64,000 bases of DNA. Source: Polyangiaceae bacterium. GTDB taxonomy: Bacteria > Myxococcota_A > Polyangia > Polyangiales > Polyangiaceae. The position numbers and the translations under genes were made by a program. The stretch lies in contig JAQSWN010000051.1 in NCBI GenBank assembly GCA_029266615.1, positions 1 through 64,000 on the forward strand, given 5' to 3'. The notes below the pieces were generated by a model, which had not been told where the DNA came from, did no database searches, and worked only from the letters and a program-made list of their open reading frames with translations. This document shows positions 1 to 64,000 of this stretch, one piece after another (within the stretch, counting starts at the first letter, position 1; every line of letters begins with the position of its first letter).

Positions 1-80
1 AGGCAGAGCTGAAGCCGCCCCGGCGCGAGAACGCGCACGGAAACGGCTGGCGTTTTCGTTGATGTTCGCGCCCTTTGCTT

Positions 81-124
81 TGGCGCTCCCGGCAAGAATC
101 GAACTTGCGACCTTGGCTTTAGGA
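81..124 (-). repeat. attachment repeat R1: tRNA-Arg 3'-half fragment
   Basis: On the minus strand this reads as the anticodon-loop 3' side, variable region, T-arm, acceptor 3' strand and CCA of tRNA-Arg(CCT). The 5' half is missing. The T stem (GCAAG/CTTGC) is perfectly paired but differs from the T stem of the intact tRNA at 44786-44862, while it is identical to R2 at 29704-29747. It is an attachment-site remnant, not a functional tRNA. Confidence 0.85.
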
Positions 125-193
125 AAGGGGAGAGGGCGCGGGGCGTGGTGATCCCGTACGACAGCAGAACCGGTTCGTTTTTCGAGCGGCTCG

Positions 194-1311
194 TTACTGC
201 TTCGCGACGTCGTCGCCGCGAGCCGTTACCACGCTATTGCCATGGATTCCCTCGATGGCGCTGCGCAGATCGTTCGCGTCGAGGTCGGCGTAGCGTTGCG
301 TGGTGGCGAGGTCGGCGTGGCCGGCCAGTTGCTGGATGGCGACGGCCGAAGCTCCGTTCCGGAAAAGCTCCGTCACGAAGAAGTGCCGCAGATCGTGAAA
401 CGACCAGCCGTCGAGCTTCGCGCGCTCCAGGGCGCGTCCGAAGGCTTGATTCAACCCGAACTCGCCCCAGGGCTTGCCGCGAGCCGTGATGGCCACCGAC
501 GCCCACGGGCTCGCTTTCTTGGGTGCCGCGGCCTCGAGCGTCGCTCGCAGCCTTGGCCCCATCGGGATGACACGCTGATGGTGTGACTTCGGCGTCACCT
601 CCACGCCCAACGTCAGACCGCGACGGACGGTGATGATGCCGACCTTCAGATCCACGTCGGACCAGCGCAGCCCACGAACTTCGCTTGTTCGGAGCCCGGC
701 GAGGGCGGCCACCTCGAAAGCCAGCCTGCCTTCGGCGTTGGACGCCTCCAGAATGGCCTCCAGGTCAGCGCGCCGCATCGGGCGCGGAACCTTTCGACCA
801 ACCTTCGGAAGCGCCGGCAAAGCCGGCATGACTTTAAGCATGCCAGCGCGAACAGACGCGCGAAGCACAGAACGGAGAACCGTCTGAATCTCGCCCGCGT
901 GGATGGAGCGGCGACCAGCTCAACGTCGAGCTTCGTGAATGCGTTGCCGTCAATCTCAATCAAGGGCGTGCTCCCGAAGCGCGGCACGAGCAGCACGTCG
1001 ATCCGATTCTCGTAGCCTGCTCGCGTTGATGGCTTCAGGCCGTTCTTTAGGTGAGTAGCGCGGAAGTGCCGAACGGCATCTTCAAACGTATACACCGCAG
1101 GCTCGTCGCTATCGATCGCGTCGTCGGTCCGTTTCAGTGTACCGCTCTGGGCAAGCTCCACGAGCAATCGCCGATGCTCGGCTTCGGCGCCGCCTTTGGT
1201 TTGCACCTGGGCGTCATGGCGGAAGCGCTCTCGCTTGCCACCTGCTGTCTTGTACGAGATGTCAATGACCCAGCGGGATTTGCCGTCCCGTTCTACTTTC
1301 CGAATGGTCAC
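194..1311 (-). pseudogene. Tyrosine integrase of element A, frameshifted
   Basis: This is a phage-type tyrosine recombinase split over two frames. The N-terminal part starts at a GTG at 1311 (VTIRKVERDG...) and holds the arm-binding and core-binding domains. The C-terminal part ends at 194 and carries the catalytic domain, with Arg in GLRTSEVRGLRW, the HDLRH box and the GHADLATTQRYAD box with the Tyr nucleophile. The two frames join cleanly near 895 if one base is restored, giving STRA-GEIQTVLRSVLRASV. The protein is very similar to the copy at 29816-30814 but keeps about 44 residues that copy has lost. One frameshift makes it probably inactive, unless the shift is a sequencing error. Confidence 0.85.
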
Positions 1312-1393
1312 AGCGGGGAAACTCCCCAACGGTGCCCATCGGCTGCTTGGCCCGCCGAGCGTATCACGGGGTTTCGGTCCGTCGCATTTCCGC

Positions 1394-1618
1394 CTACTCG
1401 GTCCAGGCCTGGCCGAGGGAAACTCGCCAACGATTCGCGAACTTGCGACCGCGCACGCCGTCGATGCTCGCTTCAACGGCTCCGTCGGCGACCCGTCGCG
1501 CCCGTCGCTCCAGCTGCTTGCGCAGCGCTGCGGGCGAGACGGCGAGAATTTGGGCGGCGTCGCGCAAGGCGTACCAACGCAGCCCCCCGGCGGTCTTTCG
1601 AACGCGTTCGTGCATCAT
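1394..1618 (-). CDS. Excisionase-like small HTH protein (element A)
   Basis: A 74-residue protein with a core like LRWYALRDAAQILAVSP followed by a basic segment, as in helix-turn-helix excisionase or recombination directionality proteins. The start at 1618 (ATGATG) is chosen because GAGGAAG lies just upstream. It lies immediately upstream of the integrase. Its paralogue at 30897-31109 holds the same position in element B and shares the IDGVRGRKFANRWRVS segment. That repeated int/xis pairing is the best evidence for a role in excision; no biochemical motif proves it. Confidence 0.65.
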   Translation of the reverse strand: MMHERVRKTAGGLRWYALRDAAQILAVSPAALRKQLERRARRVADGAVEASIDGVRGRKFANRWRVSLGQAWTE

Positions 1619-2212
1619 CACTTCCTCCGATTGCGTGCACAGCGGGCGCGAGCAGACACCGATCTGCTTTGGCCACATGGGCCACCTGGCAAGCGCCAGT
1701 GCTCACGCAGGGCGAGCCACTGGTACTACCCTAACGGAAGGAGCGCCCAAGCCCAACGAACGGCGCCGTATATTGTTAGTCGTACCCGGCGAGCAGCGAA
1801 AATTTGGCTGCGAAATTTTCGCAGCCCGAGACAATACTTTTCGGCTGGAAGTCGCGCGGTCGCACTTCCACGGAGCCGTCAGGCCCGTTCGAAGCGTGGG
1901 CGTCAAACCTGGCGCTCTTGACGCTGCGACAGACGCTCGCGCACGGATGTAGGCACGGCACGTACGAATCGCGGTGAGGTTGGAATGCTCGCCGGCTCTA
2001 CGGCGCAGGCGCGACGCGCAAGTCGGTGACCCACGCATGCCCGCGTACACCGTGCCGCCGCCCGCGACCTTCGTTCGGCGGCCGCCCACGATTTCCTTGC
2101 CGAACTCGACGCTACTCACCAACTGACTGCTGCCTCCCGTGCCTGCTAGGCTCTGGCGCATGTGCTCCATGCTCGTTCACGGCCGCGCGCTCGTCACGGG
2201 AACGATCGCGCG
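1619..2212. other. Intergenic region with nested hairpins
   Basis: About 590 bp without a convincing gene. A 155-codon minus ORF here has low-complexity, Arg-rich composition and no recognisable domain. The notable content is the pair of alternative hairpins at 1797-1825, listed separately. Confidence 0.4.
1797..1825. repeat. Two mutually exclusive perfect hairpins
   Basis: CGAAAATTT at 1797-1805 pairs perfectly with AAATTTTCG at 1813-1821 around a 7-nt loop. Alternatively GCTGCGAA at 1807-1814 pairs perfectly with TTCGCAGC at 1818-1825 around a 3-nt loop. The two stems share bases 1813-1814 and 1818-1821, so only one can form at a time. The site lies upstream of the excisionase-like gene. 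It could be regulatory or a recombination site; the role is unknown. Confidence 0.6.
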
Positions 2213-2785
2213 ATGAGCGCAGCCGTACTGTGGACGGCGGGCAAGGACAGCGCGCTCGCTTTGTATCGGGCGGCTCGGCTCGACGTGACCGAGCTCGTGA
2301 CTTTCGTGCCACCGAATGCCGATTTTCGTGCCCACAATCTGCGCTCGATGGCGGCGAAAGCACGCGCCGCCGGGCTGCCGCATCATCGGCACGTGGTCAT
2401 TGAGCCTCCGTTCGATGCCGGCTACGAGCGCGCCTTCCGCGAGCTCCGCGCATCGGGTATCAATCGCGTGGTCGGTGACATCGCCGCCATCGGCGGCCAG
2501 CCCAATTTCATCAACGCGCCTGCCAAGCGCGTCCACCGCCGCGCGCATCTCGAGCAGATCATTGCGTTGGGGTTCGACGTGCTGCTCACCTACGTGAATG
2601 AGCCGTGGCTCGGACCGGAGTGGGTCGGGCGGCACTTGGACGAGCAAGAATGGGGAATACCATTCGATGGTGCTCGCCGGACCCGGCTGGCAGCGCGGGC
2701 TCCGCGTCGAAGGCAGGACGGTCAGCGCTCCGCCTGCGCATCGCCTGGAAATAGCGAACATCGACGAGTCCGCGACGCGCATTGA
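2213..2785 (+). pseudogene. Diphthine-ammonia ligase-like ATP-PPase, decayed
   Basis: The start is the ATG at 2213 (MSAAVLWTAGKDSALALY), carrying the SGGKDS-type PP-loop of the ATP-pyrophosphatase superfamily. It continues with family-typical text up to LGPEWVGRHLDE. In this family that point should lead to a GENGEYHT-type motif; here KNGEYHSMVLAGPGW occurs in a different frame from about 2645. The reading frame is therefore broken and about 20 residues seem lost at the junction. The bacterial homologues are usually annotated as adenine nucleotide alpha hydrolase-like or diphthine-ammonia ligase. It is convergent with the HAD gene. Confidence 0.7.
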
Positions 2786-2876
2786 CGCTACGGGCTCCGA
2801 TGGCATACCACTGAGGCCGGCGGGCATTGCTATCCGCGCCCGACGACGCACCGGGACTCTGAGCGACCTCAGTACC

Positions 2877-3527
2877 TCAGTCAACGTCCACGATGCGCCA
2901 CCCTGCGCTCCGCGCGCGAGCCAACATACCCGGCGCGGCGTCGGACGGAATAGCTTGCGTGCCTAGGAGCTCCATGAACTCCAAATCGCTCGTGTCGTCG
3001 CCCAACCCAAGACAACGATCGAGCTGCAGGTTGTACTCCGCCGCGTACTTCCGCAAAGCTTTCGCTTTTCCATAACCGATGGTCGGCGCGTCCGAAAGCT
3101 TGCCCGTGTAAGTCCCGTTGCGGCACTCCAGCGGGGCACCGATCACGTGAAAGGGCCCCAGGTGGCGTTCGAGACCGGCGACCAGCTCTGCGAAAGAGCC
3201 GGTCAGCAGCACGAGCCGAGCTCCGCGTAGGGCCTGCTCACGTAGGAAGTCGACGACTCCTCGCTTCAGAAATCCTGGAGCTCGCGAAGCAGACTCGAAC
3301 CAGCCCGCGGACGCCGCGGTCACTTCCCGGACAGGGACTCCGGTCAAGACGCGCTCGTAATACGTAGCGTTGACGATCGAGCGAGGAATACCACGGCTGA
3401 GAAGCCCGAGTATCTCCTCGAGAACCCGTTCCCGTCCGGCGATGTGATCTAGGAAGCCGAACAGGCTCTTGCCGCGTATGATGGTATCATCGACGTCAGT
3501 GAACACGGTCTCGTAGTCGGGAGTCAT
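2877..3527 (-). CDS. HAD-superfamily phosphatase (SerB-like)
   Basis: A 216-residue haloacid dehalogenase family protein. The N-terminal FTDVDDTIIRG supplies the two catalytic Asp residues (DxDxT motif I), LVLLTGS is motif II, and GLGDDTSDLEFM is motif IV with the Mg-binding Asp pair. A helical cap lies between motifs I and II, as in phosphoserine-phosphatase-like members acting on small phosphorylated metabolites. The ATG at 3527 is chosen because motif I follows almost at once; a longer upstream reading would overlap the amidohydrolase. The substrate is unknown. Its 3' end abuts the decayed ligase. Confidence 0.8.
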   Translation of the reverse strand: MTPDYETVFTDVDDTIIRGKSLFGFLDHIAGRERVLEEILGLLSRGIPRSIVNATYYERVLTGVPVREVTAASAGWFESASRAPGFLKRGVVDFLREQALRGARLVLLTGSFAELVAGLERHLGPFHVIGAPLECRNGTYTGKLSDAPTIGYGKAKALRKYAAEYNLQLDRCLGLGDDTSDLEFMELLGTQAIPSDAAPGMLARARSAGWRIVDVD

Positions 3528-3633
3528 TAACACCTTGCGGATCGGAACGTCCGTCGCGACCGTGGTAAAAGGCGACCGTGTCGAGTGAGAGACTCTGCTC
3601 ACCACCATGCGCCACCATGGTGCCGAGTCAGCC

Positions 3634-5085
3634 TCAGAGCGGCTTGTAGTCGTGGGCCTTGAGGAAGCGCAAGAACTCCCGACGGTTCTGGGGTCCAACC
3701 TTACGAGATGCTTGCTTGCGTAGGTTTGCATCAGCCGCGATCGCGCCGCGCGCCTTCGCCACATCGTCGGCCTGGATCGCGCAGCGCCGCTCTTTCGGGT
3801 CAATACCGTAGACCGCGGCTGCGTTGAGCCCGAGGATTTTGGCTTTGACACGTTTCGTTAGTTTTGGGTATCCGTACGCCTCGCGCATGGCTTTGGGGAT
3901 CTCGAAGGCCCTGAAGGCATCGAGCTGATCTTGCGGGCTCCCGTACCAGATCGAGTCCGTTCCCCAGAGGATGTTGTCCTCACCGACGTGAAGCAGCAGT
4001 TTGCCCAAAACGTGGGCAGCTTCGGTGGGGCGAGTCATCAGGTAGCGCCAGGTACTGCCAAGTTCTGCGTACACGTTCTTCGCGGAATGAACGCAGGGGT
4101 TCTCGACGACAGCTTTGATCAGGGTATCCACACCCACTCTCGCGTGCGGATTGTAGGGCCCTTCCACGTTGTCGGCCTCGAACCCGGAATGGTACACGAG
4201 GAAGTTCGTGTCGGGGAATAGCGCGGCAGCGCCGCCGATGTCCGCTGGCGACGCGAACTCGCGGCCGAGGTCGAAGATCGGGAAGCCTTTGTGAGCACAA
4301 ATGATCTTGACCCCCAGCTCACGCGCTCGCTCGATGAACGGGATGCCGACACGCGGGTCATCCAAGCGCCAGCCAGCGCCGAATTGCGTATACACCTTCC
4401 ACGCCGCAACTCCGTAGTCCTCCTTGAGCCGCTGCATCCCATCGAGCTGCTCAGGCCCCATATCCGGCAGAACGATACCGTGAATGATGAGGCGCTGAGA
4501 GTGGGCCATGCGGTTAATCAGCTCTCGCGTCACCGCGGCTTCTTCGTTCTCGAGCGGCGAGTTGCCGGGAACCGCGGGCACTTGCGACAGAACGGCGATA
4601 TCCGTTTCGCTGTTGACGAACAATTCCTGAATGTAGTGTTCGGCATCGAAGCAATCAACGAAGTCCACTTCACCACATTGGCTATACGGAAAGCCGAGGA
4701 ACCCTGCATCGTAGTCCGGGTCGCGCCAGGCCCCCTCGGAGTTCACGTGGTGGGTCTGCACATCGAACACGAACTCGTTGCCCCGAAGTGGCTCGCAGGC
4801 GCAGAGATCCTCAGTCATTTCGTCGGTTACTGCGTACCCCGCGCCATCGCCGCAGCCATAAACCTGGTTGATCACCAACAGCGCGGCCGCGGTACCCATC
4901 TTACTCGCAACGAACTCGCGCCTGGGCATCCCCAGGCGCTTCGAGCGCTCCTGGGTGATGCGCGCGAACAGCTCTTCCGCCTGTCGATCCTTAGGCGTCG
5001 GGTCGGGAGGGGAGAACTCTCCGTTGCAACCCGTGCGAAATGGAATGGGCGACTCGACCGGAATCTCGGTAAGGCTCTTCTTCAT
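3634..5085 (-). CDS. Amidohydrolase-2 family protein with internal Tat-like segment
   Basis: A 483-residue protein of the metal-dependent amidohydrolase (TIM-barrel, PF04909-type) group. Visible features are the early metal-ligand region FDVQTHHVN, a later ICAHKGFP, the YHSGFEADN segment and the late LWGTDSIWYGSP with the catalytic Asp. Before the barrel, around residue 55, RREFVASKMGTAAALLVINQVYG looks like a twin-arginine motif plus hydrophobic stretch, placed unusually far from the start. The ATG at 5085 (MKKSLTEI) is chosen over an upstream extension with low-complexity sequence. Such proteins act as decarboxylases or hydrolases on aromatic acids; the substrate is not predictable. Confidence 0.75.
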   Translation of the reverse strand: MKKSLTEIPVESPIPFRTGCNGEFSPPDPTPKDRQAEELFARITQERSKRLGMPRREFVASKMGTAAALLVINQVYGCGDGAGYAVTDEMTEDLCACEPLRGNEFVFDVQTHHVNSEGAWRDPDYDAGFLGFPYSQCGEVDFVDCFDAEHYIQELFVNSETDIAVLSQVPAVPGNSPLENEEAAVTRELINRMAHSQRLIIHGIVLPDMGPEQLDGMQRLKEDYGVAAWKVYTQFGAGWRLDDPRVGIPFIERARELGVKIICAHKGFPIFDLGREFASPADIGGAAALFPDTNFLVYHSGFEADNVEGPYNPHARVGVDTLIKAVVENPCVHSAKNVYAELGSTWRYLMTRPTEAAHVLGKLLLHVGEDNILWGTDSIWYGSPQDQLDAFRAFEIPKAMREAYGYPKLTKRVKAKILGLNAAAVYGIDPKERRCAIQADDVAKARGAIAADANLRKQASRKVGPQNRREFLRFLKAHDYKPL

Positions 5086-5284
5086 GACTAGTACTTGGTG
5101 TTGGGGGGCTGCGTTCAGACAGGGGAGGTGTTTGCTAGCCCAACCCTGCCGGGGCCGTATCCTGGCGCCAATGGGGCGATATGTCCCCGATCGACGGCAC
5201 ACCGCGCGCCGCGGTCGCTGCTGTCGTCGAGCAATGCCGGGCGACGACGTGGATGCCGGCGGTGGCTACCTAGCGCCTGGACCA

Positions 5285-6676
5285 CTACTGTGGCGGAGCA
5301 TACTTGCTCAGCATTCTTCGGAGCGATCTCCGATCGAGCTCTAGGAGTTTGGCCGCCTCGGCGATGGATCCCGCATAATTAACGACGCGGTTGAGGTATT
5401 CCCAGACGGCACGTTCCAAACGGAGAGGGCGCTCCCGCTGAAACTCGGCGCTCTGCTTGGGGCTCGATCTATTCTGAAGTAGCCGCTCGCCCGAAACTCG
5501 TTCCGAGTGGTAGCCGTGCACGCCGAGGCGCATACAACGGACGGCGCTGGCGACCGAGCCGTGCTCGGTCACGACAACTACAAGCGTCTCCGGATAGGCA
5601 TTGCGAAGCCACTGGATGAAACCAAGCGTTGGCCCGTCATGGAGACGTAGATCGATAACAACTAGCTCGGGGCCGTCACGTTTGATGTAGTTTTTTAGTA
5701 ATTTCAAACGTTCGCACTGCTGGACGGCATAACCCTGGCTGGACAATTCGCGGGCCAGCTGCTGACGATAGCTCCCGGTGGGATGAGCCACTACAGCCAA
5801 GCGCTCGACCCTAATTTCTCTCTCTCCGATATTCCGAGGCGCTTCAGTCGTCACAACGTCATCTCCGAAAGGTGCGCGTCGACCACTTCGCCGTAGCACC
5901 GCACTCTCGGCAATCGTTTCCGCCGGAGCTGCGGCCCCGGAGGACGCGGTCGCGTTCGGCGACCAGCCTATGTCCTCGACGGGATCTCCGTCCGGAGAGT
6001 CCTCGTCCAGGCACGTCTCGTCCGGAGAGCCATTGTCCAGAAACTGCTGCTCGAAAGATTTCTTCTCCGAACGGAGCTGAGCGGGGGCTGTAAGCGTGTC
6101 AGACGAGACACTGAGCCTTTTCATCATTCTGCGCAGGGAGCGGCGCTCCACGCACAGGGCGCGAGCGGTGCTAGCCAATGAACCGCAGTGCGCGAACACC
6201 TCCTGGATGTACCGTTGGCGCATCATTTCGACGCTCACCCAGGTCGTTGGCTCCGCGCCGCGATCGGTCCGGCTACCGTTCTCGAGCGCGAACAGGACCT
6301 GCCGCGCATTGATGGGTTTGGTGAGGTAGTCGACGGCACCTCGCTCGAGAGCGGCCCGCGCCGACTCAATCGAGCCATACATCGTCACGACGATACATCT
6401 CGTTGCAGGGCTGGAACGCTCGATTTCGATCAGCAGGTTCAAGCCGGAGCTCAGGTCCCAGCCTAGCTCGATCAACGCGATGTCTGGCTGATGCTTTTCT
6501 GCGAGCGTCACTGCCTCGGCGAATGCCGTCGCGCGATGGACGCGGCAGCCCGCTTTTACCAGCTCGTCCGCAAGCGTTTCGCCGGACCGCGTCGGATCCG
6601 CTAGCAGGACTGTCCTCGAGATAGCCTGATGCTCGCAGGCGGCCGGCTCGGCGCACTGTGCCAACTGTTCTCCCAT
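5285..6676 (-). CDS. Tandem double RegA/ActR-like response regulator
   Basis: A 463-residue protein with the order REC1-HTH1-linker-REC2-HTH2. Each half resembles a complete RegA/PrrA/ActR regulator, and the C-terminus (DRRSLRRMLSKYAPPQ) matches the Fis-type HTH of that family. REC1 (about residues 22-130) has Glu70 where the phospho-acceptor Asp is expected (IALIELGWD) and keeps Lys120. REC2 (about 292-400) has Asp342 (VVIDLRLHDG) but lacks the acidic pocket (VVAHPT) and the conserved Lys (YHSER). The ATG at 6676 has GGGAAGG upstream. It probably binds DNA without normal phosphorylation control. It may regulate the neighbouring cluster; that is inference from position. Confidence 0.8.
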   Translation of the reverse strand: MGEQLAQCAEPAACEHQAISRTVLLADPTRSGETLADELVKAGCRVHRATAFAEAVTLAEKHQPDIALIELGWDLSSGLNLLIEIERSSPATRCIVVTMYGSIESARAALERGAVDYLTKPINARQVLFALENGSRTDRGAEPTTWVSVEMMRQRYIQEVFAHCGSLASTARALCVERRSLRRMMKRLSVSSDTLTAPAQLRSEKKSFEQQFLDNGSPDETCLDEDSPDGDPVEDIGWSPNATASSGAAAPAETIAESAVLRRSGRRAPFGDDVVTTEAPRNIGEREIRVERLAVVAHPTGSYRQQLARELSSQGYAVQQCERLKLLKNYIKRDGPELVVIDLRLHDGPTLGFIQWLRNAYPETLVVVVTEHGSVASAVRCMRLGVHGYHSERVSGERLLQNRSSPKQSAEFQRERPLRLERAVWEYLNRVVNYAGSIAEAAKLLELDRRSLRRMLSKYAPPQ

Positions 6677-7086
6677 GTCCCTGCCTTCCCGCCGCCAGTG
6701 CATTGACGCTCCACCTTAATACTAGGCAGAGCGGCTAGCAGGGCACGAATCGTTTCTGTGCTGCTCGCTCTCGACCGCACCTGCGCGCTCCGTGTACGAC
6801 GGCTTTGGCGGAGCAGACGCCCAATGGGGTGAGTTGCCACACCGTCAGCCGCATCGTCATTCGTTGCGTGAGCTCTCCGACGGTGACTGGCGATCTTCAC
6901 GCTATTAGCTCGCTGGGATCGATGCCGGTGACCAGGCAGCTGATCGGCACCGCTTCGGCCTCGACGCTTCCGACGTGATCGGGCGCTCGAGCTGGCATCG
7001 CTCGATGCCGTCCGAGTGGCATCTATCCCCGGCTGAGGTCAGAAGCGGGATTCGGTTCACGCTCCGGCCTGACGCCGCTAACGCCG
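6677..7086. other. Intergenic region upstream of double regulator
   Basis: About 410 bp between the start of the regulator and the end of the ABM gene. It presumably contains the regulator promoter. I see no coding sequence, RNA gene or clear repeat in it. Confidence 0.35.
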
Positions 7087-7377
7087 CTAGCCCTCCTGAG
7101 CTCGGTAGCGGCTAAAGGCGGAATCGTGGAGCGCGACCTCCGTGAGCAGCTTCTGAAAGCTCGCGAAGTGAGGGCTTTGGAGGTGCGCCGTCAGTGCGGT
7201 CTCCGACTGCCAAACCTCGAAGACCCAAAGCCTCAATCGGTTCTGTAGGTCCTGGGTCACGCGGTAGGCGATACAACCGGGTTCTTGCGCCGACTCGCGC
7301 ATCAAGTCTAGAGCGAGCGCGAGTAGGCGTTCGTAGTCGGCGGCATCGCCGGTGAGTTGTCCGGTTACTATGATCAT
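7087..7377 (-). CDS. Antibiotic biosynthesis monooxygenase (ABM) domain protein
   Basis: A 96-residue single-domain protein of the dimeric alpha/beta barrel ABM family (YgiN/ActVA-Orf6-like). MIIVTGQLTGDA begins the first strand, EPGCIAYRVTQD the second, and LRLWVFEVWQSETALTAHL with the following HF segment is characteristic. Cofactor-free members oxidise anthrone-type aromatics or quinols; others are detoxifying quinol monooxygenases. It is the last gene of the left arm of the cluster, which supports a tailoring role on a phenolic or quinone intermediate. Confidence 0.8.
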   Translation of the reverse strand: MIIVTGQLTGDAADYERLLALALDLMRESAQEPGCIAYRVTQDLQNRLRLWVFEVWQSETALTAHLQSPHFASFQKLLTEVALHDSAFSRYRAQEG

Positions 7378-7564
7378 GTTCTGGGCCTCGTGCGAAGCCT
7401 ATGCTCGCCCGCCGTGCGTGACGCAAAGGCCGATGCACGACGTGAGTCGAGGGTGCTATGCAGAACATAGTCGGCACAGGGGGCAGATCGTCCTCTCTGC
7501 GAAAGCTGGCGAGCGCGCGACTCGCCTCGCCTCTGCGCTCCAGGTCATTCGTTTGCCGAGTCCG

Positions 7565-8383
7565 CTAGACGCTGGCTATGAAATGGGCGAAAAGCTCATT
7601 GAACTCGCTGGGCACCTCGAGGTGCGGGGAATGCCCTGCGGCATTGAGGACGAACGGGGTGTCGCGCCAAAGCTGCCCCGCGCGCACCGCAAGGTAGGCA
7701 CCGCTCTGGATGAACGGGTCTTTCGTGCCGCCTACTACCGCGATGGGGATGGCCGCCTCACGCAAGACTCGAACCTCATCCCCGAACTCGCCGTCTGCCA
7801 CGCTGCGGCCGAGAGCGGGGCGAAACTGCAAGTCGGTAGCCTTGATTGACGAGACGACGCTAGCGAATTGGTCGGAATCAACGAGCTCAGGTCGTAGGAT
7901 GCTCGTGGCGAAGGCGGACACCTGCTCTTGGCTCAGCCGCGGCGCGAACAAGCTGCCGAGGGTAGGGTCAGGCCTGAACGTCAGCGGCAGCGTCGCTTGT
8001 GACAATGGTGGCGCCGAGATGAGCATGAGCGCTCGTGCGTTGGGTAGGAGCGGCAGCGCCTCGGTCATCACGTGGCCACCGAGACTGTGACCACAGAGTA
8101 TGAGGCGGTCTGCATCCAGACTGAGCGCGACGTCCGCCACCAGGCGCGCTAACCTGGGCAATGAATAGCCGTCCGGGGTAGGACAACGGTCGGAGCCACC
8201 ATGCCCGGGAAGCGAAATCGCGACGAGCCGAACAACACCTGCGAGCGCCTGTTGGAACAGCGGCAGGAACATGGCCGCTGACGTCGAGTTGCTGTGGCAG
8301 AGCAAGACCACGGACCTTGATCGCGCATCCGATTGGAGCGCCTCCAAGTGAAGTGAGCCGCTGCGAATGAATCCGTTCAGCAT
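7565..8383 (-). CDS. Alpha/beta hydrolase
   Basis: A 272-residue alpha/beta hydrolase fold protein. The nucleophile elbow is GHSLGGH, the acid is in VVGGTKDPFIQ and the catalytic His in NAAGHSPH. HSNSTSAAMF near the N-terminus occupies the oxyanion-hole position. It could be an esterase, a thioesterase releasing an ACP-bound product, or a C-C hydrolase. It lies 24 bp downstream of the aldo/keto reductase in the left arm. No dedicated thioesterase is seen elsewhere in the cluster, so a release function is plausible but unproven. Confidence 0.8.
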   Translation of the reverse strand: MLNGFIRSGSLHLEALQSDARSRSVVLLCHSNSTSAAMFLPLFQQALAGVVRLVAISLPGHGGSDRCPTPDGYSLPRLARLVADVALSLDADRLILCGHSLGGHVMTEALPLLPNARALMLISAPPLSQATLPLTFRPDPTLGSLFAPRLSQEQVSAFATSILRPELVDSDQFASVVSSIKATDLQFRPALGRSVADGEFGDEVRVLREAAIPIAVVGGTKDPFIQSGAYLAVRAGQLWRDTPFVLNAAGHSPHLEVPSEFNELFAHFIASV

Positions 8384-8407
8384 ATCGTGCCGGTGGAGCC
8401 CAACTCC

Positions 8408-9397
8408 CTAGACATTGACGGTACCGAGCAAGTGCTCGGGATAGCGTTCTCCGCTGACGGCTTCCGGCCGAAAGAGATGACGCAGCCGCTCCACGACGGT
8501 CTCATCGAGCCGGAGCCTGGCAGCACCGAAGTTGGACGCGACGTGCTTGACGTTCTGGCTGCCCGGGATGACCTGGATGAAATCTCGCTGGTGCAACACC
8601 CAGCTGAGCGCCAGATCTGCCACGTGGAGCCCCAGTGATGCGCTGAGCTGCGCCATCTCCGCGACGAGTCGCTGGTTGCCTTCCACGTTCTCCTTCCGGA
8701 ACCTGGGCAGGTGCTGCCGCAGGTCTTGCTCACCGGACCAGGTCTGTTCCGGCTTTTGAGCGAGAAAACCCCGGCCGAGTGGTGAATAGGCAACGAACCT
8801 GATGCCCAGCTCTGCGCAGGTCGGCAGGATCTCGGGTTCCGGGTCGCGTGTCCAGAGCGAATACTCGCTCTGAACGGCTGATACGGGGTGAACGCCGTGC
8901 GCATGCCGTAGGGTTGTCGCCGACACCTCCGATAGCCCGTAAGCACGGATTTTACCCTGTTTGATCAGGTCGAGCAGCGCGCCCACCGTATCCTCGATCG
9001 GCACCTCCGGCGTCCGGCGATGCACGTAGAGGAGATCGATCCTCTCGACGCCGAGGCGCTGCAGGCTGGCATCGCAGGCGGCACGTAAATAGGCCGGGCT
9101 CGAGTCGATCTGCAGCTGACGTGGCGCGTCCGGATCCCGCCGAATCCCGACCTTCGTGGCGAGTAGGAGCTCGTCGCGGCGCCCGCCGAGCTCCTGGACG
9201 AAACGTCCGAGCAAACGCTCGTTAGCGCCTCGGCCGTACATGTCGGCCGTGTCGAAATGTCGATAGCCGATTTCATACGCAGCCCGAAGAGCCCGGAGCG
9301 ACTCTTGGTCGTCGACGGGGCCGTAGAATTCGCTCATGCCCATGCATCCCAACCCAACTCGCGGAATGGATGCGGTCCAGATAGCCTGATCTAGCAT
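8408..9397 (-). CDS. Aldo/keto reductase
   Basis: A 329-residue NADPH-dependent aldo/keto reductase. The catalytic tetrad is visible: Asp and Tyr in FDTADMYG, Lys in LLATKVG and His in LLYVHRRTP. The C-terminal VIPGSQNVKHVASNF segment is a typical phosphate-binding region. The ATG at 9397 is chosen because upstream in-frame sequence overlaps the flavin monooxygenase and is not family-like. It lies between the monooxygenase and the hydrolase in the left arm, so it probably reduces a ketone or aldehyde of the cluster product. Confidence 0.85.
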   Translation of the reverse strand: MLDQAIWTASIPRVGLGCMGMSEFYGPVDDQESLRALRAAYEIGYRHFDTADMYGRGANERLLGRFVQELGGRRDELLLATKVGIRRDPDAPRQLQIDSSPAYLRAACDASLQRLGVERIDLLYVHRRTPEVPIEDTVGALLDLIKQGKIRAYGLSEVSATTLRHAHGVHPVSAVQSEYSLWTRDPEPEILPTCAELGIRFVAYSPLGRGFLAQKPEQTWSGEQDLRQHLPRFRKENVEGNQRLVAEMAQLSASLGLHVADLALSWVLHQRDFIQVIPGSQNVKHVASNFGAARLRLDETVVERLRHLFRPEAVSGERYPEHLLGTVNV

Positions 9398-9450
9398 AGT
9401 GCTTCTGCCTTTCAGTCGAATGCAACCCAGCTTGTCGTGGCCCGTACGAG

Positions 9451-10911
9451 CTATCCAGCCAGCTTCAGCGGCGAACCGAAGGAGCTGAGGTAACCCTGGA
9501 CCTCTGTCAGTCGGGACGTGGAGCAGTGTAGTGCTACGACGCCGTCCGGACGCAAGAGCACCATTCGACCAGGACCGAGCGCCTGATTCAATCGGTGCTC
9601 TCGTTGGGCGTTGTCCGCCTCGGTGAAAAGCACGCGGACAGCCGGCGCCTTCGCAGATTGCTCGAAGGCCTGGAGCTCGCGCCGGGCGCGAGACGAGTGG
9701 GAGGGGCCATCGGCCAACAGGACAAACCCCAGCGGCCAGTGCTGAGAATCCGCCGCCTGCCCGCTGGCGCGGAAGCACTCGGGCGCTGAAAGCCAGAACT
9801 TGCCGACGGCCCCGGAGCCGTCGCACTCGTGGATCAGCGCCGACGGCGCATAGCGCTGGCCGAGCCCAGAATACCGCAGCGGGAACGTCGAGCGAAACGC
9901 GTCCCTATTGGCAAGCGTCGGCAAGATCGGGGCCGCCAGCCCGAGATCTCGCCCGCCCGCCAGACGCATCGTGTAGTCGGTAGCTTCGGCGAGTTGACGG
10001 ATGAGCGGCAGCCGCTCTTGTTCATAGCTTTGGAGGACGAGCTCGGCGTCCCGGCAGCCGAGACACGCATACGCCAGCTTCCACGCAAGGTTCAGGGCGT
10101 CGCCAATGCCGGTGTTCATCCCGGTTCCACCGAGTGGAACGAACAGATGTGCGGCGTCACCGGCGATGAACAGCGACCCTCTCCTGAGTCGGTCGGCGAC
10201 GCCCCGGCACAGCTGCGCTCGAGACCGCCAGAATGGGCCGCGACGCAGGAAACCGGCCCCTACGATGACAAAGAGGGTCTGGTCGAACGCATGGTAGTAG
10301 ACCTGATCGCGAGGGGAGCCGTCGCCAAGCTCGAAGTCGCCAAGCACCATATGCGCGGCGTAGTCGGTCAGCTCGAGCTGGGCGCCTAGGCGCTCCCGCA
10401 CGACACTGTGGCGTCCCTCGCACCCGACCACGTAGCGATAGTGCCGGCGCTTGAGCTGCCCGCTGGAGTCCCGGAGCGTCACCTGCGCGGCGTCGCCGCG
10501 CTGTTCCACGTCGACCAGCTCCACGCCGCGTTCGACGGCCCCTCCGGACCTGACGAGCAACTCGTTCAGCTCCAACTCGGTCACGCTCTGCGGTTGCGTG
10601 ACGATGTTACGCACCAGGCCGGGAAGGTATCGGAAGTCCACCGCGGCGAGCCGCTGCGCGCGATGATTCACGTTGAGTCGGCGAATCCGACAACCGGAGC
10701 CGCCCAGGACGCCATACCCGCCCAAGATGGCGATGCCGTATTGCGACAGGTGATTGAGCGCCAGCGCCTTGCTGTCGGACGCGATCGTGAGCTTTGGATC
10801 GATGATGTCTGGCGCCAGGCCGTACCGGCGAAGTGCCCACGCCAAGGTCAGGCCCGTAGGACCCGCGCCGGCGATCAGAACTGATGCCGGTTCCGGAGCC
10901 ATGACACTCAT
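9451..10911 (-). CDS. FAD-dependent aromatic hydroxylase (PheA/TfdB type), shortened
   Basis: A 486-residue class A flavoprotein monooxygenase. The N-terminal VLIAGAGPTGLTLAWALRRYG is the FAD-binding GxGxxG fold, YVVGCEGRHSVVRERLG the second motif, and LFIAGDAAHLFVPLGGTGMN the GD motif contacting the ribityl chain. The C-terminal thioredoxin-like domain is present. The central substrate-binding region between VIVGAGFLRRG and GSLFIAGDAAH is much shorter than in typical members. The start at 10911 forms an ATGA overlap with the stop of the AfsA-like gene, so the two are probably translationally coupled. Hydroxylation of a phenolic or polyketide substrate is the likely role if the shortened protein folds. 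Confidence 0.8.
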   Translation of the reverse strand: MSVMAPEPASVLIAGAGPTGLTLAWALRRYGLAPDIIDPKLTIASDSKALALNHLSQYGIAILGGYGVLGGSGCRIRRLNVNHRAQRLAAVDFRYLPGLVRNIVTQPQSVTELELNELLVRSGGAVERGVELVDVEQRGDAAQVTLRDSSGQLKRRHYRYVVGCEGRHSVVRERLGAQLELTDYAAHMVLGDFELGDGSPRDQVYYHAFDQTLFVIVGAGFLRRGPFWRSRAQLCRGVADRLRRGSLFIAGDAAHLFVPLGGTGMNTGIGDALNLAWKLAYACLGCRDAELVLQSYEQERLPLIRQLAEATDYTMRLAGGRDLGLAAPILPTLANRDAFRSTFPLRYSGLGQRYAPSALIHECDGSGAVGKFWLSAPECFRASGQAADSQHWPLGFVLLADGPSHSSRARRELQAFEQSAKAPAVRVLFTEADNAQREHRLNQALGPGRMVLLRPDGVVALHCSTSRLTEVQGYLSSFGSPLKLAG

Positions 10912-11654
10912 GCTAGCTTGGCGAGCTCTAAAAGCTCTGAGCACTGCGTCATGACCTGAGACGCCGTCTGACGAGCACGTCGGCCTTCGAGACGTGTGCT
11001 GATGGAAGGATCCAGAAGCGTCAACACCATGCTCTGTTCCGCTACGACGATGTCTCCTTGGGTCGAGCGGATCATGAACGAAAGCGGCACCTGCGAGGAG
11101 GTCGCGTCGCCGGTCGCTTCCACCGTGACCGTCAAGGTCGTAGGTACGGGAAACGCGAACGCCAAGAAACTGACCTCACACCGCGCCCAAGCGATCGACC
11201 ACCGCTTGCCCTCGGGGTGTGGACATTCGCGTTCGATGACGGCAATGGTTGCCTGTCGAGCGGCTTCAATCATGACCATGCCGTTCACGTGTTGACCCGT
11301 GACGTGGTCCGCTAATCGATCCTGTTGCGGCTCGACCCGCAGCAGCATTCGATAGGTGCGTGTTGCGATTCGCTGAGGGGTGGTAATCAGAACGTAGCGT
11401 GGGTCACGCTTGTGAGTGAGCTCCGCCGGGCATGACTCTTCCGCATAGGCTAGACGTGGCGCCGAATGGAGCCTTGCTGCGGCTTGTGCCAGCTCGCTCA
11501 GCTGCTCCGCCGTGAGGCCCTGGCCACACACGAGCAGATGGCTCCCGTCGAGCGAGGGGAGCAGCTCCTGAGCTTGATCGTAGGTGATGGCCGCCGTCGT
11601 CTCGGCGAAGGCCCCGTAGCTGTTGCCTACCACCAGATGCACGTTATTCGACAC
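10908..11654 (-). CDS. AfsA-like hotdog protein
   Basis: A 248-residue protein starting at GTG (11654) with GGAG upstream. The segment DHVTGQHVNGMVMIEAARQA matches the A-factor biosynthesis (AfsA) hotdog domain, which in Streptomyces condenses a beta-ketoacyl thioester with dihydroxyacetone phosphate to start gamma-butyrolactone synthesis. AfsA usually has two such repeats; here one is clear and the N-terminal half is divergent. It heads the left arm and its ATGA overlap couples it to the flavin monooxygenase. Because it is cotranscribed with tailoring genes, it may serve the main product rather than a separate signal. Confidence 0.75.
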   Translation of the reverse strand: MSNNVHLVVGNSYGAFAETTAAITYDQAQELLPSLDGSHLLVCGQGLTAEQLSELAQAAARLHSAPRLAYAEESCPAELTHKRDPRYVLITTPQRIATRTYRMLLRVEPQQDRLADHVTGQHVNGMVMIEAARQATIAVIERECPHPEGKRWSIAWARCEVSFLAFAFPVPTTLTVTVEATGDATSSQVPLSFMIRSTQGDIVVAEQSMVLTLLDPSISTRLEGRRARQTASQVMTQCSELLELAKLA

Positions 11655-11866
11655 AGGATCCCTTTCTCCTCTCCAGTCATCGCCGCTGGAAAGCGCCGCT
11701 CGGACGTTGTTACTCCGCGCCGCCGCGCCGCGGGATGGGGCAGCGGGTCCCCTGTGTCGATTCGACTACCTAGCGGACGCGGCGCTCAAATCCATTCCGG
11801 TTCCGGCTACCTTGGTGGTCCGCGACGCCTCACAGTCTGCCGTCTGCTAACAGGAGTACCTGCGGC

Positions 11867-12247
11867 TCAGCCATCTAGCAGGATGACGGCAGCAATCTTG
11901 AGCTCGCCTGAACAGCGTCGCAGCACATAGGTGTTGAGAAGCATCTTCAGAGGCACCTCGTCCGGACCGTAAAGCGACCACCGCACGGTGAGCTCCGCTA
12001 GGTTCGGCCCATGGATGGTGAGCGCGCGTAGCTCGGCTGCACAGCGCGTCAGCCGCAGCTCGCGAAATGCACGAGTAACTGAAGTGAACTGTGCCAGAAG
12101 GGTCGCACGCGTCGGGTAAAGATCGACGGAATGAGCTGAGATGCCCGTTGTGGGGACATCGTAGAACGCGAGCACCTTTTCGGGCTCGCAGCTCTCGAAC
12201 GCCCTCGCATAGTTCTGGATCAATTGCTGAATTTCCGCGGTCACCAT
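11867..12247 (-). CDS. NTF2-like / SnoaL-like protein
   Basis: A 126-residue single-domain protein from MVTAEIQQLIQNYARAFESCEPEKVLAFYDVP, typical of the NTF2-like cone fold (SnoaL, ketosteroid isomerase, association domains). The second half (ELTVRWSLYGPDEVPLKMLLNTYVLRR) gives the expected beta sheet. Members are polyketide cyclases, isomerases or non-catalytic. Starts at 12295 or 12334 are possible. It reads away from the right arm and may be the first gene of the left-arm transcription unit. Confidence 0.65.
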   Translation of the reverse strand: MVTAEIQQLIQNYARAFESCEPEKVLAFYDVPTTGISAHSVDLYPTRATLLAQFTSVTRAFRELRLTRCAAELRALTIHGPNLAELTVRWSLYGPDEVPLKMLLNTYVLRRCSGELKIAAVILLDG

Positions 12248-12404
12248 TGATATTTCCGAGCAAGCTAGTCCATCGCTCAGGGAGAGCTCAATCATTGGTC
12301 CGCAGAATGGCACGAGGGGGACACTGCGCCCCATGAGGCTTCAGCACGCCTTGGCGTACAAACGGGCTCGCAGCGGAGACACTCCGCGTGAGGCGGGACG
12401 TTCG
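12248..12404. promoter_or_regulatory. Divergent promoter region of the biosynthetic cluster
   Basis: A 157-bp gap separates the outward-reading NTF2-like gene (minus) and the first diiron oxygenase gene (plus). All following genes to about 21.7 kb read plus, and the genes from 12.2 to 7.1 kb read minus. This is the only place from which both arms could be driven together. I do not see a clear -35/-10 pair or operator, so the assignment rests on gene layout. Confidence 0.4.
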
Positions 12405-13163
12405 ATGAAAGACCAGACGATCGCAGACGATGTATTGGCGGGCACCAAGCAGTTCGTCCAGGGGCCTGAGGAGTTCGCCCGAATGCCGGCGGAGTACCAC
12501 GACTTGGTCGTCCGGCAGATGATGGTTCATACCGAGGGCGAGTTGTCCGGAGCAGATGACTACCTCGACTTGTTCTATCCGATGACCAACTCGGCGTACG
12601 AGAAGAAGGTCTGCTGCGAGCGCGGCGCCGAGGAGATGGATCACTACCGGAAAGGTGCCGCCATCCTGAGCGCACTCGGTCACGACACGGCGTTTATGAT
12701 CGACACACCGCTGCAGGAGCGCAACCTGTACGCGACCGAGGCGGTCAAGAACGTCGAGACGTGGGTGGAGCGAGGGTTCTTCTCCTTCCTGGGCGAAGCG
12801 GCGGTGTTCGAAGTGCTCAAGGAGATGACCGAGAGCAGCTACAAACCTATCGCGGACATGTGCCCCTCCGTTATCGAGGAAGAGCGCGTTCACGTCGCCC
12901 ATGGCAAGCGCATCATTCGGGACCTCTGTCGCACCGAGAAGGGCCTCGCCGAAGCGCAGCATGCGTTGCTGCGGTGGTGGCCAGTCGCGCTCGATACCTT
13001 CGGGACGAGCAATTCGAAACGCTCGGCCGCCTACGTGAAGTGGCGCTTGCGCAAATTTTCGAACGAGGAGGCCCGGCGCCGGTTTATCGAGCTGACCGCG
13101 CCGAAGCTGCAGAGCCTAGGACTCGAGGTCCCCGGCCACGAATCGAATCGCAAATTTCTTTGA
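12405..13163 (+). CDS. PaaA-like ferritin-fold diiron oxygenase 1
   Basis: A 252-residue ferritin-like protein resembling phenylacetyl-CoA epoxidase subunit PaaA: RWWPVALDTFG, the KWRLRKFSNEEARRRFIE region and the APKLQSLGLEVP tail line up with PaaA. Candidate diiron ligands are Glu44 or Glu46, Glu77-x-x-His80, Glu131 and Glu160-x-x-His163, so the site looks complete. The ATG at 12405 is chosen by alignment with its paralogue at 14432. No PaaB, C, D or E genes are nearby, so it is not a phenylacetate degradation operon. It probably does an O2-dependent hydroxylation, epoxidation or desaturation on a CoA- or ACP-linked substrate. Confidence 0.8.
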   Translation: MKDQTIADDVLAGTKQFVQGPEEFARMPAEYHDLVVRQMMVHTEGELSGADDYLDLFYPMTNSAYEKKVCCERGAEEMDHYRKGAAILSALGHDTAFMIDTPLQERNLYATEAVKNVETWVERGFFSFLGEAAVFEVLKEMTESSYKPIADMCPSVIEEERVHVAHGKRIIRDLCRTEKGLAEAQHALLRWWPVALDTFGTSNSKRSAAYVKWRLRKFSNEEARRRFIELTAPKLQSLGLEVPGHESNRKFL

Positions 13164-13241
13164 ACGTGCGCATGCTTCACGCTCGGCTACTCCGGGCGTG
13201 AGCCGCGCACCAGTCGCATTGGTAGGGATGAGGAGCGCATA

Positions 13242-14390
13242 ATGCTTGTGCGTGAACAATTGGGTACAGCCGGGTTGACTGGAGCCGAGCAGGCGGTGCT
13301 ACGCGCGCTCGGTGGCGACCAGGACTACCTAGATCGGTACCGGGCCGTCACCAGGTTCTCTCGGAACGTCCGCTCGTCGGAGTATCTCCTGACGAACGCC
13401 TGCAACATCCGCTGCCGCGGTTGCTGGTTCTTCGAAAACGACTTCGACAAGACGACCAAGGAGCTCACGACGGAGCCACAGATACGTGAGTTCGTACGGC
13501 GTGAGCGAGAGCGTGGCATCAACTATGCCATCGTCATCGGGGGTGAACCAACGCTTGTCCCGAAGCGCGTCGCCGTCTTCGTCGAAGGGATGGACTACGT
13601 CACCATTTCCACCAACGGCCTCAAGCCGCTGCCGCTGCGCGGGTTCGAGCAGGTCGGCGTGCAGATTTCGCTGTTCGGGGGCGGAGCTCTCGACGACGAG
13701 CTTCGCGCGATCAAGGCAACAGGTGAGCGGTTCAACGGTCTATTCGATACCGCGTTGCGCAACTACCAAAACGACCCGCGCGCTTGCTTCGTCTACGCCA
13801 TCACCGAGGACGGCATTGGATTCATCGAGGAGAGCGTGCGCCGAATCCATGACAATGGAAATCGTGTCTCGTTCAACTTCTATAGCAAGTACGGTAGCGA
13901 CGACCCATTGCGTCTAGACAGCGCCACGCGCCTGGTCGACGCGGCGCTTCAGGTCAAGGCGCGCTACCCAGATACGGTGCTCAGTCACCCGTATTTCATC
14001 GAGACGCTCATTACCGGGCGCTCGCATTGGGGCGAGTTCGGCTACGACGTCTGCCCGAGCCTGAGCGTCGACAACCCCGTACACCTGGCGCGGCTCGCCA
14101 ATGGCAACCCGGTCCTCCCGAAGTTCAACGCTTGGGCGGCCGACTGCGAGACCGTCAACTTCTGCTGCACTTCGGGACACTGCAACGAGTGCCGGGATAG
14201 TCAGGCGATTCTGAGCTGGCTTCAGGTCAGCATGTACCGGTTCCGGACTACACCCGAGCTGTTCAAGACCTGGGTTGAAGTGGCGGAGAGCTACTGGAAG
14301 CAGTTCCCGTGGGCGCTCGGACCACGAGCGGCCGCGCCAAGCCCGGGGGCCCGGCGTGCGCTGCCTCTGGCCCCGAAGACACTCGCATAG
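13242..14390 (+). CDS. Radical SAM enzyme with C-terminal cysteine cluster
   Basis: A 382-residue radical SAM protein. TNACNIRCRGCWFF carries the CxxxCxxC [4Fe-4S] ligands (Cys54, Cys58, Cys61) and VIGGEPTLV is the GGEP motif that binds the SAM amino group. The C-terminal third has many cysteines (ADCETVNFCCTSGHCNECRD), suggesting an auxiliary cluster of SPASM or twitch type. The ATG at 13242 has a good GAGGAG upstream. It is sandwiched between two PaaA-like genes with short gaps. The reaction is unknown; I do not recognise a characterised subfamily. Confidence 0.85.
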   Translation: MLVREQLGTAGLTGAEQAVLRALGGDQDYLDRYRAVTRFSRNVRSSEYLLTNACNIRCRGCWFFENDFDKTTKELTTEPQIREFVRRERERGINYAIVIGGEPTLVPKRVAVFVEGMDYVTISTNGLKPLPLRGFEQVGVQISLFGGGALDDELRAIKATGERFNGLFDTALRNYQNDPRACFVYAITEDGIGFIEESVRRIHDNGNRVSFNFYSKYGSDDPLRLDSATRLVDAALQVKARYPDTVLSHPYFIETLITGRSHWGEFGYDVCPSLSVDNPVHLARLANGNPVLPKFNAWAADCETVNFCCTSGHCNECRDSQAILSWLQVSMYRFRTTPELFKTWVEVAESYWKQFPWALGPRAAAPSPGARRALPLAPKTLA

Positions 14391-14431
14391 ATCCCCATCG
14401 CCGTCGTCGGCGACATCAGTAGGAGAGTGAC

Positions 14432-15175
14432 GTGAATTCATATCCCGAGCCTTTGACGCCGAATTCCGTGGTTGGACCGGACGAATTCTTTCGGATGCCT
14501 GACGAGTACAAGGCGTTGCTGGTTCACCAGATGAAGGTGCATACCGAGGGTGAGGCTACCGGCGCTGACGACTATGCAAAGATCTTCTATCACCTGACCA
14601 AAGACCCGTACGAAAAGATGCTCTGTTGCAAGCTGGCGGCGGAGGAGATGAACCACCACATCATGGGTGTGGAGGTCTTGAAGGCGATCGATGTCGACGT
14701 CAGCTACATGGCTCACCTCGATATGCAGGACCGGAAGCTGTTCGATACGGAAGTTGTGAAGCGGATCGACACGTGGACCGAACGGGGCTTCTTCGGGTTC
14801 CTCTCCGAGGCGGCCGCGTACGCGCAGATCGAGGAGTTTGGTCACTCGAGCTACAAGCCGATTTCTGAGATGGCCGCGAGTATCCTACGGGATGAGAAGG
14901 GGCACATCGCGCATGGCTTCCGGATCATCCGCGACTTGTGCAAGACGGAAGAGGGTAAGGCAGAGGCCCAGGCCGCATTGACCCGCATGTGGCCGGCGAC
15001 CCTGGATCTGTTCGGGCGCAGTGACTCGAAGCGGTCGGCGGCGTACGTGCGTTGGGGGCTTCGGCGGTTGCGCAACGGCGATGCTCGCCAGCGCTACGCG
15101 GAGAGGACACGCCCCAAGTTGGAGAAGCTTGGATTGCACGCTCCCGACAACATGGCCAATCGCAAGTTCGTTTGA
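14432..15175 (+). CDS. PaaA-like ferritin-fold diiron oxygenase 2
   Basis: A 247-residue paralogue of the product of 12405-13163, similar along the whole length (shared VHTEGE, GADDY, SSYKPI, SDSKRSAAYV-type segments). The diiron ligand set also looks complete: Glu39 or Glu41, Glu72-x-x-His75, Glu126 and Glu155-x-x-His158. That differs from PaaA/PaaC, where PaaC has lost its metal site. It starts with GTG at 14432 after TAGGAGAG. It may form a heteromer with oxygenase 1 or act at a second position. A ferredoxin or reductase partner is not encoded in the cluster. Confidence 0.8.
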   Translation: MNSYPEPLTPNSVVGPDEFFRMPDEYKALLVHQMKVHTEGEATGADDYAKIFYHLTKDPYEKMLCCKLAAEEMNHHIMGVEVLKAIDVDVSYMAHLDMQDRKLFDTEVVKRIDTWTERGFFGFLSEAAAYAQIEEFGHSSYKPISEMAASILRDEKGHIAHGFRIIRDLCKTEEGKAEAQAALTRMWPATLDLFGRSDSKRSAAYVRWGLRRLRNGDARQRYAERTRPKLEKLGLHAPDNMANRKFV

Positions 15176-15197
15176 GTGACCTCGAACGCTGTCGCTC

Positions 15198-16163
15198 ATG
15201 CCTGGATCCGCGATGATGAGCGCTCGTGAAGCTATTTACCTGAGCAGCATCGAGTACGCTCTCGGAAGTGTGCTGCCGATGAGCCAGGCTCTTGCGGGAC
15301 AGGTTGGCCCTGAGCTCATGAGGAAGCTCGGCGATGGTGGGTTCTCGGGCGTGGCGGTTGCCGAGCGAGGTGCCGTCGAGCTCGCAGCGGCAGCGGCGGG
15401 CGCCGTCCTGACGCGAGGGAATATCGGTGCATCAGCGATCGACGCCGTGGTGTACGCGACCTGTAGCTTCTGGGGGGACGAGCAGGGGGAGGCGAATCGA
15501 GGCTGCCTTCAGTCGCAGCTGCTCGACCCTCTGGGGTTGGCCCACGCGCTCCTGTCGGGGGTGGCCCTGGCCGAGTCAGGAAATCTGGCCAGTGCGCTCC
15601 GAGTCGCATGCAACCTGGTGCGGAGCGGTGACGCCGAGACGGTCCTCCTCGTCACCGCGGATCGAGTGCCCGGGATCCCTGGTGAGTACCGAGCCATGCC
15701 CAACGCGACCGCGATCAACAGCGATGGGGCCGCGGCCTGTCTGATAACCAGAGAGCCACGGCACGGGTTCGAGGTCGAGCACATCGCCCAGCACGCCAAT
15801 CCGTGCATTCTGGAGAGGGTCAAAGGGGACGGCTTCGGAAAGTACTTGGACATCGTGGCGGGGTTGCGCGCCGCCGCTGGCGCGGTATTCCGCTCAACTG
15901 GTGCTTCACCTGACCAGTATCGGTGGCTGGTTACGAACAACTACAGCGTACCGACCATCTATGGCTTCGCCGAAGCGCTCGACGTGCGCCGCGAAAGGGT
16001 CTTTGTCGATAACGTCGCGCGTTTTGCACACGCTTTTGCGGCCGACGGACTCATCAACCTGGCCGACCTGCTGGCGGCGGCGGCGGCCCGGCGGGGGGAG
16101 CGGGTACTTGCACTATCGACTGGTCCTTTGACTTGGGGGGCGATCAGCTTGCGCCGATGCTGA
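15198..16163 (+). CDS. KASIII-like protein lacking the catalytic Cys (a)
   Basis: A 321-residue thiolase-fold protein of the FabH/KASIII group: IDAVVYATCSFW, SGDAETVLLVTADRV, INSDGAAACLI and DNVARFAHAFAADGLINLADLL follow the family pattern. The nucleophile position reads AESGNLASALRVA, with Ser127 aligned where Cys is expected. The His of the usual HQAN/HNVN motif is Asn247 (TNNYS). The third position keeps His in FAHAF. The start could instead be 15213 or 15216. It overlaps the next KASIII-like gene by 7 bp (ATGCTGA). It may be an acyltransferase, a structural partner, or an enzyme with a different mechanism. Confidence 0.75.
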   Translation: MPGSAMMSAREAIYLSSIEYALGSVLPMSQALAGQVGPELMRKLGDGGFSGVAVAERGAVELAAAAAGAVLTRGNIGASAIDAVVYATCSFWGDEQGEANRGCLQSQLLDPLGLAHALLSGVALAESGNLASALRVACNLVRSGDAETVLLVTADRVPGIPGEYRAMPNATAINSDGAAACLITREPRHGFEVEHIAQHANPCILERVKGDGFGKYLDIVAGLRAAAGAVFRSTGASPDQYRWLVTNNYSVPTIYGFAEALDVRRERVFVDNVARFAHAFAADGLINLADLLAAAAARRGERVLALSTGPLTWGAISLRRC

Positions 16164-17020
16164 AACAAGCGACTCGCCAATTGTATCTGACCGCCCTCGA
16201 AACGGCCATTGATCGGGGCCCTTCGGCGGACCCGCTGCAGGTCGCTGGGGTCGCGCTCGATCGGACGGTCGCGAGCGCAACGGCGCTGGTCGAAGAATCG
16301 ACGCTGCTGTTAGTCGCAGGATTCGCGTTCTCGGGACCGCGTCGGGCGCTGCCGAGGAGCGGGGCGCAGACAGCGGTCTTGGACAACGAGCTCGGTTCGA
16401 CGTTCGCGCGCGAGCTACTGCTGCGCCGTGGTCTTAATCGCCTTCAGCCACACGGCGTCCTGTTCGCAGAACATGCCCCGTTCGTGAATACGCTGCGCAT
16501 CGCGCGGAGCTTCGTCCTCGGTGAGGGCTTGCGGCACGTCCTCTGGGTCGTCGTGGACGCTGGCAAATGGGTTGTGCGGCCCCGAGAGTCCGCACGGAGC
16601 CACGATGGGGACCCGACGATCGGAGCCGCCGCGGGTCTGCTGACCTGCGAGGCCGAGAACGGCATCGGGATCCTCGGTATCAAGCGGGTGGCGGGTCCGA
16701 ATCCGAGCGCGCGCGCAGCGCTTGACGTGATCGCTGGACTAGGCGCCGAGCCCTGTGTCATCGGATTGCGGACTGCTCGTGGGGCCGGGCGGATCGGCGC
16801 CGCGCCCTCGTGGACTTCCGGGCTCGAGCACGGCTCGGTGGCCGAGCGTGTGAAGCGTCTGAACGCCTGGGCCGCGCCTACGGACCTCGAGTGCACACCT
16901 CTCGCGGCGGTATGCGAAGGCGCGGCCGACGTGCTGGAGGTAGCAACTTTCGAGCACCCGGACCGTTGGCGCGTTCGGGCTCGACAGCACTTCGTCGGCG
17001 ACGAGGGAGGTTCACGATGA
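16157..17020 (+). CDS. KASIII-like protein lacking the catalytic Cys (b)
   Basis: A 287-residue, more divergent thiolase-fold protein. GVLFAEHAPFVNTLRIARSFVLGEG aligns with the nucleophile helix of protein a, putting His106 at the Cys position; GEGLRHVLWVVVDAG and DPTIGAAAGLLTCE match the following strand and DGAGA-type region. The C-terminal half is short and lacks recognisable His/Asn motifs. The start at 16157 gives an ATGCTGA overlap like the one between later genes. The adjacent pair resembles heterodimeric arrangements such as PqsB/PqsC, but here neither subunit has the Cys. It ends in an ATGA overlap with the thiolase. Confidence 0.6.
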   Translation: MLKQATRQLYLTALETAIDRGPSADPLQVAGVALDRTVASATALVEESTLLLVAGFAFSGPRRALPRSGAQTAVLDNELGSTFARELLLRRGLNRLQPHGVLFAEHAPFVNTLRIARSFVLGEGLRHVLWVVVDAGKWVVRPRESARSHDGDPTIGAAAGLLTCEAENGIGILGIKRVAGPNPSARAALDVIAGLGAEPCVIGLRTARGAGRIGAAPSWTSGLEHGSVAERVKRLNAWAAPTDLECTPLAAVCEGAADVLEVATFEHPDRWRVRARQHFVGDEGGSR

Positions 17021-18252
17021 AGCGCGCCGTCATCATCGACGCGGTGCGCACGCCCATCACCAAGGGCTTTCAGGGTGAGTTGCGCGATATGCGCCCCGAT
17101 GACCTGGCCGCGTCGTGCATCGATGCCTTGCTCCAAAGGAACCCTGGTCTCGACCGGCAATGGATCGACGATTGCATCGTGGGCTGCGGTTTCCCCGAGG
17201 GAGCGCAGGGCATGAACCTGGGCAAGAACGTCGCTGTGGCCTCTGATCTCGGCGAGGGCGTCGCCGGCTGCACCGTTAGCCGCTACTGTGCTTCGGGGTT
17301 GGAGGCAATCGCCAACGCCGCTGGCAGGGTGGCGAGTGGCTACTCGGAGGCGGTCATTGCTGCTGGGGTCGAGTCTGTATCGCAGACACTGCGCACCGTG
17401 AACACCGAGCGTCTATTCAACCCTCGCATCGAGCAAAAATCGCCGGGCACATACGTGCGCATGAACCCAGCTGATCGAGTCACCCCTTTCTGGAAACGCG
17501 CGGTCCGTTGCATGGGCGAGACCGCGGAGATCCTGGCGGAGCGCGAGCGGATCGGCCGAGCGCAACAAGACGAGTTTGCCTGCCGAAGCCAGGCGCGTAC
17601 TGCGGCGGCGCAGCGATCTGAGCTCTTTGCCGACGAGATCATCGCGGTGCTGTTGGAACCTGGCTTGGACCTAGCGTCGAGGACTGCCAGCCAGCCGTTG
17701 ACTATCCGGCGCGACCTCTGCAATCGCCCGGACACGACCGAGGCCGTGCTCGCTGGCCTCGAGCCCTCGTTTCGCCCGAACGGTACCGTCACCGCGGGCA
17801 ACGCTGCACCGCCGTGCGATGGGGCAGCGGCTGCATTGATCGTTAGCGAAGACTTCGAGGCGCGTCATGCCCTCCCCAAGCTTGGCTACTTCTCGGGGTA
17901 CGCGGTGACAGCGTGTGAGCCGGAGCTGATGGGCAAGGGGCCGACGTTGGCAATCCCCAAGCTGCTGGCCCGGCACGGGCTCCGATTGGCCGACATCGAC
18001 CTGTTCGAGATCAACGAAGCGTTTGCGGCTCAGATGGTCTATTGTGAACGGGCTCTCAACCTGAACCCGGGGCGGGTGAACGTGAACGGAGGGGCGATCA
18101 GCGTCGGGCACCCCTTCGGCATGACCGGCGTGCGGCTCGTGGGTCATCTCCTACGAGAGCTGCGGCGCCGGGGCGGACGGCGTGGTGTGGTAGCGATGTG
18201 TACCGGCGGTGGGATCGGGGTCGCGGCATTGGTGGAGGCGGCGCAGTGCTGA
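17017..18252 (+). CDS. Thiolase family acyltransferase
   Basis: A 411-residue thiolase (acetyl-CoA acetyltransferase family). All active-site parts are present: Cys91 in TVSRYCASGLE, the EINEAFAAQ segment, the His in GGAISVGHPFGMTG and the second Cys in AMCTGGGIG. The ATG at 17017 overlaps the previous stop (ATGA) and begins MKRAVIIDAVRTPITKG, a canonical thiolase start. It could supply acetoacetyl-CoA or another beta-ketoacyl starter to the cluster, or cleave one. It is the only thiolase-fold protein of the three neighbours with an intact active site. Confidence 0.85.
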   Translation: MKRAVIIDAVRTPITKGFQGELRDMRPDDLAASCIDALLQRNPGLDRQWIDDCIVGCGFPEGAQGMNLGKNVAVASDLGEGVAGCTVSRYCASGLEAIANAAGRVASGYSEAVIAAGVESVSQTLRTVNTERLFNPRIEQKSPGTYVRMNPADRVTPFWKRAVRCMGETAEILAERERIGRAQQDEFACRSQARTAAAQRSELFADEIIAVLLEPGLDLASRTASQPLTIRRDLCNRPDTTEAVLAGLEPSFRPNGTVTAGNAAPPCDGAAAALIVSEDFEARHALPKLGYFSGYAVTACEPELMGKGPTLAIPKLLARHGLRLADIDLFEINEAFAAQMVYCERALNLNPGRVNVNGGAISVGHPFGMTGVRLVGHLLRELRRRGGRRGVVAMCTGGGIGVAALVEAAQC

Positions 18253-18926
18253 CCGACGGCGGACACGATGGTCCCCTTTCCGAGCTGGACCCGCGTGCCA
18301 CCGCGGCAGGCCCACTGGTCGACGCCGACCACCCGGTGGTGGCGCAATTCGTCCGACGGGTCGCGGGTGCGGCGACTGGAATTCGGGCCGTCGAGCTGCT
18401 GTTCGCGGTCGTGCGCGACCACATACGATATCAGGGGGTGGTCGATTACTCGAAGGAAGAGAGTTATCGCGCCAGCTCCGTGCTGAAATCGTCCCGGGGC
18501 TTCTGCATAGGCAAGGCAGTGCTACTCGCGGCGTGCGTACGTTCGCTCGGAATTCCAGCGGCGCTCGGCTTCGCCGACGTGCGCAACCATCTCGCCAGCC
18601 CCAAGCTACGCGCCTTGATCGGCGGTGACCTGGTCGTGTGGCACGGCTACACCAAGCTGTTCGTGAATGGCCGCTGGTTCAAGCTGAGCCCCGCCTTCGA
18701 TCGCGACACGTGCGAGAAGTTCGGCACCGCCGTCCTCGAGTTCGACGGCACGAACGACGCACTGCTCCAGCGGTGTGATCTGCACGGAAGGCAGCACATG
18801 GAGTATGTCCGTAGTCGGGGCACGTACTACGAACCGCCAGTCGAGCTGCTGGCAGCCGAGTTTCGGCTGCATCACCCGCAGCTTTGGGCCGTCGCTACGG
18901 AGCAGTCACCACCGCTCGCGCGGTGA
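18246..18926 (+). CDS. Transglutaminase-like protein
   Basis: A 226-residue protein with the transglutaminase/arylamine-acetyltransferase-like Cys-His-Asp triad: Cys87 in SSRGFCIGKAVLLAACVRSLGIPA, His133 in VVWHGYTKLFVNG and Asp152 in LSPAFDRD. It starts at a GTG overlapping the thiolase stop (GTGCTGA). It is immediately followed by an ACP gene. Transglutaminase homologues such as AdmF in andrimid biosynthesis form amide bonds between carrier-bound acyl groups. The same chemistry is a reasonable hypothesis here, but many such proteins are proteases of unknown role. Confidence 0.75.
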   Translation: MLTDGGHDGPLSELDPRATAAGPLVDADHPVVAQFVRRVAGAATGIRAVELLFAVVRDHIRYQGVVDYSKEESYRASSVLKSSRGFCIGKAVLLAACVRSLGIPAALGFADVRNHLASPKLRALIGGDLVVWHGYTKLFVNGRWFKLSPAFDRDTCEKFGTAVLEFDGTNDALLQRCDLHGRQHMEYVRSRGTYYEPPVELLAAEFRLHHPQLWAVATEQSPPLAR

Positions 18927-18958
18927 TGACGCTCGATACCAAATCCAAGGAGCAGAAA

Positions 18959-19198
18959 ATGCCGATCGAAGAACGCATCAAGACACTTATCATCGAACAG
19001 CTTCGGGTTGGCGGCGAAGACGTCGAGCGCGACGCCACGTTCGCGGATCTCGGGGCCGACTCTCTGGACCTGGCGGAGCTCCTCATGTGCTTCGAACAAA
19101 CTTTTGGGGTCCGGATTCCACCGGATTCCGCGCGTGAGCTGCGCTCAGTGGGCAGCGCCATTGATTATATAGTGGGCGCGACCTCGGATGAGCGCTGA
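18959..19198 (+). CDS. Acyl carrier protein 1
   Basis: A 79-residue ACP. LGADSLDLAELLMCFEQTFG contains the phosphopantetheine-attachment Ser35 in the DSLD motif. The ATG at 18959 follows AAGGAG. Its 3' end overlaps the KS gene by 11 bp, so ACP and KS are probably made together and work as a pair. No phosphopantetheinyl transferase is encoded in the window. Confidence 0.9.
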   Translation: MPIEERIKTLIIEQLRVGGEDVERDATFADLGADSLDLAELLMCFEQTFGVRIPPDSARELRSVGSAIDYIVGATSDER

Positions 19199-20483
19199 AC
19201 GCAAGGAGCCGAAAGCGGGCGTGCCTCGTCGACCGCGTGGTGGTCGACGGGTCGTCGTGACCGGCCTAGGTTGCATTTCGCCCGTCGGACTGGACGCTGC
19301 CGCCAGCTTCGGGCGTCTGCTCGAGGGTAGATCGGGCGTCCGCCCGATCTCGCATTTCGACGCAAGTACGTTCGATTGTCGCATCGCGGGCGAGGTCGAC
19401 GGCTTCGACCCAGCCAACTATGGCATCGGGGTCAAGGACGCCCGGCGAATGGATACGTTCGCGCAGTTCGCGTGTGCCGCGGCCAAGATGGCCCTCGACG
19501 ACGCAGGCATCGACCTGTCGCGGGCGCCGCACGACCGCATCGGCGTCTCCATCGGCACGGGGGTCGGTGGCCTTCAGGTTATTGAGAAGCAGCAGGAGCG
19601 TCTGCTCAAACGCGGGCCGCGCGCGGTTAGCCCCTTTCTCATCCCGATGATGTTGGGGAACCTAGCCTCGGGGCATGTCGCGATCCGTCATGGTCTAAGA
19701 GGGCCGAACCTGCATGTGTCGACCGCTTGCGCCACCGGCACGCAGGCCATCGCTGATGCCGGAGCAACCATCGAACGCGGCGACGCCGACGTCATGTTGG
19801 CGGGGGGAGCAGAGGCCGCGATTACGCCGCTACTGGTGAGTGGGTTCAGCGCAGCTGGGGCCTTGTGCACGAGTAATGCAGACCCGGCTGGTGCCAGCCG
19901 TCCTTTCGACCGAAGCCGAACAGGCTTCGTCATGGGCGAGGGCGCAGGCGTGCTCGTACTCGAGGATGAGGAGTTTGCCCGTCGGCGTGGCGCCGCGATC
20001 CTGGCGGAGCTTACGGGTTACGGGGTCTCGAGCGACGCGCACCATGTCACGGCCCCTGAGGAGGGAGGGCAAGGAGCTCAGCTGGCCATGCGGATGGCGC
20101 TGGCTCGTGCCGAGCTCGCTTCCGAGCAGATCGACTACGTTAACGCGCACGGAACGGGTACCGTCCTTGGAGATATAGCCGAAGCGCGAGCGGTCAAGCA
20201 GGTGTTCAAGGAGCATGCGACCAGCGGGGGTCTGTGGCTCTCCGCGACCAAGTCGATGACGGGACACTTGCTCGGCGCCGCGGGCGCCGTGGAGGCCGTC
20301 ATCTGCGTCCAGTCAATTCGACACGGGAAGGTGCATCCGACCATCAATCTGAACGACCCAGATCCGGAGTGTGACCTCGACTTTGTCCCGAAGGAAGCTC
20401 GCGACCGGCGGCTGCAGGCGGTCATGTCCAACTCGTTCGGCTTTGGTGGCACCAACGCAACGCTCATCTTCCAGACGTATTGA
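19188..20483 (+). CDS. FabF-type beta-ketoacyl-ACP synthase (KASII)
   Basis: A 431-residue KASII-type condensing enzyme with an intact triad: Cys181 in HVSTACATGTQ, His319 in VNAHGTGTVLGD and His358 in KSMTGHLLGAAGA, plus Lys353 and the C-terminal NSFGFGGTNA. It carries an extra N-terminal stretch of about 18 residues before RVVVTGLGC. No second KS or chain-length factor is nearby, so it is not a classical type II PKS minimal set. It probably extends an acyl chain on ACP 1 by malonyl units from primary metabolism. Confidence 0.9.
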   Translation: MSAERKEPKAGVPRRPRGGRRVVVTGLGCISPVGLDAAASFGRLLEGRSGVRPISHFDASTFDCRIAGEVDGFDPANYGIGVKDARRMDTFAQFACAAAKMALDDAGIDLSRAPHDRIGVSIGTGVGGLQVIEKQQERLLKRGPRAVSPFLIPMMLGNLASGHVAIRHGLRGPNLHVSTACATGTQAIADAGATIERGDADVMLAGGAEAAITPLLVSGFSAAGALCTSNADPAGASRPFDRSRTGFVMGEGAGVLVLEDEEFARRRGAAILAELTGYGVSSDAHHVTAPEEGGQGAQLAMRMALARAELASEQIDYVNAHGTGTVLGDIAEARAVKQVFKEHATSGGLWLSATKSMTGHLLGAAGAVEAVICVQSIRHGKVHPTINLNDPDPECDLDFVPKEARDRRLQAVMSNSFGFGGTNATLIFQTY

Positions 20484-20501
20484 CTCGATTCGGAGCACTC
20501 A

Positions 20502-21698
20502 ATGCAGATTACCGAAGCCTTCCTCCAAGATCCATATCCCACGTATGCTCGCATGCGCGAGGGGGCCGCCGCGCACTGGTCGGACGCCAACGGTGGCACC
20601 TGGTTCATTCCTCGCTACGCAGATGTCTGCGCTGGCTTTCTCGACGTGCGGCTCTCTTCGGGACGAAAGGCTGATGCTGCTGCCGATCAGTTTCCCAAGG
20701 AAGCGCGTCCCGAATTCGAGCCCTCGTTGCGCGTGATGCGGGAGTGGCTCGTCTTGCTGGATCCTCCCAAGCATACGCAGCTGCGCAAGCTCATGAACAA
20801 GGGATTTGTCAAAGACGTGATGGATAACCTTCGGCCACGCGTGCAGCAGGTCACTGGCCAGCTGTTGGAACGCGCGGCTGCCGAAGGTCGAGTGAACTTC
20901 GTCGAGGCGCTAGCCCGTCCGCTCCCCGCTCAAATCATTTGCGATTTGCTCGGAGTCGAGCACGACGTCCAGGCAGATTTCATTCGATGGTCCGAGGACA
21001 TCGTCTCCTTCGGCGGCAGCCTCAAACCAAGCGTTGAGCTGTTCCGGGCCGCACAGCACGCCGTGCTCAGCATGTTGGACTATTTCGCCAAGCTAGTGCC
21101 TGAACGGAAGCGTCGCATGGGCGACGATATGGTCAGCCTTCTCCTTCGAGCGGAAGAGGCGGACGTGGTGACGTCAGAACAGGTGCTAGCCAACTGCATT
21201 CAGCTCATCTTTGCCGGCAACGAAACTACGCGCAATCTGATCGCCAACGGCATGCATGTCCTACTTACTCGTCCCGAAGCCATGCAGAGCCTGCGCGACC
21301 ACCCCGAGCTGCTGCCGAACGCCGCGCTCGAGATGCTGCGGTTCGAGAGCCCGCTCCAGCTAATCCGACGCGTGGTGGACGTCGACATGCACTGGTGTGG
21401 CGTTCACATGCGAGCGGGACAGGGACTGATCCTGATGACGGGATCAGCCAACCGCGACTCGGCTGCTTTCCCGGATCCCGACAAGTTCGACCTGAGGCGG
21501 GGCGCTCCGAAACACGTGGCCTATGGTCACGGGATCCATCGTTGTATCGGTGCAGTGCTCGCGACGATGGAGACGGAGATCGCGTTGGGCTCCGTGTTGC
21601 GTCGCTTCCGGCACATCGAGCCCGACGCCGCAACGCCGGGGCGCCTGACGAATCCGATGTTGCGCGGCTTTTCAGAGCTCCTTGTGGAGCTGCGCTGA
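20502..21698 (+). CDS. Cytochrome P450
   Basis: A 398-residue soluble bacterial P450. The I-helix oxygen-activation motif is FAGNETTRN (238-242), ExxR is EMLR (277-280), and the haem ligand is Cys348 in YGHGIHRCIGA. Loops such as LLDPPKHTQLRKLMNKGF are typical of CYP107-like secondary-metabolism enzymes. GGAG precedes the ATG and the gap to the KS is 18 bp. It probably hydroxylates or couples the cluster product; redox partners are not encoded nearby. Confidence 0.9.
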   Translation: MQITEAFLQDPYPTYARMREGAAAHWSDANGGTWFIPRYADVCAGFLDVRLSSGRKADAAADQFPKEARPEFEPSLRVMREWLVLLDPPKHTQLRKLMNKGFVKDVMDNLRPRVQQVTGQLLERAAAEGRVNFVEALARPLPAQIICDLLGVEHDVQADFIRWSEDIVSFGGSLKPSVELFRAAQHAVLSMLDYFAKLVPERKRRMGDDMVSLLLRAEEADVVTSEQVLANCIQLIFAGNETTRNLIANGMHVLLTRPEAMQSLRDHPELLPNAALEMLRFESPLQLIRRVVDVDMHWCGVHMRAGQGLILMTGSANRDSAAFPDPDKFDLRRGAPKHVAYGHGIHRCIGAVLATMETEIALGSVLRRFRHIEPDAATPGRLTNPMLRGFSELLVELR

Positions 21699-21704
21699 CG
21701 CGCA

Positions 21705-22064
21705 TCAGCCCGTCGAACAGCGGTAGTGCGCAAAGACCTTCTCGATCTTTCCATGCTGATCGAGGTGCATCACCTCTGCGACGAGCCGCCGTCCGGCTCC
21801 CCAGAAGAGGAGCGTCACGCTCGAAACACAACTGAACGTATCGACGAGCTCGAAGTGCAGGTCGGGGTACTTCTCGAGACCTTTAGCGAAGTAGGCGCGG
21901 AGCGCGTCGCGGCCGCGTACGACGGGCTCGCCCGTCAGGTTGCCGGCCAAGGGCGAGACCAGCTCGGCAGAGTGCGCGTAGAGCGCCATGATCGCGTCGA
22001 CATCGTGTGTATTCCAGGTGGCAACGTGCTTCTCGGCAAAGCGGATCGCGTCGGTCGGGTCCAC
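21705..22064 (-). CDS. SnoaL-like protein, antisense within the right arm
   Basis: A 119-residue SnoaL/NTF2-like protein: DAIRFAEKHVATWNTHDVDAIMALYAHSAELVSPLAG followed by VVRGRDALRAYFAKGLEKYPDLHFEL. It starts at GTG 22064, which has GAGGAG upstream; longer ORF readings add low-complexity sequence. It is the only minus gene in the right arm and converges with the P450 gene with 6 bp between stops. It may be a polyketide cyclase-like or isomerase enzyme of the cluster, a second one beside 11867-12247. Confidence 0.75.
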   Translation of the reverse strand: MDPTDAIRFAEKHVATWNTHDVDAIMALYAHSAELVSPLAGNLTGEPVVRGRDALRAYFAKGLEKYPDLHFELVDTFSCVSSVTLLFWGAGRRLVAEVMHLDQHGKIEKVFAHYRCSTG

Positions 22065-22278
22065 AGCGCTTCTCCTCGGTCGGGTTCGGGTCAGCAGTGT
22101 CGAGGTGCGCGTAGGCGCTCGACGTGTGAATGCTAAGCGGTTGTTGCCAAGCCCGCAACGGTCGCCTCTGAGCGCCCGAAAGCGAGAGAGCGGGCCAGCT
22201 CGGGAACGGGGACGTTTCGTCCCCTGGTAGGTGCCTTCCCGCCCGGCTACAGACCACCCTGCACAAGTGAGGTTATCC

Positions 22279-22545
22279 GTGGTTGGACGAACACTGGCTG
22301 AAACCGAAGCTCGCGTCATAGAGATCATCATGAAGGCTTCTCTGGGGGCGGCTAACGCTGTGCCGGTCGAGTCGCAGCGCGACCTGCGTGACGAGCTGGG
22401 GCTAGATTCCAACGTGCTGATGTCCATTGCCTTCCGTCTCGAGAAGGAATTCGACGTCGACATCACCGCTCACGCGGACGAACTGGCGGCCTTGCGCACG
22501 GTAGGCGACGTGGCTCGTTTCTTTCACCAGGTCGGGGCGAACTGA
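22279..22545 (+). CDS. Acyl carrier protein 2
   Basis: An 88-residue carrier protein from GTG 22279 (GAGG upstream). RDELGLDSNVLMSIAFRLEKEFDVDI holds the candidate phosphopantetheine Ser44, although the usual DSLxxV is DSNVLM. It lies 40 bp upstream of the condensation-type gene, which suggests that it carries the acyl group that enzyme transfers. Confidence 0.8.
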   Translation: MVGRTLAETEARVIEIIMKASLGAANAVPVESQRDLRDELGLDSNVLMSIAFRLEKEFDVDITAHADELAALRTVGDVARFFHQVGAN

Positions 22546-22585
22546 ACCGTATTCTGGCCAACACCTGGGGAGCCGACGGGAGCTC

Positions 22586-23857
22586 ATGATGATTCGGCAG
22601 CTAGGTTTCGCGGAGGCGCGCATGCATTTCATGCATGCGTTGTTCGAGGGGACCACCCAGACATTGGCGGCAGTGCGGCTGCAGGGGCGCTTCGAGCTGA
22701 GCCTGTTCCGGGCCGCGGTGGACGAGCTAATCGCTCGCCATGAGCTGCTGCAGTGTACGATCGGTGAGCAAGCTGGCGCGCTCGTCTTCGAGCGCGTCGG
22801 GCCGTCGCTCACGTGCTTGGAGGTCTTGGAAGAACCGGACTGGAGGGCCGGGTTTCAGGTCATCAACTCCGTGCGTCTCCCGTTGGACCGGAGCCCCTGG
22901 GCTATTCGCATCCTACTCGACCCCGCGCACGGCTCGTGGGAGCTGGTGCTCGTCACGCACCACAGTCTGATGGATGGGCACGGCATGGACCGGCTCCTAC
23001 GAGAGCTGCTCGAGCGCTACAGCGACCGACTGAGGGACCCTCAGGCTAGGCGACCGGTGTCTATCCGCCCTGTGCCCGCGGCCGCCGAAGCCATGCTCCC
23101 GCGCACCTTGAGCTGGCCCGACTTTGCGGCTCGCCAAGCACAGCTCGCGGGTCTCCAGCCCGCGCGGATTCCCGACCCGCACGTTGCGCGAGCTCCGCAC
23201 CGTGAGCGCCGCACCGCGACGCTCTTCTTCAGTCTACCCCCTCGTCGCGTTGAGGAGTTGGCCCGACGCGCGTCCGAGCAGCGTACCACGTTCAACTCGT
23301 GGATCGCGGCCTGTTTGTTGCGCGCGGTGTTCGAGCACTCGCCGAACCGTTCGACGATGGCTCTCAACACGGCGTTCTCTCTTCGATCGCTGTGTGATGG
23401 GCTCGAGGCCGACGATCTCGGCTGCTATGTCGCGGTCGTTCCGACGTTTCATGGCACTTGTACCGGCGTTCCGATTGCCGACCTAGCGCGCGATCATGGG
23501 CGACTGCTGACGCGCGCGATTTTCGAGTACGCGCGTCATCCCGAGTCCGCGGCCTTTGCCGCAATGCGGTCCGCCCTCGAGCCGCTCGCGGACGTGAGGG
23601 CGTTCGTGCAGGACATTGGGTACACCTACGCGGAGACGGCGCTTCTCGACCGCTACGGAGAGCTGACCGTCGAGCACTTCTATGCAAGCGCCAATCGCGC
23701 GGCGGGGACTGCCGCAGCCGTGTTGCACGGCGTGAAACATCAGGGAGCGGTGTATTTCACCATGAACTACACGGCCCCGCTTCAGGACCATGCCTGGGTG
23801 CAGCAGGTGACGGACGAGCTCCTCCGGCTGTTCACGTACGAGGCGTCCGCAAGCTGA
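22586..23857 (+). CDS. Standalone condensation-domain acyltransferase
   Basis: A 423-residue protein of the condensation/PapA/wax-ester-synthase superfamily. The catalytic motif is THHSLMDGHG (His125, His126, Asp130), and the C-terminal half contains the expected second lobe with LNTAFSLRSLC. It is not fused to A or T domains. Its neighbour ACP 2 is the likely acyl donor. It could form an ester or amide between the carrier-bound acyl chain and a free alcohol or amine. It is the last gene of the right arm. Confidence 0.85.
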   Translation: MMIRQLGFAEARMHFMHALFEGTTQTLAAVRLQGRFELSLFRAAVDELIARHELLQCTIGEQAGALVFERVGPSLTCLEVLEEPDWRAGFQVINSVRLPLDRSPWAIRILLDPAHGSWELVLVTHHSLMDGHGMDRLLRELLERYSDRLRDPQARRPVSIRPVPAAAEAMLPRTLSWPDFAARQAQLAGLQPARIPDPHVARAPHRERRTATLFFSLPPRRVEELARRASEQRTTFNSWIAACLLRAVFEHSPNRSTMALNTAFSLRSLCDGLEADDLGCYVAVVPTFHGTCTGVPIADLARDHGRLLTRAIFEYARHPESAAFAAMRSALEPLADVRAFVQDIGYTYAETALLDRYGELTVEHFYASANRAAGTAAAVLHGVKHQGAVYFTMNYTAPLQDHAWVQQVTDELLRLFTYEASAS

Positions 23858-24000
23858 CATAATCAAGCCCGTCCTGGAATTGGCTGGCTTTAAAGAAGCC
23901 TATGGATCCGACAAGATCTCGGAGAGCGCCAACATCACTCTCCGTGAAAGTCATCGTTCATTACTGAGCAAAGATTAGTAGTCTATCCAGAATTATCGAG

Positions 24001-24033
24001 CTAGCCAGAGCTGGCCGGAAGCTAGGTTTTTTT
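24001..24033 (+). terminator. Possible rho-independent terminator after the cluster
   Basis: CTAGC at 24001-24005 pairs with GCTAG at 24021-24025, followed by GT and a run of T. The stem is short, with a possible inner CCAG/CTGG. The T run ends right at the ATG of the dehydrogenase, so it could also affect that gene's translation start. The upstream 140 bp are visibly AT-richer than their surroundings. Confidence 0.3.
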
Positions 24034-24034
24034 C

Positions 24035-25087
24035 ATGATGAAGGTCAGAGGCTACGCCGCACGAGACGCTCATTCTCCCCTCACCCCGTTCGACTTCGAG
24101 CGCCGCGAGCCGGGTCCGGACGACGTGCGCATCGAAATCTTGTACACGGGCATTTGTCACACCGACTTGCATCAGGTGCGCAACCACTGGGGCGGCTCGA
24201 TGTACCCGATGGTGCCCGGCCACGAGATAGTCGGCCGCGTCGTCGAAGTCGGCAAGAACGTCAAAAAGCTCAAAGCCAATGACGCAGCCGGCGTCGGCTG
24301 CATGGTCGACTCGTGCCGCACGTGCTCGTCCTGCGTCCAAGATCTGGAGCAGTACTGCGAAAAGGGCGTCACCTTGACCTACAACGCCAAAGAGCGAAAC
24401 AGCGAACAACTCACGTTCGGTGGCTACTCGGAACAAATCGTAGTCAGTCAGCGCTTCGTCGTGAAGGTGCCGGAGAGCTTGGATCTGAAGGCCGTCGCTC
24501 CGCTCCTTTGCGCTGGGATCACCACCTATTCACCGCTCCGCCATTGGAAGGTCGGCAAGGGACAAAAGGTCGGCGTGATCGGCCTAGGAGGCCTCGGTCA
24601 CCTGGGCGTCAAGCTCGCCAAAGCGCTGGGTGCCGACGTGACGATGATCACGACCTCGCCTGAAAAGGCGAAGGACGCGCGGCGCCTGGGCGCCGATGAC
24701 GTCCTGCTCTCACCGGACCCTGATGCCATGACACGCGCCAACAGCAGCTTCGACTTCTTGCTGGACACGGTGCCAGTCGGGCATGACCTGAACCCGTATC
24801 TGCGCCTCTTGAAGCGCGACCGCACGCTGGTACTGGTCGGCGCGCTCACCGCCCTCGAGCCCGCGCCGTTCGGCGCCACTTTCGTGGGCGGCCGCAAGTC
24901 ACTGGCCGGCTCCGGCATCGGCGGCATGGCCGAGACCCAAGAGATGATCGATTTCTGCGCCGAGCACCAGATCGTCAGCGACGTCGAGATCGTGCCTATT
25001 CAAAGCGTAAACGAAGCCTTCACGCGCCTGGAGAAAAACGACGTCCGCTACCGCTTCGTGATCGACATGGCGTCGCTACAACACTGA
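24035..25087 (+). CDS. Zinc-type alcohol dehydrogenase (YahK/CAD-like)
   Basis: A 350-residue zinc medium-chain dehydrogenase. Catalytic zinc ligands lie in GICHTDLHQ and PGHEIVG, and structural zinc is bound by the four Cys in CMVDSCRTCSSCVQDLEQYC. VGVIGLGGLGHLGVKLAKALGA is the NADP-binding fold. It resembles NADPH-dependent aldehyde reductases of the cinnamyl-alcohol type. It follows the cluster after a 177-bp gap, so membership in the cluster is uncertain. The start could be either of two adjacent ATG codons. Confidence 0.85.
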   Translation: MMKVRGYAARDAHSPLTPFDFERREPGPDDVRIEILYTGICHTDLHQVRNHWGGSMYPMVPGHEIVGRVVEVGKNVKKLKANDAAGVGCMVDSCRTCSSCVQDLEQYCEKGVTLTYNAKERNSEQLTFGGYSEQIVVSQRFVVKVPESLDLKAVAPLLCAGITTYSPLRHWKVGKGQKVGVIGLGGLGHLGVKLAKALGADVTMITTSPEKAKDARRLGADDVLLSPDPDAMTRANSSFDFLLDTVPVGHDLNPYLRLLKRDRTLVLVGALTALEPAPFGATFVGGRKSLAGSGIGGMAETQEMIDFCAEHQIVSDVEIVPIQSVNEAFTRLEKNDVRYRFVIDMASLQH

Positions 25088-25308
25088 AGCCAGGGCAAAG
25101 CGTATCCCGCTCGGTAGGATTTCTGCTGCGATGGCAGCTGATCACTCGCGAGGGAAGGCCGTGATCACGATCGGTTGAGCTTGCGCGTCCTGGACGTGCG
25201 AAACGTTCGAGCGGCTGGACGCGCTCATCGCCACGCGGGTCGCGCCGCCGCACCGCTGTAAGCGTCCGGTCGTGGACGCCCTTGCTTCTAGGCTGATTCT
25301 GTGGGGTT

Positions 25309-25489
25309 CTAGCGATCGGGGAGCAGCTCGTCGATGCGATCGGCCGGGTGAGTGCTGATGCGGAGCAGGACGTCGCGGAGGTACTCGATGGGGTTGACAC
25401 CGTTGGCCTCGCAAGTGGCGACTAGCGATTAGAGGCCGGCGATGTTGTCTCCAGCGTCTTCGTTGCCGACGAAGAGGAAGTTCTTCCGA
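25309..25489 (-). pseudogene. IS66-family transposase C-terminal remnant
   Basis: On the minus strand a short stretch reads NFLFVGNEDAGDNIAGL, a stop codon, then SLVATCEANGVNPIEYLRDVLLR and further to DELLPDR. This is the conserved C-terminal end of IS66 TnpC transposases. The in-frame stop and the loss of everything upstream make it a remnant. It is evidence of past IS66 insertion at the right end of element A. Confidence 0.75.
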
Positions 25490-25598
25490 TTATGCGGAGC
25501 TCTGCATAAGCGCAATTATGCCGAGTCCCGGATTATGCTGAGAGGGTGCCGCTTCCGCTGAAACGGCACCATTTCGCCTTGAAGAGGTCCGCATAATC
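25489..25598. repeat. Array of ATTATGCNGAG-type repeats
   Basis: Direct copies of ATTATGCNGAG begin at 25489, 25515 and 25532. Inverted copies occur at 25501-25508 (TCTGCATAAG context) and 25591-25598 (CCGCATAATC context). They lie between the IS66 remnant and the tyrosine recombinase remnant, directly upstream of the latter. They are probably recombinase binding sites or the terminal repeat of a lost recombinase-trio element. Confidence 0.6.
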
Positions 25599-25638
25599 TG
25601 GGTCGCCCCTCCAGCCCTAAGGCAGAGAGGAAGCAATC

Positions 25639-26448
25639 ATGATAGAGCATATATTTCGCTCGGCGCGTGTTCTGCGTCGGCTTCGGACGAGCGTGTTCTG
25701 CGCCGCGATCGATGACTACGTCACGTATCTGACCGAGCGTGGGCATCCCCCATCGACAATTGAGCAGTACGTTCAGGCTGTCGAGCATTTCGGCGCGCAC
25801 ACGGTGTTCCGTGGAGCGTGTTAACGAGCAGGTGATTGAGCGTTTTGTCCATGGCCATCTCCCACGCTGCGCGTGCCCACCCCCGTGCAGCACGAGCGTT
25901 CATCAGGTTCGGGCGTCTCTGCCGCCACCTGCACATCGTGCTCCGCTGCACGCAACGCGCGGCGGCCGTTCCGTCACGTGCGCTCTCGCAGAGCGAGACG
26001 CTCGTTCGTGAATTTGAAGCACACTTGCGGCACGAGCGAGCGCGGGGCAGCGGAGGTTGCGTGCGTCTACAGTGCCCGATACGCTCGGGAATTCATTGCT
26101 GACTGCTTCGGTGACAAGGTACCGCAATTCTCCAGTGTTCGTGCGTCGACCATCACCGAAGTTCTAGCTGCGCGTGCGGACCGCTGGACGCCGGGCTCGA
26201 TGAAAGTCGCCGCTGTTTCGTCGCGTCGCTTCTTTCGTTATTTGCAGATGGTCGGACAGATTGACGGGGGCTTGGCGCCGACCATCGCAGGGTGGAGGCT
26301 GGCGTCCGTACCGCGTGTTCTGACGGACCAGCAGGTTGCGGCCCTCGTCCTTCGCCACCGAAGCATCGATACCGCTGCTATTTACGCCAAGGTGGACATC
26401 TCCGCGCTCCGCAACGTTGCCGCGCCGTGGCCGGGGAGCTCAAGGTGA
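25639..26448 (+). pseudogene. Tyrosine recombinase (recombinase-trio type), multiply broken
   Basis: Pieces in several frames make up one site-specific recombinase. The start reads DDYVTYLTERGHPPSTIEQYVQAVEHFG. A second frame continues VNEQVIERFVHGHLPRCACPPP. A third reads FIADCFGDKVPQF, WTPGSMKVAAVSSRRFFRYLQ and GWRLASVPRVLTDQQVAALV, then jumps straight to RHRSIDTAAIYAKVDISALRNVA. The catalytic middle with the first Arg and HxxR box is deleted and the Tyr-containing end (DTAAIYAKVD) remains. The C-x-C pattern after HLP is typical of recombinases found in RIT-like trios. Confidence 0.75.
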
Positions 26449-26782
26449 AGTGCGCGTCGATGGTCACGCGCGTCGAGGCTTACCTCCTCGCCCCTTGCAA
26501 ATTGGGCTTCCAACTCCGCATCGAGGGCAGCGAATTGCTTCGATTCGCTCGCTACGCTGATTCGTCCGGTCACATGGGTTCGGTCACGACCGACTTGGCG
26601 CTGCGTTGGGCACACGAAGCAACGTCAGCCACAGCGCTGTACCGCGCGCGGCGTCTCGAGGTTGTCGGTTGCTTCGCGAAGCATCAAGCCGCATTTGACC
26701 CGGGCACAGAAGTCCCACCAAACGCCGAAAGTTCTGAGAACTTACAGGGAAGATTTCCGTTCAGCGTGAGGTAGTGGGCCGT
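26449..26782. other. Intergenic remnant region
   Basis: About 330 bp between the broken recombinase and the Cys-rich pseudogene. ORFs here have no recognisable domain. A fragment of a further recombinase gene is possible given the trio architecture, but I cannot demonstrate one. Confidence 0.25.
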
Positions 26783-28055
26783 CTACTGCGTTTGGAGGCA
26801 CTGGCTGGGCAAGACACAGCCGCCGGCTTCGGGGCAGCAGGTTTGAAAATCGCCACAGTCGACGGTGGTGTCTTGGCACTGGCCCTTGACGCATTTGGAG
26901 ACCGAGCACGGGTTGGTGCCGATCGGAATGGCGGCGTTCGTGACGACGCGCAGCTCGCAGTCAGCGTCGACGGTGCAGCCCGCGACGCAACCGTTGCGAG
27001 CGTTGCACAAATAGCCCTTCGGACATTGAGCGCTGTCGGGGGTATGAGTGCAACCGGCCGAACCACAAGCGTCCTTCGCGCACGCAATGTGGTCGTCGCA
27101 GCCCGCGTCGCTGCAACACGCGGCGCAGCCGCTGCCGTTGGCGCAGCACGTGGTGCCGAGCGGGCAGGCGTCGAAGTGACAGGTGCCATTTTCGCAATTG
27201 CCGTTGCCTTGACACGCAGTCGACTTGCAGTCGGTGTTCACCAAGCAAGCTGGCGCTTTCATGCAGCCCTTCGTCGCATCGCAAACGTAGCCGGCGCCCC
27301 CGCACTTCTCCGCGTTGGGCGTGGGGCTGCATTGTCCGCCGCCACATTGATCCCACGTGCAACCGACGGCGTCATCGCAGTCGTTGGCGCTGCAGCAGGT
27401 GCCGCACGTCGCGGTGGTGCCATCGGCGCTCGGGCAGCACTCCTGGCCCTTGCCGCACAGCGGGACGACGCTGCACTTGCCGGCTTGACACGAACCCCAC
27501 GGTGCAGGGGTCGTTGTTCACGTCGTCGCACTGCGAATCATTGCAGCATTCCGCACAACCGACGCCTTCGCAGCACAGGTTGGTCGCGGACTTGGGATCG
27601 CAGAACTTGTGCGCCGGGCATGAGCGGCAACGGGGCGCGCCCGTCACGCGCCGCACCAGCTGGGCGCCCGCGTACAAGCGCTTGACCGGCAAGCTGGAGT
27701 AACGGTCCACGCCACGTTTTACCGAGCGATGCAGGTAGAGAGCGCTGGACAGCGCCATCGCACCACCCACGGCGCCGCCAACGCCGCCGAACAACAGCCG
27801 CGCTGCGCCGCCGACGACGCCGAGCGTCGCGAGCACGCGATCGGAGTACAGCCTAAAGAAGGTCTGCTTGAGGTCCTCGTGCGTGGGGCGCGGCAACGCC
27901 GTGAGCAGCTCGACCACCTTCTCTTCACCGAGCCCGGTGCGCGCCGCGAAGGCCGCGATCGCGCCTTGGCCGCGAGCCTTCTCCGCGCCCAGTCGCTCCG
28001 GGACGGCCGCCTCGGCCGTCAGTCGACTGGAGATCAAGAAATAGTGGGCCACGAT
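26783..28055 (-). pseudogene. Cys-rich repeat protein, frameshifted and 5'-truncated
   Basis: Two frames join into one protein of about 420 residues. The N-terminal part has a helical region, a Gly-rich hydrophobic segment (ATLGVVGGAARLLFGGVGGAVG) and the first Cys repeats ending in NNDPCTVG. After one extra base near 27500 the frame continues CQAGKCSVVPLCGKGQECC and many further CC/CxxxC repeats to the stop at 26783. Such Cys-rich repeat proteins are common in myxobacteria as secreted or surface proteins. The 5' end meets the IS91 remnant, which probably removed the original start; GTG 28055 is only a formal start. Confidence 0.65.
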
Positions 28056-28090
28056 CAGCCGCGAGTGCCGCGCGTAACGATGGCGGCATC

Positions 28091-29351
28091 GTGATTGCCG
28101 CCGATGAACGTCAGCGCATGGCCGGCCACGTGCTGCCACCCGTCCCGCTCCGGCAGTGGGTCTTCACGCTGCCGCACCCGCTTCGCGCGCGGTTGGCTTA
28201 CGACGCGCCGCTGCTCGGCGCGGTCACGCGCCTGTTCGTCGACTCCATACTCGGTTGGTACCAGTGCCACTTGCGCACCAGCACGCGCGAGCTCGCGCAG
28301 AGCGGCGCGGTCGTCGCCGTGCAGCGTGCTTCATCCGACTTGAAGCTCAACCCGCATCTGCACGCGGTCTTCCTCGACGGCGTGTACGTTCCCGGCGGAG
28401 ACGGCACGCCCGAATTCCGCGCGCTGCCTCGCCTCTCGACCACCGATGTGGCCGATGCCCCGCAAGTCGCTCACGCCCGCATCCTGCGTTACCTCGAGCA
28501 GAGGCGCGTTATCACCCTCGAATCGGACGCTGACAGCGACATGTTGACCGTGTCCGAAGAGCTCGCCGAGCGTGACCCGGCTTTGGCCCAGCTGGCCGCC
28601 GCGGCGGTCTCGGGCCTCGCGCCAGCCGGGCCCGAGCTACGTCGCAAACCGCGCGAGCTCGCCTTCGCGGGACGGCCCGGCGTAGTCATCGACGCGCCGC
28701 TTTCTGTCCGCGAAGCCGCTTCAGTTTGCGCGCCGCGACCCGCGCTGGACTGGCCGACGAGCAAGGACGGCAAGCCCTGCTGAAGTACATCTTGCGCCCA
28801 CCGCTGGCCACCGAGCGGCTCCTCCCCGGCCCCGATGGCCTCATCCGCATCGCTCTCAAGAAGCCCTTCAGTGACGGCACGGTCGCCGTCGACCTCGACC
28901 CGCTGTCGCTCTTGTGCCGCCTCGTCGCGCTCGTGCCGGAACCCAGGTTCCACACCGTGCGCTACTTCGGCGTCCTCGCCGCCGCTGCCAAGTGGCGGCG
29001 CCTGGTGGTGCCCAAGCCACGGCCCAGCCAAGCCACTGACGACGCTACTGCGCCGTGCAGCGCGGCATCTCCGAGCGGGGCCAGCTCGCACCACCGCCCT
29101 TGGGCGGAACTGCTCCGGAGGACCTTCGCGGTCGACGTCGAGACCTGTCCCCGTTGCGGCGGGCGCATGCGCCTGCTCCCGTCATCACGGAGCCGACTCA
29201 GGTTGCCCGCTTCCTTCATCACCGCCGAGAGCCCACCGAGCCACCCGCTCGAGCTCCGCCCCGAGAGCCGCCGTACTTCAAGACCTCCGTCGTTCGACGG
29301 CGACAACCGAGCGAGCCCTCCACCCAAGGAGAGCTTTTCGAGGAGCACTGA
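28091..29351 (+). pseudogene. IS91-family transposase remnant
   Basis: Sequence matching IS91-type transposases begins at HVLPPVPLRQWVFTLPHPLRARLAYD, continues through the HUH-like NPHLHAVFLDGVYV and the family segment LSLLCRLVALVPEPRFHTVRYFGVLA, then CPRCGGRMRLL and the ELFEEH end. The N-terminal zinc-binding part is missing. Frame changes occur near 28720 and near 29175. The element is therefore dead. It abuts the truncated Cys-rich gene. Confidence 0.8.
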
Positions 29352-29703
29352 ACCCTGAGACTTCGGCACCGGCACCGGCAATGTGCCGCCGCGCGGAGCC
29401 TCGCGCGGCGACGGTCTCGCTGCCCGAGTCTTGCGGTCGGGGCGGCTTTGCGGGGAGGTGACGAAGCCGTTCACTTCGGGCTCACCGGGCCTTGGGGGGG
29501 AGGAGTGGCGACGGCCATCTCGGCCCACCCCGATCGAATTACCTACGCGCTACCGGTGGCGCCTCGCCGTTACCACGCCCCGCGTCCTTCTCCGTCCTAT
29601 TGCGTCGCACTCCGTGCTTATCGCGCTGCGCTTCGAGCTGTGCCGCACCAAGCGAAGCAGCGAAAACAGTCGGCGTTTTCGTTGTTCTTTGCGGCCTTCG
29701 CTT
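29351..29703. other. Junction region ending in duplicated tRNA flank
   Basis: The first 220 bp hold no recognisable gene. From 29571 the sequence is a copy of the tRNA 3' flank also found at 44652-44785 (see the duplicated flank entry). Confidence 0.5.
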
Positions 29704-29747
29704 TGGCGCTCCCGGCAAGAATCGAACTTGCGACCTTGGCTTTAGGA
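29571..29747. repeat. 177-bp duplication of tRNA-Arg 3' flank and 3' half (R2)
   Basis: The segment is a near copy of 44652-44829: both begin TACCACGCCCCGCGTC, share the GCGCTTCGAGCTGTGCCGC region, and end in the tRNA 3' half. The att core is 29704-29747. It is the right boundary of element A and the left boundary of element B. Its T-arm sequence matches R1, not the intact tRNA, so R1 and R2 come from related elements. Confidence 0.8.
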
Positions 29748-29815
29748 AGGGGGAGAGGGCGCGGGGCGTGGTGATCCCGTACGACAGCAGAACCGTTCAG
29801 CTTTTGGACGGTTCG

Positions 29816-30814
29816 CTACTGCTTCACAGCGTCGTCGCCGCGAGGCGTTTCCACGCCATTACCATCGATGCGGTCGATGGCGCTACGCAGGTCGTCCGCA
29901 TCGAGGTCGGCGTAGCGTTGCGTGGTTGCAAGGTCGGCGTGGCCGGCGAGCTGTTGGATGGCGACGGCAGATGCTCCGTTCCGGAATAGTTCCGTCACGA
30001 AGAAGTGCCGTAGGTCGTGGAACGACCACCCCTCGAGCTTGGCTCGCTCCGTAGCGCGTCCGAATGCCTGGTTTAGGCCGAACTCGCCCCAGGGCTTGCC
30101 CCGCGCCGTCAGCGCAACTGGAGCCCACGGGCTCGCCTTCTTTGGTGCGGCCGCCTGGAGCGCCGTTCGTAGGCGGCGACCGACGGGTACCACCCTCTGG
30201 TGGTGCGACTTCGGCGTTACCTCAACGCCAAGCGTTACCCCTCGGCGGACCGTGATAGTGCCAACCTTCAGGTCCACGTCGGACCAGCGCAGGCCGCGGA
30301 CCTCGCTCGCGCGCAGCCCGGCGAAGGCCGCTAGAGCGAAGGCCAGCCTGCCCTCGTTGTTTGCCGCCGCGAGGATGGCCTCGAGGTCCGCACGGCGCAT
30401 CGGACGCGGAACCTTTCGACCGACCTTCGGAAGCGCCGGCAGCGCCGGCATGGCCTTGAGCATACCCGCACGGCGAGGTGCGAGCAGGACGTCGATCCTG
30501 TTCTCGTAGCCAGCTCGAGTTGACGGCTTGAGTCCGTTCTTGAGATGCGTCGCGCGGAAGTGCCGAACGGCGTCGTGGAACGTGTACGCCGCAGCAGGCT
30601 CGTCGTTGTCCGCGGTCGTATCGTTGAGACTTGGCGCAAGGGTACCGGTCTGCGCTAGCTCAACGAGCAGACGTCGGTGCTCGGCTTCGGCACCGCTCTT
30701 CGTCTGCACTTGTGCGTCACGGCGATAGCGTTCTCGCTTGCCGTTTGCTGTTTTGTACGGGATGTCAATGACCCAGCGGGACTTGCCGTCCCGTTCTACT
30801 TTCCGAATGGTCAC
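29816..30814 (-). CDS. Tyrosine integrase of element B, with internal deletion
   Basis: A 332-residue tyrosine recombinase from GTG 30814 (VTIRKVERDG). The catalytic domain is complete: Arg in AGLRASEVRGLRW, SFHDLRHFF, and GHADLATTQRYADL with the Tyr. Compared with the copy in element A, about 44 residues are missing in frame between NRIDVLLAPR and RAGMLKAMP, removing the second half of the core-binding domain. The reading frame is open, but DNA binding is probably impaired. A longer start at 31015 is possible; the added sequence overlaps the excisionase-like gene and looks non-coding. Confidence 0.8.
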   Translation of the reverse strand: MTIRKVERDGKSRWVIDIPYKTANGKRERYRRDAQVQTKSGAEAEHRRLLVELAQTGTLAPSLNDTTADNDEPAAAYTFHDAVRHFRATHLKNGLKPSTRAGYENRIDVLLAPRRAGMLKAMPALPALPKVGRKVPRPMRRADLEAILAAANNEGRLAFALAAFAGLRASEVRGLRWSDVDLKVGTITVRRGVTLGVEVTPKSHHQRVVPVGRRLRTALQAAAPKKASPWAPVALTARGKPWGEFGLNQAFGRATERAKLEGWSFHDLRHFFVTELFRNGASAVAIQQLAGHADLATTQRYADLDADDLRSAIDRIDGNGVETPRGDDAVKQ

Positions 30815-30896
30815 AGCGGGGAGACTCCCCAACGATGCCCATCGGCTGCTTGGCCAGGGCAGCCTATCACGGCGTCGCGTGCCGTCGCACGCTGGC

Positions 30897-31109
30897 CTAC
30901 TCGGTCCACTGCTTCCCGAACGAAACCCGCCAGCGGTTGGCGAACTTGCGGCCCCGAACTCCGTCAATGCGCGCTTCGACGCCGCCGTCGGGGGCTCGGC
31001 GGGCTTGCCGCTCAAATTGCTTCCGCAGCGCCGCGGGTGAGGTTGAAAGGATCTGCGCGGCGTCTCGAAGAGCGTACCAGCGCAGGGGAGGCGCGGGCTT
31101 GTTTACCAT
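30897..31109 (-). CDS. Excisionase-like small HTH protein (element B)
   Basis: A 70-residue protein, paralogue of 1394-1618, with LRWYALRDAAQILSTSPAALRKQF and IDGVRGRKFANRWRVSFG. It lies just upstream of the integrase and its start overlaps the stop of the 66-residue gene before it by 7 bp. Position and repeated pairing with int suggest a directionality factor or int regulator. Confidence 0.65.
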   Translation of the reverse strand: MVNKPAPPLRWYALRDAAQILSTSPAALRKQFERQARRAPDGGVEARIDGVRGRKFANRWRVSFGKQWTE

Positions 31110-31303
31110 CCTGCGGTCTCCACGTGGACGTGCGCCGAGTCAGTAGAGCGGCAGAGTTTGCAGTGACGTGCGTGTACTTCCCGAACTGCCGCCATGACCT
31201 CGCTGAGCTCGCGCGCCGAATTGGTCTCCACCACGAACATCGCGATTCGCCACTGTTCGGGTCGTGCGCCGCGTCGCCCGATTCGCCGTCGCATCGAGCT
31301 CAT
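31103..31303 (-). CDS. Small hypothetical protein in the rep-int module
   Basis: A 66-residue protein with no recognised domain; it contains HCKLC and a His-rich tail. It is supported by context: its ATG overlaps the rep stop (ATGA) and its stop overlaps the start of the excisionase-like gene. Such tight packing is unlikely by chance. Function unknown. Confidence 0.55.
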   Translation of the reverse strand: MSSMRRRIGRRGARPEQWRIAMFVVETNSARELSEVMAAVREVHARHCKLCRSTDSAHVHVETAGW

Positions 31304-32517
31304 CGGGTTTCTCCGTTCTCTTGCTTCACCGTGCTGAAGCGTGCAGCGGTTGCGTTGAAGCGCGCGGCGATGACTATCACAGCGCCTTTCGGGCCGTGCC
31401 TGTTGATGAACGCGCTAGCGGTCCGGTCTCCGACTTGCGAAAGGACAGCGTGCACGTTTTCGCGCACCCAGGTTTGGGCCTCGCTGTCCGTCATGGCCGC
31501 GGCGAAGCCAGCCTCATCGCGAAGCTCGCCGTCCTCGGTTGCGCCCAGGTCGATAGGACGCAAGTCACCTCCGGCTGCTGAGAGTGACAGCGCTGCTCCC
31601 AAGACTTGCGCTGCTCTTGCCGCGGTACGCACGCTTCTGTCTCGAGTGGCTGCGGACGAGCGATGGCGAAAAATCGTCGACTGGACGGCGACCCAGCGCG
31701 TATCGATTCGACATCGCTTTTGCCTGGTTGACGAGCCCTGCTCGATGAGTCGCAACCACCTTGAGCAGTACTGCCAAGTTGAGTCGAGCCGATCTGGCAG
31801 CAGGGCGATGTCGCGCAAACGAAGTTCGTCGAGAAGCTCGCCCCGGCATTGAAACTCAACACGGGTTACGGATTCTTTGCCGTCCCAACCTTCTCGACGC
31901 CACAGAGCGTGTTCGATTGCTCGCTTCTCTTCGCGACCAGCGAGCATCACCTCTTCGCTCTTCACGTAGAGTCGAGCCATCAGCGCGCTGCCAGCTCCCG
32001 CCGTGAGACCCGTGACGCGTCCCGTTGCACGATGCTCGCGCGTGTTGGGCTTGCATACGACTCCGCTGACTTCGTCGACGTCCTTCGACTCCGCCAAGAA
32101 CGTCGTCACGCCCCGGGCGCGCGTCACCACGCACTTGGAGTCGTCGTCGCGGAGAGGGAACCCGACAAAGTCGGCGGCGAGGTCAAAGCGCCGCAACCGC
32201 ATTGCGAGGATCGGGCCGAATAGAAGCGCGACTGTGCGCACTACGGTGAGGCTGTCCTCGAGCCGATGGGTGGCGAGGAACGTTGCCCGCACGACCACTT
32301 CCAGATGCCAACCCCCTTGCGGTGTGCCCGTCGCCAACGTCGCGCGGACGTCGGCGTTCTCGAAGCGGATGACGTCCACGCGCCGGCTGCGCTTCAGCGC
32401 AAAGCTGATGCCACCCAATCGGAGGTCTGCGGAGCCTGTCTCATTGGCGAGGGCCTGCCTTCTAGCTGCCTCGTCAAAAGCCCGCGGAGCCGCGTCGACC
32501 TTGACGGCGACCACCAA
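31300..32517 (-). CDS. Replication initiation protein (Rep_trans-like)
   Basis: A 405-residue protein with the signature of plasmid/phage replication initiation factors: LRRFDLAADFVGFP, GAGSALMARLYVKSEE, WDGKESVTRVEFQCRGELLDEL and WQYCSRWLRL. It starts at TTG 32517 or GTG 32514. It is preceded by a cluster of perfect hairpins that could be its origin. Elements carrying Rep and Int can replicate after excision. The closest described relatives are Rep proteins of integrative and phage-like elements; the exact family needs a profile search. Confidence 0.7.
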   Translation of the reverse strand: MVVAVKVDAAPRAFDEAARRQALANETGSADLRLGGISFALKRSRRVDVIRFENADVRATLATGTPQGGWHLEVVVRATFLATHRLEDSLTVVRTVALLFGPILAMRLRRFDLAADFVGFPLRDDDSKCVVTRARGVTTFLAESKDVDEVSGVVCKPNTREHRATGRVTGLTAGAGSALMARLYVKSEEVMLAGREEKRAIEHALWRREGWDGKESVTRVEFQCRGELLDELRLRDIALLPDRLDSTWQYCSRWLRLIEQGSSTRQKRCRIDTRWVAVQSTIFRHRSSAATRDRSVRTAARAAQVLGAALSLSAAGGDLRPIDLGATEDGELRDEAGFAAAMTDSEAQTWVRENVHAVLSQVGDRTASAFINRHGPKGAVIVIAARFNATAARFSTVKQENGETR

Positions 32518-32836
32518 CGCGTCGACGCGGCAGTTGAGGCAAGACGTTGCGCAACCCCTTCGCGATAGGCCAGGCGTCTCGCCATCGCTGGGGGATGAAC
32601 GGTCCGGCTTCCGCGATTCAGAATTGAGCAGAGATCTAAGAGCAGGCGTTTCGCTCGCACCGACGAGTGTGCGAGCCTGGTGGCCTTCTGCGGGGGGTGA
32701 TACTCGACCCCCCTCGCGGCCAGCGTGGTGCCGGCCCCGAGGGGGTCCCGCGACTTGTCAGGGTCGCGAGCTGCGACGTCGAATCTGTGGGATGATGATT
32801 TCAAGGGATGCGGCCTGTGCAGCAGGTCGCGCCTAG
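32518..32836. other. Candidate replication origin: three perfect hairpins
   Basis: Immediately upstream of rep lie three perfect stems. GCTCGCAC/GTGCGAGC (32653-32676) has an 8-bp stem and 8-nt loop. GGGGGGT/ACCCCCC (32692-32713) has a 7-bp stem and 8-nt loop. CGCGAC/GTCGCG (32749-32768) has a 6-bp stem and 8-nt loop. No gene occupies this stretch. Equal 8-nt loops in all three are striking. The arrangement fits a double- or single-strand origin for the adjacent Rep; this is inference. Confidence 0.5.
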
Positions 32837-32868
32837 AAGGCCCGCGGAATCGCAGCTCCGCGGGCTTT
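32837..32868 (-). terminator. Strong hairpin downstream of the HTH gene
   Basis: A 12-bp stem with one wobble pair (AAGGCCCGCGGA at 32837-32848 with TCCGCGGGCTTT at 32857-32868) and an 8-nt loop lies 8 bp beyond the stop of the minus-strand HTH gene. A short T-containing tail follows on either strand, so it could terminate in both directions. It might separate the upper gene pair from rep. Confidence 0.55.
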
Positions 32869-32875
32869 CACGTGT

Positions 32876-33064
32876 CTAGGCCGACTCAGGTTTGACCGGC
32901 TGGCGAAGAAATCGCTCGAACTCGGAACGAGTCACCAGGCGTCGCCGACCCGGGCGGATGCTCCAGAGCCTGCCGGTCTTTATCCAATGCCGAACCGTGC
33001 TGACGGAAACCCTGGCGAGCTGGGCTACGTCCTCCAACCGCAACAGGTCGCCGTCGTTCGTCAT
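32876..33064 (-). CDS. MerR/excisionase-type HTH protein
   Basis: A 62-residue DNA-binding protein: LRLEDVAQLARVSVSTVRHWIKTGRLWSIRPGRRRLVTRSEFERFL is the classic AlpA/excisionase winged-helix pattern. It lies 45 bp downstream of the 229-residue gene and upstream of rep. Likely roles are directionality factor or repressor of the element. Confidence 0.85.
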   Translation of the reverse strand: MTNDGDLLRLEDVAQLARVSVSTVRHWIKTGRLWSIRPGRRRLVTRSEFERFLRQPVKPESA

Positions 33065-33108
33065 TGTTGGCGGCCATCATGAGGAATCGCGAGCAGCCGC
33101 AACAATAG

Positions 33109-33798
33109 TCAAGAGGGGGTACCCTCGCCGTTATCTCCGGGCACCTTTTGGCGCCGACGCCATCTCGCCTGGGCGACAGCTGCGCCATCGCCACGCCCAA
33201 AGAGCTTCGCGAGCTCCGCGTCAGCGAAACCAGCATCGTGAAGCGCGACCTCAAGATCGAGCTGGCGCTGGCCCCACTCGGCTTTCATCCGCGGACGTGT
33301 ACCGAATGAGCTGTCGAATTGCTGCCCGAATTCGATGAGCGCAACCAATGCAGCTCGGTACTTGTCCGAGATGGGTATCTCTCGCGGCACCGCGAAAATG
33401 CTGGCGACTACGCGCTCTCTCGCGCTCTGTCGTTCCGAAACTTGCTCCTTCAAACGAACCAAATCCGCGAGAATGTCCGACAAATCGTCGGCTAGCTCCT
33501 CGTCTCGTAGACTGAGTCCGACCTCCGTCCACTGCTCGCCCAATCGTTCGCGGAGCTCTCCGCGATTGATGTTGCGTAGCGCCACCGTTCGGATCCAGTA
33601 GAGGGCCCTGTACAGGGCGAGGACTCGCGGGTCGTCGCGTGCCAACTCGGTGGCTTCAGCCGCACGCAACGCATCGTCAGGTCCCGCGATGACGCCGACC
33701 TCGACACCATGACGTTGGAGCTCGACCACAAGCTGCGCGCCCAGCCTATCGGCACAGGCAGCGATCTCATCGGTAGACAAAGGTTGCGGACGCGGCAT
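33109..33798 (-). CDS. Hypothetical protein, element B
   Basis: A 229-residue, mostly helical, charged protein (DDPRVLALYRALYWIRTVALRNINRGELRERLG; a central coiled-coil-like ELADDLSDILADLVRLKEQVSERQSARERVV). I do not recognise a domain. It is the first gene of the minus-strand rep-int module and is divergent from the plus-strand HTH gene at 33891; the 18-bp palindrome lies between them. Function unknown. Confidence 0.6.
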   Translation of the reverse strand: MPRPQPLSTDEIAACADRLGAQLVVELQRHGVEVGVIAGPDDALRAAEATELARDDPRVLALYRALYWIRTVALRNINRGELRERLGEQWTEVGLSLRDEELADDLSDILADLVRLKEQVSERQSARERVVASIFAVPREIPISDKYRAALVALIEFGQQFDSSFGTRPRMKAEWGQRQLDLEVALHDAGFADAELAKLFGRGDGAAVAQARWRRRQKVPGDNGEGTPS

Positions 33799-33860
33799 GC
33801 GTGTCGCTTATCACTAGCCGCTATCAGTCGCCACTTGGCAGCAACTCTGCGGCTCGGGGT

Positions 33861-33878
33861 GCACGTGCATGCACGTGC
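33861..33878. promoter_or_regulatory. Perfect 18-bp palindrome (operator candidate)
   Basis: GCACGTGCATGCACGTGC is a perfect palindrome, 13 bp upstream of the ATG at 33891 and 62 bp upstream of the divergent start at 33798. Both genes belong to the element, one of them an HTH protein. This is a textbook place for an autoregulatory operator. The sequence also contains two CACGTG boxes. Confidence 0.7.
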
Positions 33879-33890
33879 TACGTTAAAAGC

Positions 33891-34322
33891 ATGACGCGCA
33901 AGCAAGTGGCGGAGCGCCTGGGGAAGAGCGTCGCGACGGTGCGACGGCTTGAGGGCGTGCTCCTTCATCCCAAGCTTGACAGCAAGGGGAAGCACGTCTT
34001 CGACGCCGACGAGGTCACGGCGTTGATCGAAGGAATTCGTGCCGGAGAAATAACGCTTTGGCAGCAGATGCGCGCAACCACCGAGTCGCTGGAGGGTATT
34101 GGAGTGGACAATTTACATGCCGCTGAGTGCAGCAGATGCACAGAGCTCGAAGACGCGATTGCGCAACTGCGAAGGCAGCTCGTCGAACAAGAGAGGGGAG
34201 CTCGACGAGAGTTGGATGCTGTCCGCGCCGAACGTGATCGTGAGCAAGACGCTTACCGCGTCGAGCAGCGCAACTTTGAGCGCGAGTTGCGCCGCTTCGT
34301 TGATGAAGTGGTGGACAGCTAA
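33891..34322 (+). CDS. HTH protein with C-terminal coiled coil
   Basis: A 143-residue protein. MTRKQVAERLGKSVATVRRLEGVLLHPK is a MerR-type N-terminal HTH, HVFDADEVTALIEGIRAGE follows, and residues from about 80 (CTELEDAIAQLRRQLVEQERGARRELDAVRAERDREQ) form a long coiled coil. The ATG at 33891 is chosen because the HTH starts there; upstream in-frame codons run through the palindrome. It probably dimerises and may bind the palindrome. Confidence 0.7.
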   Translation: MTRKQVAERLGKSVATVRRLEGVLLHPKLDSKGKHVFDADEVTALIEGIRAGEITLWQQMRATTESLEGIGVDNLHAAECSRCTELEDAIAQLRRQLVEQERGARRELDAVRAERDREQDAYRVEQRNFERELRRFVDEVVDS

Positions 34323-34326
34323 GCGA

Positions 34327-34667
34327 CTAAGACCGTCGCTTGCGACGGTACGCCTGCGCTACGCCGGTCAACATGCCGATCACCGCTGGTCGCGCCACCT
34401 CGGGGATGGAACCGACAAGCGTGGCGATGGGGTCCGGCGCGGCCTTCTCTTCGCCAAGGAGGATCCCCGCGCTGACTCCGAGCACGCTCGCCAGTCTTAC
34501 GAGCGTTCGACGGAGGGCAGACGCTTGCCCCGCTCGATGTAGGAGACATGTTCGACACTGGTATCCAAGCGCTCGGCCAGCAGAGCCTGCGACCACCCGA
34601 GCTTGGTTCGACAAGCTCGTACGGCAACGCCGATGCGATGCGCGAGCTTGGCGTCCAGGTTATCCAT
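34327..34667 (-). pseudogene. XRE-family repressor with single-base frameshift
   Basis: From ATG 34667 the frame reads MDNLDAKLAHRIGVAVRACR, then KLGWSQALLAERLDTSVEHVSYIERGKRLPSVE, a complete XRE HTH, and then runs into a stop. Restoring one base near 34505 (GAACGC to GAAACGC) lets it continue as TLVRLASVLGVSAGILLGEEK and on to YRRKRRS at 34327, the expected remainder. The gene probably encoded the element's repressor and lost it by one deletion, unless this is a sequencing error. Confidence 0.75.
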
Positions 34668-34775
34668 CGCGGGAACAAAACCGCCGATGCTCAGTCCTGG
34701 CGACGGACTAAAAGTGCGTCATTGGATATGAACTAAAAGTACTGTTACGTTCATCGGTTGCGAAGGAAGCAAACG

Positions 34776-35463
34776 ATGAATCAGGCTGCTAGAGGCGCGT
34801 CTTGGGTCGCTGGGGTCTTGCTGATCGCCTGCGGAGGAAGCCCGTTCGCGGGCGGGGAGCTTGGCGGTGAAGGAGGGGCAGGCGATGCGCTCGAGATGTC
34901 CGGCCCCGGTGGCGCCAGGGCCGGTGGTGGGACTGGAGCTGGTGGTGCAACGAGCCCTGTTGGCATCGATGGTGGAGCGTCCAGCGTTGCTGGTGAGCAA
35001 AGCGGTCCGAGCAGCGCTGGTGCCGGGGGCGACGCTCAGCCCGCAAGCGTTCCTTGCGTGCTCATGGGATGGACTGGTCGGCGTCGCTCGGCGCCAAGCC
35101 GGGCTACGCCATCGACGGCATGCCCAGCACGCGCTGGACGACCGACGCGCCGCGCGAGCCGGGACAGTGGTTCTATCTCGACCTTGGCTTACCGACGAGC
35201 TTCTCGGTCTCGAGCTGCACACGGAACTCTATCCGCTCGATTCGCCCGGACTTGTTCAGGTCGAGTTCGACGGTGCCCCAATTGCGTTCACACCGAGCGC
35301 CCCCGCGCCGGGAGTGCTGGCTCTGGCGTTCGAAAGAAAGGCCACGCGGATCGTGCGCGTCATCGCGAGCGACCACGGCCAACCGGTTCCGCAGTTTATG
35401 GACCAGCTGGCTTGGTGGTCGATCTACGAGATCAAGGCAACCTGCTCAGCCAGCGCAGAATGA
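34776..35463 (+). pseudogene. Lipoprotein with F5/8 type C-like domain, frameshifted
   Basis: The start MNQAARGASWVAGVLLIACGG is a lipoprotein signal with lipobox Cys, followed by a Gly-rich linker. The domain then continues in a second frame as WSASLGAKPGYAIDGMPSTRWTTDAP and PGQWFYLDLG, a discoidin (F5/8 type C) pattern. It ends in a third frame from LELHTELYPLDSPGLVQVEFDG to WWSIYEIKATCSASAE. At least two frameshifts (about 35065 and 35215) are needed. The style is typical of myxobacterial surface lipoproteins. Confidence 0.7.
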
Positions 35464-35476
35464 GGAACGCGTGGCG

Positions 35477-35821
35477 TTACTTGTTTTCGTTGCTGACGCA
35501 TCGAATCGCCTTGATGTAGCTGAAATCGATGCTCGTGCCGTCTGTGCGGTGGACGTGAAAGCCGTCCGAGCTCCATCCTTCGTCAAAGTTTCTCTCCCTT
35601 GAGAACTTCGTAATGCCGGAACCGCACTTGCTCTCGCCGTCCTCCGCTAGCGACCTGTCGTAAGCGGTTACTAGAGCGACAAGGTCATCGTGATCGTCGG
35701 GGTCATCGACGACCGCGCCTGTCTCGTACCTGGCGAGCATTCGCTTGAAGTGCTCCAGCGCTTCAAGTTGCTTTGGCCAAGATTTCCCGTTGGACAGCGT
35801 GACCGATTTTGCCCTTCCCAT
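35477..35821 (-). CDS. DUF3223-like protein
   Basis: A 114-residue protein with HFKRMLARYETGAVVDDPDDHDDLVALVTAYDRSLAEDGESKCGSGITKFS followed by GFHVHRTDGTSIDFSYIKAIRC. This matches the DUF3223/DCL-like pattern (a small domain with K..G..F and R.DG...DFS). Function is unknown. AGGGGAAG precedes the ATG. It lies 12 bp downstream of the subtilase gene on the same strand and may be a third member of that operon. Confidence 0.65.
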   Translation of the reverse strand: MGRAKSVTLSNGKSWPKQLEALEHFKRMLARYETGAVVDDPDDHDDLVALVTAYDRSLAEDGESKCGSGITKFSRERNFDEGWSSDGFHVHRTDGTSIDFSYIKAIRCVSNENK

Positions 35822-35832
35822 TTATCTTCCCC

Positions 35833-38049
35833 TTAGACGCTGGTGCGCACCGGAAGCGACACACGTGGCTGGATGGCCTCGAGAGCGGCGTGTGCGGCGA
35901 GGATCTCCTCATGTAGGTTGGCGTGCCTGCGCGCTTCTACCGTCAGAACGAGCGCGTATCGGATGAGCTCCGCGGACGCACCCGCCACGGCACCACCGTC
36001 TCGGGCGTTGTAGTGAATGTCGAAGTAGGCCTGTTTAAGGCTCTGGCCCCGCAAGGTTTCACTTGCATGCAGCACGGTCTCCCACTTGCCCAAATCCGTG
36101 CGCTGCTCCTGCTCCGTCCGGAACTCGCCTTGAGTAAAAAATGACCGAGGCTTGATCTGCTTGCCGGCCGTCTTGTTCACATGCGGGCGAAACGTGATGG
36201 AAAGTCCGGCCTTCGTGTAGGCGGCTGCGTCCTCCACATCCACGGGGCTGGCATAGCAAAATGTTGCCGATAGTTTGACGTTCCCCGTGAGCTGAGCGGT
36301 GGGCAGCGCTACCGGGGCTCGGAGGTATTTCCCCGGCCGCAAGAGACCCTGGTAGATGATTCTGGCGACGCCGTCGCCGCACATGATGATCTCGTTGAGG
36401 TCGGCGGGCACGCGCCCCCATCCGACGTCGTCCGGATGGGCACCAGCGTGCATCTCGGCACAATGGATCAGAAGAGCTTTGATAGTGAGCGGATGCACGG
36501 CCTCGCCGAGCACGGCTCGCACTCCCACGGCGGTGCGTAGCGTTAGCGGTGCAGCGAAGCTCGTGCCCATCGTGGCTGCGAGTTGTGGCTTCCGACCGGG
36601 GGCAGCGACGTGAAAGTACTCCTTTGGGCTTCCACCGAAGGCCACCACGTCCGGCTTTCTCCGGCCGGGGCTCCTACCCGGTCCGCGCGCGCTGTAGTCT
36701 GCTCGCTGCCACGCCGCGGAGGTGTGATTGGCTGCGCCGACGGACAGCGCATTGACGCTGTCTGCTGGAACTTGGATTCGGTTCAGCGCGCTTGCCGCAT
36801 CTCTTTGGCCGTTGTTACCGACGGCAACTGTTAGGAGCGTCTCGCCGTCGCTCAAGGTTGTGTCGAGGACCGCGGTCCAAGCATGAACATCGGCGTCGTC
36901 CGCGGGGAGATCGGGGCCCAGGCTCAGGTTCAGAAACTGGTAGCGGCGGGAGAGCAGTACCTCTTCCACGTGCGCCAGCGTGCGGTAGAGCTCAAACGGG
37001 TCTTCACGATCAGACGTGGCATCGAGCACTCTGAAGTGATCCACCGACGCGTATGGCCGGGCGGCCTCTTCCCCTGGCTCGACGGGGCCGAACAAGAAGG
37101 CTGACGTGACTCCTAGGCCATGGTCGAGATAGTCGCGAACATCCGAGGCTGCCGGGTCCGAGTGCTCGTATCGTCCGATGTACGTGCCCAGTGTATGGGT
37201 CGGAGGGAGACCGCCATCTAGGATGGCTACCTTTGGTTCGCTTGAGAGCGGACCAAGTCGAGGCACGGAGTAGCTTACGGATAATGGCGTCCCACGCGGG
37301 AATGGCCTCGCGCCCCGCAGCGCGGGCATCGGTCGAATCACGCGGATCATCGTGAATTTGGCCAACTCTTCGAGTTTGGTGGCCTCGCCGACGACGGCTA
37401 CGAACAGCATCCGACCCACGAGGAAGTCGAAATCGGTGTTCACCTGAAATCCGCGTGAACGCGCGAATGTTGCGAACGCGCGGCTGAGACCTTCGGCTCC
37501 CGTGTCGGGAAGCATGTGCAGCCCCACCTCGAACACGCGCTTGTTGCGGGGCACCGTACCACGGAGTCGATCGGACGCGGCCATGCTCGCCACATGCTCG
37601 AACTCCGAGAACTGTATCGCCTCGTTCGATCCTTCCTGAAGCTGCTCGGCGAGGCTTGGGAGCCGAGCGAACGCCTCTCGCGTTCCAGCGACAAACAACT
37701 GGGTCGTCTCGCACTCTTTGGGCGCGCGCTTCCGAAGGTCTTTCTTCGGACGAACGCGCACCGTTCGACTCCCGACCGGGGTAAGCCCGGCGTGTCGCAA
37801 GAACGCCGCTGGAAAGAAGGACTTCGCGATGTACGCAGGGTGCAGGTCGACTTTGGCTACCGCGACGTCGTCCGGGCACGCGTCCGCAGGCAGTGCCTCG
37901 AGGCTTTCGCTGGCGTTGCTAATCTCTGGTATCAGCCGCGCTTTTGCCTCCGTCAGCGTGTACGGGTGCGCTTTGCTCGGCTTAATCGCCGGAGGCTTTA
38001 TGTCGTAGGTGAGAAGCTCGCCTTTTCCGATGATGAAACGATTGGCCAC
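35833..38049 (-). CDS. ietS: Subtilisin-like serine protease, IetS-like
   Basis: A 738-residue S8 protease. The triad is Asp278 (KVAILDGG), His310 (YLDHGLGVTSAFL) and Ser497 (MGTSFAAP), with the oxyanion Asn in VAVGNNG (about 412). An N-terminal region of 270 residues with no signal peptide precedes the catalytic domain, so the protein is cytoplasmic. It starts at a GTG that overlaps the stop of the AAA ATPase gene by one base. This ATPase-protease pair matches the organisation of the IetAS anti-phage system. Assignment is by architecture; a profile search would settle it. Confidence 0.75.
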   Translation of the reverse strand: MANRFIIGKGELLTYDIKPPAIKPSKAHPYTLTEAKARLIPEISNASESLEALPADACPDDVAVAKVDLHPAYIAKSFFPAAFLRHAGLTPVGSRTVRVRPKKDLRKRAPKECETTQLFVAGTREAFARLPSLAEQLQEGSNEAIQFSEFEHVASMAASDRLRGTVPRNKRVFEVGLHMLPDTGAEGLSRAFATFARSRGFQVNTDFDFLVGRMLFVAVVGEATKLEELAKFTMIRVIRPMPALRGARPFPRGTPLSVSYSVPRLGPLSSEPKVAILDGGLPPTHTLGTYIGRYEHSDPAASDVRDYLDHGLGVTSAFLFGPVEPGEEAARPYASVDHFRVLDATSDREDPFELYRTLAHVEEVLLSRRYQFLNLSLGPDLPADDADVHAWTAVLDTTLSDGETLLTVAVGNNGQRDAASALNRIQVPADSVNALSVGAANHTSAAWQRADYSARGPGRSPGRRKPDVVAFGGSPKEYFHVAAPGRKPQLAATMGTSFAAPLTLRTAVGVRAVLGEAVHPLTIKALLIHCAEMHAGAHPDDVGWGRVPADLNEIIMCGDGVARIIYQGLLRPGKYLRAPVALPTAQLTGNVKLSATFCYASPVDVEDAAAYTKAGLSITFRPHVNKTAGKQIKPRSFFTQGEFRTEQEQRTDLGKWETVLHASETLRGQSLKQAYFDIHYNARDGGAVAGASAELIRYALVLTVEARRHANLHEEILAAHAALEAIQPRVSLPVRTSV

Positions 38050-39224
38050 TAACTATCCTTTCGCCCTCCCCGCCCCTTGATCGGCGAAGGACCCGCGTGT
38101 TTTCTGATCGTGTCTCGTGAAACGCCCGTAAGTTCCTTGATCTGATTGTGCGACAGCGAGTCCGAGCGAGCTATCTCGACGGCGAGCGCCAAGCGGTCGG
38201 CCTTGCCAAGCTGACTTGTCCGTTGCTCCGCTAGCTCGAGAGCCATCTGCTTTGGAGCTACGCCATCAAGCAGCACGCTTCTTCGCATCGTTGCCACCAC
38301 GCGCTCCACTTCGGACAGGGACGCGCCGTGCAGCGCAGCAGCGATTAGTGCGACTGACGCCCCGAAGGCCTTTGCGTCTGCGCCGAGGAATCGCTCAACA
38401 GCAGCGGCGATGAGCTTCGGGTCGCTGGCGTCGAACGTCAGAACGGCGTCGAATCGCCGCCATAGTGCTGGATCAACCAGCTCGGGATGATTGGTCGCGG
38501 CTAGAAGGAGGCCCGTGTCTGGCCACGAATCGACTTCCTGGAGAATCGCGGTGACGAGGCGTTTGAGCTCCCCAACGTCGGCTTCATCGCTGCGCCTCTT
38601 CGCGATGCCATCGACCTCGTCAAGTAGCAGCACAGCCTCGCGCTCTCTCGCGTGGTCGAATACCATCCTCAGGTTGTTTCCCGTCTTCCCGAGAAGGCTG
38701 CTCATCACCGTCGTCAGATCGAGGACCCACAATGGCTTCCCTATCTGAGCGGCTATCCACCGAGCCGACAGCGTTTTACCTACGCCGGGGGGACCCACAA
38801 GAATTGCGGAACGCGTCGGCGTGACGCCGTGAGCGAGAAGTCGATCGCGCTCTCGACGCTCCCGGATGAGCGCCTCCACGCGCTTCATCAGGACGGGAGG
38901 GAGTAAGGGGGGAGGGAGGCCCCTGCGGTCGTCGAAGATGCGAACCAACGACATTCGTGAGTCCGCATCTATAGGGACGTCTTCCTTCGCCGCCGCGCTT
39001 GGCGCGGTGGCGCGGCGCAGTACCGACGAACCGAGCGACCGGGTGTTTGCGCCGCGCAGCGCTTGGTTGATGCGCTCCGCGAACTCGGGGCGCCGCGCGC
39101 GATACTTTCGGACCAACTTGGCCAGGATGAGTCGAACGTCGTCGTAAGACTCCATCAGGGAGAGTCTAGCCAAATTGGCGAAATCGTTCTCCAAAGCGGC
39201 TAATTCGTCAGTTTCTTCAGGCAA
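38049..39224 (-). CDS. ietA: AAA+ ATPase, IetA-like
   Basis: A 391-residue AAA ATPase. Walker A is VGPPGVGKT (143-151), Walker B VLLLDEVDG (about 198-206), the sensor region is LLLAATNHPELVDPALWRRFDAVL. The C-terminus has a helix-turn-helix-like SLSHNQIKELTGVSRDTIRKH. The furthest start is a TTG at 39224; an ATG at 39155 is an alternative. It is translationally linked to the subtilase downstream. In IetAS both ATPase and protease are needed for defence; the ATPase probably senses or delivers targets. Confidence 0.75.
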   Translation of the reverse strand: MPEETDELAALENDFANLARLSLMESYDDVRLILAKLVRKYRARRPEFAERINQALRGANTRSLGSSVLRRATAPSAAAKEDVPIDADSRMSLVRIFDDRRGLPPPLLPPVLMKRVEALIRERRERDRLLAHGVTPTRSAILVGPPGVGKTLSARWIAAQIGKPLWVLDLTTVMSSLLGKTGNNLRMVFDHAREREAVLLLDEVDGIAKRRSDEADVGELKRLVTAILQEVDSWPDTGLLLAATNHPELVDPALWRRFDAVLTFDASDPKLIAAAVERFLGADAKAFGASVALIAAALHGASLSEVERVVATMRRSVLLDGVAPKQMALELAEQRTSQLGKADRLALAVEIARSDSLSHNQIKELTGVSRDTIRKHAGPSPIKGRGGRKDS

Positions 39225-39620
39225 TTCTCTAACCAGTCGTTTTTATTGCGGTTTGGTGAGGCTCATTCTAGGCGTCAATTGACGAGTTGCAAGACCTTTT
39301 GCCGTTCTAGGACGTTTACTGTCCCCCCACTGACGGCGCGACGCAGACGTTGCCGCGAGGCGATCCGGCGCCTAGGTTCGAGCGGTGGGTCAGAGACGAC
39401 CTCGCGCCCAAGTAGTCGGCCCCGCGTGAAATTCGTCCGCAGAGCAGCTCGGCGACCCCACCGTGACCACGACGGTGGGGTAGGGCAAAAGGACGTGACG
39501 AGGCCCTAGCCCTTCTCTTGGCGGACCGCATTGCCGCTGGAGTTCCGGCAGTCGTCACCTCGATCGGTGATACGGCCGTGGGCGTTACGCAGCTGTGATG
39601 GTTACGCGACGGCTGGTCCT
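39225..39620. other. Intergenic region with 9-bp perfect hairpin
   Basis: About 400 bp upstream of the ATPase gene. The first 100 bp are AT-richer and probably hold its promoter. CCCCACCGT (39456-39464) pairs perfectly with ACGGTGGGG (39472-39480) around a 7-nt loop; no T tract follows, so it is not an obvious terminator. Confidence 0.5.
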
Positions 39621-40043
39621 GTGACAGCATCGAGTGCTGTGAAGCCTGTCCACCAAAGTAAGGTGTTCGCCGATCTGTACGAATCGGAGCCGCGGCGTAG
39701 AGAGGCGGTCGGAGTTGACGCCACCGTGCCTGCGTCGGAGGGCATCATACGGACACGCGGAGCGCTCGTCGATTTCTTCAACGCGCACCTTACTACGTGG
39801 GTTGAAACCGAGGTCCCGCTGGCAGTCATCTTGGGCGCTGCAGCGCTGAAGAACGCATGGCCGGGGTTCACGTCAGCCCAGACGGTGAGGCAGGCTGTCG
39901 TTGATGTCCCGGAACTTCACAGTGATGGGCCGCTAGACCCCTCGCAGCTGAAGTACTGCCTGACACTCGTCGCTGTGTCGGAAACGACCCGTGCCATTCT
40001 CCTCGACGGCTACCACTGTCAGTGGCTGGCAGTAAGCGCCTGA
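39621..40043 (+). CDS. Possible hypothetical protein
   Basis: A 140-residue reading frame from GTG 39621 (VTASSAVKPVHQSKVFADLYESEPRR) to LDGYHCQWLAVSA. The amino-acid composition is balanced and protein-like, unlike the shadow frames. I see no known domain, no clear ribosome-binding site and no operon partner. It lies between the divergent ATPase gene and the IS21 element. It may be an unrecognised gene or a remnant. Confidence 0.4.
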   Translation: MTASSAVKPVHQSKVFADLYESEPRRREAVGVDATVPASEGIIRTRGALVDFFNAHLTTWVETEVPLAVILGAAALKNAWPGFTSAQTVRQAVVDVPELHSDGPLDPSQLKYCLTLVAVSETTRAILLDGYHCQWLAVSA

Positions 40044-40127
40044 TTCCGGCGCAAAGCGCGGGCGAGGGCCAGAATTGGGCGCCGATCTGGGCCAGCTGAG
40101 CTGAGCTCGGTTACAACGTCGCGCCCG

Positions 40128-40168
40128 ACAAAAAGAAGAAAGCCCGGAGTAGTGATCCGAGCTTTCGG
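40128..40168 (-). terminator. Rho-independent terminator on the minus strand
   Basis: GAAAGCCCGGA and TCCGAGCTTTC form an 11-bp stem with one wobble around a 7-nt loop. On the minus strand it is followed by CTTCTTTTTGTCG. It is located at the left edge of the IS21 region and would stop minus-strand transcription leaving the insertion. Confidence 0.6.
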
Positions 40169-40248
40169 GGCGCCGCGTGGTCGCGCGACGTTGATGTCGT
40201 ATCGCCTGCCTCGCGTCGCTTGTCCAGAAATTGGCGGGCGGGGCGCCG

Positions 40249-40869
40249 GTGGTCGACGAGCGGTATCGAGTTTTCAGCTGTGCGCGGCCGGATTGCCGGC
40301 GGCAGGTCCTGGTCTGCGAGGGCTGCGACCGCGGTCAGCGGTACTGCGGGCGCGCGTGCGCGGCCGCGAGCCGAGCGGCGCAGGTTCGCGCTGCAAGCGC
40401 GTCGTTTCAGCGTACACACCGAGGCGCTCGGCTCCACGCGGCACGCATGCAGAGGCAGCGCGACCGGCGCAACTTCCCGGCTCAGAAAGTGACGCAACAC
40501 GCATCGACGTTGCGCGCCCGGCACGCGATGAATGGCGCAACGGAGGACACCGATGCGCAACTGGAAGGCGGTTCTACAAGTCTCGCGGACGGCCGCGCTG
40601 CTACTGGTGACGAGCGAGTCGGGCGATCTGCTCAAAGCGAGGCTTCCCCTGCCGCCGAGGCACCCGCGGGCCCTGCTGACGCTGCTGGAAGGATTAGCCC
40701 TGTGGGATGGGGCTACGCTCCGCGTTGTCGTTTCTGCCAGCGGCAGCTCGACCGACTGGATCGGCTCGGGACTGTTCGGGGACGAGTTGTTCCCCGGCGA
40801 GAGCCAGCTCGTACAGTTCGACGTCGAGCGCCACGACTCCCGCGCGCATCGCCTCCGCGGCGTCGCTGA
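40249..40869 (+). CDS. Zinc-ribbon IS-associated protein (3' part uncertain)
   Basis: From GTG 40249 the N-terminal 90 residues read VVDERYRVFSCARPDCRRQV, then CEGCDRGQRYCGRACAAASR and a basic region. This CxxC/CDRGQRYC pattern is commonly found in genes next to transposases. The C-terminal half runs through the well-supported gene at 40553-40900 in another frame and looks like its shadow. The real protein probably ends earlier or the gene is frameshifted. Treat only the N-terminal part as reliable. Confidence 0.45.
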   Translation: MVDERYRVFSCARPDCRRQVLVCEGCDRGQRYCGRACAAASRAAQVRAASASFQRTHRGARLHAARMQRQRDRRNFPAQKVTQHASTLRARHAMNGATEDTDAQLEGGSTSLADGRAATGDERVGRSAQSEASPAAEAPAGPADAAGRISPVGWGYAPRCRFCQRQLDRLDRLGTVRGRVVPRREPARTVRRRAPRLPRASPPRRR

Positions 40870-40896
40870 CTTCCGTCCCTTGCGTAAGAGCGGCCC

Positions 40897-40900
<4 letters not shown>
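40553..40900 (+). CDS. IS21-associated accessory protein
   Basis: A 115-residue protein ([45 protein letters not shown]). GGAGGA stands just before the ATG and the stop overlaps the IstA start (ATGA). I do not know a function. The tight coupling with istA marks it as part of the insertion unit and not host sequence. Confidence 0.7.
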
Positions 40901-42382
<1,482 letters not shown>

Positions 42383-42402
<20 letters not shown>

Positions 42403-43156
42403 CGTCGACGCCCTCCGCGACCGCATCCAACGCCTCGGCTTCTTCGGCCTCCTCGCATCTTGGAACGACATCGCTCTTGAACCCTGGCTGCCCAAGCTCG
42501 TCGCCCTCGAAGAACAGGAGCGAAAACGCCGAAGCCTCGAGCGCAGGCTGCGTTCAGCCCGCATCGGCAGCTTCAAATCCATCGCCGACTACGACTGGAC
42601 CTGGCCTAAACGCGTCGACCGTGAGGCCATCGACGACCTCCTTTCCCTTAAATTCGTCGAAGATGGCGTCAACGCTGTCCTGCTCGGACCCAATGGCGTC
42701 GGCAAGACCATGATTCTCCGCAACATCGCCCACCAAGCTGCCCTGCGCGGACACACCATCCGCTTCACCACCGCCAGCGACATGCTCAGCGACCTCGCCG
42801 CCCAGGAATCCTCGGTCGCTCTCGCTCGCCGCCTGCGCCGCTACGTCCAGCCGCGCCTCCTCTGCATCGACGAGGTCGGCTACCTCTCCTACGACAACCG
42901 TTACGCGGACCTCCTCTACGAGGTCGTCACGCGCCGCTACGACGGTCCGCGCTCCATCGTGCTCAGCACAAACAAGCCGTTCGCTGAGTGGTCCGAGGTC
43001 TTCCCCCACGCCGCCTGCACCGTCACGCTCATCGACCGCCTACTCCACCGCGCCGAAATCATCGACATCGCCGGCGACAGCTACCGCCTCAAGGAGGCCA
43101 AAGAGCGCGCTGCCTCCAAATCCGAAGCCCGAGCCAAGAACAAGCGCCCCGCCTAG
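42383..43156 (+). CDS. istB: IS21-family helper ATPase IstB
   Basis: A 257-residue AAA+ ATPase. Walker A is [12 protein letters not shown], Walker [16 protein letters not shown], and [17 protein letters not shown] the sensor region. The ATG at 42383 follows AAAGGAAAG within the end of istA. IstB selects and remodels target DNA for IstA. Intact. Confidence 0.95.
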
Positions 43157-43339
43157 CTGGCGCTCAGCGCCGAAAACCGCGACCCGTAGCCATTTCCCGG
43201 CGCCAGATTCACGCGGGTTCTCTCAGCCGGCAACAACCATCGAGCGCATGGCTTGATGCTGGCGAATTCGCCTTCGAGCGTTCGAGTGTATCTCGGCACC
43301 TGCCCGACCCTAGCCGAGTGGCCGCTGTATCAGTGACCC

Positions 43340-43534
43340 CTACGCGAACAGCTTGAGCCTCTTGAAGTGCCGTGCGTCCTCCCAGAATGGCACTGAGCTG
43401 CCGTCGTCGGGGGACGGAACTACCTCCAGCAATCCGAGCGAGTCCACTGCAACGATGACGTAGGTCGCGTATAGCCGTAGCCACCGCGTTTCCACGGCAG
43501 CTACGACCTTCTCGCCCACGATCGGCTCCTTCAC
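43340..43534 (-). CDS. Small hypothetical protein downstream of HEPN-motif gene
   Basis: A 64-residue, beta-rich protein (GEKVVAAVETRWLRLYATYVIVAVDSLGLLEVV) from GTG 43534 with GAGGAG about 13 bp upstream. No known domain. It follows the HEPN-motif gene by 63 bp on the same strand, so it may be a partner such as an antitoxin; that is speculation from layout. Confidence 0.5.
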   Translation of the reverse strand: MKEPIVGEKVVAAVETRWLRLYATYVIVAVDSLGLLEVVPSPDDGSSVPFWEDARHFKRLKLFA

Positions 43535-43597
43535 GCGGCTAACGGGCTCCTCGCTTGTGCTTCTGGCTCGACTGCTGGGAGCTTCATCAATCGCGTG

Positions 43598-44593
43598 TCA
43601 GAGCAAGCGGAATTCTAGCTTCGTCATCGCGACTCGGTCGGCGGGACGCTCAAGGGTGACGGTCGGCAGCTGGTTTCTGCTCCACACCAACGCAAGGGCC
43701 AATTCACGAAGTCCACCGGCTAGCTCCTCAGCGTTTCGAGGATCGGCTTGCACGCGATGTGCGATGTTGTTCCGGAGCTTGATGCTATCCGAGGCGAGCT
43801 TGCTGAGCGGCAAGCCTCGAAGTTTGGGAAATTCCGGATTGAGCTCTGCAAATTTTCGAAAGGTCGCGCTGAACGGCTGAAAGCCCTTGAGGTTTCCGAG
43901 CGCGCTAATGAGGCCCGCCTTCTCCGTCTCAGGTAGCGCTGTCTTTCGCAGTGTCTCGATGAGCTCATCGATCGGCGCGAGCGCGGGTTCGCTCGTAGGC
44001 ACTCGATTCAGCAATTGTTCGACGGCCATGTACATCGTGAGAAACTTGAGCAAGGGCGACGCAGCGGACGAGGCAAAAGAAACGGTCTCCAGGGCACGCT
44101 TGCTTACGTCATCAAAGACAAGTTCCAGTGGCCACACGCTCTCGATCGCCTTGAGGACATACTCCGGGTCACTCGGCGTCACTTCGCCCAAACCGGCCGC
44201 CACGAACTCGACGCAGTTTTCGTCGTCCGGGAGCACCGATACTCCGGTCCGCGAGTTGAGCACTTCAAGCCCTTGCTCGCGAATGCGGGCCTTCTCGGCT
44301 TCGGCCAGCTTGCCGTCTTCGCCGTCGACGCTCGGGACAATCAACGTTAGGCCGAACATGCCAACGAGCACGTGCAAGGACTGACGGAGTCGCTCCCCAG
44401 CAGTTCGGGCCCCCTCCTCTGTCGCAAACGCTCGCCCTTCGAAGTGGTAGCGGGTAGCTTGCGCGAGCGTCGGCGCGTCTCGAGCCGCCAGGGTTAGCTC
44501 GACCCCATCGACCAACGCCATCGTTCGACGGCCCTCGTTGATGCGGAAGAACCCGGGCGTCGGATGGTGTGCCGTGACGCGAAAACGGAACAT
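43598..44593 (-). CDS. Hypothetical protein with HEPN-like RxxxxH motif
   Basis: A 331-residue protein. The N-terminal 160 residues are mixed alpha/beta with no recognised domain. The C-terminal part is helical, with LTMYMAVEQLLNRV followed by KLASDSIKLRNNIAHRVQADP. RNNIAH (Arg274 to His279) fits the catalytic Rx4-6H motif of HEPN ribonucleases, placed as usual after a long helix. HEPN proteins are frequent toxins and abortive-infection effectors. It is the last cargo gene before the tRNA and belongs to the same element as the IetAS-like pair. Confidence 0.65.
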   Translation of the reverse strand: MFRFRVTAHHPTPGFFRINEGRRTMALVDGVELTLAARDAPTLAQATRYHFEGRAFATEEGARTAGERLRQSLHVLVGMFGLTLIVPSVDGEDGKLAEAEKARIREQGLEVLNSRTGVSVLPDDENCVEFVAAGLGEVTPSDPEYVLKAIESVWPLELVFDDVSKRALETVSFASSAASPLLKFLTMYMAVEQLLNRVPTSEPALAPIDELIETLRKTALPETEKAGLISALGNLKGFQPFSATFRKFAELNPEFPKLRGLPLSKLASDSIKLRNNIAHRVQADPRNAEELAGGLRELALALVWSRNQLPTVTLERPADRVAMTKLEFRLL

Positions 44594-44651
44594 GGTCGGA
44601 TCGTCCTCTCACGGCTGTGGTGACACCGCCATCCTGCCGTTACCACGCCAT

Positions 44652-44829
44652 TACCACGCCCCGCGTCGTTCTCCGTCCTACAGCGTCGCACTCCGTCGCG
44701 TATCGCGTTGCGCTTCGAGCTGTGCCGCACCAAGCGAACCGATGGAAACCGTTGGCGTTTGCGTTTCTATTCGCGGTCTTGGCTCTGGCGCTCCCGATAC
44801 GATTCGAACGTACGACCTTGGCTTTAGGA
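44652..44829. repeat. tRNA-Arg flank and 3' half (R3), original copy
   Basis: The copy matches 29571-29747 over its length, covering the tRNA 3' flank and 3' half. The att core 44786-44829 is inside the intact tRNA gene. The T arm differs from R1 and R2 at several compensated positions. Confidence 0.75.
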
Positions 44830-44862
44830 AAGCCCTGCTCTATCCAACTGAGCTACGGGAGC
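44786..44862 (-). tRNA. tRNA-Arg (anticodon CCT)
   Basis: A complete 77-nt cloverleaf including an encoded CCA. The acceptor GCTCCCG pairs with CGGGAGC, the D arm contains TAGCTCAGTTGGATAGAGC, the anticodon loop is TTCCTAA giving CCT, and the T arm GTACGTTCGAATCGTAT is paired with one wobble. The first pair of the anticodon stem is a G-A mismatch. Its 3' half is the integration target of both elements in this window. Confidence 0.95.
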
Positions 44863-44970
44863 GGCGGGAGGGCTTTTGTCACGTTCGGGGGGGCGGCTCA
44901 AGTTGTAACAAGGTGGTGACGCGGGCCGGTGGGGGTGGTTTCGGGCGCGGGGCGGGGGTTAGAAGGGGGC

Positions 44971-45507
44971 GTGATCTCCCGCGTGGTGCTCGGTTTTGCG
45001 GCGGTGGCGGCGCTTTCGGCGGCTTCCTGCGGCGGGAAGGAGACGCGGGAGACGTTCGTGGCGTTCGAGCGGGACTTTCAGGGGTTCCGGGAGTGGCCGG
45101 GGGGGCCGTTCGAGGAGAAGGCGGCGCAGGGGCAGACGCACTATGCCGGGGAGCAGCGGTACTTCATTGCGGGGCCGGAGCCGGAGGGAGGGGAGGCGCA
45201 GTTTCCGGTGGGGACGATCATCGTGAAGCAGGCGCGCATCGACGCGCGGCCGGAGGGGCAGCTGTTCGCGATGGTGAAGCGCGGCGGGCGTTACAACCCG
45301 GAGGGGGCGCGCGGTTGGGAGTGGTTCGAGCTCGCGGAGAGGGCCGACCACAGCGTGGCGATCAAGTGGCGCGGGGTGAGCGCGCCGAGCGGTGAGCAGT
45401 ACGGCGCCGATCCGCACGGGACGTGCAACGCGTGCCACGGCGAGGCGAAGGCGAACGACTACGTGAAGTCGCCCGCCCTCGCGCGGCGCCGCGTGGCTTC
45501 GCGCTAG
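44971..45507 (+). CDS. Cytochrome P460-like lipoprotein
   Basis: A 178-residue protein from GTG 44971 (AGAAGGGGG upstream). VISRVVLGFAAVAALSAASCGG is a lipoprotein signal with the acceptor Cys. The body (FPVGTIIVKQARIDA, FAMVKRGGRYNPEGARGWEWFEL) and the terminal GTCNACHGEAKANDYVKSP fit the cytochrome P460 family, with CNACH as the haem-binding CxxCH. It is probably a periplasmic haem protein anchored to a membrane. It is the first host gene after the tRNA. Confidence 0.8.
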   Translation: MISRVVLGFAAVAALSAASCGGKETRETFVAFERDFQGFREWPGGPFEEKAAQGQTHYAGEQRYFIAGPEPEGGEAQFPVGTIIVKQARIDARPEGQLFAMVKRGGRYNPEGARGWEWFELAERADHSVAIKWRGVSAPSGEQYGADPHGTCNACHGEAKANDYVKSPALARRRVASR

Positions 45508-45529
45508 GCGAAGCGCGCGGTGCTCATGC

Positions 45530-47272
45530 TTACGGCAGCGTGATCGTAAACTGGTCGATCATGCGGCCGCTCAGGTCCTTGAAGTAGGCGGTGGCGCGTT
45601 TGGTGTTGCCGCCGTCGTGGAAGTTGATGAACAGGGCGCCGTAGGTGGCGCTGGTGGAGGGCTGCAAGGCGCCGTTTTTGTACCAGCGGTTGCTGGCGTA
45701 GGTCGTGGCCCACCACGTGTCGTCGTTGTGGCTGGAAGCCTCGAAATCACGTATATCTACGCCGCCGAGGCCGCTGACGAACACGAAGCTGTGATTGGGG
45801 AAGACTTCCGGTGTGGACCAAGCGCCGGCGATGACGCCGTGGTTGGTAGCATTGCCGATGTTCGTGAGAATGCCGGTGCGCGAGTAGGAGTGCTCGTGGC
45901 CGGTGGAGACGATGGCGCCGGCGCCGACGCACTTTTGGTACGCTTGCCAGCCGACTTCGTTGCCCTTGCTGCCCGTCTGCATGTCGTTCTGGTTTTTGTG
46001 CCAGCTGCAGATCTTGAAGGGGGCCGTGCTGGCGGCGAGCGAGGATTGAATGAAGTTGACCTGATCCGCCGCGTTGGCGTTGCAGGTCGAGCGCAGCTCG
46101 CCGGTGCCGATGCAGCTTTGGACGAAGTGGACGCCGCGGAAGTTGCAGTTGGCTTTGACGCCGATCTCCCCGCTGCAATTCATGCTCGGCACCCGAGCGA
46201 CGCGCGCCGCGAGCTTGGCGGCGTAGCCATTGGTGCCGCCCCACGCGGCCGCGTCGTGGTTGCCGATGACCGCGTAGTACGGATAATTCGAGCCCAGGAT
46301 GGCGTTCACGCGGTTTTCGAAGGCGCTCGGATTATTGGCGTAATCGAAGTCGCCGTTGTGCACGGTGGCTTCGGCGCCTTCGTTCTTGATGAGGTTGAGC
46401 ACCGCGTCGGCGTTACTGCCGTTGCCCTGGTCGCCGATGAAGGCGATGAGCACGTCATTTTGCGGGGTGCCGCCAGGGACGGAGCCGCCCGCGCCGCCCG
46501 CGCCGCTGCCGGACGTGCCGCCAGCGCTGGTGCCGCCGGTTCCGCCGCCGCCGCTTCCGCCGCTGCCCGTGTTGGTCGTGTACGTGATGCTCAGCTTGGG
46601 CCGCCGCGAGCTGCTGGTGGCCTCGGAGGACGCGAAGTCGATGCCGTCCGTGTTGGACGCATTGGCAATGATGACGCCGTTGTTAGTGGAGCCGTTGGCC
46701 CAGGCTTGGACCATCGCGATGCCAGCCGCGTTCAGGGTGACGGTCTTGAGCCCGGTAGCCGTGGCCGAAATGCTACCAACGACCGCGCCGCGATCGGCGG
46801 TGGAGAGCGCGCCCGGAGCACCCCAAGCGCTGCCGGTAGCGGCGTTGGTCCAGCTCACTTGGCCCTCGTTCCAAGGCTTGCCGAGTGAGTAGAGGTTGTA
46901 GGTGTTGGGGCTGGTGTTGGTGACTTGCAGGGCGATAGTCGCGGATGTGATGACCGCGTCCGCCGGCAGGCCGCTCAGCGTCCAGCGCAAGAGGCAGGAC
47001 TTGTCCACACCGCTGCCGTCGTCGCCGTCGGCCTCGCACGTCGTGGCGTTACCGTAGTTGGTGGTCGCGCTGGCCTGGCGGATGGTCGCGTCCGTGGAGC
47101 CGGTGTAAGCGCTGACGCCCTGCTGAAAGGCGGTCGTAACCGTCAGGGCCTCCTGGTTTTCCCCGAATTCTTCGCCGGCGTACTGACCGTCACCGCTACA
47201 GGCGGCGAGCGTGAAAACCGGAACCCCGAGACAAAGTAGACCCGAGAGCGTTCGTTGCGAAAGCTGGCGCAT
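45530..47272 (-). CDS. Metallophosphoesterase lipoprotein with DNRLRE-type domain
   Basis: A 580-residue secreted lipoprotein. The signal ends in FTLAACSG. A beta-rich DNRLRE/CBM96-like domain follows (SKCLLRW-type repeat region, SLGKPWNEGQVSWTNAATG, RPKLSITY). A long Gly/Ser linker separates it from a calcineurin-like phosphatase with FIGDQGNGS, HNGDFDYANN, VIGNHDAAAW and VSTGHEHSYSR as metal-binding motifs. GGAG precedes the ATG at 47272. It probably acts at the cell surface on extracellular phosphoesters. Confidence 0.85.
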   Translation of the reverse strand: MRQLSQRTLSGLLCLGVPVFTLAACSGDGQYAGEEFGENQEALTVTTAFQQGVSAYTGSTDATIRQASATTNYGNATTCEADGDDGSGVDKSCLLRWTLSGLPADAVITSATIALQVTNTSPNTYNLYSLGKPWNEGQVSWTNAATGSAWGAPGALSTADRGAVVGSISATATGLKTVTLNAAGIAMVQAWANGSTNNGVIIANASNTDGIDFASSEATSSSRRPKLSITYTTNTGSGGSGGGGTGGTSAGGTSGSGAGGAGGSVPGGTPQNDVLIAFIGDQGNGSNADAVLNLIKNEGAEATVHNGDFDYANNPSAFENRVNAILGSNYPYYAVIGNHDAAAWGGTNGYAAKLAARVARVPSMNCSGEIGVKANCNFRGVHFVQSCIGTGELRSTCNANAADQVNFIQSSLAASTAPFKICSWHKNQNDMQTGSKGNEVGWQAYQKCVGAGAIVSTGHEHSYSRTGILTNIGNATNHGVIAGAWSTPEVFPNHSFVFVSGLGGVDIRDFEASSHNDDTWWATTYASNRWYKNGALQPSTSATYGALFINFHDGGNTKRATAYFKDLSGRMIDQFTITLP

Positions 47273-47365
47273 GGACTCCTCCTGCGGGCCACACGGCATG
47301 GCCCGTCCGATGCGCGCGAACCCTAACCAGGCGCCGTGCACGGGTCATGGCACGACTGTAACGGT

Positions 47366-47914
47366 TTAGCGGCGTCGCTTTTTGCTGTGAGCCTTGGACT
47401 CTTGCTTGGAAACGACGGGCTTCTTGTCGCCCTCGCTGAGCGCGTGGCCGTGCGCGTTCTTGTCACGCTCTTGGGTCTCCGGGACGTCCGGATCGCTGTC
47501 GATGCTGAGCTTGGCGCCGTGGGAGACTTTCTGCGCCGTCTTGGCCAGCGTTTGAAAGCGCGAATAGAGATGCTCGAGCTCGCGATCGCTCAGGTCTTCG
47601 ACGTCGATCAGGCGGTTGCTCGCGCCTTCCACGGCCGCGATGAGCTCGTTCAGCTTGAGCTGCACCGCGCGCATGTCCTTGTTTTGTGCGTGCTGAATCA
47701 CGAACACCATCAAGAACGTGACGATGGTGGTGCCGGTATTGATGACGAGCTGCCACGTCTCCGAATAGTGGAAGAATGGCCCCGTCGCGGCCCACGCGAG
47801 CACCACGAGCAGCGCGGCCGAGAAGGTCCAGAAGCTGCCCGTGGCTTGGCTGATTCTGTTGGCCAGCCTGGCGAACAACTCTTCAACCGCCGAGTCTTCC
47901 TTCATGCGCGGCAT
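47366..47914 (-). CDS. Low-affinity iron permease family protein
   Basis: A 182-residue membrane protein with two hydrophobic segments (FWTFSAALLVVLAWAATGPFF and WQLVINTGTTIVTFLMVFVIQ) followed by QHAQNKDMRAVQLKLNELIAAV, the characteristic continuation of the low-affinity iron permease family (PF04120). The C-terminus is a charged tail. The family name is historical; many members have no proven iron transport. ATG 47905 is an alternative start. Confidence 0.85.
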   Translation of the reverse strand: MPRMKEDSAVEELFARLANRISQATGSFWTFSAALLVVLAWAATGPFFHYSETWQLVINTGTTIVTFLMVFVIQHAQNKDMRAVQLKLNELIAAVEGASNRLIDVEDLSDRELEHLYSRFQTLAKTAQKVSHGAKLSIDSDPDVPETQERDKNAHGHALSEGDKKPVVSKQESKAHSKKRRR

Positions 47915-47944
47915 CTTGGCGCGAGGAGCGCGAAACGACCAAGC

Positions 47945-48739
47945 TCAGCGGTATAAGGGCGTGATCGGGCCGGCGCTGCCAGGGGGCGCTTCGGTCTTGA
48001 GCGCGTGGATGATGTGCCGCTGGATGTCCGCGAGCCGGTTCGCGGTGAGGGTGCCGCCGTTCGCGTCCTTCAGCGTGAAGCGGTCGCTCGCCACGCCTTG
48101 GTCCGTTCGCACCTCCGAAGCCACCACCTCCAGGCCCTGGTGCGCGAACGAGAGCGTGATGGCGAGGAGCAAGCCCGGGCGGTCCGGCGTGACGACGTTC
48201 AAGATGACCTCGCCGCGGCGGAGAGCGCGCGTGTCGTAAAACACGCGCGGGCGAACCGGGAGCTCGGGCGCGACGCGCTCCAACTCTTGCACCGCGAGCA
48301 CGCGTGCTTGGGATTCTTCCCCCACCAGCTCGTCTAGCATGCGGCTTACGCTGACAATCTCCGTGGCGTCGATTTGCTGGGGCAGGCGCGAAGGGCGCGC
48401 ACGCTTTAGCCAAAAAAAGTCGATCGCTTCTACGCCGCGCGACGTAGGACGACAGAAGATTTGAGCCGACGTCACGTCCAAATGATGAGAGACGAAAGCG
48501 GTGCTCACGAGGGAGAGCAAGCCGGGCACGTCGTCCGCGACCACGCACACGATGGCGGTGCCGCCCGGGAGCTTTCGCCACTCGGCGGCGTGGGCTCGGC
48601 GCGAGCCACGCGCGTCGATGATGTGAACGTGCTCGGCAATGTCCCGCCGTTCGAAGATTTGCGGGTACGCCGGCGGCATCGACGCTACCAACGACGCGAC
48701 CGGATCCATGGCGGCGAAGGGGCTGGATGTGGGCACCAT
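47945..48739 (-). CDS. Standalone double ACT-domain protein (GlnD C-terminal-like)
   Basis: A 264-residue protein with two ACT domains: TAIVCVVADDVPGLLSLVSTAFVSHHLDV and EVILNVVTPDRPGLLLAITLSFAHQGLEVVASEV. These resemble the C-terminal ACT pair of GlnD uridylyltransferase, but the nucleotidyltransferase and HD parts are absent. The ATG at 48739 is chosen because upstream in-frame sequence overlaps the kinase start on the other strand. It is probably an amino-acid-sensing regulatory protein. Confidence 0.7.
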   Translation of the reverse strand: MVPTSSPFAAMDPVASLVASMPPAYPQIFERRDIAEHVHIIDARGSRRAHAAEWRKLPGGTAIVCVVADDVPGLLSLVSTAFVSHHLDVTSAQIFCRPTSRGVEAIDFFWLKRARPSRLPQQIDATEIVSVSRMLDELVGEESQARVLAVQELERVAPELPVRPRVFYDTRALRRGEVILNVVTPDRPGLLLAITLSFAHQGLEVVASEVRTDQGVASDRFTLKDANGGTLTANRLADIQRHIIHALKTEAPPGSAGPITPLYR

Positions 48740-48895
48740 GTAGATCCTGAATTTTCGGCTACTTGTGTGTTCGGACCGTGTCGCGTGCATATCCACGAAC
48801 GCACGGCTGGGGCCTGGTGCGAGCAGGTGGGAGAAGTCGCGATGTCGGCCACATTCTCGGCTTAACTCGGCGATCTGCGGGTCGTTCGTGAAGTT

Positions 48896-51565
48896 GTGTC
48901 GCAAAGCGCGCCGCCAGCGGCGCCGCCGTCCATCAGCCTACCGCCAACGCGCGCCGCCCTCGGGGAACGGCTGAGCGAGGTTCCGCGCTTCAGCCTGCCG
49001 GAGCTCGCGGTGATCTCTTCCGCCGCGCGTGAGCGCCTGTCGGGCGTCTCGCGCGCGCTCATCGTCTTGGTCGGCGGCCTCTACCTGGTGTGGCAGCCGG
49101 TCATGCAGCGGCTCTCACCGGGTGCGTGGGATCCGATCGCGCTGCGCGCCTCGATCTTCGGGCTGTGCTGCGCGGCGGCGCTTTCGTCGTTGCTGCCGCG
49201 GGGCAAGCGTCATTTGCTCCGCATGATCCACGCGATGGCGGGCGTGATCACGCTCCACTTCTTCACGGTCGTCGCCGTGAATCGGCTCGAGCCAGGCTAC
49301 CTTGCCGGCTTGTTCGTGCTGTTGGGCGCGGGCGGGCTCTTGTTCTTCACGCTCGAGAGCATGCTGGGTTATGGCGCTTTCACGGTGCTGCTCGCGACCG
49401 TGGTCGCGGTTTTCGCCGATGCACCCGCGAGCGCGCGGATCTTCTTGTGGGTGGGGGTCGCGACGCTCGAAGGCGTGCTCACGCTTTCGGCGTACCGCCG
49501 CGTCATCGCCCAGCGCGCGTTGCTCGGCGAGCTGGAGGAGAGCGAGCGGCGCTTTCGAGAGCTCGCGATGGGCGCGCCGGTGGGCATCTACCGCTGCGAC
49601 ATGAACGCCAAGTGCACGTTCGTGAACCAGGAGTGGAGTCAGCTCGCCGGCGTCCCGCAAGAAGAAGCGCTCGGCAGCGGTTGGGTTGCGGCGATTCACC
49701 CCGACGACCGCGCGCGCTGCACCCAGATGTGGCGCGAAGCGGGTGAGTACGGAATCGAGTGGGAGTGCGAGTTTCGATTCTTGCACCCGGACGGGCGCGT
49801 GCGTTGGGCCTACTCGCGCGCCACCATCGCGGTCGGCGAATTCGGTGCGCGTGAGCGCGTCGGTATGACGATAGACATTACGGAGCGTAAACAAGCCGAA
49901 GAAAGCTTGAAGCGCGCCAAAGAGCTGGCCGAAGCTGCCACGCGCGCCAAAACCGAATTTCTGGCCAAGATGAGCCACGAAATTCGCACCCCCATGAACG
50001 GCGTGCTCGGTATGTTGGAGCTGGCGCTCGAGACGCCGCTCGCTCCGGACCAGAAAGACTACGTGGATACGGCGCGCGCTTCCGCGGCCGCGCTTCTGGG
50101 CATCATCAACGACATCTTGGACGTGTCGCGTATCGAAGCTCACAAGCTGCAGATCGACGCGGTGCCATTCAGCTTGCGGCAGCTCTTGGATGCGTCGCTG
50201 AAGCCGCTGAATCAGCTGGCGCGCAGCAAAGGCCTCGGGTTCGAGCTGGACGTGGGGCTCCACGTCGCGGACGGATTGCTCGGCGACGCGCTGCGTTTGC
50301 AGCAGGTGCTCGTCAACCTGGTCGGCAACGCGATCAAGTTCACGCGCAAGGGTGGAATCCGGGTCAGCGTGGTGCAGGGACACGCCGATGAAGAGGAGGT
50401 CAAGCTCTGCTTCACGGTGCGAGACACCGGCATCGGCATTCCGGCGGACCGCCTCGGCAGCATTTTCGAGCCATTCACCCAAGTGGAGCGCGTTGGCGCG
50501 ATGAGTGGCACGGGGCTCGGGCTCACCATTTGTTCCCAGCTGGTGGAGCTCATGGGCGGAAAAATCCGAGTGAAGAGCGCGGTTGGCAGCGGCAGCGTCT
50601 TTCACGTGGACCTGGTCTTTCCGCGGGCGGACCTGGATCCGGAGTCCTTGGCGAGCTCTACCGTGAAGTCCACGGGGCGGTTCCAGTCTCCTCCCAATCG
50701 GCTCCGCGTGCTCGTCGCGGAAGACAACGCCGTGAACGCGCGGGTCGTGCGGCACTTCTTGGAGAAGGTCGGATCGCAGGTGACCGTGGTGGAGACGGGC
50801 CGCGCCGCGTTGGAAGAGGCGCTCAGCGCGGACTTCCACCTGCTGTTCTTGGACGTGCAGATGCCGGAGATGACCGGCGTCGAAGTGTGCCGGGCCATCC
50901 GCGCGCACGAGAAGGTGAGCGGCGGCCACCGGCCGATCGTCATGCTTACCGCGCAGGCGATGAAGGGCGACCGCGAAGAGTGCCTGGCCGCCGGCGCGGA
51001 CGACTACGTCACCAAGCCCGTGACACGCCGGACGCTGCTTTCGGTCATCGCTCGGGTTATGGACCAAGGCGCTTTCGGCTACGCTTCGGAGCACCTGCCC
51101 GCCGCATCGCCGGATAGCGGGCTCGCCAACTCGCCAGCCTCCCTGGCATCCGAAGCAAGAGCCGCACGCATGGCAGAGAACTCGGAAGGCACTTCGGAAC
51201 GGCTGGAACCTGACGTGACCGTCCTCGACAGAATCGAGCTTCTGGCGCGCGTGGACGGAGACCGGCGGCTCTTGGTGGAGCTGGTACGGCTGTTCGTCGA
51301 GGAGCGGCCCGCGCTGCTCCTCGGGATGGAAGCCGCGCTGCGCGACGGTGACCCCGAGGAGCTGGCGCGCGCCGCGCACAAAGCCAAGGGCGCCTTCGGC
51401 AACCTCTCGGCGCCGCTCGCCTTGCAAGCCGCGGCAGAGCTCGAGCTCTTGGCACGCCATGGCGAGCTGGCGCTCGCGACGGACGTCTTCTTGCGGCTGC
51501 GCACACAGGTGGAACGTTTGGAAGCGGAGCTGCGCGCGCTCACGCAGGACGACCGCGCAGCCTGA
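48896..51565 (+). CDS. Hybrid histidine kinase (TM-PAS-HisKA-HATPase-REC-Hpt)
   Basis: An 889-residue sensor kinase from GTG 48896. Residues about 40-205 hold several membrane helices. A PAS domain (about 218-328) with a PAC end [10 protein letters not shown] follows. HisKA has [12 protein letters not shown] (phospho-His about 360), the ATPase domain [17 protein letters not shown] and [11 protein letters not shown] has [13 protein letters not shown] (about 653) and Hpt [12 protein letters not shown] (about 827). It is a complete phosphorelay in one chain, without a linked output regulator nearby. It converges with the MFS gene and overlaps it by 26 bp. Confidence 0.9.
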
Positions 51566-52715
51566 ACAAGGAGCGCACGGAGCCGAGCACACACACGGCG
51601 ATGATGGGCGTCGTGGTGACGGCCAGCGCCATGAAGGGCTCCAAACCCCCATCCGCCCCCGGACGCACCAGCAACTGGCCAGCGAGGCCCGAGAGCGGCC
51701 CGAGCCCGATGCCGATGCCGATGAGCGCTTCATGGGCGCCGCCGGCGTCTACCGACGCATTCTCGGCCACGAGCGCGTAGTAGAGCGCGGCGGTGTAGGC
51801 GAAGCCCGCGGCGACGCCGAAGATGACCTCGCCCAAAATCAGGAGCGGTAGCGAATTGCCGAGCAAAATGAGCAAAAATCCGACCGGAAGCGCGGCCATG
51901 GTGAGCCACATGGGCGCGCGCTTGCCATGCCAGCCGCCGAGCGCACCCAGGGCGCCGAAGGCAAGCACGCGCGTGGCGTCCAGCACGCTGTTGATGGGCG
52001 TCGCGAGCGTGATGGGGAGCGCCAGCTGCGCAAACAGCGTTGGCATCAGCGGCGCCAGCACGTAGAGGAGGGCGTAGCTGGCGGTCATGGACCAGCGCGC
52101 CGAGCCGAGCAGCGCGCGCATGTTCTGGAGCTCGCCCTCGGCGGGCCGTGACGCGTGGCCGTGCTCCAGGTGGGGCGGCTTGGACGGAAAGCGCCAGGCA
52201 CAAGCGATACCGATGACGTTGAGTAACGCCGGCAACCAGAAGAACAGCGCCGGCCGTCCGTTGCCGACGATCACGCCGGTGATGCCGATGGCGACGAAGC
52301 CAGCCGTGGCCCACGTGACATTGTATCGGCCGAGGAGCGGGAGAAGCTTTCGTGGCTCACGCCCGGCGCTCACGTAGCTTTCGACGACGGGCCACTTGGC
52401 CCCTTGCACGGCCGCGCTCAGAAGCACGCCGATCACGAGCAGCCACGCCGCCGGAAACAGCGCGAGCACCATGTGAATGCCGAGCAGGGCGAACATGCAG
52501 CCGATGAGCAGGCCCTTCTCCGTGAAGCGCTTGGCGAGGGCGTGACTGCCGAACGCACCCAAAATGTAGGTCGCGCCGAAGCCGAACGCGACCCACAGGT
52601 TTTGATGCTCGGTGAAGCCGAGGTGCTCGTGAGTGTAGAAGTAGAGCCCGCGCTGCAGGAGCGTGGCGGCCACGCTCTCTGCGAACGTGAGGATGAAGAG
52701 AGCGACGAGCATCAA
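51540..52715 (-). CDS. MFS transporter 1
   Basis: A 391-residue major facilitator protein with about 12 hydrophobic segments, starting MMLVALFILTFAESVAATLL. A cytoplasmic loop with HLEHGHASRPAEGEL separates the halves. Its start overlaps the stop of the second MFS gene by 4 bp, so the two are translationally coupled. The C-terminus overlaps the end of the histidine kinase gene on the other strand. Substrate unknown. Confidence 0.85.
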   Translation of the reverse strand: MMLVALFILTFAESVAATLLQRGLYFYTHEHLGFTEHQNLWVAFGFGATYILGAFGSHALAKRFTEKGLLIGCMFALLGIHMVLALFPAAWLLVIGVLLSAAVQGAKWPVVESYVSAGREPRKLLPLLGRYNVTWATAGFVAIGITGVIVGNGRPALFFWLPALLNVIGIACAWRFPSKPPHLEHGHASRPAEGELQNMRALLGSARWSMTASYALLYVLAPLMPTLFAQLALPITLATPINSVLDATRVLAFGALGALGGWHGKRAPMWLTMAALPVGFLLILLGNSLPLLILGEVIFGVAAGFAYTAALYYALVAENASVDAGGAHEALIGIGIGLGPLSGLAGQLLVRPGADGGLEPFMALAVTTTPIIAVCVLGSVRSLFRLRGRPA

Positions 52716-53917
52716 GGAGTCCGACTGACGAGGGCGCTCCGCGAAAGCGGCTTACGCGCCTGACCGAGCACCACGAAACAGCCCGCCGCGCACAGGCAGG
52801 CCACGAACAGGAACACGCTCCGATAGCCGTAAAGCTGCGCGACTTGGCCGAAGCAAAAGGTGACCAGCAGCACGCCCCCGTTGAAGGCCGCATTGAACCA
52901 GGCGCCCGCGCTGCCGCGCTCGCCGCGAGCAACGCCCTCGAGCGCGAGCGCGTTGAGCGAAGGGTAAAAGGCGCCGTGGGCCAAGCCGAATCCAACCCCC
53001 AGCGGTGCCAGCCAACCTCGCGAAAGTCCTGCGGTCATCGCCACGACCAGAGCATACACGGCGAGCGCGCCGCCGCCGACGCGCGCGCGCCCCAGGCGGT
53101 CGGCCAAGTTGCCGAAGCCGAGCCGAACGAGTAGCGCCGCGGCCGTGTAGCCGCCGAACAACGGGCTGATGTTGCTGTCGCCCAAAGAGAGCGCGAGCGG
53201 CTGCGTGAACGTGAATAGCGCTCCGAACGCCGTACCGCCCGCGGCCGCCCCCCACAGCACGGCGTGACGGCTGACCGCAGCCTTGGGGGGCGCGTCTCCG
53301 GGCGATATTGCTGCGGCTGCAGCACGCTCTGGCTCGCGCAAGAACAGCGCGAGCAATGCTGCCGCGAAACCGGACGCGGCCGCCGCCCAAAAGACAGCGT
53401 GCCAGCCGAAGCGCTCCGCCACGCCCTCGGCGATGAGCGTCGCGATGGCGTTCATGAGGAGCCCGCCCGCACCGAACCAGCCCAGCGCCTGGCCAAGACG
53501 AGACGGAGGCGAAAGGTCCGCGACGAGCGTACCCGCGGCCACGTAGTAAAGGGTGTAAGCGACGCCTTGCGCGGCGCGCACCGCGAACAGGTAGGGGCCC
53601 GTCTCCGTCACGAACAAGAAGCCGAGCGCGGCGAAGCCGCTCAATAGAGACCCGAAGATGATGTGGGGCCGGCGGCTTCCGCGATCCAAGAGCTTGCCGC
53701 ATGCGGGGGAGACGAGCACCGCCGCGAGCACGGCGACCGCGCCGACGTAGCCGACCTGGCTCGGCGAGCCGTGCAGCTCCGTCACCACGAACTTCGGGAG
53801 GAGCAGAAAGCTCGAAAAGGCGAAGCCGAACGTGAACTGCGTGGCCAAGACCAGCGCAAAATCCCTAGTAAATAAGGGAGGTTCCGTGGGCTCTTCAGGA
53901 TCCTTCGCGGGGGGCAT
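52712..53917 (-). CDS. MFS transporter 2
   Basis: A 401-residue major facilitator protein; LVSPACGKLLDRGSRRPHIIFGSLLSGF is the conserved loop 2-3 motif (DRxGRR-like). It is the upstream member of the coupled pair. Two different single-chain MFS proteins in one operon is not common; they may act on one substrate in series or be recent functional partners. Substrate unknown. Confidence 0.85.
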   Translation of the reverse strand: MPPAKDPEEPTEPPLFTRDFALVLATQFTFGFAFSSFLLLPKFVVTELHGSPSQVGYVGAVAVLAAVLVSPACGKLLDRGSRRPHIIFGSLLSGFAALGFLFVTETGPYLFAVRAAQGVAYTLYYVAAGTLVADLSPPSRLGQALGWFGAGGLLMNAIATLIAEGVAERFGWHAVFWAAAASGFAAALLALFLREPERAAAAAISPGDAPPKAAVSRHAVLWGAAAGGTAFGALFTFTQPLALSLGDSNISPLFGGYTAAALLVRLGFGNLADRLGRARVGGGALAVYALVVAMTAGLSRGWLAPLGVGFGLAHGAFYPSLNALALEGVARGERGSAGAWFNAAFNGGVLLVTFCFGQVAQLYGYRSVFLFVACLCAAGCFVVLGQARKPLSRSALVSRTP

Positions 53918-54232
53918 GGGCGGGGCTTTCGTGCCCGACTCCGCCTAGGTCCGAGGAGCGACTCTGCTCGCCCTCTCGGCCTTTCGGCGGGGAGGGCGTT
54001 GGGGTTCGCTGTTGTCAGCTCACACGCAATGCGCCCTGCCCAGCCGGAAGGACCGGCTTGTTAGCCCAGCGACGGGCAACGGCATGGACGCAAATGTTCG
54101 ACATCGGACCGCCGATATCTAGCGCAGCGACTGCAGACCCGCAAGCCGCTGGCTGGCTGGCTCGTGTCGTCGGGCTAGCCAGCCTCCTTCTGTTCTGCGG
54201 CTGCCCCGTGTGAGCGGCCACAGCCCTGCCGC
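53918..54232. other. Intergenic region
   Basis: About 315 bp between the MFS start and the end of the kinase gene. It contains an inverted CCGGAAGGACCGG-type sequence near 54045 and a short minus ORF without protein-like character. I see no tRNA or clear regulatory element. Confidence 0.3.
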
Positions 54233-55702
54233 TTACTCTGCGGCGATGAGCCCTTGGCGCATCATTGAAACGAGCAGGCGCAGCGTCTTTTGGCGGGGGA
54301 GGGGAGAGAGGTCGATGGCTTCGTCCAGCGTGACGCCGCCGTCCACGCGCGAGAGCAGGAACGCCTGCTCGGGCGACACGCGGAGCTTCTTGTTGTTGGA
54401 GCGGGGGGTCAGCACGACCATGCGCTGAGAGAGCGGTCCGAGGCGTGCTTCGAAGATCGCGTTGAGCAGAGTCGTGGAAGACTCCAGGCGGGCCAGCGCC
54501 TCCGGCGAGCTCAACGAATCTGCCACGTTCAGCGCGGTCTCCGCGTTATTCACGGCAAGATCGGTGTCGCCCAGGCCGTGCGCCTGACGCGCTTGATCGA
54601 GTGCGCGCGTGAGGTCCTGCGGGGTGAAGCCGTTGTGCGGAACCGGCGCCGGGGCTTCGGCAAGCGTGTTTTGCTCGCGGCGGCCGGTCTCAAAGCGATC
54701 CGACGCCGGGCGCGGCGCCCCCAGCGGGCTCGAGGCCGCGAGGGGCGAGCTTTTGCCAGGCGGCCCTGCGGGCAAGGTGTTGGCGAGACCGATGGCGTCG
54801 ATCGGTGGAGGCAACGATGTGCCGGCGCTCCGCAGCAGCGCCGCCGCGAAGTCCGTGATGCTCGCGAAGCGCATGTCCGGATCTTTGGACATCGCTCGGC
54901 GCAGCACCTCGCCCGCTCCCGGTGGAACGTGGGGCGCGAGCTCCTCGATGATGGGCGGCTCCGCGCTGATGACTTGCCGGAGCACGTCCATGACGTCGTC
55001 TCCCGTGAAGGGTGTGCGCCCCGTCAGCATTTCGAACGTGATGACGGCGAGCGCGTACTGGTCGCCCCGGTGATCGACGAGCGCGGTTTTTCCAAGCGCC
55101 TGCTCCGGCGCCATGTAGTCCGGCGTGCCGAGGATGTCGTACTCGCCGGTTAGGCCTTTGCTGGCGCCCACGCGCTTGCTAATGCCGAAATCCAGCAGCT
55201 TGACCACGGTGCCGTGGCCGGCCACCTGCGTGAGGAAGATGTTCGCGGGCTTGAGATCGCGGTGCACGATGTTCGCGGAGTGCGCAGCGGCTAGCCCCGA
55301 AGAAACCTGATGCGCGATGCGCACCGCGTCGGAAATGGTGATGCAACGCTCGCGTTCGAGGCGCGTTGCCAGGCTCTCGCCGGTCAGCAGCTCCATCACG
55401 AGGTACGGCTCGCCCTGCTCGGTCGTGTCGAAGTCCGTGACCTGCACCACGTGTGGATGCTGCAGCTGCGAGATAATTTCAGCTTCGCGATTAAAGCGGG
55501 CCAGCGCATGCGCGTCTTTCGCAAGGTGCTGGGCCAGCACCTTCACCGCCAGCCGGCGGCGTAGGCGCGCGTGCTCTGCCTCGAACACCATGCCCATGCC
55601 GCCCTGGTCGAGCGTCCGCAAAATTCTATACGTTCCTCGCAATGTCGCCCCCAGCAAGGGGTGGGGGGGCGGCGAGGTGCTTGTGGCCGGAACGACAGTC
55701 AT
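54233..55702 (-). CDS. Eukaryote-like Ser/Thr protein kinase
   Basis: A 489-residue kinase. The Gly-rich loop is LDQGGMGMVFEAEH, the catalytic Lys is in RLAVKVLAQ, the catalytic loop HRDLKPANIF, the metal motif LLDFGISK and the activation segment ends GTPDYMAPEQA. The kinase domain covers about residues 20-290. A Pro/Ala-rich linker follows, then a helical C-terminal domain with ALDQARQAHGLGDTDLAVNNAETALNVA resembling a tetratricopeptide-like region. No membrane helix is evident. Such kinases are abundant in myxobacteria. Confidence 0.9.
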   Translation of the reverse strand: MTVVPATSTSPPPHPLLGATLRGTYRILRTLDQGGMGMVFEAEHARLRRRLAVKVLAQHLAKDAHALARFNREAEIISQLQHPHVVQVTDFDTTEQGEPYLVMELLTGESLATRLERERCITISDAVRIAHQVSSGLAAAHSANIVHRDLKPANIFLTQVAGHGTVVKLLDFGISKRVGASKGLTGEYDILGTPDYMAPEQALGKTALVDHRGDQYALAVITFEMLTGRTPFTGDDVMDVLRQVISAEPPIIEELAPHVPPGAGEVLRRAMSKDPDMRFASITDFAAALLRSAGTSLPPPIDAIGLANTLPAGPPGKSSPLAASSPLGAPRPASDRFETGRREQNTLAEAPAPVPHNGFTPQDLTRALDQARQAHGLGDTDLAVNNAETALNVADSLSSPEALARLESSTTLLNAIFEARLGPLSQRMVVLTPRSNNKKLRVSPEQAFLLSRVDGGVTLDEAIDLSPLPRQKTLRLLVSMMRQGLIAAE

Positions 55703-56103
55703 GCGCCCAGGGGAAGCGATGACGATAACGCTGACGACGATCTGCGTCGAGATAGGCGTGATTTCTGACTACGTGTCCAACCGCAAGCGGCGCCGCGAGG
55801 CGACTCGTTTTCCCATTTTGGGAACGCCGCGCAGAGCTCCGCCACGGCCAAGACCTCAACCTACGGTCACGACGTGCCCCCGTCCGAGCTCACGGGATGG
55901 AGCTCGGCCCCCCCAGAACAGCAATATCCAGACCAAGCTCGGAAAACTGCGATCGCAGCGTTAAACAGCCTTGGTTGATGGGCCGATTGCGCACCCGGCT
56001 GGACGAAAGCGGCCAAAGCGTGGTCGCGGCTGGCCATGTCCGGCGGTCGAAAATCTCTGGGCCAAATTCGCTCCGGCGAGCGGGAGGTGCTTAACACCGG
56101 TGG
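55703..56103. other. Divergent intergenic region
   Basis: About 400 bp between the kinase start (minus) and the EEP gene (plus). It presumably holds both promoters. The long minus ORF crossing it is a shadow of the EEP gene. No other feature recognised. Confidence 0.35.
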
Positions 56104-57138
56104 GTGCCCCGGGGCCGAAAAGTGTGGAAGCTGGCCGCCCTCCTCCTGTTGGTGTTGAGCGCGCTCGGGCACGTCGTGGCTCGTCCCCGAGTCGCCCGGC
56201 CGGAGCGTCGAGACGCTTTCGGGACTCCGGCGAGCTGCCAGGACCTGCTCCAAGCCGGTCAGCGGCTGCCGCGGCCGGCGGGGAGCGCGCGCTTCGCGAG
56301 CTGGAACCTCCGCTGGTTCCCTGACGGCGAACCGGGTGCAGGCGCGGGCCGGACCGATCTCGCCTGGCTGGCGTGCGCCATCAGTTGGCTGGACGTGGAC
56401 GTGCTCGCGGTACAGGAGGTGAAGCAGACCCCCGCCGCGCAACGGGCCTTGGCGCAGCTCCTCGCCGACGTGAATCGGCTTTCGGGAGGGCGCTTCGTCG
56501 CGCGCTTGGACGACTGCGGGAGCCGCGTGCCGCAGCACGTGGGTCTCGTGTGGAACGAGGCACGAGTCTCCGCGAGCGCGGTCGAAACCGTCGCGGCCCT
56601 CAATCCGCGGGGTAGCGCGTGCCAAGACCAGCTTCGTCCCGGGCTCGCGGCTCAGCTACGACTTCAGGGCGGCCTAGATTTGACGGTCGTCTCGGCGCAC
56701 TTCAAGAGCAAAACCGACGCGCGTGCGTTCGCGCTACGGGGCAAGTCGTTCGCGGCCGTCCCCGGCGTGGTTTCGGAGCTTGCGGCGCGAGCGCGTGACA
56801 CGGACGTGCTCCTCCTCGGCGACTTGAACACGATGGGATGCCGCTCGTGTTCGCCGCAGGTCACGGCGGTGGAAGAGCAAGCGAGCGTGCGCCAGCAGCT
56901 CCACAGCGCCGGGCTCTTACTGCTCCCCGCCGACGCCGCGGGCACGGAGCTCTACGGCGGGCGCCCCACGTGGCTGGACCACGCCGTCGCCGGTACCCGC
57001 ATGCGTGAAGTGCCTGCGGGCGCGCGCGTCCACGTGGCCGGCTTCTGCGCCTCGGCGGACGTGAAGAGCGAGGCCCGCCGCGCGCTCAGCGACCACTGTC
57101 CGATCGTGCTCGACCTCATCGACCAAGATTTGGACTAA
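56104..57138 (+). CDS. Endonuclease/exonuclease/phosphatase family protein, exported
   Basis: A 344-residue EEP-fold protein from GTG 56104 with an N-terminal hydrophobic signal (KLAALLLLVLSALGHVVA). Active-site motifs: ARFASWNLRW, LAVQEVKQ, VVSAHFKSK, LLLGDLNTMG and the final SDHCPIVLDL. The metal-binding Glu, Asp-x-Asn and catalytic His are all present. It probably acts outside the cytoplasm as a nuclease or phosphodiesterase. It is followed after 10 bp by the EVE gene. Confidence 0.85.
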   Translation: MPRGRKVWKLAALLLLVLSALGHVVARPRVARPERRDAFGTPASCQDLLQAGQRLPRPAGSARFASWNLRWFPDGEPGAGAGRTDLAWLACAISWLDVDVLAVQEVKQTPAAQRALAQLLADVNRLSGGRFVARLDDCGSRVPQHVGLVWNEARVSASAVETVAALNPRGSACQDQLRPGLAAQLRLQGGLDLTVVSAHFKSKTDARAFALRGKSFAAVPGVVSELAARARDTDVLLLGDLNTMGCRSCSPQVTAVEEQASVRQQLHSAGLLLLPADAAGTELYGGRPTWLDHAVAGTRMREVPAGARVHVAGFCASADVKSEARRALSDHCPIVLDLIDQDLD

Positions 57139-57148
57139 CGTCCGCGCC

Positions 57149-57565
57149 ATGGCCAAGGGCTACTGGTTGGTGAAGAGCGAGCCGTCCGTCTATCCGTGGG
57201 AGCGCCTCGTGAAAGAGAAGCGCACGACGTGGGACGGGATCCGTAGCTTCGAGGCGCGCAACAACCTGCGCGCAATGAAGAAGGGCGACCTCGTGCTCTT
57301 CTACCACTCGAACGAAGGCAAGGAGGTCGTCGGTTTGGCGACGGTCGTGGCCGAAGCGACGCCGGAGCAGACGGACGAAGGCGACTGGTCGGTGGTGGAG
57401 CTCAGCGCCAAGAAGGCGCTCGCAAAGCCAGTGACGCTCGCGCAAATCAAAGCGGAGAAGAAGCTCGCGAGCTTTGGGCTCGTGAAGAAGAGCCGGCTCT
57501 CCGTGGTGCCGGCTACCGAAGCGGAGTTCGCGCTGATCCTGGAGCTTTCCGGGACCAAGCTCTGA
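57149..57565 (+). CDS. EVE domain protein
   Basis: A 138-residue EVE/PUA-like protein: GYWLVKSEPSVYPWERLV, TTWDGIRSFEARNNLRAMKKGDLVLFYHS and VGLATVVAEATPE are typical of the thymocyte nuclear protein 1 family, which binds modified bases in DNA or RNA. The full length matches the family. It is probably cotranscribed with the EEP gene. Confidence 0.9.
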   Translation: MAKGYWLVKSEPSVYPWERLVKEKRTTWDGIRSFEARNNLRAMKKGDLVLFYHSNEGKEVVGLATVVAEATPEQTDEGDWSVVELSAKKALAKPVTLAQIKAEKKLASFGLVKKSRLSVVPATEAEFALILELSGTKL

Positions 57566-57573
57566 GCCGAGGC

Positions 57574-57774
57574 TCAGTCCGCCGCTTTGACTTCGCGCGA
57601 CTCGCCGAGCTCCACCAAGGTGGCGAGCGCTTCTATTTCGCGCTTCGTCGCGATCTCGCGCTGGCGGAGGCCTTTGAGCTCGACTTCCAGGCGGCGCAGC
57701 TCGCCTTCAATCTCGCGGAGGCTGTCCTTGAGACGATCACGTTCGGACTTGAGCGAGCTGAGGTCGATAGGCAC
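57574..57774 (-). CDS. Short coiled-coil protein
   Basis: A 66-residue protein predicted to be one coiled coil (DRLKDSLREIEGELRRLEVEL and on to EIEALATLV). It starts at GTG 57774 with AGGA upstream. It is convergent with the EVE gene. No family assigned; a small structural or adaptor protein is likely. The opposing plus ORF is a shadow. Confidence 0.6.
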   Translation of the reverse strand: MPIDLSSLKSERDRLKDSLREIEGELRRLEVELKGLRQREIATKREIEALATLVELGESREVKAAD

Positions 57775-57843
57775 GTCGGTTCCTCCGAACTAGCCTCGTA
57801 GCAGACGACGTGACTCGGAGTAAAGCCGCTCTTTGCCCTATCC

Positions 57844-57944
57844 CTCGTCCTAGCTCGGGATTCGCCTTCCGCTCATCCTCGCCCTAGCTCGGGATTCGCC
57901 TTCCGCTCATCCTCGCCCTAGCTCGGGATTCGCCTTCCGCTCAT
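57844..57944. repeat. Three tandem copies of a 34-bp unit
   Basis: The segment TAGCTCGGGATTCGCCTTCC occurs at 57851, 57885 and 57919, a period of exactly 34 bp with almost perfect copies. The last copy runs into the stop codon of the FHA-GGDEF gene. It is a minisatellite-like expansion, not a CRISPR (no spacers). Confidence 0.9.
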
Positions 57945-58984
57945 CCCTCGTGCACCACGCGGTTTCGGCCTTGTTGTTTGGCCAGGTAGAGGCGCCGGTC
58001 GGCGATTGCGATCAGCTCTTCGGCGCTCGGGGCGCGGCAGCAGAGGAGCGAAGCCGCGCCCGCACTGAGGGTCACCGGCACGCGGTGCCCGTCCACCTCG
58101 ACCGGAACCGCGGATACCGAGGCGCGGAGCCGGTCCGCCAGCCGTGCCGCGCCCTTGAGCTCGATGTTGCGGAGCACCACCGCGAACTCTTCGCCGCCGA
58201 AGCGGGCGAAGACGTCCTCGGTGCGCAGCGCGCGCATGCAAGCGTCGGCGGAGCGCTTGAGCACGGCGTCGCCGGCGGGGTGCCCGTAGGTGTCGTTGAC
58301 CTTCTTGAAGTGGTCGAGGTCGATGAGAACGAGGGAGGCTTGAGCGCGGTGGCGGATGGCGTACGCCACCTCGGACCGGAGTCGCTCCTCGAAGTGGAGG
58401 CGGTTGTACGCGCCCGTCAAGGCGTCGCGCGTGCTCGACTCGTACAGCTTGCGGAGGAGTCGCTCCTCGCGCACGTCCGTCATGGAAAAGCGGAAGCTGA
58501 CGCGCGGACCAAACTGCAGCCAGCAATCGTGCTCAAGCTTGGCGCGCGTGACGCGCTTGCCAGCCACGAAAGTACCGTTGCGCGATCCCAGGTCTTCCAC
58601 CACGAACTCGTCGCCGTTCTGCACGACTCGCGCGTGAAAGCGGCTGATGCTGTCTTCGTCGACGCGCAGCTGATTGGTCGGGTGCCGACCCACCGTGAAC
58701 GGCCACTGCTCCAAGCCCACTATTTGCCCGGCTTGCACGCCGTCCATGCGCAGCAACACCGCGCGGTCGACGGTCGTGGGCACCGGCGGGGGGCCGGCGA
58801 TGTCCGTGCTGCGAACCGAGACTTCCATCGTGCGCGCTTCGGGCAAGAAGCCGCCAATGTCCGAAAACGAAGCGCGGCCGGCGGGCGGCGCCGGCGGGTG
58901 CGGAGGCTCGCTGAAGGGGGGCAAGCCATCGCGAGTGGCACCGGGGTCGCGTCCCACGGGTTGCTCCGGAGCGGCCGGCCTCAC
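57941..58984 (-). CDS. FHA-GGDEF diguanylate cyclase
   Basis: A 347-residue protein. An FHA domain (FTVGRHPTNQLRVDEDSISRFHARV, DLGSRNGTFVAG) is followed by GGDEF with LVLIDLDHFKKVNDTYGHPAGDAVL and ARFGGEEFAVVL. GGEEF is a catalytically competent signature. The GTG at 58984 overlaps the stop of the REC-EAL gene (GTGA), so the two proteins are made together. FHA suggests control by phospho-threonine proteins, fitting the Ser/Thr kinases of this lineage. No RxxD inhibitory site is obvious. Confidence 0.9.
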   Translation of the reverse strand: MRPAAPEQPVGRDPGATRDGLPPFSEPPHPPAPPAGRASFSDIGGFLPEARTMEVSVRSTDIAGPPPVPTTVDRAVLLRMDGVQAGQIVGLEQWPFTVGRHPTNQLRVDEDSISRFHARVVQNGDEFVVEDLGSRNGTFVAGKRVTRAKLEHDCWLQFGPRVSFRFSMTDVREERLLRKLYESSTRDALTGAYNRLHFEERLRSEVAYAIRHRAQASLVLIDLDHFKKVNDTYGHPAGDAVLKRSADACMRALRTEDVFARFGGEEFAVVLRNIELKGAARLADRLRASVSAVPVEVDGHRVPVTLSAGAASLLCCRAPSAEELIAIADRRLYLAKQQGRNRVVHEG

Positions 58985-60258
58985 CACGCGACACCTGGAA
59001 AGGCGCGGCCCGGCTTCGCGAAGAGGAACCCTTGCAGCAGGTCGCAGCCGAGGTCTACCAGGCACTCTCGCTCTTCGCGGGTCTCCACACCTTCCGCGAC
59101 GACGATCATGCCCATGTCTTTGGACAGCGACGTCATCGAGCGAACGACCTTCTGTTTGGTGCTGGTGACGTGAATGTCACGCACGAGCGACATGTCGAGC
59201 TTCACGATCTCGGGCTCGAGCAGGGTGAAGCTGGAGAGGCCGGCATAGCCAGCGCCGAGGTCGTCCACCGCGATTCGGAAGCCCATCTCACGCAAGGAGG
59301 CGACGCGGCGCCGTGCGTCCTTTACCTCGTCCAGCGACGAGCGCTCCGTGATCTCGAGCACCACGCGGTGGGCAATCTTGGAAAGCGGCGATTCAGGATC
59401 CGAGAGCGCCGGATCGGTGAGATCGGTCACGTGAAGGTTCACGAACAGCGCGAAGTCTTGATCAGCGGGGATCGGCTCCGACGCGAGCGAACGAATCGCG
59501 CGGCCCAGGAGCTCCAGACGGCCGAGCCGCATGGCCGCGTCGATGACGGCGCCTGGGTGCGGCAAGCTCGGCTCGGTGCTGCGGAGCAGCGCTTCGTAGC
59601 CGAAGACCTGCTGCTTTCGCACGTCCACGATCGGGTGGTAGGCGATCCACATCGACTGCATCGCGCGATCGAAGCTGGCTTCGAGACCGGCGCGGTCCGC
59701 GCCCAGGGCGCCGGCGTGACCAAGCAGCTCCGCCGCTTGCTGCTTCACGCGAGCCATGCGGTGCATGCGCACGGCCTTCTGCACGATCGTGTCCAGCGCC
59801 TCCGGCTCGACCGGCTTCGTGAGGTAGTGGAAGGCGCCGTACTCCAGCGCTTGCACGGCCGTGCTCACGGCGGGCGCGCCGGTCATGAGCACCACTGGCA
59901 CGTGTAGGTCGTGCTGCCGAATCTCTTTGAGGAGCTGGATACCGCCCATGCCCGGCATCACGATGTCGCTCACGACGACGTCGAAGTTGCGACGCGACAA
60001 GTGCTGCACGGCTTCTTCACCGTTGCGCGCTTCGGTCACGCTGTAGCCGAGCAGCTTGAGCCCACGGCAAACCCCGCGCAGCAGCTCCGGCTCGTCGTCG
60101 ACGACCAGTACCCACGCCTTGGTCGCTTCGGTCTTACGCTCCAGGTCGGAAGAGGGCGGCGGCGCGCCTTGCGAGCGGCGTTTGCTGCTCGGTGGCGTGC
60201 TGGGAGACGAGGCCTGCGCCTCTCCTGCCGCGGCGCCTTTCTGGGCTGGGGCGACCAT
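58981..60258 (-). CDS. REC-EAL c-di-GMP phosphodiesterase
   Basis: A 425-residue response regulator with EAL output. REC: VLVVDDEP, VVSDIVMPGMGG with the phospho-acceptor Asp, VVLMTGAP and YLTKPVEP. EAL: YEALLRSTEP, VLEITERSSL, AVDDLGAGYAG, VKLDMSLV, VVAEGVETREE and QGFLFAKP. All metal and catalytic residues appear present. The N-terminal 45 residues are disordered. It is translationally coupled to the downstream diguanylate cyclase. Confidence 0.9.
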   Translation of the reverse strand: MVAPAQKGAAAGEAQASSPSTPPSSKRRSQGAPPPSSDLERKTEATKAWVLVVDDEPELLRGVCRGLKLLGYSVTEARNGEEAVQHLSRRNFDVVVSDIVMPGMGGIQLLKEIRQHDLHVPVVLMTGAPAVSTAVQALEYGAFHYLTKPVEPEALDTIVQKAVRMHRMARVKQQAAELLGHAGALGADRAGLEASFDRAMQSMWIAYHPIVDVRKQQVFGYEALLRSTEPSLPHPGAVIDAAMRLGRLELLGRAIRSLASEPIPADQDFALFVNLHVTDLTDPALSDPESPLSKIAHRVVLEITERSSLDEVKDARRRVASLREMGFRIAVDDLGAGYAGLSSFTLLEPEIVKLDMSLVRDIHVTSTKQKVVRSMTSLSKDMGMIVVAEGVETREERECLVDLGCDLLQGFLFAKPGRAFPGVAW

Positions 60259-60357
60259 TCGCTATTACCGAACGGCAAACTGCGTTAGCCCTAAAGGGCC
60301 TCGGTCTATCATTCGGGAATCATTGACCCCCGCTGCTGGGCCTGCCGCCCCCGAAGG

Positions 60358-60723
60358 CTACGCATTTGGGTCGAATCGCCGCAGATCTCCTCGGCGACCC
60401 ACGCAAAATTCTTGCCGTATTACACGCCGCGCGACGTTGGGCGAGCGCTTCAGGTAGTCCAGCGCGTCACGGGTCGCGTACGGCGCCGGACGCGACTCGA
60501 TGCGCTGTAGGCGCGCACCGGGCAGCACGGAGAGCCGCGTAAGATTCTCCCACACCACGCCCGACTTGGTCTCACAGCGCTTCACCTCCATGCCCGGCCA
60601 CTCGCTGACGTGCACCCACGCGTCGTTGAAGCGGACGAGCCAGGTGATCTTGCAGGTGCCGCGTGCGGCCACGTACTCGCCTTCACGGAGCTCTACCGAG
60701 ACCTCGGGGCGCGCCGACGACAT
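60358..60723 (-). CDS. Hypothetical protein
   Basis: A 121-residue protein (MSSARPEVSVELREGEYVAARG; WLVRFNDAWVHVSEWPGMEVKRC) with no recognised domain. It follows the vWA lipoprotein gene by 3 bp and is the last gene of the NUDIX-vWA unit. Composition and codon use look coding. Function unknown. Confidence 0.65.
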   Translation of the reverse strand: MSSARPEVSVELREGEYVAARGTCKITWLVRFNDAWVHVSEWPGMEVKRCETKSGVVWENLTRLSVLPGARLQRIESRPAPYATRDALDYLKRSPNVARRVIRQEFCVGRRGDLRRFDPNA

Positions 60724-60726
60724 CTT

Positions 60727-61845
60727 CTACTTGGCGTACCCCGACTGGTCGGGTGGCGCGACCGGCGCCTCCTCACCCTCGTCGGGCGCGCGCGAATCAG
60801 TCTGCCCCGGCGGCGACTTGGCGTCGCTCTTGGGTTTGCTCGCCTGGGGTGGCGGCGCGGGCTTTTCAACCGGGACGAGCGTGAAGCGGGGCACCGTTTG
60901 CGAATTGCACCCTGCGCCGAAGCCCTTGGCGTCGAAGTCGAAGTCGAAGTCGCCGTGGTGCTCTTCACCCTCTTTGTTGGTGTAAGTGACCTCGAGCCGC
61001 AAGCGCCGCTCCCCGGCTCGCGCGGGGGAGCAGTAGGAGACGACGTAGTGCTTGTCGAGGTGGGCGATGGCGGCGTCGGCCGCTTCCTCGAAGGCGATCG
61101 GCAACGTGTCCGGAGCTTGCGCGCGAATGAGCCCCCGCCGCGCCACGTGCTCGACCGCGTCCGCGTGCTCCGCGATGCCAACCCCGAGCACGTCGTACGG
61201 GCTTTCCCACACCGCGTCGTGAGCCTTGTCCGAATCCACTCGGCCCGCGACGTCCGGCCCACTCGCGAAGATGACCAGCGTGCCGACGCGAATGACCTTG
61301 CCACTTTGGGCGAGCGCCATCTCCAGCTTTTTCAGCCCTGCAATGACGGCGCCGTGCAAATTGCGCGAAGGATCTCGCACCGCGAAGCTCTCCAGCGCGG
61401 CCATGGTCACCTTCGCGTCGCCGCGCGGCAGGACGGCGATCGGCACCAGCTGCGGCCCGCCGTCGAACGCGAATACGCTCACGGGCTGGCGCGGCGTGAC
61501 CTTCTGCACGAAGTTCTGCGCCGCCTTGGCGATCACGCTCCTGGCTTGCGGCGTGGTTGCGGCGCTCATGTCCACGAGGAGCACCACCTGGTGGGCGGCT
61601 ACCAGCGTGGGGTCCAGTAAGGTGAGCTGCGTCTGGTCCGAGGGAACTAGCTGATCGTTCTCGTAGACGCGGAAGTTGCCGGTGTTGAGCTCCGTGAGTG
61701 GGGTCTCACCGTCCGTGACGGCGACGTACGCGGCTACGTTGGCCGGTCGTTGCGCCGCGGTCGCGAGCGGGTGCACGTCCACGCGTCGGAAGAGGCCGCA
61801 GCCAGCAAGCAGTAGGGCTAGAACTAAAGAAGCCGCTCGGCTCAT
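60727..61845 (-). CDS. Lipoprotein with von Willebrand A-like domain
   Basis: A 372-residue protein with lipoprotein signal SLVLALLLAGCGLF. VVLLVDMSAATTPQARSVI is a vWA-like strand with a DxSxx(T) metal site, and RVGTLVIFASGPDVAGRV follows the fold. The C-terminus is Pro-rich. The ATG at 61845 overlaps the NUDIX stop (ATGA). It is probably a surface adhesion or protein-binding component. Confidence 0.75.
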   Translation of the reverse strand: MSRAASLVLALLLAGCGLFRRVDVHPLATAAQRPANVAAYVAVTDGETPLTELNTGNFRVYENDQLVPSDQTQLTLLDPTLVAAHQVVLLVDMSAATTPQARSVIAKAAQNFVQKVTPRQPVSVFAFDGGPQLVPIAVLPRGDAKVTMAALESFAVRDPSRNLHGAVIAGLKKLEMALAQSGKVIRVGTLVIFASGPDVAGRVDSDKAHDAVWESPYDVLGVGIAEHADAVEHVARRGLIRAQAPDTLPIAFEEAADAAIAHLDKHYVVSYCSPARAGERRLRLEVTYTNKEGEEHHGDFDFDFDAKGFGAGCNSQTVPRFTLVPVEKPAPPPQASKPKSDAKSPPGQTDSRAPDEGEEAPVAPPDQSGYAK

Positions 61846-62306
61846 TCCCAAACCACCGCCTTTCTGACCACGTTTTGCACGATGTCTTCCATGGCATGGG
61901 AGTAGTCCGACGGCAGCTGGTCGTCGTGAAATAGCCCCACCTCGGTGACCTCCACCGGGTTCACGCGCGTCGCGTCGGGCGCGGTGATGGTCGCGCCGAC
62001 GACGATCGTGACCGCGTGAAAGCGCGGATCTCGGTCGGGGCGTGAGTAGGTGCCGAGGAGCTCGCCGAGCGCGGTGACGGTCGCGCCCGTCTCCTCGAAT
62101 ACTTCGCGCCCGATGGCGTCGCGGAGGTTCTCGCCCCACTCCAAGGTTCCACCCGGAAGTGCCCACTTGCCGGAGTCCCCCCGGCGGATGAGCAAGAGCC
62201 GACCGTCGGCCGTGCGGGCCGCCGCCACGATGCCGATGACAGGGCGCCGCAGCAGGTGCCGCGCGATTTCTTTGACGATCTTCCAGGCACCGCTCGGAAT
62301 CTGCAC
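61842..62306 (-). CDS. NUDIX hydrolase
   Basis: A 154-residue NUDIX protein with a perfect box: GGTLEWGENLRDAIGREVFEETGATV (split here as Gx5E, x7, REVxEExG). Substrates are nucleoside-diphosphate derivatives. It is the first gene of a coupled unit with the vWA lipoprotein, an unusual partnership. It is divergent from the L,D-transpeptidase. Confidence 0.9.
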   Translation of the reverse strand: MQIPSGAWKIVKEIARHLLRRPVIGIVAAARTADGRLLLIRRGDSGKWALPGGTLEWGENLRDAIGREVFEETGATVTALGELLGTYSRPDRDPRFHAVTIVVGATITAPDATRVNPVEVTEVGLFHDDQLPSDYSHAMEDIVQNVVRKAVVWE

Positions 62307-62378
62307 GGCGCGAGCATGCCCGGATCTGCCGGAGCTGTGCTAACGGATCCGCCCGGTCGGGCTCTCCGGCCCTGCGGT

Positions 62379-63935
62379 ATGCGATTTCCTCGGCAAACCT
62401 CGCTCATTTCGGCCTTGCTCGCGCTGGCCTGCGGCACCAAGGCCGACCCGCCCGGCGTGGCTGCGTCGGCCCAGCCGGTCGGTCGAGACGTCGGGACTGC
62501 GCCCGCCCCCATCGCCTCCGTGGCGCCCCGCCCCAAGCCTTCCGCTGACGAAGCGAGTCGGCCCGGCACGACGCTGGACAACCTCCCGTTCGACGAAGCC
62601 GGAGGGGACGTCGTCAAGCTCGGCAGCATCGCGTGGCGGACCTGGATCTACACGGATACGGGGCGCAATCGCACGCGCTACGGTTACTTGCGGGCCGGTG
62701 CGGTCGTCGCGGCGCGAGGTCCCAAAATCACGAACGACGGCTGCGACGGCGGCTGGTACCGCGTCAACCCGCGGGGCTTCGTCTGCCTAGGGCTCGGCGC
62801 GACGACGGACTTGTCTCACCCCGTCATCGTGGCGTCGCAGGGGCGCGCGCTCCGTGGTCAGGGCTTGCCCTACACGTACGCGATGAGCAGTGACACGCCG
62901 CCGCTGCTCTACTTTCGGCTGCCGTCTTCTAAGCAGATGAACGAGTCGGAGGGCATGGACGTTTCCGGCCGCGCCGCCAACTTTCGGGAGCGTATCCGCG
63001 CCTCGGGGCTCCTCGCCGCCCTCGGCGAGGTCGTGGGCCCCCCCGAATTCCTGCAGAACGACGCGAAGCTGCCCAAACCCTACGGAGTGAAGCAGCCTCT
63101 CCGCTACGTCTCGCATGCGGGCGCGGCCGCGGGCGACAGCGGCTTCGCGATCGCCAAGAGCTTCGACTGGGAAAATCGTCTGTTCGGTCTCACGACGGAG
63201 CTCGACGTCATTGCCCTCGATCGCATCAAGCTCGTGCGAGAGAGCGAGTTTCACGGCGTGGAGATTGGGCCGAGCGAGGGCTTGCCGGTCGCGTTCAGCA
63301 AAGAGCGCTACGGGCAGCGCTTCATCCGCACCGCAGAAGGCTTGTTCGCCGCGGGGCCGCAGCTCGGCGACCGTGAGGGCGTCAAGCTCACCGGCCAGAG
63401 CAAGCCGGGCGGTTTTTTGGAGACGCGCGACGGTACCTGGGTCGCGGAAGCGACGATGCGGCGCATCGAGCCGCGCGACTCCTTTCCGAGCTTCGCGACC
63501 GGCGACCGCAAATGGATCGACATTTCCATCAAGCAGCAGTCGCTCGTGGCCTATGCCGGGCGTACGCCGGTTTACGCCACGCTCATCAGTAGCGGGCGCG
63601 CCGGCCTCGGGGATCCGGACGAGACCGAGTCCACCCCGCGCGGCACCTTCATGATCTACCAAAAAGAGGTCGCCTCCACGATGGATGGGGACGAGGACAA
63701 GGGCGACTCCTACAACCTGCGCGACGTGCCGTTCGTTCAGTATTTTCACAAGGGCTACGCGCTCCACGGCGCGTACTGGCACGACGACTTCGGCAAAGTC
63801 AGAAGCCACGGCTGCGTGAACCTCGCCCCGAAAGACGCCGCCTGGCTCTTCGAGTGGACGGACCCTTCCGTCCCCGCCACCTGGCACGGCGTACTCAATA
63901 AAGAGCGCGGCACCGTGGTTCACATCCATCCGTGA
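62379..63935 (+). CDS. L,D-transpeptidase lipoprotein
   Basis: A 518-residue secreted protein. The N-terminus TSLISALLALACGTK is a lipoprotein signal. The YkuD catalytic domain is at the C-terminus with HGAYWHDDFGKVRSHGCVNLAP, which carries the catalytic His, Ser-His-Gly-Cys core. The long middle region is probably a substrate- or peptidoglycan-binding part. The ATG at 62379 is chosen for the signal. It would cross-link peptidoglycan or attach proteins to it. Confidence 0.9.
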   Translation: MRFPRQTSLISALLALACGTKADPPGVAASAQPVGRDVGTAPAPIASVAPRPKPSADEASRPGTTLDNLPFDEAGGDVVKLGSIAWRTWIYTDTGRNRTRYGYLRAGAVVAARGPKITNDGCDGGWYRVNPRGFVCLGLGATTDLSHPVIVASQGRALRGQGLPYTYAMSSDTPPLLYFRLPSSKQMNESEGMDVSGRAANFRERIRASGLLAALGEVVGPPEFLQNDAKLPKPYGVKQPLRYVSHAGAAAGDSGFAIAKSFDWENRLFGLTTELDVIALDRIKLVRESEFHGVEIGPSEGLPVAFSKERYGQRFIRTAEGLFAAGPQLGDREGVKLTGQSKPGGFLETRDGTWVAEATMRRIEPRDSFPSFATGDRKWIDISIKQQSLVAYAGRTPVYATLISSGRAGLGDPDETESTPRGTFMIYQKEVASTMDGDEDKGDSYNLRDVPFVQYFHKGYALHGAYWHDDFGKVRSHGCVNLAPKDAAWLFEWTDPSVPATWHGVLNKERGTVVHIHP

Positions 63936-63998
63936 GAAGGCAGCGCGGACCGCGTCTTAAATAAGAAGCGCGCGACCGTGGTTCATTTCCATCCGTAG
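63896..63998 (+). repeat. Imperfect duplication of the transpeptidase gene end
   Basis: The last 40 bp of the gene (AATAAAGAGCGCGGCACCGT to the stop) recur at 63959-63998 (AAATAAGAAGCGCGCGACCG to a TAG). The copy would encode KKRATVVHFHP against KERGTVVHIHP in the gene, and also ends in a stop. It is a remnant of a short tandem duplication just after the gene. Confidence 0.75.
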
Positions 63999-64000
63999 CC

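Follow-up and report, generated by a model that had tools for sequence, protein, structure and literature searches.

The stretch of DNA analysed here (the window, 64,000 nucleotides of a Polyangiaceae contig) carries a set of biosynthetic genes in which two PaaA-like genes flank a radical SAM gene. With moderate confidence, we read it as a biosynthetic cluster borne on a tRNA-Arg element and centred on a module of PaaA-like diiron oxygenase and SPASM/twitch-type radical SAM enzyme, which would act on an ACP- or CoA-thioester substrate.

Gene content and organisation

The right-arm genes listed in an earlier, sequence-only reading of this DNA are all present and intact (Table 1), with Pfam matches throughout except for KASIIIb. 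The 13 plus-strand reading frames tested (12 right-arm genes plus ADH) are all uninterrupted, ruling out a degraded cluster, and the start/stop junctions ATGCTGA, ATGA and GTGCTGA occur as described. The conclusion drawn from them, that the genes form one operon, fails because a minus-strand SnoaL-like gene, with a GTG start preceded by a GAGGAGAAG ribosome-binding site, occupies the 532-bp gap between the P450 and ACP2 genes. A single operon is thereby ruled out: the plus-strand genes of the right arm fall into one unit at 12405-21698 and another at 22231-23857. Downstream of the latter, at 24011-24025, lies a terminator-like site that fits the end of that unit; such sites overall are no commoner than in shuffled sequence (7 found, 8.2 expected), and a promoter scan found 0 against 2.2 expected.

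The closed ORFs listed in 1-34000 reach at most 522 amino acids and there is therefore no PKS or NRPS megasynthase. Similarly, a single FabF-type ketosynthase among the 30 proteins scanned in 1-31 kb means that there is no chain-length factor, so that the KS-alpha/chain-length-factor pair of aromatic type II PKS is absent. The description of the region as a biosynthetic cluster having neither is thus supported.

Table 1. Features of the window. KASIIIb coordinates use its best start, 16157.
Feature	Coordinates	Strand	Evidence
att-like copy, 20-nt tRNA-Arg(CCT) segment; unit 1 left end	108..127	+	exact match to 44813-44832
Unit 1 tyrosine integrase, readable only in two frames (194-868, 646-1476)	194..1476	-	
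HAD hydrolase	2877-3851	-	Pfam/NCBIfam
Amidohydrolase	3634-5202	-	Pfam/NCBIfam
Response regulator	5285-6703	-	Pfam/NCBIfam
ABM monooxygenase	7087-7377	-	Pfam/NCBIfam
Alpha/beta hydrolase	7565-8383	-	Pfam/NCBIfam
Aldo-keto reductase	8408-9397	-	Pfam/NCBIfam
FAD monooxygenase	9451-10944	-	Pfam/NCBIfam
AfsA-type protein	10908-11654	-	Pfam/NCBIfam
NTF2-like protein, divergent from PaaA1	11867..12334	-	weak DUF6841 (NTF2-like) match below cut-off
PaaA1, PaaA-like diiron protein	12405..13163	+	PF05138 73.8 bits
Radical SAM protein, CNIRCRGC and C-terminal CC-C-C cysteines	13242..14390	+	PF04055 33.3 bits
PaaA2, second PaaA-like protein	14432..15175	+	PaaA_PaaC Pfam; 54% identity to PaaA1
KASIIIa, KASIII-like, no active-site Cys	15198..16163	+	ACP_syn_III, ACP_syn_III_C
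KASIIIb, degenerate KASIIIa relative	16157..17020	+	31% identity over 108 aa, E 2e-5
Thiolase, intact motifs RYCASG, GHPFG, CTGGG	17017..18252	+	TIGR01930 400 bits, cut-off 241
Transglutaminase-like protein	18246..18926	+	PF01841 47.4 bits
ACP1, DSL motif	18959..19198	+	PF00550 55.8 bits
FabF-type ketosynthase, Cys-His-His motifs	19188..20483	+	NCBIfam fabF (TIGR03150) 591 bits, cut-off 494
Cytochrome P450, GIHRCIG; closes first plus-strand unit	20502..21698	+	PF00067 107 bits
SnoaL-like protein splitting right arm	21705..22064	-	SnoaL_2 50.2 bits
ACP2	22231..22545	+	PF00550 33.3 bits
Free condensation-type (PapA5-like) acyltransferase	22586..23857	+	PF00668 37.4 bits; PDB 8s6l, 1q9j PapA5 matches
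Second att-like copy; unit 1 right end and unit 2 left end	29731..29748	+	18-nt exact match
Unit 2 tyrosine integrase	29816..31015	-	PF00589 97.3 bits
tRNA-Arg(CCT), putative integration site	44786..44862	-	ARAGORN; shared segment 44813-44832

The left arm lies entirely on the minus strand (2877..11654). Its AfsA-domain protein, above the Pfam cut-off, and its HAD hydrolase recall A-factor-type butyrolactone synthesis (AfsA/ScbA), but the former scores 45.5 bits against a 200-bit cut-off for the ScbA/BarX butyrolactone synthases.

Both arms sit within an apparent integrative element of 29.6 kb. A segment of tRNA-Arg(CCT) is present in copies at 108, 29731 and 44813, the longest match among 200 random 77-mers being 14, and the first two copies adjoin related integrases: that of unit 1, which has a Phage_integrase match and a weak Phage_int_SAM_3 match below cut-off, shares 86% and 74% identity, in two pieces, with that of unit 2. 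Integrase beside a tRNA-derived direct repeat, with an intact tRNA at one end, is the arrangement of tRNA-targeted integrative elements.

The PaaA-like proteins and the radical SAM enzyme

PaaA1 and PaaA2 each have ligand-capable residues at all six positions of the diiron ligands of PaaA. Alignment of these positions and membership of PF05138 relate the two proteins to PaaA of 1,2-phenylacetyl-CoA epoxidase (PDB 3pvr, 4ii4). They differ from it in having Glu where PaaA has Asp, in being encoded beside a radical SAM gene and in their scores, 89.0 and 82.9 bits against the TIGR02156 equivalog cut-off of 280. None of the partners PaaB, PaaC and PaaE was recognised among the 30 proteins scanned in 1-31 kb, small ORFs lying outside the scan.

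The ligands are intact in all PaaA1-type copies (11 of 11, window PaaA2 included). In the syntenic PaaA2 copies of three relatives E46 is missing, and E77 is replaced by Gln in one and by Asp in the other two; with Asp there, these two could still bind iron. Such degeneracy hints at a pairing of catalytic and scaffold PaaA-like proteins, and an intact/degenerate pair of this kind is reminiscent of PaaA/PaaC. Window PaaA2 and the degenerate copies may or may not have a common origin (support 62/24 on the tree).

The radical SAM protein belongs to that superfamily by its CX3CX2C motif (CNIRCRGC) and its Pfam score, which exceeds the 29.5-bit cut-off. The auxiliary-cluster cysteines C271, C308, C309, C314 and C317 are invariant across 22 alignment rows and place it, by the cysteine criterion, in the SPASM/twitch type, the additional Fe-S cluster itself being predicted. 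Consistent with this assignment, a Foldseek search with an AF2 model (pLDDT 85.5) yielded SPASM/twitch-type PDB neighbours. The best matches, SkfB (6efn), anSMEcpe (4k37) and BlsE (7vob), belong to a group with which the window protein shares the CX3CX2C core and a cysteine-rich C-terminal region, but TM-scores are about 0.45 and identities 12-20%. We know of no SPASM/twitch member paired with a PaaA-like enzyme.

Two other connections were considered for the radical SAM gene and rejected. The window copy gave no phage matches and the Alteromonas copy no confirmed viral-contig matches, arguing against a phage source, while kinship with the sponge-symbiont enzyme SwfC is ruled out by the predicted B12-binding domain attributed to the latter (PMC3908369).

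Carrier-linked and acyl-transfer proteins

As previously claimed, the two KASIII-like proteins both lack the active-site Cys; the one link of KASIIIb to this family is its 31% identity to its neighbour. Alignment by eye places Ser of KASIIIa opposite the Cys of a Nostoc relative (34% identity), and Asn and His at the FabH His and Asn positions, respectively. Instead of the Cys-His-Asn triad of KASIII (FabH), therefore, KASIIIa has Ser, Asn and His, and KASIIIb is further degenerate. Searches with the latter gave no match in Pfam or NCBIfam and no credible one in the PDB, and its model (pLDDT 32) is uninformative. PqsB/PqsC is a heterodimeric KASIII pair with one degenerate subunit; the window resembles pairs of this type in having two adjacent KASIII-like genes, one degenerate, and differs in that the Cys is absent from both products.

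The condensation-type protein has HHSLMDG at residue 125, conforming to the HHxxxDG motif of NRPS condensation domains and PapA5 acyltransferases. Against the PDB, the transglutaminase-like protein gave just weak AlkB matches (E about 0.1).

Conservation and recurrence

The expectation that the neighbourhood would be conserved is borne out for part of it. A core in the order PaaA1-radical SAM-PaaA2-thiolase-ACP-FabF is found in the window and in three further genomes of the same family, and the radical SAM/PaaA-like pair recurs across bacterial groups, but no other genome was found with the full right-arm set. Among 317 genomes of the class, KASIIIb (at E 1e-8) and the condensation-type protein (at a strict E of 1e-40) each matched one, the window's own.

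In the three relatives, the stretches holding the core contain neither the left arm nor the KASIIIa/b, transglutaminase, P450, ACP2 and condensation-type genes, which may therefore form a separate pathway; a metallo-beta-lactamase-fold protein follows FabF in all three, and the loci also carry an aminotransferase. Independent pathways on one island, divided either between the arms or between the core, with its own product, and the remaining right arm, would explain this self-sufficient core and the SnoaL-like gene that divides the right arm. Such a division is nevertheless unlikely. KASIIIa/b and the transglutaminase-like gene lie inside the core, with overlaps of 4-7 nt and gaps of 22 and 32 nt, and this tight packing points to one co-expressed pathway, at least for 12405-21698.

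Beyond the family, the pair occurs in Streptomyces, Tistrella, Burkholderia, Alteromonas and Enterobacter. With radical SAM identity of about 53% or more, and 12 Alteromonas/Enterobacter records counted as one locus, 10 of 15 distinct loci have a PaaA-like gene adjacent to the radical SAM gene or one gene away. Conversely, PaaA-like copies of at least 50% identity adjoin such a radical SAM gene in four of four family genomes and, by coordinates, in 14 of 14 plasmid records. On plasmids of Alteromonas and Enterobacter, near-identical cassettes neighbour Tn3 genes, and some cassette-bearing plasmids are typed as conjugative. Between its radical SAM and PaaA genes, pTM3 has a gene (16203-16682) that matched nothing in Pfam.

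Near the pair are adenylating enzyme/ACP/KS and 4HBT genes in Streptomyces, a 4HBT gene in Tistrella, adenylating enzyme, ACP and PaaI thioesterase genes in B. stagnalis, and a MaoC gene in Alteromonas. Together with the metallo-beta-lactamase-fold protein of the three relatives, these neighbours favour a thioester context for the pair. The hotdog genes in such positions fall in different subfamilies, and those of Streptomyces are several kb away; no match to hotdog genes was found in the three closest relatives.

Five related radical SAM loci have no PaaA-like gene. Two of these, L010 and G245, have full flanks, and the radical SAM enzyme can therefore work without PaaA. Methyltransferase-domain proteins are encoded next to it in G245 and G063, with an MMPL transporter also in G063, and no carrier was seen in either. 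On the tree, where support is poor at several forks, the PaaA-linked enzymes do not group as a single clade (3 changes). Among more distant relatives (31-40% identity, 22 genomes), 13 loci were examined in context: 11 are tandem radical SAM pairs, nine of them with a FabF-type KS nearby, and in two a single radical SAM gene precedes a large ORF that matches KS.

It is improbable that the radical SAM and PaaA-like proteins work outside any acyl pathway, in the maturation of a ribosomal peptide or another protein or in making a cofactor. Among the nearest folds are those of SkfB, a peptide maturase, and of anSME, weak NCBIfam matches, all far below cut-off, include peptide maturases, and the three-gene plasmid cassettes have few partners; however, an unsystematic look recognised no precursor peptide, and the genes that recur nearby encode carriers, ligases, KSs or thioesterases. 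A role in the catabolism of an aromatic acid, akin to phenylacetate degradation, is very improbable: a PaaA-like oxygenase, a thiolase, the left-arm FAD hydroxylase and PaaI/MaoC-type neighbours at other loci would suit it, but scores of 83-89 bits, far below the 280-bit PaaA cut-off, rule out ordinary phenylacetate catabolism, neither PaaB nor PaaE nor any later Paa protein was seen among the 30 scanned, and the ACPs, FabF and acyltransferase are biosynthetic.

A proposed pathway

In the preferred reading, that of a thioester-directed biosynthetic cluster, the two metalloenzymes would act successively on one molecule bound to ACP or CoA through a thioester: an inert C-H bond would be activated by the radical SAM enzyme (for rearrangement, ring closure or desaturation), and oxygen would be inserted by the diiron partner. 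The modified unit would pass to ACP1 and be extended by the thiolase and FabF, with reductions borrowed from fatty-acid synthesis or carried out by the aldo-keto reductase. The P450, the FAD and ABM monooxygenases and the SnoaL/NTF2-like proteins may tailor the product, and the Cys-less KASIIIa/b pair could transfer intermediates between carriers. Release or joining might fall to the HHxxxDG acyltransferase, the transglutaminase-like enzyme or the AfsA-type protein, the two arms probably serving one pathway.

Relation to described systems and implications

The cluster had been called apparently undescribed, and this agrees with the literature surveyed as titles and abstract openings, subscription papers being mostly outside it, in which no PaaA-like/radical SAM pair is described; the joint chemistry of such a pair appears to be undescribed. 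No link to the cluster was found in the azoxymycin and Pendulispora literature. A Streptomyces chattanoogensis relative (L008) encodes an AurF-family protein, recalling the azoxymycin pathway of that species (AzoC; PMC6783550), but the terms 'radical SAM' and 'Rieske' are absent from the text of that paper.

More tentatively, the PaaA-like protein and twitch-type radical SAM enzyme may constitute an undescribed, horizontally mobile two-enzyme module that has a chemistry of its own on thioester-bound substrates, an interchangeable cartridge used across several bacterial phyla, whether within large clusters (window, Streptomyces, Burkholderia) or as a three-gene plasmid cassette beside Tn3 transposase genes. 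The tRNA-Arg element suggests a route by which such a cluster can move. Metalloenzyme pairs acting jointly on carrier-bound substrates are a frequent marker of new chemistry, and a radical SAM gene of the window's family adjoining a PaaA-like gene offers a handle for genome mining, one that finds megasynthase-free clusters missed by searches for PKS/NRPS megasynthases. For discovery of the reaction itself, the three-gene cassette of the Alteromonas plasmids provides a small, tractable system.

Gene content and layout of the right arm

Pfam and NCBIfam assignments bear out the gene content that the sequence-only reading had proposed for positions 12405-23857: two PaaA_PaaC proteins, a radical SAM enzyme, a KASIII-like protein, a thiolase, a transglutaminase-like protein, two ACPs, FabF, a P450 and a condensation-type protein. 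All 13 plus-strand genes tested (those of the right arm, KASIIIb and the downstream ADH) are open frames, and the start/stop overlaps quoted earlier are exact. The arm had also been considered a single unit; this does not hold, since a minus-strand SnoaL-like gene intervenes between the P450 and ACP2 genes, so that the right arm comprises two plus-strand units (Table). The ADH gene at 24035 probably lies outside the cluster; the 177-bp gap before its start contains a terminator-like site (24011-24025), a kind of site that occurs here no more often than expected by chance.

FabF retains the Cys and both His motifs; the motifs of the thiolase and the heme Cys of the P450 are likewise kept. A DS motif is present in both ACPs, and the condensation-type protein carries HHSLMDG. 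The description of the KASIII-like proteins as Cys-less agrees with an alignment by eye, in which KASIIIa has Ser at the position of the Cys in its Nostoc relative (the HMMER alignment puts this Cys one residue off). Also by eye, the FabH His and Asn positions are occupied by Asn and His, respectively. KASIIIb gave no significant match in Pfam, NCBIfam or PDB, and its sole link to KASIIIa is 31% identity over 108 aa. Alignment of PaaA1 and PaaA2 to E. coli PaaA shows all six ligand positions kept, with one Glu for Asp; the aligned positions in the E. coli protein we take to be its metal ligands.

Table. Features of the window and of related loci (L) elsewhere
Feature	Location	Strand	Setting
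Right arm, first unit	12405-21698	plus	PaaA1 to P450
SnoaL-like gene	21705-22064	minus	532-bp gap, P450 to ACP2
Right arm, second unit	22231-23857	plus	ACP2 and condensation-type protein
Unit 1	108-29730		entire cluster
Unit 1 integrase	194-1476	minus	
Unit 2	29731-44812		other genes
Unit 2 integrase	29816-31015	minus	
tRNA-Arg(CCT) segment, 20 nt	44813-44832		
Exact repeat, 20 nt	108-127		
Repeat, 18 nt	29731-29748		
Subtilase/AAA ATPase; IS21-type pair	35833-39224; 40897-43156		unit 2
PaaA-radical SAM-MaoC cassette	L053 13889-22095; L055 12070-17095		beside Tn3-type genes; Alteromonas plasmids, IncC Enterobacter hormaechei plasmid
PaaA-radical SAM-PaaI-cupin	L054 12312-22058		Burkholderia stagnalis megaplasmid
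Pair with Rieske and AurF-like genes	L056 12750-18939		Tistrella mobilis pTM3
Tandem distant radical SAM pairs	L045 8354-11801; L047 8739-12104; L048 7765-11642; others		beside FabF-type ketosynthases

An apparently mobile setting at tRNA-Arg(CCT)

A segment of tRNA-Arg(CCT) recurs at two sites to its left (Table); as a control, the longest exact match between 200 random 77-base pieces of 45000-63900 and the window's left part was 14. Each repeat copy is adjoined by a tyrosine integrase; identity between the two enzymes, aligned in two pieces, is 86% and 74%. In unit 1, but not in unit 2, the integrase can be read only by combining two frames. The arrangement looks like two integrative elements placed in tandem in tRNA-Arg(CCT), 29.6 and 15.1 kb long, with the cluster on the first. 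On the left, unit 1 coincides with the contig end, and no outer junction is visible there. G006, a genome of the same genus, has the same tRNA, with two further repeats in a similar array; beside one stands an integrase with 56% identity to the unit 2 enzyme, and beside the other a 29% match.

Third-position GC averages 0.754 in 18 chosen unit 1 genes versus 0.830 in 10 chosen genes past the tRNA (Mann-Whitney p 0.00014), and the radical SAM gene is present in only one of eight genomes of the genus, that of the window. Contamination of the assembly is 7%, yet about 1 kb past the tRNA matches G006 at 88%. Unit 2 also contains a subtilase adjoining an AAA ATPase, and an IS21-type transposase/IstB pair.

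A core conserved within the family

The radical SAM enzyme was found at 70% identity or more in four of 108 family genomes, a fifth (G411) having a distant 39% match; PaaA1 occurs at 69% or more in the same four, and at 25-28% in five others. The order PaaA1, radical SAM, PaaA2, thiolase, ACP, FabF is common to all four, the window differing in that KASIIIa, KASIIIb and the transglutaminase-like gene are inserted within it. Conservation of the neighbourhood, which the sequence-only reading had made a check on its claim, extends to this core in the three relatives (G027, G449 and G450). Over the sequence compared, 40 kb in two of them and 17 kb in the third, neither the left arm nor the remaining right arm was found, except for a SnoaL-like gene in G027. 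Downstream of FabF all three encode a metallo-beta-lactamase-fold protein, and each has a class IV aminotransferase gene nearby; the window gave no match to either. Among 317 class genomes, KASIIIb (E 1e-8) and the condensation-type protein (strict E 1e-40) were found in their own genome only.

The second PaaA copy lacks E46 in each of the three relatives. In G027 Gln stands at the E77 position and E160 is missing as well; G449 and G450 have Asp at E77, a residue that may still serve as an iron ligand. Since these copies lose ligands while all 11 PaaA1-type copies (the PaaA2 of the window counted among them) keep all six, a PaaA/PaaC-like pair of active and scaffold proteins may have arisen in the relatives, both copies being intact in the window.

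Recurrence of the PaaA-radical SAM pair

Radical SAM relatives at 57-63% identity lie on four genome contigs, from two Streptomyces, Tistrella mobilis and a Burkholderiales MAG; a PaaA gene is adjacent, or one gene off, in all except the MAG. Among 377 phylum genomes PaaA at 50% or more was found only in its own genome, with three others at 28-29%. Searching 72,556 plasmid records yielded 15 radical SAM matches, one at 26% and 14 at 58-60% (11 Alteromonas, one Enterobacter hormaechei, Tistrella pTM3 and Burkholderia stagnalis); PaaA at 50% or more occurs in precisely those 14, with three other records at 29%.

Context was inspected for five of the 14. The Alteromonas and Enterobacter cassette, 3.2 kb long, is 99.7-100% identical in 12 records, which suggests recent long-distance transfer; it has no match in 5,426 E. 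coli genomes. In B. stagnalis the pair and its PaaI and cupin neighbours are divergent from genes for an AHL synthase, an adenylating enzyme, an ACP and a chlorinating enzyme, perhaps forming a quorum-controlled cluster. Two further genes around the pair are shared by Streptomyces and pTM3: one for a Rieske oxygenase (46%) and one, of weak similarity (27%), for an AurF-like protein whose pTM3 copy scores below the Pfam cut-off. The T. mobilis chromosome (L009) bears a second copy of the pair, beyond which its genes there match none of the window or Streptomyces genes tested.

In a tree of 29 radical SAM sequences, the 10 that are PaaA-linked fall among the 15 members of one well-supported group rather than forming one clade; PaaA is missing from the other five members, of which three lie on contigs that stop within about 1 kb of the gene. 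Distant radical SAM relatives occur in 22 genomes. Tandem radical SAM pairs are present at 11 of the 13 loci examined, nine with a FabF-type KS near, and at the other two a single radical SAM gene is followed by a large ORF that matches KS. Tandem-pair loci recur across several families of the phylum, with an ACP-like ORF near some.

Possible chemistry and significance

PaaA-kin enzymes act on acyl-CoA substrates. This kinship and the recurrent pairing, together with the carrier, ligase, KS and thioesterase genes found repeatedly nearby, suggest that the pair's substrate is thioester-bound. The radical SAM enzyme would carry out radical C-H activation and the diiron enzyme oxygen insertion; thiolase and FabF would extend the chain on ACP1, and release would be ester- or amide-forming. 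When the model of the radical SAM enzyme (pLDDT 85.5) was compared with known structures, kin emerged at the level of class only (SkfB, anSME and BlsE, TM ~0.45).

No description of the pair was found in the titles and abstract openings of the papers listed, a set thin on subscription journals. The cluster is real and rare, and apparently mobile; its general logic, free-standing carrier-based biosynthesis, is ordinary. Its centre is really odd, and the most interesting part is the PaaA-radical SAM pair, rather than the right arm as such.

Follow-up and report, generated by a model that had tools for sequence, protein, structure and literature searches.

The window analysed here, a stretch of 64,000 nucleotides from a Polyangiaceae genome, carries a radical-SAM (rSAM) gene placed between two genes for PaaA-like proteins, PaaA1 and PaaA2. 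The original prediction of two paralogous PaaA-like genes flanking a radical SAM gene is upheld by the coordinates, by a protein identity of 53% between PaaA1 and PaaA2, and by the assignment of both to the PaaA_PaaC family PF05138 at scores above the curated Pfam cut-off of 28.5 bits. The trio opens an operon in which the downstream genes are closely spaced or overlapping. The features of the locus are the following.

7087..10944, minus strand: divergent operon with FAD monooxygenase, aldo/keto reductase, alpha/beta hydrolase and ABM monooxygenase genes (PF01494, PF00248, PF12697, PF03992)
10908..11654, minus strand: AfsA-type hotdog protein, divergent operon (PF03756, 58 bits)
12405..13163, plus strand: PaaA1, PaaA-like ferritin-fold diiron protein, 252 aa (PF05138, 73.8 bits)
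13242..14390, plus strand: radical-SAM enzyme (rSAM), 382 aa (PF04055, 33.3 bits; alignment; model)
14432..15175, plus strand: PaaA2, PaaA-like protein, 247 aa, GTG start (PF05138, 75.9 bits)
15198..16163, plus strand: KAS III-like protein (PF08541/PF08545)
16133..17020, plus strand: weak KAS III-like paralogue (BLASTP to the preceding gene, E 2e-5; no Pfam match)
17017..18252, plus strand: thiolase (TIGR01930, 400 bits, over cut-off)
18198..18926, plus strand: transglutaminase-like protein (PF01841, 47 bits)
18884..19198, plus strand: acyl carrier protein, ACP (PF00550; TIGR00517, 76.1 bits, over cut-off)
19188..20483, plus strand: beta-ketoacyl synthase II type, KAS II (PF00109/PF02801)
20502..21698, plus strand: cytochrome P450 (PF00067, 107 bits)
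22231..22545, plus strand: second ACP-like ORF with a DxLGLDSN motif (read from the sequence)
22586..23857, plus strand: PapA5/condensation-type acyltransferase, HHxxxDG (PF00668, 37 bits; NF006787 below cut-off)

The ATG of PaaA1 at 12405 corresponds to the start of its orthologues in Sorangium and in the Polyangiaceae genome G027. In the KAS III-like protein that follows PaaA2, the catalytic Cys/His/Asn positions are occupied by Glu/Asn/His (alignment to FabH, 2ebd_A). The real start of the ACP at 18884..19198 may lie inside its frame. Judged by gene content, the locus is a biosynthetic cluster of the discrete KS/thiolase/ACP type, and the divergent operon, including the AfsA-type hotdog gene, is a probable member of it. 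A scan of ORFs in and around the cluster, covering part of the small ones, turned up no dedicated ferredoxin or reductase.

Metal sites and relation to known diiron oxygenases

The diiron ligands of E. coli PaaA are Glu42, Glu72, His75, Asp126, Glu155 and His158 (PMC4498308). In the alignment to this enzyme, all ligand positions of PaaA1 are filled (E46, E77, H80, E131, E160 and H163), and PaaA2 carries the identical six residues. The full ligand set originally predicted for both oxygenases thus withstood a check for ligand loss, with six of six positions occupied in each protein. One nuance is that Glu (E131) replaces Asp126 throughout the rSAM-linked clade, while the other five ligands retain the residue type of PaaA. 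The lysine bridge of PaaA (Lys68 with Glu49) is absent, as Lys68 corresponds to R73 in PaaA1 and to Leu in PaaA2, and Glu49 to Tyr.

The AF2 model of PaaA1 (pLDDT 92.9) resembles PaaA most closely (3pvr_A, VIA Z 26.2), followed by SSO1313 (25), BoxB (22.7) and PaaC (21.5). PaaA and BoxB are CoA-thioester oxygenases. With PaaA of the E. coli phenylacetyl-CoA epoxidase (3pvr/3pw8), the window proteins share a ferritin-like fold (Z 26, 2.5 Å over 246 residues), the six ligands at equivalent positions and membership of PF05138, a family of CoA-thioester oxygenases. They differ from it in their low identity (about 22%), the exchange at Asp126, the missing lysine bridge, an operon that lacks PaaB, PaaC and PaaD and has rSAM as a partner instead, and the lack of any match beyond residue 265. 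The model aligns to PaaA residues 1–265 alone (VIA), and the C-terminal part of PaaA is without counterpart. That end contains Leu286, part of the substrate "door" of PaaA (PMC4498308), so PaaA1 is predicted to lack it, and for this reason acyl-ACP is favoured over CoA as the form of the substrate.

BoxB, the benzoyl-CoA epoxidase, is monomeric and works without a structural subunit (PMC4498308). It is similar to PaaA1 in fold, and the single-copy relatives may likewise need no such subunit, but its chain is longer (477 residues, with extra regions) and its partners are different. PaaC is regarded as the structural subunit of PaaA/PaaC (PMC4498308). Window PaaA2 keeps six ligands and does not have the incomplete metal site of the PaaC type, so the contrast with PaaA/PaaC drawn in the original prediction holds for the window's pair; it fails for the nearest relatives, whose PaaA2 has lost ligands and, like PaaC, is a ligand-poor paralogue beside an active protein.

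Profile searches separate both proteins from the established Paa subunits. PaaA1 and PaaA2 score 89.0 and 82.9 bits against the PaaA equivalog TIGR02156 (cut-off 280), and 28.8 and 33.1 bits against the PaaC model TIGR02158 (cut-off 133). A genome-wide search returned no PF05138 protein other than these two; PaaB, PaaC and PaaD were not detected in the genome, and PaaE yielded only weak generic ferredoxin-reductase matches under the cut-off. The expectation that no other Paa subunit would be present is therefore borne out genome-wide, within the searches for PF05138, PaaB, PaaD and PaaE. A maximum-likelihood tree that took in true PaaA, and left out PaaC itself, separates the rSAM-linked proteins from true PaaA and from another PaaA-like clade of Polyangia at a support of 95/95. 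Other PaaA-like genes of Polyangia (L014, L078–L081) form a separate clade in a different, probably catabolic context and were set aside.

On these grounds (equivalog scores too low, PaaB, PaaC and PaaD absent, lysine bridge gone, tree split), PHENYLACETATE catabolism was rejected. Ordinary phenylacetyl-CoA catabolism of the PaaA/PaaC kind would explain the shared Pfam family and fold, yet scores far under both equivalog cut-offs, a genome free of detectable PaaB, PaaC or PaaD, the missing bridge with Glu instead of Asp126, and the position of true PaaA outside the rSAM-linked clade leave it with a barely perceptible probability.

The radical-SAM partner

The rSAM protein carries the motif CNIRCRGC (CxxxCxxC) at residues 54–61 and scores 33.3 bits against PF04055 (cut-off 29.5), which places it in the radical-SAM superfamily. 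In the family alignment, C308, C314 and C317 of the C-terminal region are invariant, and C271 and C309 are nearly so; this conserved cysteine set suggests an auxiliary Fe-S cluster. The predicted structure (pLDDT 85) resembles BlsE (VIA Z 17.8), SkfB (17.2) and anSME (16.0). With BlsE and the SPASM/twitch-type enzymes SkfB and anSME it shares the rSAM core and probably the Cys-rich C-terminal half, at Z 16–18, whereas its identity to them is 20% or less and no precursor peptide was recognised among the operon genes. Searches of the Pfam and NCBIfam profiles gave no match to SPASM, and no NCBIfam cut-off was reached.

More distant rSAM relatives in Polyangia, about 35% identical, are encoded in tandem next to ACP and KS genes, with no PaaA gene there, and one such locus also includes PlsY and PPTase-like genes. 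By description, these tandem genes are comparable to the FAS-associated rSAM pairs known from the lipid clusters of Kuenenia and Desulfotalea (PMC2649909). The ACP/KS neighbourhoods are consistent with acyl-ACP substrates for the wider rSAM family.

Conservation of the gene pair and divergence of PaaA2

Three other Polyangiaceae, namely two Sorangium loci (L018 and L037) and G027 (L013), display the genes in the same order, PaaA1-rSAM-PaaA2-thiolase-ACP-KASII, with PaaA1 and rSAM about 70% identical to those of the window. Because it is conserved in these three genomes, the association of rSAM with PaaA-like genes is, by comparative genomics, not due to chance. In each of these PaaA2 proteins, Ala/Ser stands in place of E46 and Asp/Gln in place of E77, and some 20–30 residues are missing at the C-terminal end; the G027 protein has, in addition, Val instead of E160. 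With two or three ligands and the C-terminus gone, these proteins resemble PaaC. They retain 26–28 of the 54 family-invariant residues, defined on 13 PaaA1-type proteins, versus 50 of 54 in window PaaA2, the sole intact second copy among the loci found.

Window PaaA2 groups with the decayed PaaA2 proteins at a support of 78/77 in the maximum-likelihood tree, which is suggestive of a common grouping. The decayed copies also fall on the rSAM-linked side of the 95/95 branch that separates true PaaA. A recent tandem duplication of PaaA1 into PaaA2 within the window genome was rejected (AU p = 0.004).

A genome scan with rSAM as a query returned 25 named loci, a lower bound that undercounts the true number because the scan relied on two short peptide patterns. 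In 16 of them, a PaaA1-like gene adjoins rSAM or lies one gene off. The paired loci include Sorangium, Cellvibrionales, Alteromonas, Alteromonadaceae, Oleiphilaceae, Pseudomonas sp. 8O, Marinobacter, Parvularcula, Tistrella (two loci), Rhodospirillales and Burkholderia stagnalis, among others, and those outside Polyangiaceae span Alpha-, Beta- and Gammaproteobacteria. Apart from Sorangium's, each of the 16 shows just one PaaA1-like copy. The third gene at the pair often encodes a hotdog protein of the MaoC or 4HBT type, and a thiolase gene adjoins the pair of Cellvibrionales. On plasmids of Alteromonas, genes for Tn3 transposase and recombinase are found close to a PaaA-rSAM-MaoC unit, and the PaaA-rSAM pair is, judged by its genomic settings, mobile.

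The tree of rSAM closely matches that of PaaA1 (Pearson r = 0.90 over 78 distance pairs that are not independent). Together with the conserved adjacency, this agreement indicates that the pair is inherited and transferred as a unit. At the level of genomes, rSAM and PaaA1 are thus shown to be a conserved pair, co-inherited or co-transferred, in Myxococcota and three classes of Pseudomonadota. The remaining nine of the 25 loci have no PaaA gene near rSAM in the stretch of DNA covered; they include the Burkholderia cepacia group (with an alpha/beta hydrolase), Defluviicoccus (with an ACP gene adjoining rSAM), one Burkholderiales locus (L041) and one short contig. Several other Myxococcota likewise have rSAM and no PaaA gene nearby. 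The occurrence of such relatives implies that rSAM can work without PaaA, and by these gene neighbourhoods rSAM alone is more widespread than the pair.

Oxidation of a tethered acyl chain as a candidate function

In the most likely reading, which we hold at slightly less than an even chance, a thioester-bound acyl chain is the target of a dedicated diiron/rSAM pair whose diiron component is a PaaA1/PaaA2 heterodimer. The trio would be the oxidative core of a biosynthetic cluster built from discrete enzymes (KS/thiolase/ACP); its target is probably a chain of lipid or polyketide type, modified while tethered as a thioester. PaaA1 and rSAM would both act on one such chain, more likely held by ACP than by CoA. 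With electrons from a general ferredoxin system, the diiron site of PaaA1 would activate O2 for a hydroxylation, epoxidation or desaturation of the chain. The 5'-deoxyadenosyl radical of rSAM would perform a second hydrogen abstraction on the same chain, and its auxiliary Fe-S cluster may accept an electron during dehydrogenation or bond formation. PaaA1 and PaaA2 would assemble into a PaaA/PaaC-like heterodimer, with a complete metal site in window PaaA2 and a mainly structural partner in Sorangium and G027, where PaaA2 appears to have decayed into this role.

Parts of this scheme were anticipated by the original prediction of a sequential or joint oxidation of an acyl thioester. A working link of the oxygenases with rSAM gains support from adjacency and mirrored trees, and the ACP, KS and thiolase genes of the operon, together with the MaoC/4HBT hotdog genes beside the pair elsewhere, point to an acyl thioester as the likely substrate. 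The notion of two oxygenases acting in sequence is not supported in that form, as most relatives outside Polyangiaceae have a single oxygenase and the three closest have a decayed second one. Since PaaA2 in these three has a degraded metal site and a shortened chain, a heterodimer of catalytic subunit and partner fits better than sequential oxygenases. The retention of decayed PaaA2 in the operon in three genomes argues for the heterodimer, as does the match of the PaaA1 model to both PaaA and PaaC. Several observations count against this explanation, namely the lack of a dedicated reductase gene nearby, the rSAM genes without PaaA in the Burkholderia cepacia group, Defluviicoccus and other Myxococcota, the limited support (78/77) for grouping window PaaA2 with the decayed proteins, and, with respect to a structural-partner role, the strong constraint on active-site residues of window PaaA2.

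The main rival holds that PaaA1 and PaaA2 are separate homodimeric oxygenases that oxidise the substrate in succession, on either side of the rSAM step. Each has complete ligands and nearly all family-invariant residues, and because the two are not recent tandem copies, there was time enough for their functions to diverge. Moreover, the lone PaaA1-like protein of most relatives outside Polyangiaceae, with no second subunit nearby, may act as a homodimer or monomer, as monomeric BoxB does (PMC4498308). We nonetheless consider this rival unlikely, though far from negligible, in view of the Sorangium/G027 positional counterpart of PaaA2, which has lost ligands and C-terminus and is still kept in the operon; such retention suggests a non-catalytic partner role in that lineage. 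Window PaaA2 could instead already be just a structural or regulatory partner, with its ligands a relic, in line with the decayed counterparts in relatives and with the structural subunit of PaaA/PaaC (PMC4498308). The retention of all its ligands and of 50 out of 54 invariant residues, compared with 26–28 in the decayed copies, renders this quite improbable. A protective role is slightly less probable again: the PaaA-like proteins, rather than being substrate oxygenases, would protect or activate the oxygen-sensitive rSAM by consuming O2 or peroxide or by handling electrons or iron. Such a role accords with the occurrence of the pair in aerobes, the strict partnership with rSAM and the absence of a reductase gene nearby, but the nearest folds are PaaA, SSO1313 and BoxB, of which PaaA and BoxB oxidise CoA thioesters, and several rSAM relatives do without a PaaA-like protein.

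Returning to the heterodimer reading, we advance as a tentative extension, on balance doubtful, that the genes constitute a horizontally mobile diiron-oxygenase/rSAM module whose two enzymes jointly modify acyl chains bound to a carrier, and that the present genome is an intermediate in which a duplicated oxygenase, PaaA2, retains its full metal site ahead of decay to a PaaC-like structural subunit. The component families are already known; what is new is their fixed pairing and the series of intact and decayed PaaA2 proteins. In the open-access literature, to which the search was confined (subscription papers lay outside it), no paper was found that describes a radical-SAM partner for a PaaA-like protein. 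It is unusual for a diiron enzyme that uses O2 and a radical enzyme sensitive to oxygen to be encoded as a fixed pair across phyla. If both act on one substrate, they would represent a new two-step module for C-H functionalisation, encoded by a compact and portable gene set. The window and the Sorangium loci share operon and gene order but differ in PaaA2, which is intact in the window's lineage and decayed in that of Sorangium; their comparison offers a testable model for the origin of diiron heterodimers with one active and one inactive subunit, of which PaaA/PaaC is an example.

Cys-Cys motif and other ferritin-like proteins

PaaA1 (12405-13163) carries an invariant Cys-Cys pair a short way N-terminal to the first ExxH (C70-C71, codons 70-71). 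The pair is common to all PaaA1 and PaaA2 proteins linked to a radical SAM (rSAM) enzyme, whereas E. coli PaaA lacks it. Further PaaA-like or ferritin-like proteins occur in other genomes:

L014:9521-10225, PaaA-like protein of a separate clade, same genus
L027:12770-13939, second ferritin-like protein directly 3' of PaaA1, Tistrella pTM3
L026 about 4815-5855, second ferritin-like protein directly 3' of PaaA1, Rhodospirillales MAG

The L014 clade has an Asp ligand and no lysine bridge. Its gene lies in a cluster that probably serves aromatic-acid degradation and encodes a ferredoxin reductase of its own. The second ferritin-like proteins match both AurF and PaaA_PaaC weakly.

Gene neighbourhoods and mobile-element genes

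L064:16968-21565, PaaA-rSAM-MaoC unit, Alteromonas plasmids
L065:6964-17058, PaaA-rSAM-PaaI thioesterase unit and neighbours, Burkholderia stagnalis
29816-31015 (-), phage-type integrase, window

A Tn3 transposase and a recombinase adjoin the Alteromonas unit, which NZ_OR497351, labelled Enterobacter hormaechei, matches at identical identity; this record may be mislabelled. Next to the B. stagnalis unit lie a gene for an acyl-homoserine-lactone synthase and a cassette encoding a chlorinating enzyme, ACP and adenylation functions. In the window, the integrase lies about 5 kb downstream of the biosynthetic cluster.

Ketosynthase-like neighbours and tandem rSAM clusters

Two adjacent genes in the window (15198-17020) encode KAS III-like proteins. 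In the first, alignment with FabH shows Glu in place of the catalytic Cys, Asn in place of the His and His in place of the Asn; the second, too, reads Ala-Glu where the nucleophile would stand. The two may be a KS III pair that does not catalyse condensation, recalling PqsB/PqsC.

L069:8354-10526; L071:8872-9882; L047-L062, tandem rSAM-rSAM-KS clusters with ACP, several Polyangia

The L069 cluster additionally contains PlsY-like and PPTase-like genes. These Polyangia clusters are candidates for an unusual lipid pathway, resembling the Kuenenia/Desulfotalea FAS clusters in this.

Follow-up and report, generated by a model that had tools for sequence, protein, structure and literature searches.

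A predicted serine-type acyltransferase of the KASIII fold and its degenerate ketosynthase neighbour in a Polyangiaceae gene cluster

We describe a pair of overlapping genes, KSa and KSb, in a stretch of 64,000 nucleotides from a Polyangiaceae contig (JAQSWN010000051.1, assembly GCA_029266615.1), referred to below as the window. According to our analysis of sequences and predicted structures, KSa is, on balance, probably an acyltransferase that works through an acyl-serine intermediate, with KSb as a non-catalytic partner in a mixed dimer. The two genes are the following:

15198..16163, forward strand: KSa, KASIII-fold protein of 321 aa, predicted Ser-type acyltransferase (PF08541/PF08545, AF2 model, nearest solved structures)
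16157..17020, forward strand: KSb, degenerate KASIII-like protein of 287 aa with its ATG at 16157, predicted non-catalytic partner (hhalign, shuffles, AF2)

Both reading frames are intact, with no internal stops and a coding-type codon composition, the GC content being 0.74 at the third position against 0.52-0.55 at the second in KSa as well as in KSb. The original prediction, made from the DNA letters, spoke of a KASIII-like pair overlapping by 7 bp, and both statements hold: KSb starts at the ATG at 16157 and KSa ends at 16163, and the nucleophile-helix motifs quoted for the two proteins are present as they were given. KSa is recognised by Pfam, at low scores (ACP_syn_III_C 6e-9, ACP_syn_III 1e-7). 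KSb has no family match in Pfam, NCBIfam or PHROGs, and is linked to the KSa family by hhalign (P=95.5%, E 1.5e-8; the 97 aligned columns take in the nucleophile helix) and to KSa itself by a pairwise score 7.8 SD over shuffled sequences, a value reached by 0 of 1000 shuffles.

The AF2 model of KSa (pLDDT 86.7, pTM 0.88) has as its top structural neighbours NatS (PDB 7VYU) with the highest Z of 35.8, ChlB3 (35.0), DpsC (34.5), an Aquifex FabH (34.1) and CerJ (33.8). Differences in Z of up to 1 were treated as ties, several of the top neighbours fall within this limit, and NatS is likened to KSa by fold only. Pfam, the model and the structure comparison agree in giving KSa the KASIII fold of the thiolase superfamily; since FabH enzymes come close behind the top neighbours, structure alone does not decide between an acyltransferase and a synthase. 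The positions of KSa that bear on this choice are:

15576..15578, forward strand: codon of Ser127, the nucleophile position, in the motif AESGN (alignment column)
15936..15938, forward strand: codon of Asn247 in TNNY, equivalent of FabH His244 (alignment)
16029..16031, forward strand: codon of His278, equivalent of ChlB3 His296 and FabH Asn274 (alignments)
16044..16046, forward strand: codon of Asp283, equivalent of ChlB3 Asp301 (alignments)

The family alignment comprises four Ser-type and 17 Cys-type relatives, which makes 21 family members, together with two FabH sequences. Position 127 is Ser in all four members of the Ser clade, Cys in the 17 other relatives and Cys in both FabH rows, so that the predicted replacement of the nucleophile Cys by Ser is confirmed on a column which reads Cys in all 19 of these other rows. 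At position 247 KSa and about half of its relatives have Asn, the rest having Ala, Ser or Gly. Position 278 is His in 21 of 21 family members and Asn in FabH, and position 283, five residues further, is Asp in 21 of 21 and Ser or Thr in FabH. When a Cys-type relative was aligned directly with the ChlB3 chain, the columns of KSa His278 and Asp283 came to stand on His296 and Asp301 (ChlB3 numbers counted from the printed alignment). The catalytic residues of ChlB3 are Cys113-His296-Asp301, and a corresponding set is found in CerJ (PMC9573744).

Judged by these columns, the KSa lineage is built like ChlB3 and CerJ, with the putative catalytic His at the position of FabH Asn274 and the Asp five residues on. 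In place of the Cys-His-Asn set of FabH, KSa has Ser127, Asn247 and His278, and it retains a predicted Ser-His-Asp set whose His and Asp occupy the shifted, ChlB3/CerJ-like positions. It had also been proposed that the active-site His of this protein is Asn (TNNYS). Asn247 does stand at the FabH His244 position; the implied loss of the catalytic His does not follow, since His278 and Asp283 are invariant, and Asn247 is accordingly a trait of the lineage which leaves the Ser-His-Asp set intact. No intact Cys turned up at any other place in the active site. The suggestion of an unusual acyltransferase is in this way supported for KSa, as far as the arrangement of residues can indicate it.

ChlB3 (chlorothricin; PDB 7EQI), which transfers an acyl group between carriers, resembles KSa in fold, in the His and Asp columns and in belonging to a biosynthetic cluster with carrier proteins, but it has the Cys, is a reported self-dimer with no pseudo-KS companion reported, and shares 18% identity with KSa. 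CerJ (cervimycin malonyltransferase; PDB 3S3L) is similar in fold and follows the acyltransferase logic Cys-His-Asp, but its nucleophile is Cys116 and it acts on sugar hydroxyls. KSa shares with this type a His aligned with FabH Asn274 and the Asp about five residues on, and its nucleophile is Ser127 rather than Cys, for which reason we describe it as a Ser variant that would act like ChlB3 and CerJ and do not file it as a member.

A serine in the KASIII fold is not automatically functional and would need some compensation, as the C116S change in CerJ abolishes activity (PMC9573744). The distribution of the Ser-type proteins is of importance here. Relatives of KSa are few; plasmid records from Nostoc, Rhodococcus and Halioglobus carry some at 24-32% identity. 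Two motifs of the family, TNNY and HxxxAD, separated by 28 residues, were combined into a DNA pattern, which matched five loci in the genomes of 84,980 species: Calothrix, Nostoc, two Streptomyces and a Thermomonosporaceae MAG. Streptomyces zinciresistens (K42) and the MAG encode homologues 48-49% identical to KSa, and a further Streptomyces (G301) has one at about 40% in the same KSa-P450 arrangement, its P450 being 48.5% identical. Together with the window these make four Ser-type loci from two distant bacterial groups, whose sequences form one clade in the tree (support 100/99) with a private signature, Glu126 preceding the Ser and a loop PGEYRAMPN. Since the Ser is common to four loci of one clade in two distant groups, it looks selected rather than decayed, and a joint retention of Ser, His, Asp and the private loop would not be expected under decay. 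Taken with KSb, this may point to a minor, hitherto undescribed branch of enzymes that transfer acyl groups.

The same evidence bears on the reading in which neither protein is catalytic and the two serve as a scaffold or a platform for binding. The KASIII Cys is missing from both proteins, and the inactive CerJ mutant speaks in the same direction, but Ser127, His278 and Asp283 are all kept in the Ser clade across roughly 40-50% identity, as would be expected of a working site and not of a scaffold, and we regard this reading of the whole pair as very improbable.

In the window's own order KSa was absent from 183 genomes, seven of the same genus among them, with the exception of its own genome. 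It may follow that the cluster was recently gained or that the contig is foreign to the assembly, for which a contamination of 7% is estimated. In the class of the MAG, 394 genomes held no relative beyond the known Thermomonosporaceae one, and a scan of viral contigs with KSa gave no match. A search of 282 genomes from the same phylum gave weak FabH-like matches, of which one (G258), examined together with its neighbouring genes, proved to be an ordinary fabH operon. The genome of the window also encodes, at C444, a further divergent KASIII-like C-terminal domain with a weak Pfam score.

The surroundings of the pair are those of a biosynthetic cluster, in which we annotate the following genes:

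12405..13163, forward strand: PaaA-like diiron protein 1 (PF05138), with a homologue in two Streptomyces clusters that contain KSa
13242..14390, forward strand: radical SAM protein (PF04055) that goes with the PaaA-like genes, with 55% identical homologues in the two Streptomyces clusters
14432..15175, forward strand: PaaA-like diiron protein 2 (PF05138), 54% identical to protein 1
17017..18252, forward strand: thiolase of the acetyl-CoA acyltransferase type (TIGR01930, 399 bits), overlapping KSb by 4 bp
18959..19198, forward strand: acyl carrier protein 1 (PF00550)
19188..20483, forward strand: FabF-type ketosynthase (TIGR03150, 591 bits)
20502..21698, forward strand: P450, conserved companion of the Ser-type KSa (PF00067), 48-50% identical in three actinobacterial loci
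21705..22139, reverse strand: SnoaL-like protein, a companion (PF12680), with an about 50% identical homologue in two actinobacterial loci
22231..22545, forward strand: second carrier protein (PF00550)

The first PaaA-like gene, the radical SAM gene, the second PaaA-like gene, KSa, KSb, the thiolase, a transglutaminase-like gene, the ACP, FabF and the P450 run on one strand in tight packing, several of them overlapping the next gene by 4-11 bp. The P450 accompanies the Ser-type KSa in four of four loci, and a SnoaL-like gene lies close to KSa in S. zinciresistens and in the Thermomonosporaceae MAG. The radical SAM and PaaA-like proteins have counterparts in both Streptomyces clusters (55% and 41-45% identical, respectively), on the ground of which we consider these clusters distant versions of the one in the window; they additionally encode a Cys-type KASIII (KSc), an AMP-ligase, an OsmC-like protein and a PLP enzyme of Cys/Met metabolism. 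Three other Streptomyces loci, and a fourth much like them, encode two Cys-type KASIII-like proteins side by side close to large PKS-like genes, which recalls a ChlB3/ChlB6 pair. A PaaA-like and radical SAM pair, with a single PaaA, recurs in Alteromonas plasmids, Burkholderia stagnalis, Tistrella mobilis and the two Streptomyces. A record labelled Enterobacter hormaechei (NZ_OR497351.1) equals the Alteromonas plasmids in PaaA-like identity and E-value and is possibly mislabelled. A scan with the PaaA alignment gave no match, and no described function or cluster for the PaaA/radical-SAM pair was found in the open-licence literature. Elsewhere in the window (10908-11654, reverse strand) an AfsA-type hotdog protein lies beside an FAD monooxygenase, which suggests a branch or signal of the butenolide or gamma-butyrolactone-like kind.

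A Ser nucleophile, together with a set of genes for acyl chain assembly, brings to mind DpsC, the starter-unit KASIII of daunorubicin biosynthesis (PDB 4XS7, 5WGC), a condensing enzyme with a Ser-His-His set (PMC9573744) whose two His we take to lie at the FabH 244 and 274 positions. KSa could likewise load a starter on Ser127 and condense it with a malonyl-type extender; DpsC is among its closest structures (Z 34.5), and the cluster offers ACPs, a FabF and a thiolase. KSa differs from DpsC, however, in having Asn247 at the first His and, after the second, the additional Asp of the acyltransferase type, and the formation of C-C bonds is already covered by the FabF and the thiolase of the cluster. 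We hold such a condensing role to be unlikely and keep to an acyltransferase as the preferred reading of KSa.

The second protein of the pair requires a separate consideration. Its nucleophile position is encoded as follows:

16472..16474, forward strand: codon of KSb His106, at the nucleophile position (alignments), with Ala and Gly in two half-KS counterparts

The original prediction had placed a His at the nucleophile position of this protein, and His106 does lie on the same column as KSa Ser127. In the two Streptomyces clusters the apparent counterparts of KSb are half-KS proteins of 154 aa (S. zinciresistens) and 135 aa (Streptomyces G301), which comprise the N-terminal half only and are encoded directly after the P450, the latter separating them from KSa. 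As they carry Ala and Gly where KSb has His, His106 is not a conserved catalytic residue and gives no ground for a His-based catalyst in KSb. KSb is without about 30 residues near the N-terminus, the TNNY stretch and much of the catalytic C-terminal half. Its AF2 model (pLDDT 61) is confident solely in parts of the N-terminal half, which are thiolase-like, and the match to the thiolase superfamily is only partly independent, as the alignment behind the model included KSa relatives. The type III polyketide synthases which top its list of structures are alike in fold only. With either Streptomyces half-KS protein the score of KSb lies about 8 SD over shuffled sequences, and with a FabH 1.7 SD over them. 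From this similarity a KASIII ancestry is indicated for KSb, and it is best read as a pseudo-ketosynthase, a degenerate sister of KSa. An origin as a degraded Cys-type ketosynthase was rejected, the scores of KSb with KSa and with the half-KS proteins being higher than with KSc; the tree position of KSb is unusable, its branch being 4 changes per site long. A KSb match in another genome (G191) sits in a different kind of gene and was discarded. The scaffold that had been proposed as one role for the pair would suit KSb, considering its non-conserved nucleophile position and lost C-terminal catalytic core.

It may be argued that KSa works alone and that KSb is a decaying duplicate with no role in the reaction. 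In favour of this, KSb is short of catalytic residues and of a large part of the C-terminal domain, the residue at its nucleophile position varies among its counterparts, and the single-gene relatives in Nostoc, Rhodococcus and Halioglobus have no evident partner gene. Against this, the KSb frame is intact, has coding-type codon use and is coupled by overlaps to both its neighbours, and pseudo-KS halves have been retained near the Ser-type KSa in the two Streptomyces clusters; a pseudo-KS protein is thereby present in three of the four Ser-type loci, and in the fourth, the MAG, the contig ends inside the P450. We consider a solitary KSa rather unlikely and continue with KSb as a predicted partner.

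There is a precedent for such a couple. In the alkylquinolone synthase PqsBC, PqsB has none of the three catalytic residues and makes up a pseudo-twofold dimer with PqsC (PMC4807248). The two systems have in common adjacent genes and one KASIII-like subunit that carries catalytic residues beside one devoid of them, in our case KSb, and by analogy the division of labour between KSa and KSb may correspond to that between PqsC and PqsB. They differ in that PqsC condenses by means of a Cys-His dyad, which KSa does not have, and in that KSb is cut down and its Streptomyces counterparts are half proteins.

The multi-component acyltransferase PhlABC combines a KASIII-like subunit with a thiolase-like one and a small OB-fold (DUF35) one, whose genes lie together. 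A complex of this kind was considered for the window, where a KASIII-like gene and the thiolase are adjacent, and rejected, the OB-fold/DUF35 component having no Pfam match in the scanned neighbours.

The mechanism which we propose is as follows. KSa would accept an acyl group that a carrier protein presents as a thioester and bind it to Ser127 in an oxyester, His278 serving as the general base and Asp283 as the acid that orients it. The acyl group would then pass to a second acceptor, such as the other carrier protein of the cluster, a hydroxyl or an amine, and not to a malonyl carbanion; the two carrier proteins could serve as donor and acceptor, as with ChlB3. The catalytically dead KSb would replace the second KASIII subunit in a mixed dimer and may shape the acceptor entrance of KSa. 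No matching cluster for KASIII acyltransferases with a Ser nucleophile was found in the open-licence literature. We may even suggest, as a tentative possibility in which we place less trust than in the enzyme assignment itself, that a Ser-His-Asp acyltransferase of the KASIII fold with an obligate, inactive and cut-down ketosynthase, sometimes only half of one, represents a hitherto undescribed kind of heteromeric acyl-oxyester transferase.

If the proposal is true, the thioester intermediate of the ketosynthase fold has been naturally replaced by an oxyester while the His-Asp pair of the acyltransferases was kept. This natural change of Cys to Ser contrasts with CerJ, where the same change, engineered, kills the activity, and a comparison of the Ser clade with its Cys relatives, particularly at Glu126 and the PGEYRAMPN loop, could reveal what makes a serine workable. 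The surrounding cluster, with its two PaaA-like diiron proteins, radical SAM protein and P450, for which we found no characterisation, recurs in actinobacteria. The half-KS companion, again if the proposal is true, would show how far a dead subunit of the thiolase fold can shrink and yet persist.
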